Below are positions 1-64,000 of a stretch of DNA of 64,000 bases, piece by piece. Numbering within the stretch: position 1 is the first letter of the stretch; each line of letters begins with the position of its first letter. The stretch is taken from assembly GCF_905475395.1 (NCBI RefSeq), contig NC_058337.1, positions 139,383,172 through 139,447,171 on the forward strand, read 5' to 3'. This stretch comes from Chrysoperla carnea. Taxonomy: Eukaryota; Arthropoda; Insecta; Neuroptera; Chrysopidae. The notes beneath the pieces are model-generated. The model saw only the letters and a program-made list of their open reading frames with translations. It ran no database searches and was not told where the DNA came from. The position numbers and the translations under genes were made by a program.

Positions 1-160
1 TACCTCTACACTAGGAATTCCATCATCCCCTACTACACTCTAGATTAGTAGTTTTGAAAGCAATTCCGAGGTTAAGCCCCGGGCTTTCACTTCCAACTAA
101 CTAAACCGCCTACGCACTCTTTACGCCCAGTAATTCCGAACAACGCTAGCCCCCTCCGTC

Positions 161-196
<36 letters not shown>

Positions 197-273
197 TTTC
201 TGCAAGTAACGTCATTATCTTCCTTGCTAAAAGAGCTTTACAACCCTAGGGCCTTCATCACTCACTCGATATT

Positions 274-325
<52 letters not shown>

Positions 326-326
326 G

Positions 327-383
<57 letters not shown>

Positions 384-653
384 AGATCGCAGGCTTGGTG
401 AGCTATTACCTCACCAACTACCTAATCTGACGCGGGCTCATCCATCAGCGATAAATCTTTCCTCCGTAGAGAATATACGGTATTAGCTTTTATTTCTAAA
501 AGTTATTCCGTACTGATGGGCAGATTCCCGCGTGTTACTCACCCGTCTGCCACTAACTAATTGGAGCAAGCCCTAATTAGTCCGTTTGACTTGCATGTGT
601 TAAGCATACCGATAGCGTTCGTTCTGAGCCAGGATCAAACTCTCAAGTTTGAT
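1..653 (-). rRNA. rrs: 16S ribosomal RNA, 5' part (partial, runs off window start)
   Basis: This is the first ~650 nt of a bacterial small-subunit rRNA on the minus strand. The complement of the universal 27F site lies at 625-644, the complement of the 338 site (ACTGCTGCCTCCCGTGGGAG) at 311-330 and the complement of the 518 site at 161-177, in the right order and spacing. Every adjacent protein gene is rickettsial in type, and Rickettsia is known to keep 16S apart from 23S-5S, so a rickettsial origin is inferred. The 5' end is placed a few bases beyond the 27F site; the exact end is uncertain. I saw no obvious damage in this part, but without an alignment small changes would be missed. In a eukaryotic chromosome it would be non-functional. 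Confidence 0.95.
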
Positions 654-1057
654 CTTGTCAGTTTTACTTTAAAAAATTGACAGATTTAATTATCACTTTT
701 GTGATATGTATATGTTTACTGTCACTATCTATATTTAATTATTTACTTTTAAAAACAGCTGCGATTTTTTTCATTTGTCGCTCTCGATAGGTGTAGTTAT
801 AAGCAATATAATCGGACCTGTCAACTACAATTTTGAAATTATTTTTATTTTTATTTTATAACTTATTACTACCCAGTATAAATATTTTATTTCAAAAGCC
901 TTAAGAGCTGATTCTTAAAGGTTTTTTATATTTAATTACGTATTAAAATTTATTTTAAAAATTATAATTATTTTGCTTTAATTATAACAAAACTCAAAAA
1001 TTCACAGATATAATTATCTTTCATTTACTTTATTGCCACGTTTTACTGTTGATTCTT
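654..1057. other. AT-rich spacer upstream of 16S
   Basis: No coding region is visible. The 16S promoter and leader would lie here reading leftwards, but I cannot assign -35 and -10 boxes with confidence in such AT-rich DNA. Confidence 0.5.
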
Positions 1058-1567
1058 TTAATCTCTCCACATGACTTTTTTATCTGTCATTTTTTTCTTT
1101 TCTTGCCTTTGGACAACACGCTCATCAAGTTTTTTTTGATAATAATTTTTTGATGAAGATATACCTAAAGCACCTGACATTTTTCCAATAAGCTTATATA
1201 TTTTATCTTTAAACGGCAGTTTAAAATCTTTCATAGCTTCTTGACGATCTTGAGAAGCTTTGCTTTCTAAGTACTGATCTACTTTATTATGAGCAGCTAA
1301 TTTATTTTCTTTAAAGCACTTTGCTAATTGTGTTTGAACCTTTTTTAGTTCTTCTACCTGATTAGGATTTTGTAAATTTGCGTTATCTATAATATCTATT
1401 AAAGGTTTAATAGAATTTTGTTGCATCTATTTTGCTTCTTGTGCTTTTTTTATTTCAGACTCAAAACCTACTGCCATGCGTCGCTTTAGCTCCGATACAG
1501 GTGGTGCTTCTTGTACTTTCTTTGCTTCTTTTTGTGCTTTTGTTTTGGATTCAAAGTCTTTAGACAT
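1058..1567 (-). pseudogene. Small hypothetical rickettsial protein gene split by an in-frame amber codon
   Basis: One minus-strand frame runs from an ATG at 1567 for 46 codons, meets TAG at 1427-1429, and continues in the same frame with ATG at 1426 for 122 codons to 1058. The first part (starts MSKDFESKTKAQKEAKK) and the second (MQQNSIKPLIDIIDNAN...) are both lysine- and glutamine-rich, soluble and probably helical, with no membrane segment. Because the frame is unbroken either side of TAG, one ~168-aa ancestral gene with a CAG-to-TAG type change is likelier than two back-to-back genes, though a separate 122-aa gene is possible. I do not recognise the family; function unknown. Confidence 0.55.
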
Positions 1568-1620
1568 ATACTAACTTATTTATGTTAAAAAATTATACAA
1601 TACTTAATAAGTATCAATTA

Positions 1621-2180
1621 CTACCGTCTAAAGCCGGTAGTTTGGTTTACGCTTGCAAAGCAGATTAAAAGCGTAAACGCTAAAACTCTGATATTCTAAA
1701 ATCATCTTTTTTATGATATTCTTCTTGTTGCTCTATATACTTCTGTACTGCTTCTGAATTCACATTACCAACTGTAACAACAAAATACCATCTAGCCCAA
1801 AGATGTTGACCCCAATATCGCTTACGAAGTAGTTCAAATTCCTGTAGCAATTTACGACTACTCTTTCCTTTAATATATTGTAACACCCTAGATATTGAGA
1901 TACTCGGTGGAACTGATACTAATATATGAACATGATCAGGACTTATGCTGCCACTAATTATATCTATGTAATTAGCTGCACATATTTCCTGAATTACTTC
2001 CCTTGCTCTACTTGCTATTTGCCCAGTTAAAACTCTATACCTGTACTTTGTACAAAACACTATATGATACTTTAAATCATACAGGCTATGATGCCCTCTC
2101 CTATATTCCATCTCTTCCTCTAGTAACCTATTAGATAGATTATACTAAAGTGTTCGCCTAAAGGCGAGGGTGTTAACCCT
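1621..2180 (-). mobile_element. IS200-type insertion sequence
   Basis: The intact transposase gene (1680-2111) is bracketed by short subterminal palindromes of the kind IS200/IS605 elements use instead of terminal inverted repeats. On the 3' side are hairpins 1621-1640 (CTACCG/CGGTAG) and 1645-1654 with 1669-1678 (GTTTACGCTT/AAGCGTAAAC). On the 5' side are 2155-2166 (CGCCT/AGGCG) and 2167-2180 (AGGGT/ACCCT). The exact cleavage sites cannot be set by eye. No accessory TnpB gene is present. AT-rich non-coding DNA fills 2181-2428. Confidence 0.7.
1680..2111 (-). CDS. tnpA: IS200/IS605-family transposase TnpA (HUH/Y1), apparently intact
   Basis: A 143-aa protein of normal length for the single-domain Y1 transposases that move single-stranded DNA. 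The HUH metal-binding motif is visible as DHVHILV around residues 59-65, and the catalytic tyrosine lies in the C-terminal helix VQKYIEQQ near residue 125. The family N-terminal signature HSLYDLKYHIVFCTKYRYRV is present, as is the conserved LWARWYFVVTVG segment. It starts at ATG 2111 and the frame is open throughout, unlike most neighbouring bacterial genes, so it has either escaped mutation by chance or its neighbours decayed first. Confidence 0.9.
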   Translation of the reverse strand: MEYRRGHHSLYDLKYHIVFCTKYRYRVLTGQIASRAREVIQEICAANYIDIISGSISPDHVHILVSVPPSISISRVLQYIKGKSSRKLLQEFELLRKRYWGQHLWARWYFVVTVGNVNSEAVQKYIEQQEEYHKKDDFRISEF

Positions 2181-2428
2181 ATCCAACTTAACTACATAAA
2201 TATAAAATCTTAATCTAAGCTAATAAATATTAACTTTTTGACAATTATTTTAAATGATTGTTGTAAATAAAATTATTTATTCAGTAAATCCTCTAATAGT
2301 TTTTCCGATGGAATGCAGCCATTTAATAATAATTCGGAACTATGTAAATACTGGAAGAAATATTTATAGTGAAAATTACACTAGTTGTTGAGCCTTAAAT
2401 TATGGACTTTCTAAAGTTTTTAGAAAGC

Positions 2429-4250
2429 CTAATTAATTACATTTATTTCATGACGTTTTACCTTGAGCTTAAGCTCATCAAGGTTAAACCTAATATCAAT
2501 CACAGCTCCACCTGTCTCTCTATTTGCAATATCTAAAACACCGCAATGTTCTTCGACTATTCTTTTAACGATAGCAAGCCCTACTCCTATACCTTTACTT
2601 CTAGTAGTTACATAGCTTTCAGTAGCTTTACCTATTAGCTCTGGTGGAAATCCTCTGCCGTTATCTAGGACTGTAATTTTAATAAATTGCTCACTTGCAT
2701 TTACATTAATTTTTATTGCTGCTTGATTGCTTCCCTCTAATGATTCTTCAGCATTTTTAAGTAAATTTATCATTACTTGATTTATTTGAGTAGTATCACA
2801 CGTAAAATTAAATTGATCGATATTAGTTTCAAAACTATATAAAATATTATCATTAAGTAATTTACGTGCTTCTACAATATTATTAATTACGTAAATCAAA
2901 TCACAATTGGTAAATTTAGGTGCAGGAAGACGAGCAAAAAGAACAAATTCAGACACAATATTTTTAATATCATTAGTATGGCGAATAATCATTTTTAAAT
3001 AATTCTCGAACTCTGCCCTTTCTTTAATTTCAGGACTAAATTTTTTAAGCAATCTTTCAAAAAAAAAAAGCAAGCAAAATAGGTGTTAACGGATTTTTTA
3101 TCTCATGTGCTACTTTTTTTGTTACATCCGACCAAGCTAATGCACGTTGTGCTATTACTAAATCCCTTTGCTGGCGTGAAAGCTGCTTAATCATTCTATT
3201 AAATGCAGCATAAAGCGTTCCTATTTCGTCTTTATCTACTTCATTCTCTGGAACTTGCACTGTTAGGTCCCCACTTTTTACTTTATCAGTTGCAATAACC
3301 AACTTCTTAATAGGATTTACTATCTTAGCAGTAACTATAACACCAAAACTTATCGCTATTAAAAGAAGTAGTAAGGCAATAAAGATAAAAATAATTGAAA
3401 ATTTTATTTGTATATTTCCTATTTGATTTTTAAGACGATGATACTCCGCTGCTGCTGCATTTATATGATCAATAATTTTATTATCAATTAACCTACCAAC
3501 TAATAAATATACATCATTATATTCTTTCAATTTTATCAGCATTCTTATTTTAGTTGGATCAGATTTTACTTCTACAGGCTCACAAGAATCTGCTTTTTTA
3601 ATTAAATGTGCAGTAAATGACAGGGAAAAACTTAAATAGCTATTAGCAATTATTGTATTAGTCGACTTATTTAACACTATTGCTTCATCAAGGGATCTCA
3701 TTTCTGCTTCGGTGTTTAATGTCTTAGTAAACAAAGCGGGGTTATGAATTAAATCATAATACATATCACTTAAATCTTCAGCAACAGCGAGTGCTGTTTC
3801 TCGTAATTGCAATTAATGCTCAGCAATATAAGAATCAGCAACCATTATAGATTGATCAAGTACCACAGAAATTTTTCGATCGAACCAAGCTTGAATACTA
3901 AGATTTAAAAAATAAGCAGAAGATATTGAAACGATTATAGTGGGAATAGCAGCAGCTAGACTAAATGCAACTACTATACGATTTTCTAACTTAGAAGTAT
4001 TTTGATCGCTATTTTTAAAGAAAAAACTTTGGCAAAATTTGCGAGTTAATAATATGCCAAGAACTAAGAAAATTATTAAATCAATTAATAAAAACCAAAT
4101 CACTTTACTAGAATTAACTGCACCATTTTTTGTGCCGATAGATATTGTGTAATAAGCGAAATAAGAGAAAATAATAGCTATTGCGACTAAAATACCTATA
4201 AATCTTTTACTATAGAGATATTTAAATAAAAATATTTTTAATTTCGGCAT
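2429..4250 (-). pseudogene. ntrY: NtrY-like membrane sensor histidine kinase, broken
   Basis: The three pieces together match an NtrY-type kinase of the usual ~600 aa. Piece 1 (4250-3813, 145 aa) has two or three N-terminal membrane helices and stops at an in-frame TAA (3813-3815). The frame resumes directly after it (3812-3057) with the periplasmic sensor, another membrane helix, a HAMP segment (IVNPIKKLVIATDKVKSGDL) and the H-box HEIKNPLTP. A run of A in the coding strand at about 3058-3069 then shifts the frame, and piece 3 (3073-2429) carries the N-box NLLKNAEES, the G1 box DNGRGFP and the G2 box GIGVGLAIV. In bacteria it would phosphorylate an NtrX-type regulator. One nonsense change plus one frameshift make it a pseudogene. 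Confidence 0.88.
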
Positions 4251-4309
4251 CTTGCTATCTTAAAATCTTAATTCGTTTGTTATTTTAACGTGTTGCATGG
4301 CTCGTAAAT

Positions 4310-4406
4310 CGTCATTGCGAGCGACCAAAGGAAGCGCGTGGCAATCTCATGAATTAGAACTCCTAAGATTGCCACGTCGAGGCTTCGCGTCTTCCTCGCA
4401 ATGACG
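4310..4406. repeat. Rickettsia-type palindromic repeat between ntrY and pccA
   Basis: A ~97-bp palindrome. The outer arms CGTCATTGCGAG (4310-4321) and CTCGCAATGACG (4395-4406) are perfect complements, and inside them GTGGCAATCT pairs with AGATTGCCAC. Length, palindromy and intergenic placement fit the Rickettsia palindromic elements; the subclass is not assigned. Confidence 0.75.
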
Positions 4407-4523
4407 ACTATCCATCCACGCAAGCAAGTCTCACGCAGGAATAACATTGACTATAATAACAAAAAACGCTAGAAATACCACTATTTCTAGCTTTTATGCT
4501 TTCTAATAAATGAAGATGGTAAT

Positions 4524-5754
4524 TTAATTAAATTCAAGCAGCATCTGACCTTTGACCACATTATCCTTTTCACTTACGAAAATTTTAGCTATTTTCCCGT
4601 CACGTTCGGCTAAAATGATATTTTCCATTTTCATAGCGGTTAAGATCATAATTTCCTGCCCTATTGTTACTTCTTGTCCTTCTTTCACTTTAATTGATGC
4701 AATTTGACCGTTAAGAGGAGCTTGCAGTTCAGAATTTTCTTCTGTTACTACTTTCGAAACCATTAACCCTTCAAGTTCTGAAATACGAGGAGAACGAACG
4801 AAGGCTTTTACGCTAATACCAGCATGTGATAGTAAATAACCAGTTCTGATATTTTCAATTTTAATATTTGTCTTTTTGCCATTAATTATGGCTACAAAAA
4901 GCTCATTACCTAAATTCCAGTTACTACGAATATATATTCGGTCACTTTCATGGCGTATATTATAGCCATTTTCAACAGGCGTAATTAGCACGGGGAATAA
5001 TTTATCGTCAATCGTTACCACCCATCTAGTACCGATTTTATTAGCTTGGTTATTGATATTTCCAGAAATTGAAGAGGCACGTCTTTGCTCAGATATATAA
5101 ATAAAAATAGCGGTTGCTAAAAATACTCCCGTTACTTCTGATGTTAGACTTGCACCGGAAAACCCATCTGGATATTCTTCTTGAATAAAGGCAGTAGAAA
5201 TATCACCGCTAACAAAACGAGGATGTAGCATTACTGCTTCTAAGAAGCTGATATTATGAGAAATACCATTAATAATGTAAGAACTTAAAACAGAACGCAT
5301 TACCTCAATTGCCTGCTCTCATGTTTCGCCGTAAGTACATAATTTTGCGATCATCGAATCGTAGAACATGCTAACTTCACCGCCAAGTCCAATGCCGGTA
5401 TCTATACGAATATTTGGGCTTTTTATAGGTTCAGAATACGCCGTAATCCTACCACTTGAAGGCAAGAAACCACGACTTGGATTTTCAGCACAAATTCGTG
5501 ACTCAAACGCCCAACCTTTTAACTTTACATCATCTTGTGTAAATGATAATTTTTTACCGGCAGCAATTTTTATCATTTCCTCAACGATATCTATACCAGT
5601 TATTAATTCAGTAACAGGGTGTTCTACCTGCAATCTCGTATTCATTTCTAAGAAATAGAAATTCTTCTCACTATCTACTATAAACTCAACAGTACCTGCT
5701 GAATAATATCCTACCTTTTTGGATAAAGATATTACTTGCCTATACATTTCTTGC
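4524..5754 (-). pseudogene. pccA: Propionyl/acetyl-CoA carboxylase biotin-containing subunit, 3' part
   Basis: C-terminal part of the biotin carboxylase/BCCP subunit. From 5754 down it encodes the rest of the ATP-grasp biotin carboxylase domain (YYSAGTVEFIVDSEKNFYFL, MNTRLQVEHPVTE), then meets an in-frame TGA at 5319-5321 (after YGET, before EQAIEVMRS), and continues in the same frame to the C-terminal biotinyl domain, whose acceptor motif AMKMEN is intact near the end (KGQMLLEFN, stop at 4524). In the bacterium PccA and PccB convert propionyl-CoA to methylmalonyl-CoA. The TGA fits a CGA-to-TGA change. The rest of the gene lies at 14664-15434, across the BEL retrotransposon. Confidence 0.93.
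5750..5754. repeat. Target-site duplication CTTGC (left)
   Basis: These five bases directly precede the left LTR (TGTTGGGG...) and recur at 14664-14668 right after the second LTR (...CCCTAACA). Removing the element and one copy restores a continuous pccA frame at the GCAAG of IRQ|EMYRQ. Five bases is the usual duplication for BEL/Pao integration. Confidence 0.93.
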
Positions 5755-6713
5755 TGTTGGGGCGTTGATCGCTGGTTCACAAAAAATAAAATATTTCCCA
5801 ACACTTAGCGATTTTAAGAATGTTTTCGAAATTTGGACTGTATGAAAAAAAATATGTACTCACCAGTTTTTTATGCAGGTTGATGGTAGAAGAATAAAAG
5901 TTGTTATTTAAAAGGTTTGATATGGATAAAATCAGGAAGAAGGGAATTTAGGGTAATTAATCAAACCTTTACGTTGAATTTGTGGTTTTTATTACTGTTG
6001 GTTATTGACTTTTGATTGCTGCGCCTTTCTTTATATGTCGAAGATTGCAAGGATAAACTTCCAGCCCGTGGGCCATTCGAGTAATATCGAATACGCGTAA
6101 AATCTCGATGGCGCGAAAAATATGTAAAATGTTTAATGCACTGCACTAAAACTATGGTTCACTGACAACTATTCGAATATGAATTCAAAATTAAACTTGA
6201 TTATCAAGATAAATATCGATTTCGAAATTAAACTTTAACACATTGTTAAATAGCAAATTTAAATGTAGAAAACCACGCGTTTCTACATTGAAAAACAAAA
6301 ACTTGAGATTGAAACTTTGAAAAGAAAACAGAATCACTGACTCGACAATGTTTAAATTACATTTAGATTGATTTAATTCAATCAATCGAAAGAAAAAAGA
6401 TCCATTTAGATCGAGAAACGAATTAATTATATTTTTAGATTGATTAATCAAATCAACCGAAAGAAATGATCCATTCAGATCAAGAAACGAATTAATTGTG
6501 TTAAAAAAAGTAAAGAGTTATAAACTCATTGGGTCGGCTCCGAAACCGACCCGTTTGAAAATACGTAAACAACTTATACAGCACACAGAATACTGTAATA
6601 GGAACGCTGTTATTGGCGGATGTTTTGACAACGTCAGTTGGTGCCAACTTAGTATTAATTGAAATCACTAAAGAAAAAAAATAAAAACAGTAACTTGTGA
6701 AATGTCCCTAACA
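5755..6713 (-). repeat. BEL element LTR (3' LTR in element orientation)
   Basis: 959 bp, beginning TGTTGGGG and ending CCCTAACA (short inverted termini). It matches 13709-14663 base for base in the stretches I compared, apart from a 4-bp difference (CAGCACACAG here, CAGCAG there, near 6578). Confidence 0.93.
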
Positions 6714-6914
6714 TAAGTCGCCCCCCCAAATTCGATAGAATTTGAGCCTACCTAAACAAAAAGGGAAAAATTCAGTTACATGGGACCGAACAAATTGAAA
6801 ATGTCAACAATGTACATGAAAGAAGAGAAAACAAAGAATATTTGAAATCTAACGGATAAAATATTTGAATTACAAAAAAAATGAATAAATGGGGGAGCGA
6901 AGGATGAAATGGGA
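6714..6914 (-). other. BEL 3' untranslated region with G-rich purine tract
   Basis: Lies between the pol stop and the 3' LTR. In element orientation a run of seven G (plus-strand C run at 6721-6727) sits about 7 bp before the LTR, the usual place for the polypurine tract that primes plus-strand synthesis, although here a few non-purines lie between it and the LTR. Confidence 0.5.
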
Positions 6915-9900
6915 TTACTCGATCGACCCACGCAGTGGAAGCAATCTGGCGACCGCCCGAGTAACTACTTGCTGATCCGCAAGTTTTAAATCGGCAACAC
7001 GAGGTATACCGTCTGCAGACATGTGAAGTCTGATTATACGACCAATAGGCCAAGAAAGTGGGGAAGTTTGATCCCCTTTTACTAATACGACATCCCCAAC
7101 CTCAGGGGTGGCGGCAGGCGATTTCCATTTGTTTCTTTGAATTAAAGTATTTAAATACTCTTTAGACCAACGCTTCCAAAAACTTTGAACCAAGCGTCGC
7201 AGGTTCAACCAACGGTCACGAACGGGCTGTTCACAAGGTGGGTAACGTTCGGGCAACGAGGTCAAGGGGGTGCCGGTAAGAAAGTGTCCAGGAGTTAAAT
7301 AAGACGATGCCTCAGAAGGATCAGCAGGCAGATCGCACAGTGGGCGACTGTTCAACACCGCTTCAATGCGGGCGAATATCGTGAAATAATCTTCAACGGA
7401 ATAGGAAGATTCCTTGAACATGCGTTTGAGGAGCGATTTAGCGGATTTGACGCCAGCTTCCCATAAACCCCCGAACCAAGGTGCATACGCACAGTTGAAA
7501 TGCCATTGTACACTTTTAAGAGACAAATAATCGGAGATATTCTCGCGATTTTCTTCTAAGAAAATAGAAATTTCATTTAAAAGGCGTGAGGCGCCAAGAA
7601 AATTCCGACCTTGATCGGAATATATGTCGGATGGAAGACTCCGACGAGCTACAAATCGATCCAGTGCTGCTAGAAAGCATTGAGTAGTGAGTTCTGAAGC
7701 GAACTCAAGATGAACACATTTTGTGGAAAAGCACACAAAAATGCAGAGATAACCTTTTGTTAAACGAGGTTTACGTGGGTTGCCGGATTTAACAACGAAA
7801 GGACCGGCGAAGTCGACTCCGGTATGAGAAAATGGTTTCGAGGGGGTGACTCGAGATTCGGGTAAAGCGGCCATTTGAGGCGCGAAGGGCACAGCACGGA
7901 ATCTGTAGCATGTGGGACAGTTACGGATCACTTTCCGAACAAGACCACGAAGCCCGGGAATCCAATAAAGAGCTTGAACAGAAGCTTGGACTGCTCTGGG
8001 CCCAGAATGAAGAGAACACAAATGAGCATGAACGCATATTAATTGGGAGATGTGTGCCACTTTGGGCAACAAAATGGGGTGCTTGGAAGCTGAAGAGAGT
8101 GGGGAGTGGTCGAGGCGACCACCCACTCTAATTATGGAAGAAGAATCTAAAAACGGACTGAGCGAGCTGAGACTGCCTTTAAGAGCTTTATGAGCGGATA
8201 ACAAATGAATTTCGGAGGAATAATAATGTTTCTGAGTTATATGAATGATTTTGATTTTCGCAAAATCTAATTCAGTGACGGACAACGGACCAGAAATGGG
8301 TTCTAGATGCTGTAGGCGTGCTTTACACTGTTTGATGAAACGAAGCATCCATGCGACTACTCGGATCAAACGCGTCCATGACGAAAAGCGAGAAAATAAT
8401 TCTAACATTTGATCCGGAGTAATTAAATTGGCTGCGAGAGCCAAGGGTTTAATTTCAGGCAGCTCAGCAATATTGGAAATTGTATCCGTAAAAGGAGGAG
8501 GCCACTGACTGAGAGGCTCCGAAATTAGCGATGGTCCGTGAAACCACAAGTTATGTTGAGTTGATTTGCAAAACTGATCAGGGGTCAGTCCGCGAGATGC
8601 GATATCAGCAGGGTTGACAGAAGTGTGAATGTAAGACCAGCACATTTGTTGAGTGGTTTGTTGAATGGCTACAACACGATTGGCAACGTAAACTTTGAGT
8701 AAATGTGGAGGAGTGTTGAGCCAATATAAAACGATGTGAGCATCGGTGAATAAACGTGGGGGAATTTTGAACAAATTCGGCATAGTTTGACGGACAGACG
8801 AGACGAGTTTGCTAAGCAGAAGTGCTCCGCAGAGTTCCAGGCGCGGTATGCTCAGGGTTTTCAATGGAGCTACCTTAGTTTTAGCAGCAAATAAATTGGA
8901 TGTTATTGCATATCCATCATCACAACAGAGATAAAGCACAGCTGCGTATCCAAGCTGACTAGCGTCAGAGAAACCGGCCAACCATACCGACCTACTTTCT
9001 GAAGGAGCAATAAAACGGGGAATGCGAATTTGAGCTACTAGATACATGTTTTGTTGATGGAGGTCCCAAATTTGACGAATATGTGGAGATACAGGGTCGT
9101 CCCACCCTGAGTGATCTAACCATAACTTTTGCAGAATACACTTCAAGCTAAAGGTAATAGGTGCTAAAAAACCCAAAGGATCATACACTCCTGCCACATG
9201 TGAAAGCAAAGTGCGTTTTGTCAAAACGTTTTCGAATGATTTAAATTGAAATAGAAAACTATCTGTGTTTGGGTCCCACAGCAGCCCAAGTATTTTGAAC
9301 ACAGTCTCCGTTTCGAACACAAATGGCGTCTCGATGTGATCTACAGGGAGATCAGCTAATATGGAAGGATCGTTGCTAGTCCATTTTCGCAACTCAAAAC
9401 CTCCCCTACTCATTAAAGTTTGTAATTGTGTCATTAAAGTTTTGGCTTGTTCAGGAGACGAAGCACCAGTAATAATATCATCAACGTAAGTGTTGTGCAG
9501 AAGGGCTTGAGAAGCCAAAGGATAATGATTGCCTTCGTCGATAACTAATTGTTTTAGGCACCTTTGTGCAAGAAAAGCGGAAGGAACTAAGCCGTATGTT
9601 ACGGTATTTAGTTCAAATTCAACGACGTCGGATTCAGTGGATGGTCGGTAAAATATATGCTGATAAATGCGATCTTCTGGACGTACCAAAATTTGTCGAT
9701 ACATTTGACGTATATCAGAACACAAGGCTATTGCGTTAAAACGGAATGAATAAAGGATATCCGAGATATCGTTTTGTAATTTAGGACCGGCCAACAATAA
9801 TGAATTTAAAGAAATTTTGTTATAACCTGGGTCCGATGCGTTAAAAACAACACGTAATTTGGTGGATGTACTAGTGTCCTTAGTGACACAATGATGGGGA

Positions 9901-10625
9901 ATTATATAACCTGATGAGTTAGTTGCCTTTGACATGTGACATAATGAAATGTATTCATCCATGAATTCGGTGTACGCCTTGTATTTTTCTGGAAATTTAG
10001 ACAATCTTTTTTCCAAATTAATAAAGGAAGCGAATGAACGCTCCTTGTTGAAAAGGGCAGGGAGGCTGCCCGGACGAAACGGAAGAGCGACAATGTATCG
10101 ACCCGTTGAGTCACGCGAATGCGTGTCTTTAAAATGGCGTTCCGCCAAAATATCTGAAGGATTTGAGGGGATGGAAACCGAAACTTCTTCAGTTTCCCAA
10201 AAATTTTGTAAGTGATCACTTATTTGAGCAGTGCTCAGGAGTGAAATGGGTTGAGTAGGGGGGTTGCCCTCAACAGGACCAATAATCAACCATCCAAAAA
10301 TACTGTTTATGGCGGAAGGGAATCCCTGAATATTTTGAGAATCCGTACATGACAATATAGAGGGGAACAAATCTGCCCCTATTAAGAAATCCACGGGGGA
10401 TGATTTATAAAATTGACTATCTGCCAATTTGAGTGACGTGAAGCGACTGATGACTTCTTGAGATAATTCAATTGAAGGTAAATTTAACGAAATAGTAGAC
10501 ATGACATAAGCAGTTGTAGAGACTTTTATGTCAGAATATTTTGACTTTAAAATACACGAAACCGTACCATGACAAGAGGTTTCGGTGGCGCCAATACCAG
10601 AAATTTGAGTTGAATTTACCTTCAA
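6915..10625 (-). CDS. pol: BEL/Pao Pol polyprotein (protease C-terminal part, reverse transcriptase, RNase H, integrase)
   Basis: An open frame of 1,236 aa. In order: the end of the DUF1758-like aspartic protease with its LIGADL motif (residues ~1-130); reverse transcriptase from about residue 200, with NASDPG..., the QMYRQI motif and the catalytic YVDDII near residue 380; RNase H-like region around FSDASQLGYAA and LFTDAH; an integrase zinc-binding HHCC (HAHLC...CPTC), and a DDE core with GVDFAGP, YSDQGRNFLGA and GGLWEAGVKSAK near residue 1050. It functions in cDNA synthesis and integration in the capsid-like particle. The start is artificial: the sequence STQI at its N-terminus also ends gag, so gag and pol were once one frame, now split by the block at 10626-11360. 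No internal stop. Confidence 0.93.
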   Translation of the reverse strand: MKVNSTQISGIGATETSCHGTVSCILKSKYSDIKVSTTAYVMSTISLNLPSIELSQEVISRFTSLKLADSQFYKSSPVDFLIGADLFPSILSCTDSQNIQGFPSAINSIFGWLIIGPVEGNPPTQPISLLSTAQISDHLQNFWETEEVSVSIPSNPSDILAERHFKDTHSRDSTGRYIVALPFRPGSLPALFNKERSFASFINLEKRLSKFPEKYKAYTEFMDEYISLCHMSKATNSSGYIIPHHCVTKDTSTSTKLRVVFNASDPGYNKISLNSLLLAGPKLQNDISDILYSFRFNAIALCSDIRQMYRQILVRPEDRIYQHIFYRPSTESDVVEFELNTVTYGLVPSAFLAQRCLKQLVIDEGNHYPLASQALLHNTYVDDIITGASSPEQAKTLMTQLQTLMSRGGFELRKWTSNDPSILADLPVDHIETPFVFETETVFKILGLLWDPNTDSFLFQFKSFENVLTKRTLLSHVAGVYDPLGFLAPITFSLKCILQKLWLDHSGWDDPVSPHIRQIWDLHQQNMYLVAQIRIPRFIAPSESRSVWLAGFSDASQLGYAAVLYLCCDDGYAITSNLFAAKTKVAPLKTLSIPRLELCGALLLSKLVSSVRQTMPNLFKIPPRLFTDAHIVLYWLNTPPHLLKVYVANRVVAIQQTTQQMCWSYIHTSVNPADIASRGLTPDQFCKSTQHNLWFHGPSLISEPLSQWPPPFTDTISNIAELPEIKPLALAANLITPDQMLELFSRFSSWTRLIRVVAWMLRFIKQCKARLQHLEPISGPLSVTELDFAKIKIIHITQKHYYSSEIHLLSAHKALKGSLSSLSPFLDSSSIIRVGGRLDHSPLSSASKHPILLPKVAHISQLICVHAHLCSLHSGPRAVQASVQALYWIPGLRGLVRKVIRNCPTCYRFRAVPFAPQMAALPESRVTPSKPFSHTGVDFAGPFVVKSGNPRKPRLTKGYLCIFVCFSTKCVHLEFASELTTQCFLAALDRFVARRSLPSDIYSDQGRNFLGASRLLNEISIFLEENRENISDYLSLKSVQWHFNCAYAPWFGGLWEAGVKSAKSLLKRMFKESSYSVEDYFTIFARIEAVLNSRPLCDLPADPSEASSYLTPGHFLTGTPLTSLPERYPPCEQPVRDRWLNLRRLVQSFWKRWSKEYLNTLIQRNKWKSPAATPEVGDVVLVKGDQTSPLSWPIGRIIRLHMSADGIPRVADLKLADQQVVTRAVARLLPLRGSIE

Positions 10626-10812
10626 TTGAATTATCTCAAGAAGTCATCAGTCGCTTCACGTCACTCAAATTGGCAGATAGTCAATTTTATAAATCATCCC
10701 CCGTGGATTTCTTAATAGGGGCAGATTTGTTCCCCTCTATATTGTCATGTACGGATTCTCAAAATATTCAGGGATTCCCTTCCGCCATAAACAGTATTTT
10801 TGGATGGTTGAT
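10285..10812. repeat. 200-bp inverted duplication at the 5' end of pol
   Basis: Arm A is 10285-10484, part of pol on the minus strand. Arm B is 10613-10812, the same sequence on the plus strand (encoding the same peptide, e.g. LPSIELSQEVISRF and SPVDFLIGADLF). A 128-bp spacer separates them. The arms are identical as far as I compared. Arm B ends in GGATGGTTG, where an unrelated primer-binding site and LTR follow. Confidence 0.85.
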
Positions 10813-10817
10813 GGTTG

Positions 10818-10835
10818 ATCCGGCTCGAAGGACCA
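10818..10835 (-). promoter_or_regulatory. Primer-binding site of a second, nested BEL LTR
   Basis: On the minus strand it reads TGGTCCTTCGAGCCGGAT, four bases (TTTT) after the LTR-type terminus ...CCCCAACA. It is complementary to a tRNA 3' end finishing in CCA. It differs from the PBS of the main element (13687-13704), so it comes from a different BEL lineage. The LTR-derived block ends exactly here. Confidence 0.7.
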
Positions 10836-10839
10836 AAAA

Positions 10840-11360
10840 TGTTGGGGCGATGGTCGCTGGTTTAAGAAAAACTAAATTATTTCCCAACAATTAGCGAATT
10901 TTAAGAACGTTTGAGAGCTATTGGACTGTATGAAAAAAAAATATATGTACTCACCGGTTTTTTCTCCAGGTTGACACTAGTTAAATATTTAAAGGTTTGA
11001 TCGGATAAACTCAGGAGAAAGGAATTTGGGATGATTTATCAAACCTTTACGTTGAATTTGTTCACGTTTTGCTACTGGCTTGGTTATTGACTTTTAATTG
11101 ATGCACCTTTATTTATATGGCAAATTGCACGGGTAAGCTTCCAACACGTGGGCCACTCGATTAATATCGAATATTGCTTAAATCACCTCAATGGCGCGAA
11201 AAGTAGAAAATTCTAGGTTCACTACACTAAATCACATAATTCACTGGGAATCGAACTTGAATCCAAAATTAAACTTGATTATCAAGATAAAATTCGATTC
11301 GAAAAACTTTAACACATTGTTAAATTGAAATTAAAATATTGAAGACCATGCGCTTCAACA
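10840..11360 (-). repeat. Partial, diverged BEL LTR lodged between gag and pol
   Basis: Begins TGTTGGGGCGATGGTCGCTGG and parallels the left half of the main LTRs with many substitutions and indels (shared blocks include TTTCCCAACA, GGACTGTATGAAAAAAA, CTTTACGTTGAATTTG). It stops near 11360 at a stretch TTTGAGTTGAA that also occurs in the gag-pol coding sequence at 10607-10617. Only ~520 of ~955 bp are present. Confidence 0.8.
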
Positions 11361-12929
11361 TTAAATTTGAGTTGAAGTGGGTTTAATAGGTAAACCAAGA
11401 GCACGACAACATGATAATGAAATAATTGACACTTGGGAGCCAGGGTCCACAAGTGCCCGAACAGAAAAATAATTACCACTGGGGGTATTAATTAAAATTT
11501 GAGCTGTGCCCAGTAAGACCCCTTGTGGGTTTTGGGCATATGAAGTACATGACAGCGCCGGGATGTCGTTGCCGGTGCTGTGAGGGGGTTGAGTGATTGA
11601 GTTTGAGGGAGACGCATTCAAGTCCGAAACGGTGGCTTTGGTTGCCGACGTGACCGATGATTGAAACCCAGGATGAAGGGTAGTGTGATGTTGATTAGAA
11701 TCACACTTGCGACATACATTTTTAGAAGCACATTGGCTTCGAAGATGAGAACCTAAACAATTGAAGCAACGAGTAAGTGATTTTAAATATTGATATTTAT
11801 TCGATAATTCCATTTTTAAAAATGAAGGACAAGCTGCGAGATTGTGAGGGCCTCTGCAGCGAATACACTTTGAAATTGAGTTTTGTTTAAATGAAGAAAT
11901 TTTGTTAATATTGTGAGCGGTGTTTACTAAAAATGATTTGGGTTTATTTGCTTTTGGAAACGTTGAGCTACTAGGGCGAGTAGCGGGTAATTGCAACTCT
12001 AATGAGCGAAGCTGATTAGTAACAAATGTGATTAAATCCGTGTATGACGGAATCTCCTTGTCTGAATGACGTAATTCAAATTCACGGCGCATATTAGTGT
12101 CCAGATTATTTAGTGTTAAGTTAAAAAAAATGAAATCAATTAAATCTGGTAAATCCATAGAGCGAATAGATTTTACTGCAGTTTCATGAGTGGTGAGAAA
12201 TGAATTTAAATTATTTAAATTAGATAAATGAGTTGTCTTGAACTCTAAAATTTTTTGTAAATAAAAACTAGCTATGCGCCTTTTATTGTTGTAGCGAAAA
12301 CGTAATGCTTCGTATGCTAATGGGTAGTTTTCGCTAGATAAAGCAAACCCGGAAATCACAGCTGCTGCATCCCCTTTCAACGAGGTTTTAAGATATCGAA
12401 ATTTACAAATGTTGTCCATGTGTTTTGAATGGACAAGGCTGTCAAATATGGAAATAAATTCCAACCAGGAATCTATCTCGCCATTGAATTGGGGTAAATT
12501 GATACGAGCTAAACTGTTATCCTGATGAAGAGGCCTGACTGAATCAACCGATGTTGAATCAGAAACCCTGTCTGGCATTAACGCCTTCATTTTGTGGTAA
12601 TGCAGCTTGATTGAAAATGTCAACTGATCGTAAGCTATTTGAGCTGAAACTGTTTCGATTCGCTTACGTTTTTCTACGGCAGAATTAAATTTCAAAATAT
12701 CACTTTGAATCATTTTATGATTTTCAATAAAGGATGGCAATTCTTTACATAATAATTCACACTGTAAAAAATCGGCTTGTGCAAGACCCCTTACAGTGTC
12801 ATAAATTGCGTTTACTTGCGCAAAGGCATTTTCACGATGAAGGACTAGGTTTTCCTTCACTGCTTCCATGTTTTCTCCATATTGGAGTAAGCTGTCAATA
12901 ACTTGTGCCATACTTGAATGAAAATGCAA
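11361..12929 (-). CDS. gag: BEL/Pao Gag polyprotein with start of protease
   Basis: 522 aa. The N-terminal ~130 residues look helical. Next comes a DUF1759-like gag region with LPQFNGEIDSWLEFISIFDS (residues ~146-165) and FRYLKTSLKGDAA. Two or three zinc-knuckle-like clusters follow (CIRCRGPHNLAAC around residue 355, CFNCLGSHLRSQC around 388, CRKCDSNQHHTTLH around 407), then the beginning of an aspartic protease, ALVDPGSQVSII near residue 490, in which D of VDPGS is the catalytic residue. The frame ends at STQI* because of the nested LTR block; the same frame would originally have run on into pol. Gag packages the RNA. ATG 12929 gives MHFHSS; ATG 12911 (MAQVID) is an equally good start. Confidence 0.9.
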   Translation of the reverse strand: MHFHSSMAQVIDSLLQYGENMEAVKENLVLHRENAFAQVNAIYDTVRGLAQADFLQCELLCKELPSFIENHKMIQSDILKFNSAVEKRKRIETVSAQIAYDQLTFSIKLHYHKMKALMPDRVSDSTSVDSVRPLHQDNSLARINLPQFNGEIDSWLEFISIFDSLVHSKHMDNICKFRYLKTSLKGDAAAVISGFALSSENYPLAYEALRFRYNNKRRIASFYLQKILEFKTTHLSNLNNLNSFLTTHETAVKSIRSMDLPDLIDFIFFNLTLNNLDTNMRREFELRHSDKEIPSYTDLITFVTNQLRSLELQLPATRPSSSTFPKANKPKSFLVNTAHNINKISSFKQNSISKCIRCRGPHNLAACPSFLKMELSNKYQYLKSLTRCFNCLGSHLRSQCASKNVCRKCDSNQHHTTLHPGFQSSVTSATKATVSDLNASPSNSITQPPHSTGNDIPALSCTSYAQNPQGVLLGTAQILINTPSGNYFSVRALVDPGSQVSIISLSCCRALGLPIKPTSTQI

Positions 12930-13686
12930 ATAAAATTGAAAATAATATTAATTGATGAAGGATTGATAAAACAATCAAATGACTTTAACTAATTGAAATA
13001 CTATTGATAAGCGATACGTTGATGATTTCAATCGAGTTACAGAACCACTGAAATTAAATTTGTTTGAAATCAAAAGAAAATTTTTTAATAAATTAAAGCG
13101 AATCAGCATAAGCTACCCGGGCACTCAGTATTATATATGAAAATCAATGAATAATGAATTTATTTGATACCCAAGAATAAACAATTTAAACTTTTTAGAA
13201 TACAAGTGAATTCAAATAAAAGTATGAAATTAATTAATTTAAAAAAAATGCAATCAAAGTCAATAACCAGAAATTGAAACTAATTAAATCAATTGAGTAT
13301 TAAATAATATTGAATTAATACGAAATTTTAATCAAATGCGATTTAATTAAAAGAATTTTAAATTTTTTCAGAAAAATTGAAATTAACAATTAAAGTCAAA
13401 AAAAGTAAATTATTTACATTTACTTTTGAAATGTCATTTAATAAATTTTGACAATTGAAAAATACAATCAATGTAAATATTATGATTTGTGATTTGAACA
13501 AAAAAATAGTCAATAGTGACATCTATTTTATGAAAAGAGTAGTTTTATTATTTGTCAAATTTGAAATATCAAAATGACGTCGAATATTGTTTTTCAAAGA
13601 AGCATGAACTATTACGTAATTTGTTTGTCAAGAACAAGAACACGAAAAAACACGTGATTATTTGAATTGTATGAAAAAAACGTATA
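12930..13686 (-). other. BEL untranslated leader
   Basis: Non-coding AT-rich leader between the primer-binding site and gag. No other gene is seen. Confidence 0.7.
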
Positions 13687-13704
13687 TTTGGCTTGAAGTG
13701 ACCA
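13687..13704 (-). promoter_or_regulatory. BEL primer-binding site
   Basis: On the minus strand, TGGTCACTTCAAGCCAAA begins four bases (TTTT) after the 5' LTR, starting with TGG as expected for pairing with a tRNA CCA end. The tRNA species is not assigned. Confidence 0.7.
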
Positions 13705-13708
13705 AAAA

Positions 13709-14663
13709 TGTTGGGGCGTTGATCGCTGGTTCACAAAAAATAAAATATTTCCCAACACTTAGCGATTTTAAGAATGTTTTCGAAATTTGGACTGTATGAA
13801 AAAAAATATGTACTCACCAGTTTTTTATGCAGGTTGATGGTAGAAGAATAAAAGTTGTTATTTAAAAGGTTTGATATGGATAAAATCAGGAAGAAGGGAA
13901 TTTAGGGTAATTAATCAAACCTTTACGTTGAATTTGTGGTTTTTATTACTGTTGGTTATTGACTTTTGATTGCTGCGCCTTTCTTTATATGTCGAAGATT
14001 GCAAGGATAAACTTCCAGCCCGTGGGCCATTCGAGTAATATCGAATACGCGTAAAATCTCGATGGCGCGAAAAATATGTAAAATGTTTAATGCACTGCAC
14101 TAAAACTATGGTTCACTGACAACTATTCGAATATGAATTCAAAATTAAACTTGATTATCAAGATAAATATCGATTTCGAAATTAAACTTTAACACATTGT
14201 TAAATAGCAAATTTAAATGTAGAAAACCACGCGTTTCTACATTGAAAAACAAAAACTTGAGATTGAAACTTTGAAAAGAAAACAGAATCACTGACTCGAC
14301 AATGTTTAAATTACATTTAGATTGATTTAATTCAATCAATCGAAAGAAAAAAGATCCATTTAGATCGAGAAACGAATTAATTATATTTTTAGATTGATTA
14401 ATCAAATCAACCGAAAGAAATGATCCATTCAGATCAAGAAACGAATTAATTGTGTTAAAAAAAGTAAAGAGTTATAAACTCATTGGGTCGGCTCCGAAAC
14501 CGACCCGTTTGAAAATACGTAAACAACTTATACAGCAGAATACTGTAATAGGAACGCTGTTATTGGCGGATGTTTTGACAACGTCAGTTGGTGCCAACTT
14601 AGTATTAATTGAAATCACTAAAGAAAAAAAATAAAAACAGTAACTTGTGAAATGTCCCTAACA
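13709..14663 (-). repeat. BEL element LTR (5' LTR in element orientation)
   Basis: 955 bp, same termini as 5755-6713. It holds the element's own promoter on the minus strand. The following CTTGC (14664-14668) is the right target-site duplicate. Confidence 0.93.
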
Positions 14664-15434
14664 CTTGCCTTATTTCTTCGGTAATGAATGAGCTTGGTGC
14701 CTCTTCAATTACTTTTTGATGGTGACGCTGTATTGAACACTCACGTTCCCCAAGACATACGCTATTGCCATACTGATAAGCAAGCAATTGAATTTCGATA
14801 TGACGAGGTCTTTGGATCAATTTTTCAATAAACAACCTATCATCACTAAAACTATTACCGGCTTCAAGCTTTGCAGATTCAAAAGCATTTGCCATTTCAG
14901 TAGGGTTATTTGCCACTCTCATACCACGCCCGCCACCACCGGCAGCCGCTTTTACAATGACCGGAAAACCTATTTCTTTTGCAATATCTATTGCTTGCTT
15001 AACATCATTTATAGTTCCCATATAGCCAGGAACAGTACTAACTCCTGCTTCTATTGCTATCTTTTTTGCTTCAATTTTATCGCCCATTTTCTTTATAGTA
15101 GCAGCATTAGGACCTATTAAAACTACTCCCTCTCTTTTAAGAACATTGGCAAAATTAGGGTTTTCAGATAAAAAGCCATAGCCAGGATGTACGGCATTTG
15201 CACCGCTTTCACGAATTGCCGAAACAAGATTTTTAATAGATAGATAGCTTTCGGTTGCCGGTGAATCACCTATATAATAAGCTTCATCTGCATGCTGAAC
15301 ATACATTGAGTTTGTATCGGCTTCAGAATATACAGCAACCGACCCTATCCCCATTTTTTTAAAGTACGGATTATTCTAACAGCAATTTCGCTACGATTAG
15401 CGATTAAAATTTTATCAAATAAAGGTTTAGTCAT
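14664..15434 (-). pseudogene. pccA: Propionyl/acetyl-CoA carboxylase biotin-containing subunit, 5' part
   Basis: N-terminal part of PccA. It starts at ATG 15434 (MTKPLFDKILIANRSEIAVR, the biotin carboxylase signature), but an A run on the coding strand (15354-15360, seven A where eight keep the frame) shifts the frame after RTLKK. From 15354 the correct frame continues: GSVAVYSEAD, VHPGYGFLSEN, GFPVIVKAAAGGGGRGMR (ATP-binding glycine loop), CLGERECSIQRHHQKVIEEAPS, ending at EEIRQ where the retrotransposon begins. With 4524-5754 it makes ~665 codons, normal for PccA. In all, the gene carries a frameshift, an 8.9-kb insertion and a nonsense codon. It lies downstream of pccB, as in a pccB-pccA operon. 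Confidence 0.93.
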
Positions 15435-15522
15435 AGTCTTTTGTTTATATTATTATGAACTTTAATAATGTCATTCTTGCATGGTGCTGACATTACATTC
15501 GTGGATCGAGAGTTGTCTTCGG

Positions 15523-15633
15523 TGTCATCCCGTGGCTTGACCACGGGATCCAGCATAAAGCGAGATAAATCGAGCTTTTACTTTAAAAAATTTTTTTATT
15601 TACTGGATCCCGTGGTCAAGCCACGGGATGACA
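15523..15633. repeat. Rickettsia-type palindromic element between pccB and pccA
   Basis: Perfect 31-bp inverted arms at 15523-15553 (starting TGTCATCCCGTGGCTTGACC) and 15603-15633, with a 49-bp AT-rich loop. Such CCCGTGG...CCACGGG palindromes are characteristic of rickettsial chromosomes. Confidence 0.85.
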
Positions 15634-15665
15634 TCGAATGCGTCTTACCTACACAAGGATGGCAG

Positions 15666-16990
15666 CTATAACGGCAAATTATCATGCTTCTTCCAAGGCA
15701 ATTCCACCTTTTTAGTACGTAAGAAATTCAGGGCTTTACATATTCGCCATCTTGTATTTTGTGGTCTTATTATATCATCTAAATAGCCTCTAGATGCTGC
15801 AACAAAAGTCGATGTCACTACTTTTTTATATTCATCGATTTTTTGTTTTTTAGCCTCCAGATCTTTGCATTCTTGCCTAAATATTATTTCAGCTGTTCCC
15901 TCTGCCCCCATCACTGCAATTTCGGAATTAAACCAAGCATAATTTATGTCACCTCTAAGATGCTTAGAGTTCATCACTATATAAGCTCCGCCGTAAGCTT
16001 TACGAGTAATCACGGTAATTTTCGGCACTGTTGCTTCAGCATAAGCATATAAAAGTTTAGCACCATGCTTAATAATACCATCATGCTCTTGAGAAGTACC
16101 TGGCAAGAATCCCGGTACGTCAACAAGACTTACTATAGGAATATTGAAAGCATCACAAAATCTAATGAATCTTGCTGCTTTTCTTGAAGCATTAATATCT
16201 AAACATCCCGCTAAATGCAATGGTTGATTTGCAACAAATCCTACCGGATAACCTTCCATATAGCCAAAACCAATTATGATATTCTTAGCAAAATCCGGTT
16301 GTAATTCAAAAAACTCTCCTTCATCTACAATACGTTCGACAAGCTCCTTCATATCATAAGGTTTATTGGGAGTATTAGGGATTAGAGTACTTAGAGACAT
16401 ATCAACCCTATCAGCAGGGTCAACAGTAGGACGAATAGGAAGAGGACTACGGTTAGATGATGGCAGAAAATTAAAGAACCTACGAATTTCTAGTAATACT
16501 TCTATGTCATTATTAAATGCAAGATCAGCCACACCGCTTTTGGTAGTGTGCATACGTGCACCGCCGAGCTTCTCTTGGCTTACTTCCTCACCAGTAACGG
16601 TTTTTACTACATCAGGACCGGTTACAAACATATAGGAACTATTTTTAACCATAAATATAAAATCGGTTAAAGCAGGCGAATAAACAGCACCGCCCGCACA
16701 AGGACCCATAATTAAGGTAATCTGAGGAATAACACCTGATGCTAAAACATTACGCTGGAATAGCTCACCATATCCAGCAAGAGCATCCACACCCTCTTGA
16801 ATTCTTGCACCACCTGAATCATTAATGCCGATTACGGGAGCACCAGTTGCTATAGCTTGATCTAGAATATCGCAGATCTTTTTAGCATGATACTCACCAA
16901 GTGAACCGCCAAGCACTGTAAAATCTTGGCTATAAATAAAAACTAATCTACCATTTATTGTGCCATGACCAGTTACAACACCATCACGGA
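15666..16990 (-). pseudogene. pccB: Propionyl-CoA carboxylase carboxyltransferase subunit, lacking its N-terminus
   Basis: An open frame encodes the carboxyltransferase subunit from [22 protein letters not shown] to the stop. It keeps the two crotonase-fold halves: [50 protein letters not shown] (oxyanion glycines) in the first, and [20 protein letters not shown] and [13 protein letters not shown] in the second. The usual length is about 510 aa; ~420 codons remain. At about 16990 the reading gives way to plus-strand transposase sequence, so the first ~80-90 codons are gone. The GTG at 16914-16916 sits inside a conserved segment and is not a true start. This break probably predates the transfer. 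Confidence 0.9.
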
Positions 16991-16994
16991 ATGG

Positions 16995-17166
16995 TAAACT
17001 TACTGCATTACAATACTCAAATTGATCAATCTACTCCTGTAGATTATAGAATATATGATAAAGAAACTGATGGCAAAACAAAGAACGAGCATTTTTGTGA
17101 TATGCTTACTTTAGCTAAAGAAAGAGGTATCAATCCTGATGCCATAGTCATGGATGCTTGGTATAG
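16995..17166 (+). pseudogene. DDE transposase fragment (IS4/IS701-like)
   Basis: Encodes [20 protein letters not shown], then KETDGKTKNEHFCDMLTLA and GINPDAIVMDAWYS, an internal part of a DDE transposase with a catalytic-type aspartate in MDAWYS. It begins at the pccB break and is cut at ~17166 by the left end of an IS21-type element. The family is assigned from the motif style only. Confidence 0.65.
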
Positions 17167-17785
17167 TGTCATTGCTAAAATAAAAGGGACCAGTAAATTG
17201 CACGAAAAAGGGACCAGAGAAGTTGGTGTGACCTAATAAGGTTAATGTGCAATATTTACTAGATAATTAAGCAAGTAAATATCTAGTGATACAATGATAA
17301 GAATAAATATGTATACAACAATTATCACCCTTTATAAACAAGGCAATAGTCAAAGGAATATTGCGAAACTAACAAGAACAGACCGCAAAACAGTACGGAA
17401 AATAAGAAACCGCTATGTAGAGGCTGGTACAGAATCCCCGGCAATCTATGAACGATCTTCAGTTTTGGATTTTTTGCACGAACAAATAATTGAGTTATTA
17501 GAAAAAAATCTAAGTTACATAAGAATTTTTGAGGAGTTCAAAAATCAAGGTTATACAAGCAGTTATACTTCTTTGACCCGTTATATCAAAAAATATAAGA
17601 TTCAGAATAACAGTTGCATTCGGTTTCATACTGTAGCAGGAGAGGAAGCACAAGTAGATTTTGGTGACATAGGCTTACAGTATAATTCTAAGGGGCGTAG
17701 AGTTAAAGCATATGTATTTAATATGCGTTTAAGCTATAGTCGCCTTGATTATTATGAAGTAGTGTTTGATCAAAGTTGTAAAAGA
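17167..17785 (+). pseudogene. istA: IS21-family element, 5' end with truncated istA transposase
   Basis: The left end begins TGTC and contains two copies of AAAGGGACCAG (near 17186 and 17208), the repeated ends typical of IS21. The transposase frame starts at ATG 17309 (or 17294). It has an N-terminal helix-turn-helix (QGNSQRNIAKLTRTDRKTVR) and the first catalytic aspartate region AGEEAQVDFGD near residue 120. After YYEVVFDQS (about 17785) the sequence changes to the end of an IS256-type element, so the second half of istA and the partner istB are missing. Confidence 0.75.
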
Positions 17786-18605
17786 GTCTTTCCAATTAAC
17801 TGTGTAAATTTTTTCAAAGCCCTAGATTCTTCCTTCAAATTTAATTAAAAAATTAGCCATAGCCGCGTTCCAATTTGGGACAGGCATAGACCATTTTCTA
17901 GTCATATAATCAATTGCCAAATATAAGCTTTAAAAACAGCATTATCATTTGGGAAAACTCTCTTATTTTTAGTCACCTTACGTAACTGACTATTGACAGA
18001 TTCCACAGCATTAGTTGTATAAATTATTTTCCTTATTTCTTCAGGATAGCCTAAGAAAATTATTAAATTATCCCAATTGGCATACCAGGACTTAGCAATT
18101 TGAGGATATTGTTTATTCCATTTTGCTTCAAAACTTTCCAAAGTAAGATGTGCTTCTTCTTCAGTACTAGCAGTATAAATAGGTTTTAAATCACCTGCAA
18201 GTTCTTTACGGTCCTTATAAGATACATATCTTAAACTATTTCTGATTTGATGTACAATACATAATTGATGCTCCGTCTTTGGAAAAAATGCTCCTATAGC
18301 TTCAGACATACCAGTCAAGTTATCGCTGCAGGCAATTAACATATCTTGCATACCCCTGTTTTTCATCTCAGTAAAATTACTAAGCCAAAATTTAGCACCT
18401 TCATTTTCACTGATCCATAATCCTAAAATATCTTTCTGTCCTTGTAAATCAATACCTAATGCAACATATACTGATTTATTGATAATACGTTTATCCTGAC
18501 GTACTTTTACTATTAAACAATCAAAAAACACTATAGCATATACTGAGTCCAGTGGACGACTCTGCCATAGCTTAACATCCTCAATTATATCATCAGTAAT
18601 TTAAT
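17786..18605 (-). pseudogene. IS256/Mutator-family transposase, truncated and frameshifted
   Basis: Minus-strand frame from ~18605 (DDIIEDVKLWQSRPLDSVYAIVFFDCLI, in short ITDDIIEDV...) through VALGIDLQGQKDILGLWISE, ACSDNLTGMSEAI and CIVHQIRNSLRY to NAVESVNSQLRKVTKNKRVF, which carries the family signature with the catalytic glutamate. A one-base loss near 17926 (after AVFKA) shifts the frame. The correct C-terminus (DYMTRKWSMPVPNWNAAMAN) is still readable in the other frame down to TAG at 17822. About half the protein, the N-terminal part, is absent and replaced by the ankyrin gene. The stretch 17786-17821 is probably the IS terminal region. Confidence 0.85.
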
Positions 18606-18609
18606 TAAG

Positions 18610-20448
18610 ATGAAGGCTAATATAAGCATTAGGAATTATGATAATGAGACACCTATATATTTAGCCGTGATGAAACAAAATCCAAAGATTATACAATTAT
18701 TCTTAACGGTGGTAAAAAATAGTAGAATATTATTAGATGGCTCGAATAATAACGGTAAGAATTTATTAGATTTAGTGTTTAAGAATCAAAATAGTGAAAT
18801 AATATCTCAATTCATTCGTTTTCAAGATCAAGAAGGAAAGAGTATATTATCTGCAGCTGTTTTAATTGATAATCAATCTGCAATAAATCTGTTAGTTCAG
18901 CATAAAGCAGATATAAATATACAAGATAAAGATGGTAATACAGCTTTGCATTTAGCATTGAAGAAAATGGATACGGCAGTAATAGAGTTACTATTAAGTT
19001 TCGTAGATGATGTTAGTATGTTGCTAATAGCAAACCAGAAAGGCGATACAATACTCAAAGCGGCCTTAATGAGCAAGGATAATAAAATAATTTCACTTTT
19101 TGTCAATTTTCATGACAATATGGGTAGTACTACGTTACATTTAGCAGTTAAACATAATAAACAAGATATAATCGATTTATTAATCGCAAATAAAATTAAT
19201 ATAAATATACAAGATAGAGATGGTAATACACCTCTACATTTAGCAATGCATTCAAGCAATACTCAAGTTATAAAGTATTTGATAGACCATGATACGAATC
19301 TTGATATCAAGAACAAGGCTGGTGATGCAGCTGTGCATTTGGCAGTAAAAAAACATGATAGTGATATTCTTGCATTTCTTCAAGCAAAGAATGCAAATTT
19401 CAATTTACAAGATAAAGATGGTAATACAGCTTTGCATTTAGCATTGAAGAAAATGGATACGGCAGTAATAGAGTTACTATTAAGTTTCGTAGATGATGTT
19501 AGTATGTTGCTAATAGCAAACCAGAAAGGCGATACAATACTCAAAGCGGCCTTAATGAGCAAGGATAATAAAATAATTTCACTTTTTGTCAATTTTCATG
19601 ACAATATGGGTAGTACTACGTTACATTTAGCAGTTAAACATAATAAACAAGATATAATCGATTTATTAATCGCAAATAAAGTTGATATAAATATACAGGA
19701 TGGAGATGGTAATACACCTCTACATTTAGCAGCACAAATAAAGAATATCCAGATATTTCAATCACTGCTAGACAACAATGCTAATTTAAATCTGAAGAAT
19801 AACGATAATAAGACAGCCTTTGATGTAGCAAAGGAATATGGTATGGATCTAATAAATTTTCAACTGCCAATACCATTGCCATATAAAGATCATAATATAG
19901 AAGACATCGCTATCAGGAATCAAGATTTAGAGAATAGTTATAATCATCACAAACATCGCCATCATCATGGAGAGAGGAATGAGAAAGCTGAACACCACAT
20001 TGGCAAGAAGCATACTGGAGATAATCAAAGAGGTCGAAGGGATATAGAAGATGCATTACATATCAAGTATGAGAAACAGTACGATAAGTTAGTTTCTAGA
20101 GATGATATTGGTGGGTATACTGATATTAGACTGGATGCTATAGTTCAAGTGCGTGATGCGATTGGTATAAAACATACAATAGAACAAGATACAAGAAAAT
20201 TTATAGGTAGTAAAACATCTCCTGTTGTTAACAGTGTTCACAATAAATTGTTAGTAGATTGGCAAGGAAATTTATTATTGGGGTACTTATTATTTGGTAA
20301 GAAATGCAGTGGTGCAAAATGTGAGATAACCAAAGATGTCGCTAACGAACCCAAGGATTTGGAATATGCTCATAGACTTGCATATAGTAGTTATGCCCCA
20401 GTGATTGGACAAAATGCAGAGGATATAGAGTTAGTAGGGGTGGTATAA
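18610..20448 (+). CDS. Ankyrin-repeat protein, probably 5'-truncated
   Basis: A 612-aa open frame. Residues ~1-420 are ankyrin repeats, with the core visible in DGNTALHLALKKMDTAVIELL, GSTTLHLAVKHNKQDIIDLL and DGNTPLHLAAQIKNIQIFQSLL. A 162-residue block is repeated almost unchanged. Residues ~445-475 are a histidine-rich, charged linker (HHKHRHHHGERNEKAEHH), followed by a ~140-aa C-terminal region with no motif I recognise. Ankyrin proteins of Rickettsia are often secreted effectors acting on host proteins, but no secretion signal is visible. The upstream frame reads NLIK straight into the first repeat and abuts the IS256 remnant, so the true N-terminus is likely lost and ATG 18610 may be internal. 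No stop or frameshift: the longest intact bacterial gene here. Confidence 0.82.
   Translation: MKANISIRNYDNETPIYLAVMKQNPKIIQLFLTVVKNSRILLDGSNNNGKNLLDLVFKNQNSEIISQFIRFQDQEGKSILSAAVLIDNQSAINLLVQHKADINIQDKDGNTALHLALKKMDTAVIELLLSFVDDVSMLLIANQKGDTILKAALMSKDNKIISLFVNFHDNMGSTTLHLAVKHNKQDIIDLLIANKININIQDRDGNTPLHLAMHSSNTQVIKYLIDHDTNLDIKNKAGDAAVHLAVKKHDSDILAFLQAKNANFNLQDKDGNTALHLALKKMDTAVIELLLSFVDDVSMLLIANQKGDTILKAALMSKDNKIISLFVNFHDNMGSTTLHLAVKHNKQDIIDLLIANKVDINIQDGDGNTPLHLAAQIKNIQIFQSLLDNNANLNLKNNDNKTAFDVAKEYGMDLINFQLPIPLPYKDHNIEDIAIRNQDLENSYNHHKHRHHHGERNEKAEHHIGKKHTGDNQRGRRDIEDALHIKYEKQYDKLVSRDDIGGYTDIRLDAIVQVRDAIGIKHTIEQDTRKFIGSKTSPVVNSVHNKLLVDWQGNLLLGYLLFGKKCSGAKCEITKDVANEPKDLEYAHRLAYSSYAPVIGQNAEDIELVGVV
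18921..19731 (+). repeat. 486-bp-period direct duplication within the ankyrin gene
   Basis: 18921-19244 and 19407-19730 match almost perfectly over ~324 bp; the differences cluster at the end (AAAATTAATATA versus AAAGTTGATATA). The offset of 486 bp is 162 codons, so the reading frame is kept. It indicates a recent in-frame expansion of ankyrin units. Confidence 0.9.
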
Positions 20449-20818
20449 TCTTGTATTGTAGAGGGTGTCAGAAAACGCAGATTAAAATATTAATGATTGA
20501 GAAACTAAAAACGTTCTGATTCTCCTAATTAACACAATACTTATAGGGGCACCGTCAAGTTATATAATGGACTGAAAAATCAAGACAAATTATTGAATAA
20601 TATTATTTCCTATTTTTGCATTTTTCAAGCGGCTATTTGTTGATAATTTTGTATATTAGTCAGATAAACACTCATAGGTTTTTGATAACCAATAGTAGAA
20701 TTAAATCTTTGATAATTGTACTTATTGATAGTCCCTTTGGAGGTACAAACCTCCATCTTCCAGATGGAGAAGCTTTAGCTTGCCATGTGCACGATGATGC
20801 GTTAGCATCATAAGCACT
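20449..20818. other. Spacer with transposase tail and IS200 left-end hairpins
   Basis: On the minus strand, 20733-20625 encodes NYQRFNSTIGYQKPMSVYL and then a stop, the C-terminal end of an IS3/IS481-type integrase. The palindromes CTCCATC/GATGGAG (near 20751-20769) and ATGATGC/GCATCAT (20794-20800 with 20805-20811) are likely the subterminal hairpins of the IS200-type copy that follows. Confidence 0.6.
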
Positions 20819-21202
20819 ATGACACATTACAGCAGGAAATCACATACAGTTTACTATCATCGCTATCACATAGTGTGGATTACAAAGTATCGATATAAGG
20901 TATTAACTTACGATATAAAAAAGAGGGTTCGAGAAATTATTGCACAGGTAGCAACAGAATTAGGTATTAAAATAGAAAATTGAGTAGTATCAAGCGATCA
21001 TATACACATTTTTGCTAATATTCCACCTCATATAAAAATCTGTGAATTTGTACAAAAAGCGAAAGTCAGATCTTCAAAGAAGATGCAAGAGGAATTTCCA
21101 ATATTAAAACAAAAATACTTGGGTAGACATTTGTGGGCACGGGGTTACTTTATTGCTACTAGGACCAGTGTTAAGGTAGCTGTGATGAGCCGCCACATTT
21201 AA
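20819..21202 (+). pseudogene. tnpA: IS200/IS605-family transposase, decayed second copy
   Basis: The frame starts MTHYSRKSHTVYYHRYHIVW and aligns with the IS200 family, but TGA at 20981-20983 interrupts it just before the HUH motif SSDHIHIF. Downstream LGRHLWARGYFIATRT is recognisable, after which the C-terminus with the catalytic tyrosine is replaced by unrelated sequence ending at TAA 21200. It differs clearly from the intact copy at 1680-2111, so it is another subfamily, and it meets the recombinase gene tail-to-tail. Confidence 0.8.
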
Positions 21203-21915
21203 ACAGGGAACTCTTTTATCTTTTTTTCATACTCTGGTTGGCAGTCTACGAGTGATAATTTTGAATATATTTCAAGCGATTGACGACTCTCATGTCCTGA
21301 ATAAGGTTGAATCAATGCATCATCTACACCTTTTTTCTTCATCCATGTAAAAAGAAAATGTCGTAATTTATGTGGTGATATTGAGTTCTCAATACCTGCT
21401 TCTTTTGTATAATTCATTAATATTTTTCTAATACCTCGATCAGAATATGGTTTCTTCCAAGTAGATTCAAATTGGTAAATTGTCTTATTTTTCTTCACAT
21501 TTTCTATGTGTACAGCCAATACTTCTGTAAATGCATTAGGAAACGGAACTATTCTATCTTTATTACCCTTTCCTTGGTTAATTATAATTTGACAACTATC
21601 TATATCTATATCAGATATTTTTATTTTAACCAATTCCGATACTCGTACTCCAGTATAAAGTAAAGTCTTAATAATTACTACATGCTTCATATTTCTTGAT
21701 TTCCAAACAGCCTTATAATACTTACCAATCTCTTCTTCTGTTGGCACATAGGGTAATTTTTTTGCAGCATTATTGTCTACTTTTACCCCCAATTCTTTAC
21801 GGATATGCCTAAATAATTCTCTTAAGTAATTATAATCTGGTTGTTCTTTTTTCAGATCCTTCAAAAAAGATTTAGCTTTTTCTCTTACTGGAGTACGGTT
21901 TATTGTTGTCATCAA
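21199..21915 (-). CDS. Tyrosine recombinase/integrase
   Basis: 238 aa with the complete catalytic set of the XerC/D-integrase family: R in [14 protein letters not shown] (~residue 92), a K in the GKGNKDR hairpin (~137), H-x-x-R in [12 protein letters not shown] (~190), H in SGHESRQS (~214) and the nucleophile Y in LEIYSKLS (~222). The N-terminal arm is short (~60 residues), so it is a small recombinase and possibly N-terminally reduced. It lies back-to-back with dnaE. Function probably site-specific recombination of a mobile element or plasmid; the substrate is unknown. The frame is intact. Confidence 0.85.
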
Positions 21916-21972
21916 TAATACCCCTGTCCAACTTGCGAATATATTAATAATCTTTGATTACACTAATTAAAA

Positions 21973-24965
21973 ATGCAAACTGAATTTATACATTTAAGAA
22001 CACAAAGTTCCTATTCTTTCTTAGCAAGTGCATTAACTACCGAAAAAATAGTAGAGCTTGCCTCTTCTTATAAAATGCCTGCTATTTGCTTAACAGATAA
22101 AGAGAATTTATTTGGATCGCTAGAGTTTGCTTTATATGCAATAAAGAAAGGTTTGCAGCCTATTCATGGGGTTATTTTAAATATACAATATGAAGCAAAC
22201 GTTTTTGCAGAAATATTATTGATAGCTAAAGATGAAACTGGCTATAAAAATTTGCTTAAACTATCCAGTATCACCTTTACTACAAATGATCGTAAAATAT
22301 GCAACCATATTACTTTTGAGGATTTAAAAGAATATCAAGAGGGATTAATAGCATTATGTTGTTACACTGAGGGTATTATAGGGAAATGCTTGCTTGCTAA
22401 TAAAGAAGAACAAGCTGAAATGTTTGCACGAAACTTGCAAGAAATTTTTGGAGATTGTTTTTACTTTGAAATCATGCGACACGATCTACCGGAAGAGCAG
22501 CATATTGAAGATAATTATATTAAAATAGCATCAAAATTAAATATTCCGCTTGTTGCTACCAATAAAGTACTATTCAGCAAAAAAAGCATGCATGATGCAC
22601 ATGATGTATTATTATGTATTTCTGCCGGTGTTACTAAAGAATATCCTGATCGTAAAACAGTGAATTTTCTGGTTATTTTTTGATCGTATCGGACTTTATA
22701 AAATGGAGTAAAAATCAAGGTATTTTAGTAGGACCAGGCAGAGGTTCAGGAGCAGGATCAGTTGTTGCTTGGAGCTTGCTTATTACTGATCTTGACCCTA
22801 TTAAATTTGGCCTATTATTTGAAAGATTTTTGAATCCAGATCGTATTTCAATACCTGACTTTGATATTGATTTTTGTCAGGAAAGACGAGAAGAAGTTAT
22901 TAATTATGTACGTTCTAAATATGGTAATAATAGAGTAGGACAAATTATAACTTTCGGTAAAATGCAGGCAAAGGCTGTAATTAAGGATGTTGCACGAGTA
23001 CTAAGCTTACCATATAAATTTGCAGATTATCTAACTGAATTAGTGCCGTTTAGTGCAATAAACCCCGTTACGCTTGAGCAGGCAATACGAGAAGTGCCGG
23101 AACTTGCAAATGCTGCTAAAGGTAACGGATTATATAATTTAGAGGGTGAGCTAGAATTAATTAAGCTAGTACTTGATACCTCATTAATTCTTGAAGGGCT
23201 GCATCGCCACTCCTCAACGCATGCAGCAGGAATCGTAATAGCTGGCACTGATTTAGTTGATATAGTACCTATCTATAAAGATGCTAACTCCGATATATTG
23301 GTAGTCGGCTACTCCATGAAATATTGCGAGCTTGCTGGTTTAATTAAGTTCGACTTTCTTGGGCTGCAAACTTTAACTGTTATTACCGATTGTAAGAAAT
23401 TGTTAAAAGAGCAAAATATAGAAATAGATTTTAACGATATGACATTTGATGATGAAAAAACTTATCAAATGTTATGTAAAGGTAAAGGAGTCGGCGTATT
23501 CGAGTTTGAAAGTGTTGGGATGAAAGATGCACTTAGACGCCTTAAACCTGATTCCATACATGACTTAACAGCTCTTGGTGCGTTATATCGCCCTGGACCT
23601 ATGGAAAATATTCCAACCTATATAGCTTGTAAGCATAAATTACAGCAGCCTGATTATTTGCATAAGTTGTTAAAGCCTATCTTAGAGGAAACTTATGGAG
23701 TAGTGATATATCAAGAACAAGTCCAAAGAATTGCTCAAGTTTTAGCTGGTTATACGCTAGGAGCTGCTGATTTGCTTCGTAGAGCCATGGGTAAGAAAAT
23801 TAAATCTGAGATGGAACAACAAGAAGAAATTTTTGTTAAAGGTGCAATAGCTAATAATATTTCTAAGGCTCAAGCTAAATCTATTTTCGCCACTGTCGCT
23901 AAATTTGCTGGTTATGGTTTTAACAAGGCACATCCCGCAGCTTACGGGGTTATTTCATATCAAACAGCATATCTTAAAGCTAATTATCCAGCAGAATTCG
24001 TAGTTGCATGCTTAAATCTTGAACTAAATAATCGCGATAAAATTAATTTATTCCTGCAAGAAGCAAAAGATAATAATATAAAAATCATTGCACCGAATAT
24101 TAATATTTCTGATGGATATTTTAGTGTAAAGTCTGTCATACCGCGGCTTGACCTCGGTATCCATGGAGACCAATTAAAAGACACCGCGGTCAAGCCGCGG
24201 TATGACATTGATAGTTCTATAATCTTCGCACTTGGAGCTATAAAAGGAGTCACGCCGAATTTTGGTAAGCTAGTAACAGATGAAAGAAATGCAAGAGGTG
24301 CTTTTAAATCGATTGTTGATTTTATTGAGAGATTACCACCAAAAGCTATCAACAGTAAATTACTTGAAAATCTAATTAAAGCTGGCTGTTTTGATGAATT
24401 ACATGATAATAGATTGCAATTATTTTGAAGCATTTCTAAGCTTCTTGCATATTCGGTTTCTTATCATGAAGAGCAGGCATCTAATCAATTTAGTTTAATT
24501 AAAGTCTCTAGCTTAAGCAAAGAAATATTAGTTTCAAGTGATTACGCTGATAAAAATACTTTAGCTTTTTATGAATTTGAGGCCATGGGGCTATTTATCT
24601 CAAATCATCCGCTAACAGAATACAAAGAAATATTCAATCGCTTAAATATCTTAAGCTCTGCTGACTTACATAATAATTTGCCTGATGGCAGTAATAGAGT
24701 TATGATTGCTGGTGTAATACAAAAGAAAGATTCTCGTATGTCAGCAAGAGGTAGATTTATTACCCTAGTGCTTTCTGATCCTGAAAATATATTTGAGTTA
24801 AGTATTTTTAGCGAAGAAGTTTTAAAAGATTACGTACATCTACTTGACGTTAAAAGTTTAGTAGTTGTTAATTGTGATATCATTAAAGATGAAGGCGGTA
24901 TTAAGATAACTGCTAAAAGCTTTTCATCAATTGAAAATGCAACTGGCAATCAGCAATTTGATTTA
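21973..24965 (+). pseudogene. dnaE: DNA polymerase III alpha subunit, broken
   Basis: The replicative polymerase subunit in damaged form. Piece 1 (21973-22661) is the N-terminal PHP domain ([20 protein letters not shown]...). After DRKTVN the sequence jumps to [17 protein letters not shown], skipping roughly 110-130 codons by comparison with the family and changing frame. Piece 2 (to 24425) keeps the polymerase core: [11 protein letters not shown] and the catalytic aspartates in IPDFDIDFC, then the fingers. TGA at 24426-24428 interrupts LQLF*SISKLL; the frame continues to [20 protein letters not shown], where host repeat DNA begins and supplies the stop (24969-24971). The OB-fold is cut and the C-terminal end lost. 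A palindromic element is inserted in frame. Because dnaE is essential, this cannot be a working bacterial copy. Confidence 0.94.
24134..24207. repeat. Rickettsia palindromic element inserted in frame in dnaE
   Basis: Perfect 20-bp arms at 24134-24153 (TGTCATACCGCGGCTTGACC) and 24188-24207, with a 34-bp loop. The coding frame runs through, adding ~25 residues ([15 protein letters not shown]...) to DnaE. In-frame palindromic elements in protein genes are a known oddity of Rickettsia, which supports the assignment of the donor. Confidence 0.9.
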
Positions 24966-25913
24966 CAGTGAAGCAAAAAAAAGATGAAAAAAAGAAGATA
25001 ACCCATAAGGGGTTATAAGAAAATTAAAATATGAATATCAAAATTAAGATTAAGATTTACAGAAGTTACAAAGTTAAGAAAAGATTTAGAGTACGAGTTA
25101 AAAGTGTGCAAGGGCCCACCCATACAGTTTCCGGGATAATTGTACTATTTAAAGCCACCCTGATATTTAAACTGACAGGTCCAGAGGTTTTTAGATCAGA
25201 ACTGGATGAAATGTTTGATGTTCAAGTAAGGGCTTCATTTCTTTACCTTTCCAAAATTTACCGCATGGATTTAAATTTCACACCTACAAAACAAAATGTC
25301 AGAAGGAAAGAGTTAAAAAACAATATCAAAGATAATATAAACTTGAGAGATATTTTATGTAATTCATGATCAATTACAAAATTGGTACAGTATCCTAAAT
25401 TTAACACATTAAGTTTTACTAAAAACAAATACTAGTAGGTATTTAATAAATACACAAATCTAAAGTTTTTACAAATGGAGATAAATAAATTCTAAGTCAT
25501 GTTAACCTAGGATTTTAAATAAACTTATATCAAAGTTTAAAAAAATGGATGCATTATAAAATTAAAAACCCAAAAACCCTTCAAGCTATCTCAAAAATTC
25601 CATAATAATAATAATTCGTCAATACATACCAGATAATTTAATAGAAATTCACTGTTTTTACATGTTAATTTTAAGTATGCCGCATGCTAATAATTTAAAT
25701 TGTATTTTAATAAATAGGATCCATTACTTTTTACATTGACGATGCTTGCTGCTCGGTGGATCAAGTCGAAGAGACCATCTTCTCATACTTCAAGCAGTAG
25801 CTTAGTAAATTAATTCGCGCATCAATCATTGCGCATAAGAAAGTAGTTCAATTATTTTATATAATCTATTTGTTCGTAATTTATGTACTTTAACTGACAT
25901 AAATTACGGAACA
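24966..25913 (+). repeat. Host dispersed repeat, copy 1, starting at the bacterial junction
   Basis: Begins around AGTGAAGCAAAAAAAA directly after the dnaE fragment and ends at ...ATTACGGAACA. It matches 30612-31584 along its length, with substitutions and small indels: GGGCCCACCCATACAG, AAGCCACCCTGATATTTAAA, GACAGGTCCAGAGG, ATTCGCGCATCAATCATTGC. The right end forms a hairpin (CGTAATTTATGT/ACATAAATTACG, 25875-25910). No convincing protein is encoded. The family is unknown to me. The bacterial/host boundary is at 24965 give or take a few bases. Confidence 0.85.
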
Positions 25914-28164
25914 TTCCCCAAGAGTCAGGAAAAAAAAAATTTTTTTTTTTGAAAAAAAAAAAAATTTTTTAAAGCAATCACCCCATGTATAAAGAAAGCA
26001 ATAAAATTCGCCCCATTCAACGATATGCATCCATTTTCACATTTGTCTAACTAAGTATAACTATAATTTAAGAAAAACGATTAATAGAATTTTAGACAAC
26101 CTTAACTAGAATCTATAATACAATTTAAATAACAACTTTAAGAAAAACTTCTAAAAATGTTAAAGAATTTTTAAGCTTTAACAAAACATTATTAATTTAT
26201 CAAAATTTTTTAATAACAAATCTAACTATCTCTTAATAAATAATTTTTACCTTAATTATAAGCACAAATTTAAGAAATAAAAGTACAAATATATTAACGA
26301 TTAATTAGAAATTTTTTAGCCTGTATCCCTTATCCAGAAATTCAAATTTTAGTAGACGACTAATAAATAAAACCTTAACTAGAAATTTTAGTAGACTATT
26401 TATCCAGAAATTCAAATTTTAGTAGACGACTAATAAATAATTTTCACATTAAGCATGAATTATAAATTTAAGAAAGAAAAGTACAAATATATTAACGATT
26501 AACGAAATCATAGACAACCTTAATTAGAACCTATAATACGATTTAAATAACAAATTTAAGAAAAATTACCAACAATTATAAAAAATTCTTTAACTTTAAC
26601 AAAAACTTCCCTAACTTTCCTATCTTATCAAAATATTACAACTTTAGCCATCTCTTTTCTAAATAAATAATTTTAATTTTTTTACCTATACGTACAAAGA
26701 AAATACACATGAAAAAGATATCATTAACATTTATAATGACAAAGAAAAAGAACAAATTACACCTCTGACATTTTTAGAGGGTCCACGAAAATACAAATGT
26801 CAAGTGACGAAAGAAAGAAAGAAAATTGTTTTTTTAAACAGGCATGTCATTATCATGATCCTGATATACAATTTTAATTATAAGATTCAAAAGGATTATT
26901 TAGAATTATACAATGTCAACTGACGAAAAGAAAAAGAAAATTGCTTTTTAAACAGGCATGTCTTTATCATGATCCTGATATACAATTTTACTTATAAGAT
27001 TCAAAAAAAAAATTATTTAAAATTATCGAAAGTGTTGAATTCCTACTTTACATATATAAATTTACTTAACAAAGAAAAACTCAAATTATTGCACTCGTTA
27101 AGTTTAAAAATTAGATTAGGAGTTAATATACGTTATTATATTAAACCATCTTCATACCACTTTATTCTTCATATATGATGTTGATGTAAATAAAATTCCA
27201 GAATACACCTGTTAATAGCACTTAGAAAAATCATTACACTAGGTAAATTACAAATTAATACGTCCATCAAAATATGGTATGTCCAGTTTAAATATACGTA
27301 ATTAAACATTCAAAATGTTTTACCAATGGTCAGGCAAACCGTTATCCACAATGTTATATCTATTGCATAAAAACTGACGCCAACATCCAAATATGAATTC
27401 ATTTAAATCGTCATCATTTGTTTATTGTGACGAAAAAAATATACAAAATTTTCCATCGAATTTTATGTGTCCAAACGTAGTTATGCATAATCCATTTTGT
27501 AAAATTTAATACTCCATCTCCATGAATAGAAATAACTTTTACCGTGAGTGTATGAAATTTCAAATCGTTATCTATTAAGATTCGTGTATTTTTGACAACC
27601 ATAATTGTGTCAATGACGTTTAAGATAAATGGGGTTATGTTCCACTAACCCAGTTTTTTTGAAGAAATTTGCTGATTAATTTTTGTTATTAAAGTATGAT
27701 GATTAATTTATTCATTATTAAAGTATGATGATTAATTTATTTGTTATTAAGGTATAATTACTTGAGTGCGAAAATTTTAAAGGAACAAAATTCGTTCAAG
27801 TCTTTTTACTTTTTGAATGAAAATCATTTTATTCATTTGAGTATTACTAAAAAGTATTAAAATTATAACATCTTATTCGTTCAAATCCACCAAAGTATAC
27901 AAAAAATATATTTTTTTTTTTTTTTTTTTTAAGAAACGGTAAGTTTTACGAAAAGAAAAGACTTGATTTTACAATAAGTTTTTACATTATACAATAAAAA
28001 ATTTAATTTGTAGGAATTCAAACAAAAAGAAAAAATGAAAATTAAAAAAGAAAATATACTAGGTGTAATGCGAATTTTCCGCTCTTCAACTAGGAAAAAG
28101 AAACAGTTTATCTAAAGAAAACTTTACTCTAACAAACAGAAATTTTTTCTTTTTATTTTATTTT

Positions 28165-28196
<32 letters not shown>

Positions 28197-28643
28197 TACG
28201 TCCGCGGTAATAGGTAAAATTCCTTCAGATAACTTTAACCAAAAAGATAATATTAAGGATCTCTATGGAAAATTCTAGTATAATATATTATAAGTGAACA
28301 AGTTTAGAAAATATAATAACAATAATGATCCAATAAATTATACTGCTGATAGGTAATGATTTAAACAATTTAAAATTAACTGCACGTAATATACGTTTTA
28401 CAAGTGTTAAATAATTATTTTTATTTCAGTTTTAGGTTATGTTTATGATAATTTACTTTATATAAACAATTGATGATGAAAAATGATATGAATTTTACGA
28501 AAAAAAATTAAAGTTTGAGAAAAAATTAAGAATAAAGTAATTTATAAAAAGCTCTATAAGTTTTTAATTTACAATCTTGGTGCACCAGTTTCTTTCCAGA
28601 TATATCTCTGTTTGTTTCGTAACACCGGAATGAGATAGATTAT
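25914..28643. other. AT-rich host DNA with local tandem duplications
   Basis: No gene is recognised. Visible structure: a 26-bp stretch (CCAGAAATTCAAATTTTAGT...) repeated at 26335 and 26401; a ~200-bp block at 26094 repeated at 26512 (AGACAACCTTAA, ACCTATAATAC/ATCTATAATAC); a ~100-bp block near 26800 repeated near 26915 (ACAGGCATGTC, ATCATGATCCTGATATACA); a ~34-bp unit (AAAGTATGATGATTAATTTA) from 27689; and long T runs at 27911 and 28168. Confidence 0.6.
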
Positions 28644-29295
28644 GAAAATACTAAGTGTATAATTTAAAAATTTTCGGAAAGAACTATTCTTTTCGCACGA
28701 TTTTTACCCCACGAATATACACAAAAGACCATCCTGACTAAAGAAATATATGACATTTGAACCCGACTGGAAGTCACGGTAAATGAATTTGCAATAATCC
28801 GAACTTTTTCTGTGATTCTCGAAGAGATAAATAGTGTTGAGATAAATAGCCCTAGATAATAACAGTTTAAACACCGAAATATGAAATTATTTATTTTTAT
28901 TTTTTTAAATTATCGAGTATAGTATCTTTCTCGTTTTGTTCGAAAATACGCAAAAATTAGATTAAGATAAACCAAAGGCAAATGTATGAAAATACTGAAG
29001 CGTATAATTTAAAAATTTTTCGGGAAGAACTATTCTTTTCAGACGATTTTTACCCACGAATTTACACAAAAGACCATCCTGAATAAAGAAATCTATGACA
29101 TTTAAACCCGACTCGCGTCACGGTAAATGAATTTGCAATATTCCGAACTTTTTCTGTGATTTCGTAGAGATAAATAGCGTTGAGGTAAATAGCCCTAGAT
29201 AATAACAATTTAGCCTCCGAAATATGACCCTTTAGATTATCAAATACAGTATCTTCCTGGTTTGTTCGAAAATACGCATGAAATTAAACTAAGAT
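28644..29295. repeat. Tandem duplication with 344-bp period
   Basis: 28644-28970 and 28988-29295 share most of their sequence: GTATAATTTAAAAATTTT, GAACTATTCTTTTC, ACAAAAGACCATCCTGA, CACGGTAAATGAATTTGCAA, ATAGCCCTAGATAATAACA. Substitutions and indels between copies show that it is not very recent. Confidence 0.85.
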
Positions 29296-30061
29296 GCAAA
29301 ACGCACAGTTAGTGAAAATAATACGAGGATGATTTAAACTAGAAATTAATTTACTATATGAAAACTTTGTAGCCTGTGTACTAGCATTTCTATGATTATT
29401 AGCTGAAGTAATTATATCATAACAATTTGTAGATGATCGAAAATTAGTACTTGACAAAACAGTCAAAAAGGAAGCAAAACGGTTTTGTATTTGTTCGATT
29501 TTCAAAGCAAAAGAATCTAAATTTTCGAAATTACGTGGCATATCCATAGTTTTAACTAAATGATATGTCCGCGAGTTTAAATGAGAAAATATAATGGTAA
29601 TTATTTCTGTTTGCGAAAATACGGACAAATTACTCTAGCATATTTACGGATAGAAGGACAAAAATTGTAAATTCTTGTTTAACGTCTGTGTTCGTTGTAC
29701 AAATCGGTCTACTAAAAATTTCATCAAATTCTATTACAATTCAAAATCGACTCAAAGTTCAATACATCAACTACCGGAATTTCCTCAATGACATCATGAG
29801 GTCGAGCAGATTTATTATTATTGTTACTACTGTGGTTTTACTGCATTTGCGCATTTCTAGTTAATTCAGCAACAGAGTTCTGTTGTTGGCTAACGGCCAA
29901 AGATAAGTTTGTCTTAAAGAAAGACTCACCCAATCATCAATTCGCCTTTTTGCTCTTCTACAGGTAGATAATGGCGTACGTTGTCGTCTACGTGGACTAG
30001 TGCCTGAGACAGGTACTGCTGGTCCATCTTGCTTTTGTATTTCTGTGATTGTCGAAACCAT
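29284..30061 (-). pseudogene. Possible decayed host or transposon coding fragment
   Basis: On the minus strand, ATG 30061 opens a basic stretch (MVSTITEIQKQDG..., SPRRRQRTPLSTCRRAKRRI) ending in DDW followed at once by GTGAGT, a good splice donor. Further down (about 29890-29725) another frame reads QQQNSVAELTRNAQMQ, a stop, then SARPHDVIEEIPVVDVLNFE. A third open stretch (29628-29284) reads MPRNFENLDSFALKIEQIQNRF. I do not recognise these. They may be remnants of one spliced gene or of a transposon gag-like protein, or chance frames. Confidence 0.25.
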
Positions 30062-30129
30062 ATTGATACTAAATTACCAGATTAATGAACTTTATAGATA
30101 TATCCAACCTATAAGAAACAACTGTACAT

Positions 30130-30430
30130 AAAATGTTCAACAAAAACTTAAAGAGAGAAAGAAAATACAACAGGTATTTTCAAAAAAAAATTTTTAATAG
30201 TATATCAACAAGTTATCTATTAAAATCTTAATACACAAAAGGTGCTTTAAATGAGAAAAAATCTCAACTTTAAGGTAAAAACTTAAAGAGTGAAAGAAAA
30301 TACACGAGGTATTTTCAAAAAAAAAATTTTTTAATAGAACAACATCAAGTTATTCATGAATGCACAAAAGGTGCTTTAAATGAGAAAAATCTCAATTTTA
30401 AGGTAAAGGAAAGAAAATATTAAAAATTAT
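30130..30430. repeat. Tandem duplication with ~137-bp period
   Basis: The block from about 30147 (AACTTAAAGAG, GAAAGAAAATACA, GGTATTTTCAAAAAAAA, ACACAAAAGGTGCTTTAAATGAG) recurs from about 30284. Non-coding. Confidence 0.75.
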
Positions 30431-30611
30431 AAGTAATGACAAAAAAATATTCATATTAAGGATTTGAGATAGAATTGAAAGATAAAATTTAGTGTAGATC
30501 AAAAAGAAAATAAGTTATCTAGTTGGATAACCGAAGAAATGTGTATATCCATCCGTTTACGGTAAATTTCGGTTATAAAACACCAAACATCCATCCATTT
30601 GGCTCGCTGCC

Positions 30612-31584
30612 AAATGAAGCAAAAAAATGAAAGAAAGAATAACCCTAATGGGGTTATTAAAAAGAGAATACGAATATCAATTATTAAAATTAAGATTTAC
30701 AAGTTACGAGTTACGAAGTTAAGAAATGAAAGAAGTGACTTAGAGTACGAGTTAAAAAGTAGAGATTACGAGTACGAGTTAAAGTATGCTAAGGGCCCAC
30801 CCATACAGTTTTCCGGGATAATTGTATTATTTAAAGCCACCCTGATATTTAAACTGACAGGTCCAGAGGTTTAGATCAGAACTGGATGAAATGTTTGGTG
30901 TTCAAGTAAAGGCTTCATTTCTTTACCTTCCAAAGGTTACCGCATGGATTTGAATTTCAGATCTACAAAACAAAATGTCCAAAAAGGAAAGTGTTAAACA
31001 ATATCAAAGATAATATAAACTTGAAAGATATTTTATGTAAATCATAATTAATACAAGAATTGGTACAGTGTCCTGAATTTAACACATTAAGTGTTTACTG
31101 AATAACAAAATCAAATATTTAGTAAATACACAAAATTTAAAGTGTTTTACAAATAAAGACTAATAAATTCTAAGACATATTAGTCAAGAAACCTTAAATA
31201 AATTTATATCAAAGTTTAAATGGATGCATAAAATATATTGAAATAAAAACCCTTTCAAATTATCTCCAAAAATTATAATAAATTAAACATTACCAGATCA
31301 TTTTGAATAAAAATACTTCTGCTTGCTCACATATCGTTTTAAAATACATCACGTGCAAAATAATTTAAAGGTTGTATTGGATCTAGGATCCATTATTGTT
31401 GATATTTTAAATTCAATCCATACTCTAGGAGATCCCAAAAAGAAGAGAGCTCCTAATCAATACTCAAACGAGTAGGTAAATTAATTCGCGCATCAATCAT
31501 TGCGCATAAGAAAGTAGTTCTATTATTTTATATAATATGTTTGTTCGTAATTTATGTACTTTAACCGACATAAATTACGGAACA
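30612..31584 (+). repeat. Host dispersed repeat, copy 2
   Basis: Same orientation and almost the same extent as copy 1 (24966-25913), from ATGAAGCAAAAAAATG to ATTACGGAACA, including the terminal hairpin. It is slightly longer because of a short internal AGTTACGAG-type reiteration near 30700-30790. Confidence 0.85.
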
Positions 31585-34020
31585 CAATTGTAAATAAAAA
31601 TATTTCGCTGTACTTGTTCCAATCGTTAGGCAATTGTTTGAAAATATTTTTACTTTATTTTACTATGAAAAGGCCAACTTCGGCATGAGGTTATCATTAT
31701 TTTAAGTTTGATTTCAGTGCTATAATATACAAATAGGTTACAAAAATTTTTTTCTTCATATCAGCAGGGAATTGAACCCCGAACTTGTGAATAGTGCCAT
31801 TATTAAAACACCAATGCAAAAGGTGGAATATTTGATATTCAGAATATTTTTATAGTTAATATGCAATCAAGTTTTTATGACTTTTTAAATTAATTCTTTT
31901 CATTTTAGAATATTAGAAATAAAAAGTTTAAAATTCCAGTTATGTTATATGATAATACATACGTTGTACGCATTCTTGACACAAGGCAGGTTGTCATAAT
32001 GATTTTAACTGTAGGTGTTTAAAATTAAATTAATGTGTTCCTTCCTCCGGCAAGTCTTGTAATCATATGAGACATATGATTGACTTCTCTATTGCATAAC
32101 CTTTCTTTTTTTTCATTAAAATAATGAACTGTTTCGAAATACATATACAACAGATATTTATTTACAAATGGAAAGTTATGCGTAAAAATAATTTTTTTAA
32201 GCAACTCTCGTAAGGAAATGAGAGAATGTGATTTTTTTTCGACTTAAGAATGTACGAGCGCCAAGGCAATTTTGGATAAAAGGCTTGATTTTTTTTAAAA
32301 TGAAGTTGGACTTAGTCTAAATCAATTCTGAAAATTTTAGGGGGAGGGGAGAGTTTAATGGTTATTTAAATAAATGACTTCAAAAGTAGGTATATTTAAT
32401 ATTGGTCTTATGGGAAAACGGTAGATGGATGATTTGTTTTCATAGATTCCCCCAAAACTAGTTGTTGGAAATTAAAAAATAAATATTAAAATTAAAATTT
32501 AAACCTTAATAAATTATTGAAAACAAAAAACCCGTTGTGCCCGATTAATTAAGAATGTATGAATGTATTGATGGTGAATTATGTGTTATAACTTAACAAT
32601 ATGAGACGAAAAGTAAGTAAATTTATCAATACTAGGAGTAATTTTCAAAATATCGAAAATTAAAAATTTCCTTTCATAATTTAGCTTTCGATATTTCGAC
32701 AAGTTGTTGTTTCGTTTACATTCATGAAATTATAACTAAACTCATCATCAAAGTTGAAAATAAGATACAAATAATTTCAACCACAAGTCTAAACTTGCCC
32801 TAGCGGTCGTACTACCTTAAATGCAAAACCCCAAAGTATGCTTATGCATAGAAACAAATCAATTCCGTTACGATATTACCTCAAAACATCATGAATTGTA
32901 GATGACAGATATTTTATTAATTTAATTTAATTTCCTTTATTTTTTAATTCTTTTAACTCTCAATAATTATCTTTGGTAATTTATTATTCGTTGTGAGCGT
33001 AGTCATGGTAGGGACAATAAAATCGATGCCAGCGCTTCCAGTGAATAATTTTGGCGATAAAGGACGCTGTTATGACTAATTTGCAATTCTTTAAATGTTA
33101 ATGTTATAGAAAATATCAAATTAAAATTATTGAAAAACACTAATTAATTAAACTTAATGCATTAAAAATTGTGAAAATAAGAAATCAAATTGCACAAATA
33201 TTATTTTTCAAATGTAAAGTATCATAATTATTTATTTAAATTTGTGAGACAATAATATTAAATTTTCAATGTAAGTCATAAATGCAACCCATACAATTAT
33301 ATATGCATCCATACAATTCTATAATTAAAGTAGTGTATCGTTGTCATGGAAACGAAACTCGCGCACGGTGCATTCTTTTGTTTTTAACAAATACAAGCAA
33401 AAGCTAAAAGTAATTATTACAAATATTCCCCAAATAAATTTCCAACAAATGCATTGACAAAAAAAAGTAATATTTAATACGGCAATTAGTTAGATAACTT
33501 TGAGGTAGAAAAATAAATAAGTTTTCATCGTTTGGATAGCATACACAATTGTCGAAAAGAAATGATGAGATGCTATAAATTTCTATATCTTTTATCAAGA
33601 TCAAGTGAGAAGGGGGTACAGTGAGTCAATGTTACGGTGGATACTTCCAAAAAGTAACTATTAGATTTTTATGAATGTTAACAATTTATTTCCCAAAAAA
33701 TATTATTCGATAGGAATGGTCCATGATATATTTTGATATATTATAGATAAAGAAATATATAAGGATGAACAAAAAAAATAAATAAATAAATAAAAGTTTT
33801 CTACGAAAAAAGATAAAAGTAACAACACCCTATAATGATTCACCCTCACCTCATGCTTGATTTGGAATTTGTAAATTGTTATTCAGAAAAACACTTAATG
33901 TGTTGAATTTGTATACTTTATTAATACTTTGTAACTGAGGATGGTTTACATAAAACAACTTTGAAATTTATATTTATCTTATTATATTATATTTAACTCT
34001 TTCCTTTCTTGGATTTTTGT
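31585..34020. other. AT-rich host DNA, no gene seen; possible tRNA-derived fragment
   Basis: No coding region is supported. At 31768-31778 the minus strand reads GGTTCAATTCC, a match to the RNA polymerase III B box, within a tRNA-like T-arm context (GGGGTTCAATTCCCTGC). It could be a SINE or a decayed tRNA, but no A box or cloverleaf was confirmed. A short ATAA-type run lies near 33775-33795. Confidence 0.35.
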
Positions 34021-34295
34021 TTTGTAGATGTGAGATTTAAATCCACGCGGTAACATTTCGGAAAGTAAAGTATGAAGCCTTTGCTTTTTGGCACTAAACA
34101 TTCCTTCCAGTTACGATCATTTATTCTCTGGACCTGTCGGTTTTGAATATCAGGGTGGCTCTAAAAGAACAATTATCCCCGAAAACTGTATGGGTGGGCC
34201 TAGCACATTTCTTAACTCGCAATCCAAGTTGGATATTCTCTTTTATAGTAACCCCCATCAAGGGTTCCTTTTCTTAATTATTTTTGCTTCACTTT
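34021..34295 (-). repeat. Host dispersed repeat, copy 3 (inverted, partial)
   Basis: Reverse complement of the first third of the family: GAGATTTAAATCCACGCGGTAA, CAGGGTGGCT, ACTGTATGGGTGGGCC, CCCCATCAAGGGTT, ending TTTTGCTTCACTTT at the same family border as the other copies. Confidence 0.8.
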
Positions 34296-35431
34296 GTTTC
34301 ATAAAATTCCGAAACAACAAAATTTTTTGGATTTTTTGCAATTTTTTGAAGGGGTTGGAAAACCTTCCTTGGAAAAAATCGAAAAAATTTTTCTGTTTCA
34401 GAATTCGATAAAACTCAGTTTATAAGGTAACTTTGTCCCAAAAAATTCAAAAATGGGGTTTATTTGACGATTGGACGAACATTTACTAAACTGTGTTTCA
34501 TTGGGCTGGTAGATTTGGAAAAAATCGAGTCCTTGGATCGATTTTTGGCGATATCTCAAAAATTACCCACCTACTCGTTAATTGAACCCGATTTTTGAAT
34601 TTTTTGGGTCAATTATACCTTATAAACTGTGTTTCATCAAATTCCGAAACATAATTTTTTTTCGATTTTTTACCATTTTTTGATAAAAAGTTTATTTTAG
34701 ACTAATTGCAGCGTAACGAAAACCACCCTTTCAGTCAAAATTTGATCAGATAGATGGTTTTCAAGGTTCAAAAAGTTTTGATGATCAAAGGGACGTGAAT
34801 TTCGTAATTTCTGATTTTAAAAATATCAACAACTTTTGTACGATAAATTTTTTTGGTACAAACTTAAAAAATTTGAAATTTGTAGCTCCGAAATAGTTCG
34901 TTTCGGGACATATGCTTACTAACTAAATTCTTGTTTTAGTATACTCTACTAGCCCCTCGAATATTGACCATTGATTTTGAAACACTCGGTATACCAAGAT
35001 CAGGATAAAATACTAAAATGGACAGGTAAATGATAATTTGTATGAGCTATCAAAAACGGCCAAATCGTGCTAGCTAAAGCCAACTTTAAAAGAGTTCGCT
35101 CAATTCGTTTAATTTTCTAGCTTGTCTTTTGATATTGGCGGTAATGTATACATATGAACATAGATGGGATACCTAGTATCTATACCATAGAAACTGAACT
35201 ATGTAATCGTAATATGTTAGTTAAATGTTAGCTAAAATTAGCAGATTACTTTTGCCTCTTTCATTGCTAAAACTGTTCCTGAATTATGACGATTATACTG
35301 TTTTATACTCATCTATTTCTTTTCTTAGGATTCCGTTGCGTTATTTTTTTTTAAAGTAGGGCAGACTCGATTTTATAGAATGGAAAAAACGAGTCAATCT
35401 ACCCCATACCTAGGGTAAGTTGACTTATCAG
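34296..35431. other. AT-rich host DNA, no gene seen
   Basis: No coding or RNA gene is supported. The motif of failing AAATTCCGAAACA followed by T/A-rich text appears twice (near 34301 and 34639), suggesting an old degenerate repeat. Confidence 0.5.
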
Positions 35432-35600
35432 AGATTATTAGTAAAAAAACAAATTACGTCATAAAAGGCGTGTCTTTAATTTAATGTAAACAAACAAAAG
35501 CTTTTTACTAGATGCATTTTAAGTTTTAATAATTTTGTTTGTTTACGTTAAATTAAAGACACGCCTTTTATGACGTAATTTGTTTTTTTACTAATAATCT
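35432..35600. repeat. 169-bp foldback (hairpin) element
   Basis: Arms of 68 bp, 35432-35499 and 35533-35600, are near-perfect reverse complements (AGATTATTAGTAAAAAAACA against TGTTTTTTTACTAATAATCT), with a 33-bp loop. Size and structure suggest a small foldback MITE. A flanking target duplication is not evident. Confidence 0.85.
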
Positions 35601-38600
35601 AATGTTTTCTTGCAAAAATATAATAAAAATATGAAAAGTAGGGATTTGACAAAAACAAATGAAATAATTTTTTTAAATGTTTTTCAAAATAATATAATCG
35701 AATGAAATCAGTTGATATCCCTTCTTAAGTTGAATATTATTAAATGATAGATAATAATATCTACTGATTATCATTGGCTGTTGGTTATCGAATGATATTC
35801 AGTGAATGAACAAATTTATCAATTTTTGTCATACCTGTAGCGCCCAAATTAGGGCTCAGATCCAAAATTGGTAAATAACTTTTTCTTTATGAGCTTATTC
35901 TGTAGGCCCCACGATCTGCAGTCAATAACAGAAGACCGTGTATATCGAAAAATTTTAATTCTATAAATTTATTGGTATGTTTTTGAAACACTTTGTAAAA
36001 ATGTTTATTAGTATGTTTTTGAAACACTTTGTAAATTATTGAAGAAAATTGCGAAAAAAACATCAATTTTACATGTTTTCAATCTTTTAGAAAAGATACA
36101 AAAAAAGTTACATATACCGAACCAAACATATTACATGGTAGGGTTGCATCAACACTTAACGAGTTTTTTTTTCCTGTACATGGTTGTTAGATAATAAAAA
36201 TACGGAAAGTAAATAAGTCTACAAATAATATAATTTGTCTTTAAAAGAGATAAAAAAAAACTATTGCTTTGTTTCATTAATATTTTAAGAAATTAAATCC
36301 CTTTTCTTTTTTATAATTATTGAACAAATATAATTAAAAATAAAAATGTGCGTTTGGTAAATACAAAATGAACGAATTAAAAATTTATACAAGTAATTAA
36401 CACATTATTAATACAGTTAAACCTATTTTTATATTTTCTGAGTGTTACTACATTAATTTTTAAAGCGGAAACATCAAAAAGCTATCCATGATATCTACAA
36501 TAATGGCGCAACAGCTTTTTCAGACCATTGCATTCTACAATTCATTCAAATTCAAAATTTTACACAAATGAAGCTTATGAACGTTTAAGAAGGGTTAAAA
36601 ATTTGGAAAAATTCAAAAACAATCGATAAAAAGAATGTGTTACAAACTCCTATTTCGGGTCTAAATTTCAAATAATTTTCTTTAAATTTTTATAAAACCA
36701 TGCTATTAATTTTGTTATATTAATAATAAACAAATTTTGTATAAATTAATTTAATCGCTTGAGAAGGAACGAAAGTTCGAAAAATTTTGTGATAAAATAA
36801 AAAAACTTGTAGTCATACATAAATGATAAAAATTATTTTAATTATTTTAATTATTTATTGTAATATAGTATGCACTACCAAAAAATAATATAATTTCAAT
36901 TAATAAAAATAAATTATTATTTAAAAAAATTGATACCGATGAAAATTTTTTAAGAGAATTTTGTCCTAAAAATTACTCAAAACAAGAAGAAAATCATGCG
37001 TATATTGTTTAGAACAAATTTCAACTTTAAAATATATTAATTGTTAGAAAATTGATACCTTTAAACAATCAGCCATTAGTAACAATATATTTTATGATTT
37101 TCGATAATTATTAATATAAGCAAAAATTTGAAAAAATATATTATAAAACATCGATTAATAATTTAAAAAAAATTTTAGAAAACAATTTTATTTAAGCATT
37201 CAAAATTCAAAACATTCTCTATAAGAAAATCTAGAATCAGTATTGCAACACTTAAATATTATAAAAATTTTTGTCTAAAATTTATAGTATTTAACAGCGT
37301 AGTACCAACTCAACAATAAAAATTTTTATTATTATTAACGATTATAGCATAAAGAAGCACATTTAAATAAAAAAATTTAAAAGAAACATTGATAAAAAAT
37401 AATTTATTGAAACAAATAAAAACTTACTGATAATAATAATAATAATAGAATTTTATTTACAAATATCGTATAGAGTACATTGAATTCACCAGTTACATGA
37501 ATGGCAGCAAAAACAGTTAACAATATGAAAATAACAACAATGATGGAAAAACAAAACACCACCTTCATTCTTTGACCATTTGTAAACAAATGTGCAACAA
37601 TTATCGTCGACCATCTCATTTAAACTATAAACTAAACTATGATGCATTCATTTTGCGCAAATCTAGCTACCACGCAGCATACAATTTTAGCCTGCATGCA
37701 ATTATCTTGGAGAATAGAAGCAAGGGGGAAATTCTAGGAATCTGAGCTGGGTTGCCAGTGACAACGATAGGGTCGTTATCTATTTTTATAATGAGCTACT
37801 CTAGAATTTTGTTCGGTGCATTTTTTATGTTTAATATACATAAATTCTGCAATTTATAGCCCTTTTGAAGAAATTGTACATATACAGCGTATATGCACTA
37901 AGGCATAAAAAAATTGAGAAAATTATTTTTGTGGGCAGCTATAGACAAAAGTATCCCTTGTACCTGATTTTTCCTCCTTTGTTTTTGTGGATTTTTTATG
38001 ATTATTTTTTATCATTTTACGACATTTTTTTCAATTTTTTAGGTAATTTTCACTAATCAGAAAATGGACAAAATATAGAAAGAATCTGATAAGTTATTTA
38101 ATTTTTTTTTTAAATGATTTTTTTTATATTTCTAAGTGAAGAATTAAAAAAAAAAATTTTTGTATTATTTTACGACACTGGTGATGTTTTTTACGTCAAA
38201 TAAACCTAAGAAAATACACAGAATTGTGCAATTTTTTCGGAAGCTAAAAGAAAATATCTGTCAATCAAAGTTTTTATTGATTTTTTGAGACTACTTTAAA
38301 AATTACCTAGCGAGATTTTTTAGAAATTTTTTCGTCATTTAAAGCAATTAGAAAACGGACGACAAATTTCGCTTTTAACATTTAAAAAAGAATTTGACAT
38401 GAAAGAAGAATTTCCGTATCAAATTTGTCGAGTTTTCGAGATAGTCGAGTATACTATTTACGCTCCCTGCAATGCGAGCAAGATTATCTGAAACATTTCG
38501 CGATATTTTTCTCTCAATTCCTACACGTAGGAGTAGTAAGAAGAAAATTAGGAAGAAATTGTTCCCAATTTTCCTATTAGTCCAGTGTAAACGAACTCGA

Positions 38601-41600
38601 GTCAATTTCGTTTTCATTACGATTTAGACGAATTGACTTGAATCACTCGAATCAATTTTACTTTTTGGAATTAAATTACACTACCTTGAAACCGATAAAA
38701 ATAGATCATTCGATAATAAATAGGGCGGACGAGTCAATTGCGGTACCCACAATACTTCTGGTGGATAGCTCTATTCAATACTGTAGTATTACTTATTTTT
38801 AACATTATTTTTCTGGCTTTAAAACGACTGTCTTTGAGTTTTTTTTAAACAGTAAATTCATCCGTTTTTAGATTTTTTGACAATAATCAAAGCTATTAAG
38901 TATTATTTTTGGAAAGAATAAAAATTTCATTTTTACTTCCCAATTCAGATAATTCATACCTTTGTCCGGAGGAAACACTCGTCGAACATCGGAGACTTTG
39001 GCCTAAAATTAAAGATATGGCAACCCTAAATTTATTTAAAAAATATAACAAAAAAAATTAATATTTTTTGCATAATTAATGTAACATAACCTTTATCTCA
39101 ATTAAGATATTGTTCATAATTTCAATTAGTTGAAATTGAACTTTTAATAAAAACATTGAGCTTTTGGGTAAATATACGAATATTGAAATAATTATTGAAC
39201 AATAATCAAAGACAGGATAATCAATGAAAGAATTTTAGTGGAACAAAATGTATGGTTTAAATTCAAATTAACAAAAATTTTTAGCAAGTAAGAGAAGCTG
39301 TCCTTCCTTTCCAAGATCAAAAACCTTTCAAAAACCCATGCATCTGGGACAAAATTTCTGTTGACTAGTGTAATAATTTAGAATTTTACAGACCTAACCC
39401 AACATAGGTTTATAAGTGATTGACTGGTTGCATAAAATTTCGTCATTGATGTTTATACCAACAGCTGGAGTAATTACTTTATGATTCCAAAAAAATTTAA
39501 AAACAAAGTAGTTCATTGTAAAACATCATTCACGTGCCAAGGGCAATATTATACAGTCAAAATCGGTTATAACGACATCGATTATAACTTTCAGGAATAT
39601 CTTAATCAAATGGAAACAATAAACAAAAAAAGAATTTATGTTTGTCAATCAGATACTTAGGAACAAACTAACGCTTTTTTTTTATATTATATTTATTAAT
39701 TATTATGTGGTTAAGTACCCCCTCCCCCAACCTAGGATACAAATTTTTTTAAATAACAAAATAACGTACGTTTTTTAAAAAATTTTCGAAAATTGGTCTA
39801 ATTTCCAACTTGCTTTTTCGGTAAAAAATAGAACTTGAATTATCATGGCAGTCGATTTGAAAAACACCATGTCGAGAAAATTTTATTTGAAGTTTTTGTA
39901 GGGAGAGTGAGGCATTTGTTATATGCGCACGCGCTTATTAAAATATACACTTGTATATTTCATCTTCGTAAATTTTTGGTGTTTTTATTTGAAATTCTAA
40001 GAGAGTATTCTTACAGTATTAAAAAACACATGACTAACCTGTCAGCACTCGCGTTATGAGCTCATGCTCGATTTAAAACATATATTTTTTAAATGGCATT
40101 TGTTGTTGAAACTTTTTCTTTTCTTTCGTGTCTCTCATCATGAAAGTAATAAAGGTATGAGCAAAAAAATATTAGCTACTAGCAGTTTAATATAAGTTGT
40201 ACTCAGTACATTAAAAAATCCTGTGATAGAAGTATGGTGAAATTTGTTTAAATTAATTTAATTATTTAGAATATTTATCTGCTTTAATAATTTCACTTTC
40301 AAACATCATTCAATAATCACGTAATCAAACTATTTTTAAACTAAACTAAAATTATGTAGAGGTTATGATTTACAACGTTAAAGAATATTTAGCTCAGGAA
40401 ATATTTGACGCATGTGCAGAACGCTTTTCGAATGAGGTGATTTAGTTTCCCCAATTTTGTGATTCATATAATTGATCAAACTCAACTCTTGTATAGTTCT
40501 AGAAAAATAACACAGATGACTCATTTTCAAATGCAAATCTCTTTAAGAACCAAGCATCTTTAAGTATGACAAGAAAATTGCCTCGTTGCCAATCAGTATT
40601 ATATCCGATTGTGTACATACGGTACACAACTTTATTAAAATGTATAAAAAAATGGATTAAAAAATATCAGGGAACAATAAAAAAATGAAACAATACAGCT
40701 TGAATAACCATATTACTCGCGTTGACTACACAAATACTTATATTTTATTACGTGATTTCATTTGTTTTTGCATAACATATTTTTTTCAATTTTGAATCAT
40801 AATAATTACATAAATCAAATCAAAATACAGTCAAACCTAGTCATAACGAGGTTGAAGTAATCGTACAAATACGATCGTTGTATTCGATAATATATTTTAT
40901 ATCACGCTCTCTCTCTCTAATATCTTTTATCTCTCTCTCTCTCTCTCTGATATCTATTGTCCACATAGAATGTGGATAATCCATATCGATACATGTCTCA
41001 ATGTGGCTAAAGAGATAAAAATGATTCCAACCAAATCTCATTTGGCAAAATATGGTATCAATTCATTTAATTTTGCAATGAACTATCCCAACGAATGTCC
41101 CACTAGGTCCTAACGAGGGAAAACTAATATTTGCGTTGGGCTACCCCAATTAGTTCCTTCTTGGAGAAAAAACTGGATTACTATATTTTGGATTTGGAAG
41201 TTCCAAGAAGTTTCCAACTTGCTTTCGATTGGGAAAAACTTATAGGGCTATTTCCAATTGGATACAGATATATGTATTGGGTCAATTTCTGCTTATTGAG
41301 TTATTTTTCCGGATATAATCCGTGGAAACTGAAATCTGAATTCCTGTAATTTATAATACATGAATATTTCTCGGAGGATTAAAATGAATGCTTAAAAAAA
41401 AAGAAATTTCAGAATTTTTTACTGTTTTATTTTCCACAAAAAAAAATTTTTGTAAATTTATATTTTACAATAAAAATGGTAAAGTTTGGAGTAAATCGAG
41501 ATTTTTTATGGGATTTTATTCAATTTATAATTATCGGTCAATATGTTATCGAATCGTTATCGAAATATTTGGAAACTCATGAAAATGAAAATGAAAACCT

Positions 41601-42258
41601 ATGAAAAATTAATTCTAATCCAAACTTTTTTATCTGTTTTTTATTGTAAAATATAAATTCAGTTTTAATGTGTCGGAAAATCAATATATTAATGCAGCAG
41701 AAAACAAATTCTTCTAAAGCTTCTCAATTTATAATTAATAACAATTTTTACATAATGGGATTAATTTTTATTTCCAGAATTTCACGTTAAATGATTTCTG
41801 TTTGCGGGGGCATTTCTAAATTGGGGCAAAAATCGAAATTTATTTCGATATATCCTAGAGATCTTCATTTATTATCTTTGATAATATTTATACAAAAACA
41901 ATGCCACAATGTTTTTCAAGCTATGATTTTTGAAGCGTTTATCAATGCGCATTATTGAACTACGATCCTAATTATTCGCTCTAACTGTTGTTCATGCTTC
42001 GATAAATTTCATGGTAAAATCATCGATGCTGAAAATTTTATAGCAGAATCATCGAAACCATAGATAATAGTTAATATTTACACAGATACAGATTTATTGA
42101 TTATTGAAATTTCAACGCCCAAAGCTCAAAAAACGTTTGAATCAGGAAGTTTAGATCGACAAAATATCGCAATATGGGCAAATTTGACCGAGACCCAACT
42201 CTCATAAGATTAGGGCGGAATCTTTTGTTGATATAGTTTTGTCTGTAGTTATTTGGAA
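35601..42258. other. AT-rich host DNA, no supported gene
   Basis: No recognised protein. Items seen: a TTTATTGGTATGTTTTTGAAACACTTTGTAAA unit duplicated near 35968-36035 (positions only); a CT-rich microsatellite at about 40902-40949; and on the minus strand at 37568-37430 a hydrophobic reading (MKVVFCFSIIVVIFILLTVF) that ends at a good donor-like TCA|GTAAGT (about 37426), a possible first exon of a secreted or membrane protein for which I could find no second exon. Confidence 0.45.
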
Positions 42259-42860
42259 CACCCACCCTACGGAAGCCTGAATGGCTCACAATCAATTTAT
42301 GATAAAGTGGCGCTACACTAGACTAGCTTAGTTTTTAAATGTGTACTACCCACAACTAGAAAACCAACTTTTAAAGAGCTACTAGTTCACTTTCAACAAG
42401 TGCACTTGTGACTTGTGGTATTATGGAAACGAACCTTTTTGAAGATGTCAGTTGGTGATGATTATGCTTTAATTAGATACTACCGAAACTGTCTGGAATT
42501 ATAATAATAATATGATAATGTTTATAATTTGTCTTATGTAGTTAGTTTAAAATTTTCTTTAGTAATATTTAAAAAATATAATGCTTTAATTGTTGATGTT
42601 TTTCTTTTGCATTTGCACATTTCTAGTTTCTAGCCTTTAAAAGTATTATTAAATGTTTATTAAAACGTTATAATTAGAAAGCTGCACATGACAAAATACC
42701 GACATCTTCAAAAAGGTTCGTTTCCATAATACCACAAGTCACTTGTTGAAACTTAACTAGTGGCTTTTTCAAAGTTGGTTTTATATTAAAAAATTAGCTA
42801 GTGTAGCGCCACTTTCTCATAAATTGATTGTGAGCCATTCATGCTTCCGTATCCACCCTG
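42259..42860. mobile_element. ~600-bp non-autonomous element with long inverted repeats
   Basis: The left arm (42259-42455: CCACCCTACGGAAGCCTGAA, TGGCTCACAATCAATTTATG, AAAGTGGCGCTACACTAG, ending GGAAACGAACCTTTTTGAAG) and the right arm (42704-42860) are inverted copies of ~155-195 bp with indels. The ~250-bp centre has no coding capacity. Structure fits a foldback or MITE-type DNA transposon. The superfamily is not assigned. Confidence 0.8.
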
Positions 42861-43177
42861 TATGCAAAAATTTTGAATCTTAATGATTACATAAATCAAA
42901 TAATATCCATAAATTACATAAAAATTGTCATCCTAATATGTGTTAATTAAAAATAATATGTATATAAGGCATATCAGAATTGATATCTATGTAAATGAAA
43001 TTGTTTTAATTTTATTGTATTTAAAAAACATAGTTAAAGTTGCATACTTTTTTTTAAATTTATGTTTTTTAGTCGTTTAGAACACTTCACCAAATATTTA
43101 CGAGTTTTGTTGTGTCAGATGTGGTGAAGCTGCGGGAGTGTGAAAAACTTCAAATAGCCAGTGCACTATCATTCATT

Positions 43178-43798
43178 ATGTTTCAACTGTTTTTGTTTTT
43201 GTTGAGTATTGGAATTTGTTCGGAAGCACATCCTTTGCAATTGGAATTCAATTTCGATGATAATATTATGGATGGCATTTTCGTTCGAATTTATACGTAT
43301 GTGTGAATTTTTTCTAAATTTTTTTTAAAAAAACTAATAAAGTTTTACTGCCATCTATTGAGAGAAACAAATATTTTAAGATAAAAAGTTTTTATAAAAG
43401 TCTAAAATTATGTACTAATTGACTGACACAACCAAGTTATTAGATTGTATATTATTAAAAGCAAAAGAATGTCATATGTCAAAATACATTTTTAATTTAA
43501 CCCTTATATAAGAATGAATTTTGAGATAAATGTAAATGAAAGGTTGATATATTGTTAGTTTATTTTATTGTTAATTTCTTCCAGATTTAAAAGTTTGGTA
43601 ATAAATGCTATAATTAAACATAATAAGTTAATAAGTGTAAAATACTTATTATTCGAACATATCTATAGCCACCAAAGGGTTAAATCATTTTGTTATTGTC
43701 CTCCACGCGAGGTAACACTGTTTGGTATGCCATTTGAAAAAATAGATGGTATGCACGAAGAAATACGATTTTCCATTTTGAAAAATGAAGTGAAATAG
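43178..43798 (+). CDS. Candidate host gene: small secreted protein, two exons
   Basis: Predicted exon 1 is 43178-43296 and exon 2 43585-43798, giving ~110 aa. Exon 1 begins with a clear signal peptide (MFQLFLFLLSIGICSEA, cleavage likely after SEA) followed by HPLQLEFNFDDNIMDG. It ends at a donor GTATGTG (43297), and the acceptor is TTTCTTCCAG (to 43584). The splice joins phase 2 to phase 2 and keeps the frame to TAG at 43796. Exon 2 has two close cysteines (CYC) and a charged C-terminus (HEEIRFSILKNEVK). The context ATTCATTATG is adequate for a start. I do not recognise the family. It is supported by structure only: signal peptide, consensus splice sites and an open frame on both sides. It could still be chance in AT-rich DNA. 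Confidence 0.45.
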
Positions 43799-44588
43799 GG
43801 CTTCAAATTCAATTTCTATAAAAAAAATTAAACTTATTCACTAAAAACGGTCAAACTAAACTTGAAAATATTAATTTTATTAAAATTTCTCATAAATTCG
43901 TAGAAAAAAATCACTGAGTACGAATTAAAAATGAGCTTTACACGGTATGTTTTTATTAAAACCTTTCATTCAACCTCATAGAATTTCGCAATTAAAAATT
44001 GGCTCACTTCTACTGAAGTTATCGGGCTAAAATTTGGCACAAACGTTTGGTTCTCGTAACCATGCAAGTTATGGTATGAGCTGATTTTCCCGTTGCTTCC
44101 ACCATATTTGATATACATACGTTTTTTAGTTTTAAATTAAAAATTTAAATAAAAGATACTTTTTAGGGACCAGCTTTGATTTGAACATGACTATTTGTAA
44201 AAGGTTGGGACGATTCGAATCATCTTTGACATTTTAAATATGTCCAGCTTAGAAATATTAATGTATGAGGTACCCATAAAAAAATTATTTTCTATGATTA
44301 GATACTAATAAAATATTTCTGCCGCTTCAAACGTTAAATATTGAAAAATGATACAGCGAGCTCTGAATATACATATAGACTTTTATTTTCAACTACTCAA
44401 AACTTTTAGATAAATAAAAGCATGTTGAAAAAATTTTTAATTTATTTAATAAATTTTTAATTTTCTAAAATATTTTCGATGTTTTATGGTAATCAAATTT
44501 CAGATAAACACTCACCTCACATGTAGGGCAAACTAAAATAATAGTTTTTTTTTTCGAATCATTTAATTAATATTCTAAAAATGAATTA
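43799..44588. other. AT-rich host DNA, no gene seen
   Basis: Downstream of the candidate gene; no canonical AATAAA signal directly follows its stop. Nothing else is recognised. Confidence 0.5.
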
Positions 44589-45065
44589 TCTCTATATATT
44601 ATAAATGCGAAAGTAAGCATGCTTGTTTGTTTGTTTGTTTGTTACGCTTTCACGTTTAAACTAGCGAATAGTTTTTAATGATACTGTACAGCAATAGCTC
44701 ATACTTCAGAATAACACATGAGATATAATTTATAAAGATATATCAATTAAAAAAAAAATTTTCATAATTTAATTTGACATTACCATAAATTACAGATTTC
44801 TGTAAAAGTAGTCATTTAACATTACCATCAATTACAGATTTCTGTAAAAATAGTCAATATAAAATATTCCACGGCCATCTTTTCTGATATACTCAAAGAA
44901 TAATTACGACTATTATACATTTAAAAAAAATAGAAAACCATAAATATATTTAACCTATGTAAAACAATCCTTACCATTATTTCAAGAGTTATAGAAACGG
45001 GAGCGAGAGCAATCTTTATCAATCTTTACTTTTAAACCCAGCGAAGCGGATGGGCATCACTCTAG
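44589..45065 (+). mobile_element. Non-autonomous Helitron
   Basis: Begins TCTCTATATATTATAAATGC, followed by a GTTTGTTTG run and TTACGCTTTCACG, and ends CACTCTAG with the usual short palindromic GC-rich stretch just before it (CCCAGCGAAGCGGATGGGC). It sits between A (44588) and T (45066), as Helitrons do: A|TC...CTAG|T. It is 477 bp with no Rep/helicase gene. A related copy is at 55654-56308. Confidence 0.88.
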
Positions 45066-45949
45066 TAGTCTATAAAGTATAAAAGTGTTTATGTAAATTA
45101 CTTAAAATATGCCACTAACTTTATAGTGTTGATGGAATTATTGGAAAATTAGAAATTCCTTCTATTTTTGGGGTCTGGATACGCGCTTGAAATTTCTAAT
45201 TAATTTGATAAAATCTATCTTTATACATATCACGGAGATTGTATGGAATTAACATATTAAAGTTTTAATTAGTTTTAATTTGATTTCAAAAAGTAGAAAT
45301 AAACTGGTCAAGTACCTACTCACTCGAAATCATCATTTAATATATATCTACATTTTTTTTTTAATAAATATGATCCTTTAAAGCTATTTAGCTATTTATT
45401 TTGAGTTATCGTTTTCAATGTAATTATTTTAAATATTAAAATACACAAATTGAAAATTGATGATTCCAATTTCAGGAATTTTAATAACAATTTATCAAAG
45501 TTGTAATTTTTTTTAAATCTGTTTATTTTATATTGGAAAGTTTCAAATGAAAAATATTTCGAATATTTTTAGAAATTAAAATATTATTTTACATGTTATA
45601 GCGCCATTATGTAATATTTTTTATCTCCTCAATTAAGAATTATTATTTCTGTGTATGTACACGCTTGAACAACATAATTTAAATCATTCAGAAGCATTAA
45701 AATTGAATAACTTTTAAAGCAAAGTAATTATAGGTTATTCTACGGTAAAAGGTATTATGTGTGATAACCATTTTGCAAGTGAAATTTACAAAATTTATAA
45801 ATCTCCAGACAAATTCAATTTATTATTTATAAACCGATTTTTGGAAACTTTGCTATAAAATGTTCTCAATCAAATCAGTTCGACCGTTTAAGGGCTACGA
45901 TGTCACTGAGAAACACACAGACGCACAGATAAACACTTTAAACTTATAA
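45066..45949. other. AT-rich host DNA with repeat remnant before the Copia insertion
   Basis: No gene. Near 45890-45950 an ACACACAGACGCACAGA stretch followed by AACTTATAACAC resembles one at 54100-54160, indicating another dispersed repeat into which the Copia element inserted. Confidence 0.5.
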
Positions 45950-45954
45950 CACTC
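45950..45954. repeat. Target-site duplication CACTC (left)
   Basis: Repeated at 53794-53798, directly outside the other LTR. Five bases is normal for Copia elements. Confidence 0.88.
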
Positions 45955-46247
45955 TTTTAGACTTTATATTTAATTTTGTTGAGGAGAGGAGATTATAGGT
46001 TCCGTTAATTAATTAAACACTTGACTTATTATTATAGTCTTCTATATCTTTATTAATTATTATTTAATAATTATGTGTATTCAAAAAAAATACATATATC
46101 TATTGAACTTGTTGCTCGTCTGCTTGCTCGAGTCAGAGTTGGATATATCCCAAAAAGCGAGTGGAGGGGTGCAAAGCCGCCATGACATAGTGCGCACTGC
46201 CAAGCGCACTTACTCAAGTATGAGAAAACGTAAAGTCTTCTCCAACA
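45955..46247 (-). repeat. Copia 3' LTR
   Basis: Matches 53501-53793 throughout. It ends on the plus strand with CTTCTCCAACA (TGTTGGAGAAG in element orientation). Confidence 0.93.
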
Positions 46248-46557
46248 CTCCCTCCCTTTGCGTTTTCTTAAATCTAAGTTATTCTTAACAAAAATATTTT
46301 ATTTTGTACTTAAAGATTACATCTAATAATAAAAAAATAATAATATCTCCTTACAAATTTACTTCTAATTTTATAAGACACTATCTATTTGGTGTGATAG
46401 CTTAAACATATAAAAAAAAACAAAAAAAAACTTATTAGTTTAGGTTCTTTGGTACTTCTTAATTACTCTGTACCTTTTTAAAAAAAAACTTATCGAACCC
46501 TTTTTGAAAATACTGTGATAAACTATGATAAACTTATTTTCTAGTGATAATAATAAT

Positions 46558-46605
<48 letters not shown>

Positions 46606-46717
46606 CCACTGCGCACTCTTCTAATCAGCAGCATCTATTTCTTTTCTTCTGGTTTAGCGGGTTTTTCTGAAATATAATAAACAAATTAGAGATTTTAATT
46701 AAATCTATCTTATTAAA
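46248..46717 (-). other. Copia 3' untranslated region and polypurine tract
   Basis: The purine tract AAAGGGAGGGAG (minus strand, 46259-46248) abuts the 3' LTR. A run of ~45 T on the plus strand starts at 46561 (an A run in the element). There is no separate gene. Confidence 0.75.
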
Positions 46718-49700
46718 TTAAATTAAATTCATAATTTTATCTCTATGTTTTTCATGAGAACTAGAAGGTAGAGGTTTTGTCATTATATCAGCGATATTTT
46801 CATCTGTAGGTACCCATTCTACCTTTATCTGACCTCTAGATACACACGACTTAACGAAATCACCGTGTGTTTCCGCCATAGGAACCTTTTGACCCTTAAT
46901 TTCTCTAATATTTAAATTAGATTTAATTACATCTAAATCATCATCAAAACTTTTTAGTTTATGATGACCTTCTTTTTGAGTACATGCTCCTGCCGATTTA
47001 TTATCGCATCTAATTGTAACAGGATAATTTGTTTTACCTACCATGTCCCTAATTGCCTTATCTAATGAAATAACTTCCTGACATACTTCGCTCATTGCCA
47101 AGTATTCAGCTTGACAAGTTGACAGGGATGGATAATTCTGCTTGTGGCTTCTCCAAGCCACCGTATCACCGTATAGATGAATCACATACCCACTGGTTGA
47201 GGTTGATTCTTCACAGTCTCTAAAACTTGCATCTGTTACCGCTTCTAAATTATTTGTAAGACCTCTAAATCTTAAACCTACGTTCGAAGTTCCTCTAAGG
47301 TATCTAAAAATTCTTTTGACTTCTACCCAGTCTTCTTCAGTAGTATTTAATTGTCTTCTAGATAAATAGTTGACCGCATACGATATATCTGGTCTAGTGG
47401 TGCCAGCTAAATATAATAGACTCCCAATAGCTTCTCGATAAGGTACTTTGAGTTTTGCATCTACTTTGGAACTGACTTGATTTTCATTTTGTTTTATTTT
47501 TCCTTTTTCACTTCTATGTTTCACTTGTCTAGTGACCATGGGAGTGTTTTGTGGCTTGCATTCCTTCATATTGAAACGTTCTAGAATCTTTTCAATATAA
47601 TCTGGTTGTGAAATTAACATTTCTTGATTTGATCTATCTCTTTCTATTTTCATACCAAGAAACATTTTGGGCTCACCCAACATTTTCATTTCAAACTCAG
47701 ATTTTAACACTGTTTTAATTTCTTCTAATTTTTCAGGATAATTACTAGCTGCTATCATATCATCTACATACAGCGCTAGCACAGCCATTTTACCTTCTTT
47801 TCTCCATGTGTACAAACAAGGTTCATTCACATCATTTTCTAATCCTAGTTTTCGAGCAACTTCTGAAAATCTATTGTTCCACTTTTTAGGGCTAATTTTA
47901 AGACCGTATAATGATTTATTTAATTTACATACCTTGGTTCTTTTAATTTTATCTCCATTTTCTAGTCCCTCAGGTATTTCCATATAAATTAATTCATCTA
48001 ATTTTCCATGTAAAAATGCTGTTTTTACATCCATCTGTTCTGCATCTAGGTTATATTTATTTATCACAGCTAGAACTGTTCTGACTACTGATAATCTAGA
48101 TACAGGAGCATATGTTTCTCTCAATTCATACACATGTCTATCTTTAAAACCCCTGATTACTAGTCTAGCTTTATAAATTATTTCTCCATTTTTATCTTCT
48201 TTTGTTTTAAATATCCATCTAGAGTCTATAATATTTGATTTCTCTCCTCTAATGGTTGTAGTTGGCCTGTCAACGATATCCCATACCTGATTATCATCCA
48301 TTGATTTAATTTCTTCTTCCATGGCCTTTTTCCACTTCGGCCAATCCGCTCTTTTTCTAGCTTCATCGCAATTAGTAGGATCTTTATTAATATTTGCAAA
48401 CATAGCATGTTTTAGTTCATCTATTTCTATTGCTTTGTTTTCCTGCCCATCTAAATTTTGACCGAATTGAAATTTGTCTATTTCAATATCTTTTGCTGTA
48501 AAGAATGCAAAACTAGTATCTTCTATCAGTTGAGTTTTTGCTCTATAAACAAAATTTTCATCTAATTTTGGTTTTGGAATTCTTTTGGATAACTTTGGTA
48601 TTTTAACCTCTTTTTCTTTTATTTCCTGTTCTTCTAATGATTTTTTCTTTGGTCTACCCCGCTTCAGGTTTTTCTTATCTATTTGTTCCTCTAATACTAA
48701 CTCATTATTAATAATGGGAATGGAGTTATTTTCTTCTACGTTAAACCAGTCTATATTATTTTCATCTAGTTTTCCATGTTCTTCTAATCTATCAACATCT
48801 AACAAGTCTTTATATACTTGTTTTTCATTGAATTTAACATGTCTTGAATTTATAAATCTATTCGTTGAATAATGCCACAAAACATACCCTGTGCTTGAAT
48901 AACCTACCAATATTGTTTTTAACGCTCTTTCGGAGAACTTGGTTTCTGTGATTGGTATTCTCACATAAGCTAAACAACCAAACCTTCTAAGTGAATCTAA
49001 ATGATTTTTCAGACTTGAATTTATTCTATATAATGGAGTTTCAAAATTATTTGATTTGTGCGGTGTTCTATTATAAACATTAACTGCTGTTTCAGCTGCC
49101 AAAGACCAGAACCTTTTTGGTACCCCAGAACCAATTAGCAACGCTCTAATTTTCTGCTGTAACGTTTTGTTAAATTTTTCAGCTGTACCATTGTGTTCTG
49201 GAGTGTAAGGTGGTGCAAAGTTTTCTTCTATTTTCTCTTCTTTCATTATTTCTAGAAATTCCCCTCCACAAAATTCTGTACCATTATCTGTTCTAATGTA
49301 ACATACTTTACTATCTTTTCCTATCAGATTTCGCATTCTAATCAAGAATTTTCTAAGAACATTACCTGCTTCACTCTTGTTTTGCACTGGATATACTTGA
49401 GCATATCTAGAAAAATCATCTATAAAAACAATGATGAATCTATTTTCACCAGGGAACGATAAGGGTGTTATTGGTCCCATGGTATCAACATGAATCGTGT
49501 GTAGAGGTCTAACCGATCTAGTTCTAGTCTCTTTGAATGGTAATTTTTCCATTTTTGCTAAAATACACGTTTCACAATTTTGAATTTCTTTTGTAAAATT
49601 TATTTTCTTTAATATTTCATTTGATTTTTGTATTTCTTTTAAGTATTTAAACGACGGATGACCTAGTCTACAATGCCATAACATGGCTTCATCTAATTTG

Positions 49701-52215
49701 TTATTTTTAATTACCGTTTTATTTGACTCTAACTCTTTCATTTTATTGAACTTTTCTAATTCTTTCACCGAATTTAAATCTAATATTTTTCTATTCAAAG
49801 TTTGCTCATCTAATTTAAAATCTGATTCTAATTTTTCTATGCCCGTATTATTTTCGTTTTCATTCAGATTTTGTTCATCCCGACACTTCTCCCTCCCAAT
49901 CCCTGACGAATCGCATCTGATGTTTTGGGTAGTTTCTCCCTCCGAAACTGATAAACCCAAAACATCATTTGTCTGAGATTGATCAAGATGGTCAAAATCT
50001 GATATTATTTGCCCATTACATTGATATGATTTTACTTCGCAATTTTCTGAATCATTTGTATTAACTTTTAATGTTACAATCCAATTTGGTTTTTCATATT
50101 TTCCTGATAAAAATTCATCTCCCGTAATTTTATCGAAGATTGTTAAAGTTTTATCGTCTAAATATATTCCTAGTCCAGCATCTACAAAGCGTCTTAATGA
50201 TATTAAATTTTTCGCGATGTTTTCAGCAGCTAATACATTTGTTAATTTTATAGACTGATTTGTATTTACTTTGTATAAATACAAATCACCTTTTCCATCT
50301 ATTTTTATATCAGCTATTCTATTTTTATTAGCACTTTTAATAACCTCATTTGAGCAATATTTAAAATTACTTAGAATTATGCTTTTCTTAACTATATGTT
50401 CTGTAGCACCCGAATCTGCTACGAACTTTATTTCTTTTGTACTTGTATTATCATTTAAAATCTCACCTGTTAGATTAGCTTTAGCATTTGATTTTTGTGG
50501 ACGACTGTAGGGCTTTTTATTATTGCGGTTGAACGACGTTTGACCCCCTTTGTATACAATTCTACCTCTACCTCTAGTTTGATTATCTGTTTGTGATGTG
50601 CTTGACCATTTTTGTTTATTATCTAATTTGTTTACATACCCTCTTCCTCTAGATGAATTTCCTCCTCTGTAATTTTCATTACCACGTTTAGGACAATTTG
50701 TACCTATGTGGCTAGATACTTGTCGGCACACATAGCAAAAATACAAATCGTATTTAATTAGAGGACAATCACTCTCATTATGCCCTGTTTTATTACATCT
50801 ATGGCAATTACGGTGAGGACCACTCTGCCAGGCTGGTTTAACCTGAGCTGAGTTTGCTGTTGTTGTTGTAGCTTTTTGGGGTTTAGCTGCTTTCCTCTCT
50901 GCTTCTAACTGTAATAAATATGATTTTAATTGATCTAAAGTCATTTGTTCACCCATTTGCCTTTTCATTAAATCAGCAGATCTAATATCGGGTTCTGTGT
51001 CCGATACTGCTTGATAAAATGCAGATCGTTTTTCCTCATTTGTCAAAGGAATTGCTTCTTCACAATTTTCATAACTTCTAATTAACTCATTAAATCTAGT
51101 AATAAAATTATGAGCTGATTCATTTTTATTTAGCTTTAAGTTATATAATTGAGTTCTAACTGCTGAATGAGTTAAATTGTTTTCTGTTCTTCTAAATTCT
51201 CTAATTCTTTGTAGGACTAACTTAGGATCAGAAATATTTAAAACTTCTGCATGATAATATTCTTCTAAATGTGATATTATTATGCGTCTAACTTTATTAC
51301 GTCTTTTTGATATGGTATCAGCAGTAAGGTTGTTTGGTGGATTAATTTGATCATTTATTACATCAATTAAATCTTTTTCTGTTAATTCACTTCTCAAATG
51401 ATCCATCCAAACATCCATATTGCTTTTTCTAGTTAATTTATAATCTTTTTTATTATCTGACCCTTTTGATTCTAAAGTTTTTCTAATTTCTAGTGCCGTA
51501 TTATTTAATGCTTGTGCTATTTCTAAACTTACATTTTGACCAATACTAGCATTGGGTTGTTGTATGTGACTTGCTTCTAATGTTGCGTCTATTGTGGTAG
51601 AATTGAATACATTTCCATCTAATCGTCTAAATTGTCGTTCTGAATCCGCTGGTGTTTGTTGTATTGTTGATGAGATTTTTTGTGCTTCTACCAAGACCTT
51701 TCTCACTTCTTCAGTTGCTAAACGTTGTTCTCGTATTGTTTCTAGTCGTGTTCTTTCTGCTGTAGCTAAATTTCTTGTTATACTTTCGACTTCACCCAGC
51801 ATGTTGAGGTGTTTTTCCATGACTTGTTTCATGGACTTAACCAAATATTGCTGATCTCGCATACATGTGACCAACTTAAAATTATGAATATCAGATTCAA
51901 TATTAGGGGGATTATCCCTTGTTTCTTCTTCTTCTGATTGATTTTCTGTAAACAATATTTTCTATAATGTTTGGATTTTTATGATAAAATAAATTTAATT
52001 CATTTTATCACATCTATTTCTAATACTAAAAAAATTGGATCCTTTTTCTAATTTCTAATAACATTGTTTACCATCTAGGACAAATCAAACAAAAAAAAAT
52101 TACCTTTATTTTGTGTATTTTCTCCATCACCCTCCAATAATTCATTTTCTAATGATGAATCATCTAAAATTTCCTTTTGCTGTTCAAAATTTTCGTCTTG
52201 ATTATCAGTCGACAT
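46718..52215 (-). CDS. gag-pol: Copia Gag-Pol polyprotein, two coding exons
   Basis: Exon 2 (51945-46718) alone is open for ~1,740 codons. Order: UBN2-type gag (WMDHLRSELTEKDLIDVIND), zinc knuckle CHRCNKTGHNESDC, protease FVADSGATEH, integrase with HHCC (HCRLGHP...NCETC), IHVDTMG, RTDNGTEF and YTPEHNGTAEKFNKT, reverse transcriptase with MDVKTAFLHG, SLYGLK and LYVDDMIA, then RNase H with TDASF, TCQAEYLAMSE and CDNKSA. An upstream ATG at 52215 opens 37 codons (MSTDNQDENFEQQKEIL...) ending in K G|GTAATT. The 158-nt intron 52103-51946 ends TTGTTTACAG and the splice keeps the frame into ENQSEEEE. Without the exon the polyprotein has no early ATG. Confidence 0.92.
51946..52103 (-). other. Predicted intron in Copia gag
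   Basis: 158 nt, donor G|GTAATT and acceptor TTTACAG, joining phase 1 to phase 1. A counterpart intron at the matching place is seen in the second Copia element (59649-59858). Confidence 0.7.
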
Positions 52216-53482
52216 ACTAGCTCTATTTTTTTTTTTTTTTTTTTTTTTTTTTATTCAAGCGACAATTCTGTAATAAAATATTTACAGATTTAGATTTTTG
52301 TAATAAAATACCAAACATTTTTTTTTTTTTTTTTTTTTCTTTTATTTAACAATTGAGAGTTCAATAAATCTCTCTTCACTTGAATGATTTCGCCCTATCT
52401 TGACTGCACAGCAAGTCAAAACTGTTCGAAATCAGCTGTCATCCTCCCACACACCGATACACCACACGCGCTCTCTTCCTCTCGTTTCAAGGCACAGCAC
52501 TCGAAATTACCGGGAAGAGCCGATCGCACACGTGTGATGCTCAAGAGCGTGTTCATAATGATTGCTTAATTTAAACAAAAGCGTTCCCTGCACAGCAGTT
52601 ATTACTTTTTATTTGTTTATGATTTGAGCTAGCGAATTATATAATTTAATTTTATTCTTATTTTTGTTTTATTATACGAAAATAATAAAACTCGATTTTA
52701 TATCTAATTTATCTAATACTTTAGTCTAAGCAACGTTGTTTTATACTTATTATTATTATAAAAATATTATTAATCAATAATCATATAAATATTATATAAA
52801 TATTATTAAATGATTAATTTTCACTTTTCTAAAATAAAAAAATTCCGAGAGTTTAGAGACAAAGAGAAGAAAAAAAATATATATTAAAAAAACTTAGAAT
52901 AAAAATGTTTTCAAAACACTTTTATCTGTATTATATGTATATATGTACATCTATAAGCTAAGAATGCTTCGTTTGACAAGAAGCAAAGAGAAAGACAGAC
53001 AGCTTTCTTGTTTACTTTTCAAGCGTCCGTTACTGTCGTACGCATATCTCCGTCTCTATCTCTCATGCTTGTTTATGCCTGCTCAGACATACCGGCTTTT
53101 GCCGGTTGTTGTATGCAGCACATACACAAATATTATTCGTTTTATATATTTTTCCTTTGAAAACAAAGAAAATTAATTTTGTGTCATCCATTTTGAAACT
53201 TTAATAATTCTAAAAAAAATTTTTTTTTTTTCTTTTTAACACTTCTTTAATTGATCTAATATTTATTTATATTTTCCTGTAAGGGTAAATTCTTAATAAA
53301 TCTTAAACTATGTGCATATTCTAATTTCAATCTCACGTGTAACATTCATTCAAGCGCTTGATTTATTATGTCGACAATTAATAAAAAATTTTATGTGGCC
53401 ACTTACCAGATTTCTAATTATTATCAAAAAAAATTTGTTCACTTCTTTTTGTAATCACAAAAGTCTCCTCTCTCACACACAG
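52216..53482 (-). other. Copia 5' leader
   Basis: ~1.27 kb between the primer-binding site and the first exon. It contains T runs (52232 and 52319) and no supported gene. Confidence 0.7.
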
Positions 53483-53500
53483 CGTGTTGGTCCCATAACC
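53483..53500 (-). promoter_or_regulatory. Copia primer-binding site
   Basis: On the minus strand, GGTTATGGGACCAACACG starts directly after the 5' LTR. The GGTTATGGG core matches what is known for Drosophila copia, which primes from an internal (half) initiator-methionine tRNA rather than a CCA end. The match is from memory and was not aligned. Confidence 0.7.
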
Positions 53501-53793
53501 TTTTAGACTTTATATTTAATTTTGTTGAGGAGAGGAGATTATAGGTTCCGTTAATTAATTAAACACTTGACTTATTATTATAGTCTTCTATATCTTTATT
53601 AATTATTATTTAATAATTATGTGTATTCAAAAAAAATACATATATCTATTGAACTTGTTGCTCGTCTGCTTGCTCGAGTCAGAGTTGGATATATCCCAAA
53701 AAGCGAGTGGAGGGGTGCAAAGCCGCCATGACATAGTGCGCACTGCCAAGCGCACTTACTCAAGTATGAGAAAACGTAAAGTCTTCTCCAACA
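53501..53793 (-). repeat. Copia 5' LTR
   Basis: 293 bp, same as 45955-46247. The outer duplicate CACTC follows at 53794-53798. Confidence 0.93.
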
Positions 53794-53798
53794 CACTC

Positions 53799-55653
53799 CT
53801 TCTTAAATCAATATCAAAGTGATAATCAAAGATATCAGATGAGATGAAAAGCATACTTAGAGAGCTATCATTTTTTGGGACAAATTGGGAATATTTTAAT
53901 TGAAATTGAAATATTTGAGTTGGCTTTGTTCTTTTGAATTATTGTTTTGAATTACCTAAATATTTTAATATTTCACTTTCGAAATGAAATGCGCCAGATT
54001 TATTTGACCATTCATTTCCACAGCAATTAAGAATACTCGCTGTTAAACTACCTTTCAAAGGAAACCAAACAAAATTAAAATCAATTCATCAGTTCAGGCG
54101 CTACGATGCCACAGACAGACAAACACACAGACACACACACATAGCGGTCAAACTTATGACACACCTTTCTTAAGTTGGGGGGTTAAAAATGGATGTTTTT
54201 ATGCAATATAAGCAGTATCTTAATTCACTTTACAGAATGAATTACGATTAAATCCTCAATTAAAACAAATTTTCTTGAAATTACAAATTTAATCACTTGT
54301 ATACATTGCCATTATCCAAGAGTAAAATTTAAAATATATTTGGACTTAGTACTTTCTTTTGTTTTTAATAATAGGTATAAAATGTATTTTGATTTTGAAT
54401 AATTTGTACAAAATGTTAAACTTTTAAAGATACTTCTTTTCTTAAAACCATCTAATTTATCTTGTTAGATGTTTTCTAACTATTGATTAATAACATATTA
54501 AAAGTAATTGCAACTTCATTCATTGTTCCGTGACCGACTAACGCATCAAAGAATACTTTTTAAAAACAAGAATAGCATAATAATTGTTCGACTATACCTG
54601 CGTTTTGTACAGTTCTTAAGTAGTTTAAAAATTTCTTGTACTCACCTAAAAAAGAAAAAAACACAAAATTAAAATCTTGCAAATTTGGCACATTAAAAAA
54701 AAATCTTAATACATAAAATGATTTCAATAAATTTATTGATTAGTGAATGTCAATTTTTTTCATTGCGAATTTAACGTTTTTTCATAAAGAGTTGAATTCA
54801 CTTTTAAGTTCTATAAATTTGTAATAGATGGCGGTGAGAGTTCTAAAATTTTCCTCAAACAAACTTATTTTTATTTTATGTAAGTATTCAATAGATGGCA
54901 TTGTCCTTAAATTTCAAATATAATTTTTTTGATACTCAAATTTAGATCATGTGCCTCACATAAATGCAAACACAAAAACATTTTTTCGTAAAGACCATTT
55001 TCCATGTGCAAATTTTAAGCAAATCAAAAGTTTCCATTTTCTCCAAAAATAAGTGATAGAAGGTTGTAAAAATTATCGATAACTTGCATGTAATGGTCTG
55101 CTGATTCTAATTTCTAAACCAATCCAACAAAATTAAGAGGGAAAAAGGGATCTATTTTTTGTGAAAAATTTGCTTGGTTAATTCATTCAAAGTTAATTCA
55201 TCATTCCAAAGTGTAGGCTCCGAAAAACGAAACAAAAAAATCTCGAAAAATATTTTTTATTTTTTCTAACAACCTAAAAAAGCACTATCTAAATGGGATC
55301 TTTCAGCAATTAACTCAATTAATTGTTATTTTCGCTTGTTATTTCATTGTATTGCCATGGCCCTATAACCGTTTATACAAAAAAAAGAAGATATTTAAAT
55401 ACAAGATTTTGATTATTTATGTTCATCGTTTAATTTTCTCGATGTTTATACATTACAATCATTAAATTAAATACCTCATTGACAGTTTGTATAATTTTTT
55501 TTTGAGGCTGCAATATTAAAACTAATCGATTAAATTTTGTGTTTCCTCGAAATCTAAAAAAAAATAAAAACACAAGACAGTTAATTTTAATACATGGCTA
55601 TTAATACCAATCATTAAAGTATTATTAGTTTATAAATTTTGTATTTAAATTCA
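53799..55653. other. AT-rich host DNA, no gene seen
   Basis: No coding region is supported. An ACAGACAGACAAACACACAG stretch with AAACTTATGACACACCTTTC and TTGGGGGGTTAAAAA (54108-54188) looks like a dispersed repeat tail also present at the left flank of the Copia insertion. Confidence 0.5.
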
Positions 55654-55796
55654 TCTCTATATATATTATAAATGCGAAAGTAACCATGTGTGTTTGTTTG
55701 CTTGTTTGTAACGCTTTCACGCTAAAACTAGCGAATGGTTTTTAATGAAACTGTACAGCAATATAGCTCATACTTCAGAATAACACATGAGATATA

Positions 55797-55846
<50 letters not shown>

Positions 55847-56308
55847 ATGCGAAAGTAAGCATGTTTGTTTGTTTGTTTGTTACGCTTTACGCTAAAACTA
55901 GCGAATGGTTTTTAATGAAACTGTACAGCAATATAGCTCATACTTCAGAATAACACATGAGATATAGTTTATAAAGATATATCAATAAAAAAAAATTTTT
56001 TTTAATTAATTTAATTTGACAGTACCATCAATTTCAGATTTCTGTAAAAGTAGTCATTTGACATTACCATACATTACAGATCTCTGTAAAAATAGCCAAT
56101 ATAAAATATTTCACGGCCATCTTTTCTGATATACTCAATGAATAATTACGACTATTATACATTTAAAAAATATAAAACCATACCTATATTTTACCTGTGT
56201 AAAACAATCCTTACCATTATTTCGAGTGTTTTAGAAAAAGGATAAACGAGAGCAATCTTTATTAATCTTTACTTTTAAACCCAGCGAAGCGGGTGGGTAT
56301 CACTCTAG
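55654..56308 (+). mobile_element. Second Helitron, with duplicated 5' end and a TA microsatellite
   Basis: Starts A|TCTCTATATATATTATAAAT at 55654 and ends CACTCTAG|T at 56308, preceded by CCCAGCGAAGCGGGTGGG. The first ~150 bp (to GAGATATAATTC) are repeated after a TA run (about 55800-55842), from ATTATAAATGCGAAAGTAAGC onward. It is closely related to 44589-45065. Either the 5' end was duplicated in tandem or one copy inserted into another. Confidence 0.85.
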
Positions 56309-56904
56309 TAAATGATAAATAACTAATAAATTGTGAGAAAGTGTTTTTTTTTACGAAATGACATCGGATAATTTATGTAAAATGAATGTCATGTATTATA
56401 TTATAGTACGCACGTGCGATTTTTTGTACTTATCATGTACATGTTTCGGTCAAAGTGACTAATTCATTAGCATATTAATTGTTAATAAAGGAAGTGTTTT
56501 TTTAACCTGTTATAAGCATTTTGCTCACGCTCGATTTAAAATATAAATAACTTTTTTTTTTGTCAAATGGTATATGAAAATTCACATCAGAAATTCATCA
56601 GAAATTGGTAAAACTGGAAACTTAGGGAAAAACTTTGGGGGTCATTTTCTCCAAAACTATAAAAAGGAGTCTGTTGAAAATTTTCAAGGTTATGCGAAAA
56701 TTTCGAAAATATTTTCAAAATCTTTTGCTCATTCAATCAAATGAAAAAACAAGTGAAAACAAACAATTGACTGAGTTAATTGTTGAAATACCATGCATAG
56801 TCAGTGTTGATTTTTTTATCACATAACACATACAAACATGTGACACATACATAACTGATAATCAAGTATAGTACATACTATGAAATTTCCGCCTAATTGG
56901 TGGA
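56309..56904. other. AT-rich host DNA, no gene seen
   Basis: Nothing coding is supported. The GCTC...CGCTCGATTTAAAA stretch near 56525 recurs near 40062, a short dispersed repeat. Confidence 0.5.
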
Positions 56905-57430
56905 CTCACGGGTAAACAGTGATGTTTACGAAAAAATGTTTCAAACAAAAGTTGTTTAATTTTTTACATTTAAAGGAACATTTTTTACATTTAAACTTTT
57001 GTTCTATCTCTAACGGTTTACAAGATGGGTCCTACGGACCCAAGATCCAATGGACCTATGATGCTCATTTACGAACTTGACCTCACTTTTTACTTCCTGA
57101 GTACGCTGTAAAAATTTCAGCTCGATATCTTTTTTTGTTTTTGAGTTATCGTGTCCACAGACGGACGGACGGGCAACCGGAAATGGACTAATTAGGTGAT
57201 TTTATGAACACCTATGACAAAATTTTTTTCCTAGCATCATTATTTGTAAGCTTTACAAACTTGGGACTAAACTTAATATACTATTTATATTTCATATATA
57301 CATGGTATAAAAACCGACTCTTAAACCATTAGATATCGAACAAAACAAAATGTAAAAGTTGTTTCTTATAAAAAGAGAATCAATTTTTGTTTGAAATATT
57401 TTTTCTAAACATCTCTTTTTTACCCGTGAG
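56905..57430. mobile_element. ~526-bp MITE-like element with ~45-bp terminal inverted repeats
   Basis: The left end CTCACGGGTAAACAGTGATG (56905) and the right end ...CATCTCTTTTTTACCCGTGAG (to 57430) are inverted copies over ~45 bp with a few mismatches; TTTCAAACAAAA pairs with TTTTTGTTTGAAA. The interior (CACAGACGGACGGACGGGC, GGAAATGGACTAATTAGGTG, TTTCATATATACATGGTATA) has no open frame of note. Confidence 0.75.
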
Positions 57431-59560
57431 GAGTCTCTTAATTTCGAAAATTTCGAGAGTATTTTCTGGAAAATTTTTTATTTTTCTAGAATGTTTCACA
57501 TAAGTCGATTTGGAGAAAATGACCACCATATATTAGACGCAGGCTCAGAATAAGTGAGCAAATCTCTCATTGTGCGAATAAAGATTACCGAACGCTTGAC
57601 GCGAATGCTGACGTGTTAAAGCAACTTTCAGAGCTACACAAGTTGTGGGGAGTCAGTTATAGCGTGTCAAAAGCAATAAAGTTCAAATTCAAGAATTAAC
57701 GAAATTTTTTTTTTGGAATCGTCAATTTTACGAATATCCGTATCGAGACGCTCATTTACTGCTAACGTCTCAATATTACGATCAACAGAATCCAACAGTC
57801 TTCTATTGTCATGGATGGACCGAATCAACAAATTCAAGTTCAACTCGAACAATTATAACAAGTATGTCAGAAGTATTTAGCTTTGCCCAAACATGTGGCA
57901 CCATTTCTTAGATGAAAAAATAAAGAGACGGTATACGACAAGTCACAAAAATATATATAGAAGGCTCTGCATGCATAAATAGACATATCTGAATACCGCA
58001 TAAAGGATTGTAATATTGATAATAAAGTGGTAACTAGATAGTTAAAAATATACAAGAATAACCACGTGTTTATATAGTTTTTATAGCCATCCTTCCTGAA
58101 TATTCCACAAAATGTACCTTAAGTCCTTCAGGTTAAGGACTCAGCACGCTCAGGACGTGTTTTCTTATCTCGAAAGGGATTAGAAAAAGGATTGGCTTTG
58201 TGTAGTGAACAAAAGAAAATCGTGCTTTAATATTAAAAAAAAAAGAGAGTGTTTCAAATTTGAAGAATATCAAGTAAACTTGTAAGTTTTTAATTTCTGT
58301 TATATTAAGAAGTGCATTTTGAATGCAAAATTTAAAAAGAGTTCTTTAGATGAATGTGAAATTAAAATTTAGTAGAAGAATTATAAAAAAAAAAGAGAAA
58401 TTCAGTTTTTTTGGAACAAATTATTTAATAAAATGCCATCAATTATCTTTGAAAAGTTTCGTTAATTTAATAAAAGTTGAATTTCAGATGAAATTAAATT
58501 AATTAAAATTTAATTTGTGTTAATAAATAATAAAAAAAAAAATTATAATAACTAAATATAAGAATTTTATATTTTTCATTTTAGATGAAGTTAAATTTAG
58601 AAAATTTAAATAAATCAAAAAGTTTAACTTAAAAATTTTATTTGGATAGAAGTTTTTTTTGTTTTTTTTAATTTTTACATTAAGAGTAATGAATATTACA
58701 GTAAAATGTTGGAAAAATTTAATAAAATTTTGGCTGTTGGTTTATATTTATATTAGTCAGGTTTAAGCTCGTCGAAGCCGACCGGCTCGAGTAACATGAT
58801 ATACACAATGTGTTAGTCATATATGTAACAGTGTTCACAACCTGAAGTGTATCTCCTTTAATAAATGAATAAATAATAGAACACGTTAAGTCGATTTTTG
58901 AGTTTTTTTGATGAACGAAGCCTATTGTACATCGTACCTTGGCATGAAATTATCGTATATGTACGATGATTATCGTACGGTTGTGAACCCTGATAAGTAA
59001 CACAGAATAATATATTGTTGTATATGTTTAGATGAAAAAGAATATTTTTTTCAAGCAACAAATAGAGGAAAGTACTTGAAGTTGTTGACTTGTTTAAGAT
59101 ATAGTTTGATTTTAGAAGATTGATAATAAGTACAGCTTAGAATTATATCTTGAAATTAAATTAAGTTGTTATTATTTCTTATAAAAAGAGGGTTAAATAT
59201 ATGAATGACAAATGATAACTGATTTAATAATTGTTTCAGGGTAAAGTCTGTAGTACAGTACTAAGCCTTGTTTCAATTAAATCGGCTGTTGCTCTGGTGT
59301 GCGATCTGTGTGTTACACGTGTACGTACGGCCATCCCCGAACGTTTCAACGTGCTGTGCCGTTTGTTATGTGGTGGGAGGGAGCACGTGCGGCATGCTGT
59401 TGCATACGGGGGTTGGAGCTGATTTCACTTTTCTCATTTGCAACTTGCAGTGCAGTTGTGGATGGGGGTGAATTATATCAGTCTCTGATAAGTTTGGTAC
59501 GTTTCAGATTGTTCATAATTAGAAGTTTGCTATTATTTAGAAGACATTAGCAAAGAAACA
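57431..59560. other. AT-rich host DNA leading into Copia element 2
   Basis: No gene is supported. The last ~330 bp (59230-59560) are less AT-rich and are likely the untranslated leader of the Copia element. I could not find its 5' LTR or primer-binding site: the element's 3' LTR lies outside the window and the known Copia PBS core is not seen. Confidence 0.45.
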
Positions 59561-62500
59561 ATGAACGAGCAGAAAGATGAACAATTGTTCAAGAATCATG
59601 AGACTGTGGATACTCCACTGGACGCGTCAAACACTAATGAAAATACAGGTAAATTTTCATTTATTTTAGAAGTGGATCCAAATTACTTAAAAAGCTAATT
59701 ATAAATGAAACTTTGGATGTTTTTTATTGAAGTTTGAAAGTTTTAGAAGTTTAGAAGTTTAGAAGTTTTAGAAGTTTAGAAGTTTAGAAGTTTTAGAAGC
59801 TACGAGTTTTAATGAATCGTAAAATAAAATCCAAACTAAAATATTTTTATTAATAAAGGGCCTGGAGTATCTCAAAGCCCAACAAGTCCAACAACTACGG
59901 CTCCAGTAGCAGGTCAGACTGAAATTGTCGGAAGTGTGTTAAATACACCAACGACTCGATCAGAAAGTATTGCAATGATGACAAGTACACCAATTACTAA
60001 GTCCTCTGCTACACCAAGTCACTCGGGTACTACTGCAACCCAAGCAGGTGACAGCAGTAATACTGTAAACGGTGAACAGACTAGCCAACAACAACCTTTT
60101 CCACAAAGTAGTCAAGAATGGCAACAGATCTTGAGTAGACAACGGGAAAACATTGAACTTCAAAACAAAAGTTTTGAGTCAATGAAAACTTTAATGGGTC
60201 ATATTCAGAAAACTTCTGAAAATTTTCTAGCTGTAGAACGGCTACGGATGCAAGATGTTCGAAATAACATACTTAACTCGACTGAGTTCTTTGATGAAAC
60301 TCTGACACCACCTGGAACTGGAATGCTCACTCAATCCAGTTCACAAGACATTAATATAGAGGTTACCAAGGCTCTGAATGATTTTCTTACCGCTTTAAAA
60401 ACTACTTTAGAGTGAAATAATAAAAAAAGCTAATTACCAAGTACCAAGAAAGTATCAACTCGGTCCGGATGCTGATATCACCATTTGGATGGATAAACTC
60501 AAGACGGAACTAATACAGAAAGACTTGATAGACGTAATTGACTCGACAGTTACATCTCCTAGTGATTTAGATGCAGAAGCAATCAACAGAAGAAAACAAA
60601 CAGTAAGAGAAATCATAACTAGCCATTTAGACGACAAATATTATAAGAAAGTTCTCACAATTAAAGACCCTGTTGTGGTCATTGAAAAATTAAAAGAAGC
60701 TAAACGAGTTGAAAACAACGTCACACATACTTCAGTTAGAGCGAAGTTGTATCAAATGAGACTGCAACCCAAGGAGAGTATTGATCATTTCTGGAATAGA
60801 TTCGACAATACCATTGTTGAATATGAGAACTGCGACAACGCAGTGCCTTTAACAGATGAAGAGAAGAGATCATCTTTCTACCAAGCTGTCTGCAATACTA
60901 TACCAGATATACGGATTGCAGATTTAACACATAGAAGAATTACAAAAAGATCAATGACTCTGGAGGAGTTGAAGTCTTGCTTGCTAGAAATGGAAGCTGA
61001 GAAAAAATCAAGCGTTTCTCAGGAACAAGGTGCTACTGCACATCAAGCTAAAAGGTTGAAGACACATCACGACAAATGCCATAGATGTACCAATTATGAG
61101 GCTGGTACTCAAAAATCGAGTAATTTTGAGTTCCAACGTGGTCGTGGTCGTGGTAGAGGTAGAGGTAGAGGTGCTTTTAGAAGAGGTACTACTTCTAGAG
61201 GAGGTTTCAGAGGTAAATCCAGGGGATTTGCTAAAAACAACCGAAAGGCGTTCGGAAAGCAAGCAGTACCACCAAAATATGGAGACAATCAAAATCCACA
61301 AGCACGCCAAGCAGGTATGAAATTTGATTATATTAATAATGTAGATAATATTTCGTTTATTGCAGACTCAGGTGCTACTGAACATATAATAAATAAAAGT
61401 TTGTTTTTAAGTAATTTTAAACACTGCACAGGAAGTGTAATTAAAAGTGCTAATAAAAATAAGTCAGCTGACATAGAAATAGATGGAGTCGGTGACCTTT
61501 ACCTACAATCAAGACTAAATAAAATAATATTAACAAACGTATTATCTGCAGAGAATATATCAAACAATCTAATTTCCCTTAGACGTTTTGCAGATGCAGG
61601 TTTAGGTATATTTTTAGATGACACAATTTTAGAAATATTTGATAAAGAAACAGGTGATACCTTTTTGACGGGCACCTATGTTAAACCTAACTGGCTCATA
61701 ACGTTTGAAGTTAGATCCGTTATTGAAAATAGTAAGTCCAATTATGCAACATATTCGTGTACTGCTGAGTTAGTTTCTCCAAATGACGTTTCCGAGCAAT
61801 CTCAGACGGTATCTGTTGATTTAAATTTACAAAAGACGGAGAGAGAAGTAGATGTTTTTCCTCAGGAATCAGCACCGTCTGAGGTTGGGAGGGAGAGTCA
61901 GAAAAAGACTCTTTTGGAGAAGGATAGACGTAATTCAGAATCTGACGTTACAGATTTTATTTTAGATGAACGAACATTAAATAGAAAAATTTTAGATTTA
62001 AATTCAGCTGATGCTCTAGATGAATTCAATAATATCGAAAGTACCAAAAATAATATACATGATTTAAAAATAATCAAATTAGATGATGGTATATTATGGC
62101 ATATAAGACTAGGTCATCCAAGCTTGAATTATCTAAAAGAACTAAAGAAATCTGAACAGTCGTTGTATAATGTAAATTTTAAAGAAAATATTATAGATTG
62201 TGAAACCTGTATTCTTGCTAAAATGGAAAAATTGCCCTTTAAAGAATCTAGATTGATAGCAGATAGACCGTTACACACAATTCATGTAGACACTATGGGA
62301 CAGTTTAAAATAAATTCGTTTCCAGAGGCTTGTAAATATGTTATTGTGCTCTTGGATGATTTTTCTAGATTTGCTAAAATATATGCTATCAAAAATAAGA
62401 GTGAAGCAGCTAATTGTTTAGAAAGTTTCATAACAACAGTTAGAAATTTATTAGGTAGAAATGAAAAAGTGTGCTATATTAGAACCGATAATGCTAGGGA

Positions 62501-64000
62501 GTTTACTGGAGGAGATTTTGTAGATGTCATGTATAAAGAAAAGATAGAATCGGATTATGCCCCTCCATACACTCCAGAGTTAAATGGTACAGCCGAGAGA
62601 TTTAATAAAACAATACAGCAAAAAATTAGAGCGTTATTGTTTGACTCTGGCTTGCCTAAGTCGATGTGGATGTTGGCAGCCGAAACAGCTGTTAATATGT
62701 ACAATCGTACACCACACAAAACCAATGGTTTTGTATCACCATTAAATAAATTCAATGCAAAAATTAGCACACATATGAATAAAATTAGAAGGTTTGGATG
62801 TTTAGCTTATGTTAAACTTCCAATATCAGAAAACAAGTTTTCTGAAAGAGCAATATGAGCCATACTGGTGGGTTACTCACGTACTGGATATGTATTGTGG
62901 GAGCCAATCTCTGGCAAATTCTTAAATTCTAGACATGTCAGGTTTAATGAAAAATTAGTTTATAGGGATGTTTGCAGGGCGGGGCATTTAGAAGTTGAAG
63001 ATTCTCTAACAATTGAAAAACAAAAAGAAGTAGAAGCAAATGATTATTCAATTGATGGGAGGGTCGACTCTGAATCTTCCGTTGTAAATACTCCTGTAAC
63101 AGAAGAATTTGAAGAAAAACTAGTTGAACCAGACAAGTCTAGAAAACGTAAATTAGATGAAAATGTATCAAATGATACTGAACTTAAGAAGCTGAGAACT
63201 TCTAAGAGAAAACCAAAACCTAAATTAGATGAGAACTTCGTTTATACCAAAACTGCAGAAAAGTTCAAAATTGTAGACGAAGAAGAATTCATTCACGCTA
63301 TGCTTGCCACAGTAAACAATGATCCTAGTAATTATAAAGAATGTTTGCTGCGTGAGGATGGTGCTGAGTGGAGTAAAGCTATTAAAGAAGAATTCAAATC
63401 GATAGAAGATAATCAAGTCTATGAACTAGTAGACAGACCTGTAGATGTTAATGTTTTGGACTCTAGATGGGTTCTAAAAACAAAAATTGGCAGAACTGGC
63501 GAAACCATCTATAAAGCTAGAGTGGTTGTAAGAGATTTTCTAGATGAAAACGAGTACGAGTTGAAAGAAACTTATGCTCCAGTGTCCAGACTTCCTGTAA
63601 TTAGATCTGCACTAGCAATCATAAATGACTTGATTTAGATGCAAAGCAAATGGATGTAAAAACAGCCTTTCTGTACGGTACTCTAGAAAAAGCCATTTTT
63701 ATGGAGATACCAGAAGGTTATGATTGTAGTGATGAGATTAGAAGTACTAAAGTCTGGAAGCTCAAGAAATCTCTATATGGATTAAAGATTAGACCTAAAA
63801 GATGGAATAAGAGGTTCACTGAAGAGGCTCTAAAATTAGATTTAGAGAATGATTTAAATGAACCATGCTTATTCACTTGGAGAAAAGATGGAAAAATTGC
63901 TATTGTAATTCTATATGTAGATGATATGATTGCAGCTAGTAATAACCCAGAAAAGCTAGAAGAAATTATAGATCATTTCAGCAAGGTCTTTGAAATGAAA
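59561..64000 (+). pseudogene. gag-pol: Second Copia element, gag-pol with several breaks (runs off window end)
   Basis: Related to the intact Copia at 45955-53793 but decayed. Exon 1 (59561-59648, MNEQKDEQLFKNHETVD...) and intron 59649-59858 precede gag. The frame breaks near 60413 (TGA, one-base shift), continues 60489-62858 with gag IWMDKLKTELIQKDLIDV, an incomplete zinc knuckle (CHRCTNYE only), an RGRGRGRG tract, protease FIADSGATEH and integrase HVDTMG, RTDNAREF, YTPELNGTAERFNKT; stops at TGA 62856-62858; resumes in frame ([15 protein letters not shown]) to a shift near 63635; then reverse transcriptase DAKQMDVKTAFLYG, SLYGLKIRPKRWN and YVDDMIAA to the window end. At least three disabling changes, so it depends on other copies to move. 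Confidence 0.9.
59649..59858 (+). other. Predicted intron in Copia element 2 gag
   Basis: 210 nt, donor ACAG|GTAAAT and acceptor AATAAAG, phase 1, so GGG CCT GGA GTA continues the frame of exon 1. It contains a TTTAGAAG-type microsatellite (about 59739-59800). It corresponds in position to the intron of the intact Copia; both exon 1 peptides end in ENT-(n)-G. Confidence 0.65.

Follow-up and report, generated by a model that had tools for sequence, protein, structure and literature searches.

Large symbiont genome inserts in insect chromosomes have been described before. One of them, on chromosome 4 of Drosophila ananassae, is a nuwt that according to the accessible part of its description also contains host retrotransposons (PMC4299567), and a symbiont insert carrying such elements is in this sense a kind of locus already known. 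The accessible part of a 2026 preprint on Curculio weevils likewise places Rickettsia DNA and Mavericks together in insect chromosomes (PMC13419823). Chrysoperla carnea is a commercial biocontrol insect whose genome, inChrCarn1.1, is a PacBio long-read and Hi-C assembly (PMC10116181). We analyzed a stretch of 64,000 nucleotides of its chromosome 1, hereafter the window. No Rickettsia insert in Chrysoperla was named among the matches listed in our partial search of the open-licence literature. According to our analysis, Rickettsia DNA almost certainly entered lacewing chromosome 1, later decayed and was invaded by host elements, including a BEL/Pao retrotransposon in the rickettsial gene pccA.

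The earlier note on this DNA had proposed that such an element interrupts a rickettsial pccA, that CTTGC flanks both of its near-identical LTRs, and that pccA reads in frame across the empty site. Our results agree on each point (Table 1). Both halves of pccA carry the domains of the gene and are 97–98% identical at the nucleotide level to Rickettsia sp. MEAM1. The direct LTRs both have TG...CA ends and align with 0 mismatches and one 4-bp gap (959 versus 955 bp). When the flanks are joined without the element, the minus strand of pccA reads through as ...EEIRQEMYRQVISLSKK... in frame. Comparison with Rickettsia genomes, which the note had called for, showed that the empty pccA site is uninterrupted in 17/17 loci tested (L023–L039), with 6 gap positions in the alignment of one of them (L037). 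The target letters are CTTGC in L024 and CCTGC in MEAM1, and the alignments of the two flanks to the L024 empty site overlap by exactly 5 bp. BEL/Pao elements make short target-site duplications of 4–6 bp, a range that includes the 5 bp found here. Random identity of 5 bp at a preset pair of ends has a probability of about 1.4e-3; a chance origin of the CTTGC pair was excluded because the copies abut two identical LTRs precisely at their ends and the site is empty in all of these Rickettsia loci.

Table 1. Coordinates of the features in the window (LTRs are named in the element's sense)
Feature	Position	Strand	Remarks
16S rRNA 5' part (rickettsial)	1..650	-	rest left of window; gene = C1:139382497-139383821
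NtrY-type sensor kinase in three ORFs	2429..4250	-	NtrY_N, HAMP, HATPase_c; broken vs MEAM1 95575-97404
pccA 3' part (rickettsial)	4524..5754	-	Biotin_carb_C/PCC_BT/Biotin_lipoyl
Left CTTGC target-site duplication copy, 5 bp	5750..5754		
BEL/Pao LTR element	5755-14663	-	inserted in rickettsial pccA
3' LTR, 959 bp	5755..6713	-	BEL/Pao element
pol ORF, 1236 aa	6915..10625	-	RVT_1, Peptidase_A17, Integrase_H2C2, DUF5641
Inverted duplicate, 213 bp, of 10276-10488 (98%)	10609..10821		internal rearrangement of this BEL/Pao copy
LTR piece of another BEL subfamily	10840..11365		lodged between gag and pol
gag-region ORF, 522 aa	11361..12929	-	DUF1759
5' LTR, 955 bp	13709..14663	-	BEL/Pao element
Right CTTGC target-site duplication copy	14664..14668		
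pccA 5' part (rickettsial)	14664..15354	-	Biotin_carb_N, CPSase_L_D2
pccB remnant, 416-aa ORF	15666..16916	-	best piece spans 85% of MEAM1 pccB
dnaE remnant	21960..24968	+	~314 bp lost internally vs MEAM1; ends ~205 bp short of MEAM1 gene end
Bacterial/host junction	24968..24969		right edge of island; dnaE similarity to MEAM1 ends

The coding content supports the assignment to BEL/Pao made in the note. The pol ORF matches Peptidase_A17 (the Pao peptidase, PF05380; E value 3.5e-44), RVT_1 (1.6e-7), Integrase_H2C2 (1.6e-8) and DUF5641 (1.5e-27), while the rve integrase core gave no match at E 1e-3 in the ORFs of the element. Where a primer-binding site and a polypurine tract would be expected, we found TTTTTGGTCACTT after the 5' LTR and GGGGGGGCGACTTA before the 3' LTR. 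The copy thus resembles BEL/Pao retrotransposons in its Peptidase_A17, DUF1759 and DUF5641 domains, its TG...CA LTRs and its 5-bp duplication, but differs from them in what lies between gag and pol, namely an inverted duplicate and an LTR piece of another subfamily. This piece is up to 93–94% identical to copies on C5 and 79% identical to the element's own LTRs. Because of these two segments, 16 stops fall at 10646–11363 in the frame common to the gag-region and pol ORFs, the first of them being the end of the gag-region ORF. An uninterrupted single gag-pol frame is absent and an intact element is ruled out; the copy is defective or chimeric, yet still within the BEL/Pao family.

The LTR family is multicopy in the C. 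carnea genome (40 matches scored of 108 candidates, 2 of the 40 being the window's own). A sibling LTR pair on C5 is flanked by a 5-bp duplication, ACTAG, and the sibling on C6 sits in an AT repeat where a duplication is uninformative. The last ~277 bp of the LTR in pccA are unlike the six sibling loci compared. Since the lacewing's own element is inserted in a bacterial gene, the rickettsial DNA is part of the insect genome. At least two further eukaryotic transposable elements lie in the same bacterial DNA: a LINE-like block, whose empty site is present in MEAM1, and a Maverick, located between bacterial ORFs with ATGAGA at both sides. The inverted ends of the Maverick show 13 mismatches in 617 aligned columns, which we do not take as a clock. 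Together with the BEL/Pao element, these insertions are features that DNA acquires only in a eukaryotic nucleus, and the target of the BEL/Pao insertion was in all likelihood nuclear.

The bacterial/host junction, expected near 24,965, was placed three nucleotides further on, where similarity to MEAM1 dnaE ends while the MEAM1 gene runs about 205 bp further. This right edge lies ~0.57 Mb from the end of chromosome 1, and the bacterial part of the window forms the right-hand end of a larger island of rickettsial DNA. The markers are spread over 1.12 Mb, a figure that describes the spread of the matches over an interval of which we read the smaller part. All 46 assembly matches of Transposase_mut, a bacterial transposase family, fall at C1 138.28–139.40 Mb (50/50 candidates scored). 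Over 107 kb, chromosome 1 is collinear with MEAM1 37.7–102.1 kb in order and orientation at ~95% identity, and 6 kb at 138.85 Mb align along their whole length with MEAM1 965–971 kb (96% identity). We also scored 9 probes of 180 bp from MEAM1 (20 samples drawn, 10 dropped for matching repeats and one left out); 2/9 matched in the C. carnea genome and 7/9 did not. Much of the bacterial chromosome may therefore be missing, or may have been missed by a short, joined probe, and we treat these misses as weak evidence on the extent of the island.

One transfer event probably brought most of the rickettsial DNA. The competing explanation that survives best, and to which we give a substantial though minority chance, is that the island arose not as one collinear insertion but through several transfers, or through a single transfer and later rearrangement. 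At the right edge, the dnaE piece breaks the MEAM1 order by a jump from 102 kb to 841 kb, as rearrangement or multiple events might produce, and blocks from MEAM1 630 and 970 kb sit 0.5–0.9 Mb left of the window. Against this, MEAM1 order is preserved over 64 kb without a change of orientation, the transposase matches are all in one interval, and MEAM1 gene order may itself differ from that of the donor because this genome has some 30 copies of one repeat. Either history is compatible with the main claim on the BEL/Pao element. Beyond the probable single transfer of most of this DNA, we tentatively suggest that much, and perhaps the greater part, of one Rickettsia chromosome could have entered chromosome 1 recently and all at once, that it is now being colonised by three classes of host elements, and that C. 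carnea populations may still be polymorphic for it.

pccA is decayed, as are most of the genes around it. We count 25 of the 33 matched rickettsial ORFs as broken, truncated or partial; some are of repeat type with partial matches only, and at least three of the latter have coverage of 0.25–0.35. A further 13 of the 46 MEAM1 ORFs were unmatched, and some of these lie beyond the collinear span. The 3' part of pccA contains a premature stop, between the ORFs 4524–5300 and 5319–5804, that is absent from L023 and L024. In free Rickettsia, pccA is covered to at least 0.98 in one piece in 16/16 loci, one of which (L026) has an in-frame stop; this control for breakage comprises three genes. Of the polarised pccA and pccB changes on the window's branch, 35/45 are at third positions, and most of the divergence from MEAM1 therefore arose in the bacterium. 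As the nonsynonymous excess in the two genes is not significant (Fisher p 0.28), we argue decay from the broken genes and not from the substitution pattern.

These results also bear on a wrong join of symbiont contigs to lacewing contigs with no transfer at all, which we consider very improbable. Living Rickettsia occurs in C. carnea at 25–94% by population in the accessible part of one survey (PMC7762206), so symbiont reads could be present. A false join, however, cannot account for a target-site duplication matched by an exact empty site in pccA, or for the insertions of the LINE-like element and the Maverick. Moreover, the 204 kb that we read (139,283,172–139,487,171) contain zero N, the bacterial DNA being contiguous with the host chromosome, the rickettsial genes are mostly broken, and the bacterial transposase marker is restricted to one chromosome interval; misassembly is rejected on these grounds. 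Even less credible is a history in which the element entered the chromosome of a Rickettsia still living in a lacewing cell, and the modified DNA was transferred or assembled later: Rickettsia inhabits host cells, where retrotransposon particles form, but no BEL/Pao insertion is known to us from a bacterial chromosome, none of the 17 Rickettsia loci carries the element, and nuclear residence fits better with a stretch that holds three types of element.

The order proposed in the earlier note, transfer first and a recent retrotransposition second, is supported by the LTR pair, the duplication and the empty site. With insect mutation rates of 2.8–5e-9, the 0 substitutions in 955 aligned LTR sites give a 95% upper bound of ~3–6e5 generations for the BEL/Pao insertion. 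This bounds the age of the insertion only and leaves the transfer undated; substitutions in pccA and pccB did not date it either, changes before and after transfer being inseparable. In the scenario that we favor, a Rickettsia of green lacewings would have contributed a large chromosome piece to C. carnea chromosome 1, and its markers may have become spread over their present interval partly through later insertions. The bacterial genes would then have decayed, presumably neutrally, as unselected nuclear DNA. The BEL/Pao element, probably through its own integrase, would have made a 5-bp staggered cut in pccA that left CTTGC on both sides, while a LINE-like element and a Maverick would have inserted at other places in that bacterial DNA.

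Here, sequence alone makes it almost certain that the rickettsial DNA of a reference insect genome is nuclear and not contamination, and it shows which event came first. Screens of C. carnea that detect Rickettsia by its DNA could be misled by nuclear copies, 16S being within the island. A gltA assay was negative in its Rickettsia-free control, as given in the accessible part of that study (PMC7762206); gltA is therefore absent from the island, or the primer sites differ, or that lineage lacks the island. If the transfer was single and recent, the island might offer a datable natural experiment on foreign DNA as a landing pad for transposable elements.

Compared with the D. ananassae nuwt, which concerns Wolbachia in a fly, the present case involves Rickettsia in a lacewing. 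Retrotransposons prevented the fly insert from being located exactly from sequence, as stated in the accessible text (PMC4299567), whereas the insertion site and the empty site in the lacewing are resolved base by base on a chromosome-scale contig. In Curculio, the accessible part of the preprint reads the Rickettsia genes as ancestral, with copies on every chromosome and 93–97% of them within Mavericks (PMC13419823). The lacewing, in contrast, has one collinear island into which Maverick, LINE-like and BEL/Pao elements were inserted afterwards. This collinear and apparently young case, in which the elements postdate the bacterial DNA, is suited to testing the link between bacterial DNA invasion and transposable element bursts drawn in the available text of that preprint (PMC13419823).

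The two LTRs (5755–6713 and 13709–14663) have TG...CA ends and are identical across 955 aligned bases save one 4-bp gap. CTTGC lies immediately outside each of them, and once the element is taken out the minus-strand flanks join in frame as EEIRQEMYRQVISLSKK. The earlier note had described the duplicated CTTGC, the continuous pccA frame and the near-identical LTRs with one 4-bp indel, and our analysis reproduces all three. Internal ORFs on the minus strand encode DUF1759, followed by RVT_1, Peptidase_A17, Integrase_H2C2 and DUF5641 (Pfam), as expected of a BEL/Pao element. The interrupted gene is pccA, according to its domains and to 97–98% nucleotide identity to Rickettsia sp. MEAM1 (hereafter MEAM1), which we take to belong near R. 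bellii.

As a check set beforehand, the empty pccA site was compared with Rickettsia genomes. A scan with the 5' half of pccA, using one genome per species, yielded 174 relatives; 80 loci were retained, of which the first 17 (L023–L039, all titled Rickettsia) were analyzed. The gene is uninterrupted in 17/17: all align across the insertion site with 76–98% identity, six gap positions being required in L037. Alignments of the two flanks to L024 share exactly five bases, which are the duplicated CTTGC; MEAM1 reads CCTGC there. The target duplication would result from a staggered integrase cut in pccA. Since such a duplication requires this cut to fall in an unoccupied gene, the bacterial DNA was present first, and the order proposed earlier, transfer followed by retrotransposition, stands.

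The 0 substitutions between the LTRs bound the age of the insertion at about 3–6 × 10^5 generations, at assumed insect mutation rates. When pccA/pccB changes are polarised with R. rhipicephali, 45 fall on the window branch, and 35 of these affect third codon positions (p ~1e-9 versus one third). Synonymous/nonsynonymous counts were 35/10 on the window branch versus 41/6 on the MEAM1 branch, a nonsignificant difference (p 0.28); with the Rickettsia locus L024 as outgroup they were 47/13 and 36/5, with no test applied. Given the third-position excess and the nonsignificant difference between the branches, most of the divergence from MEAM1 predates the transfer. The transfer is thus young relative to the split between the donor lineage and MEAM1, and the substitution pattern tells against dating it easily.

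Searching the lacewing genome with the LTR gave 40 scored matches among 108 candidates, 2 of them being the window's own LTRs. The closest scored copies elsewhere are 96–97% identical across LTR bases 1–682, while the last ~277 bases do not align in 5 of the 6 loci compared and show ~70% identity in the sixth. Sibling LTRs measure 916–917 bp. The pair on contig C6 shows 0 mismatches and the pair on contig C5 1/917, so the family was active recently. The C5 pair has ACTAG on both sides, a 5-bp duplication; the C6 pair, embedded in an AT repeat, is uninformative in this respect. From LTR start to LTR start, the window copy is ~0.7 kb longer than both sibling pairs. Between gag and pol it carries an LTR piece of another subfamily (10840–11365), a 213-bp inverted duplicate (10609–10821 versus 10276–10488) and 16 stops in the frame common to the gag-region and pol ORFs. 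Template switching during reverse transcription may have produced this extra stretch, and with it a chimeric, defective copy.

According to the assembly report, inChrCarn1.1 was built from PacBio long reads at 40-fold coverage and scaffolded with Hi-C (contig N50 67.8 Mb, 337 scaffolds), with a chromosome 1 of 139.98 Mb (139,979,878 bp) (PMC10116181); our genome-wide searches covered 559.49 Mb versus the 560.25 Mb published there, and are slightly incomplete. The 204 kb of chromosome 1 taken in full (139,283,172–139,487,171) contain no N. They were compared with MEAM1 28–67, 71.5–91.5, 89–110 and 841–846.5 kb, keeping match pieces of at least 150 bp and >88% identity; a further comparison covered MEAM1 66–71.9 kb. 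Chromosome 1 is also rickettsial left of the window, and 107 kb (139,293,252–139,400,158) follow the order and orientation of MEAM1 37.7–102.1 kb. Kept pieces in this span are 93–98% identical to MEAM1, except one at 88.5%, and a single repeat aligns to two places; ~45.7 kb of the span matches MEAM1, the remainder being inserted or unmatched. At the right edge, the island jumps to MEAM1 841–844 kb (dnaE). The bacterial/host junction, expected near 24,965, was found at window position 24,968, where this dnaE stretch breaks into host DNA. It lies ~0.57 Mb from the chromosome end, and the right edge of the window ~0.53 Mb. The host part holds copia-type elements at 46718–51955, with a single 1745-aa ORF (RVT_2, integrase and gag domains), and at 59936–63638.

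Genome-wide, the bacterial transposase family PF00872 gave 46 matches (50/50 candidates scored), all at chromosome 1 138,278,437–139,401,777. This 1.12-Mb interval marks a Rickettsia island much larger than the earlier note describes. Between 138.28 and 139.28 Mb, coverage consisted of twenty 1-kb samples and one 6-kb stretch at 138.85 Mb, which is 96% identical end to end with MEAM1 965–971 kb. Among the 6 16S matches listed (5 of 2048 candidates scored), the one at the left edge of the window reaches 1191 bits, against 357 for the second. Of nine 180-base MEAM1 pieces joined into one probe, two were found, both within the island; we therefore do not claim presence of the whole bacterial chromosome. 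Several near-identical IS200-type copies (96–98%; Y1_Tnp) occur in the island, at window 1611–2202 and in L013, L016, L017 and L018 (pieces left of the window), and were presumably carried over from the bacterium. A match to the Wolbachia small RNA WsnRNA46 (Rfam; 67.7 bits, just over the gathering score of 65.3) at 15500–15651 adjoins rickettsial pccB, inside a stretch matching MEAM1. Between bacterial transposase and integrase remnants lies a 612-aa ankyrin-repeat ORF (18610–20448), for which no MEAM1 match was found.

Gene decay was scored on 46 ORFs of at least 150 aa from the MEAM1 stretches compared, excluding those cut by stretch ends and shorter ones overlapping longer ones. At >80% identity 33 were matched, of which 8 appear intact; the remaining 25 are broken, truncated or partial, including at least 3 repeat-type ORFs (coverage 0.25–0.35). 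The other 13 have no match in the island sequence, some lying outside the collinear span. The breakage control comprised three genes only, in 16 free Rickettsia loci. There, pccA is in one piece with coverage of at least 0.98 in 16/16 (L026 with an in-frame stop), and pccB likewise in 15/16 (absent in L036). The NtrY-type kinase is complete or almost complete (at least 0.94) in 10/16; in 4 the locus ends within it, and 2 lack it. In the window, each of the three genes is broken or truncated.

Other host elements interrupt the bacterial DNA.

Further host elements in the rickettsial DNA of chromosome 1 (L011–L016, pieces left of the window)
Feature	Size	Chromosome 1	Piece coordinates	Remark
LINE-like block	18.5 kb	139,303,282–139,321,813	L011:111 to L012:8642	interrupts MEAM1 47,462–47,468
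Maverick-type element	11.9 kb	139,349,344–139,361,214	L015:6173 to L016:8043	617-bp inverted ends, 97%

The LINE-like block starts with an ATT-rich tract and has GTCAATTATT and GTCAAATTATT at its two sides, where MEAM1 has a single GTCAATTATT. On its minus strand, RVT_1 is found in the left part and an endonuclease-reverse-transcriptase match near the right end (25.9 bits, just under the curated cut-off of 27.4). It also holds large inverted and direct repeats. The block fits a LINE into which another element, of Maverick type, is apparently nested. The nested 575-aa polymerase ORF has no Pfam match and was assigned by eye: a sample further left starts with identical residues and matches DNA_pol_B_2. 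Among ten ORFs from samples further left (139.08–139.27 Mb), five have a Pfam match (Pox_A32 twice, DNA_pol_B_2, RVT_1 and IS200). The 11.9-kb element encodes an rve integrase and a double-jelly-roll capsid domain, with a chromodomain match of 21.5 bits, under the cut-off of 25.1. ATGAGA, a 6-bp duplication, is present on both sides, and bacterial-type ORFs adjoin it (PF04754 left, DUF772 right). Since MEAM1 differs across ~1 kb at this place, the exact empty site is not demonstrated.

Our partial literature search found no prior report of a lacewing Rickettsia island. A donor is at hand, since one survey reports that C. carnea harbours living Rickettsia from the R. bellii clade, with 25–94% infected depending on the population (PMC7762206). 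The lacewing case joins known symbiont inserts with host elements, and its order of events is unusually clear. For D. ananassae, a Wolbachia insert is reported to contain 'numerous host retrotransposons' (PMC4299567), and Rickettsia genes are reported embedded in Mavericks in Curculio weevils (PMC13419823).
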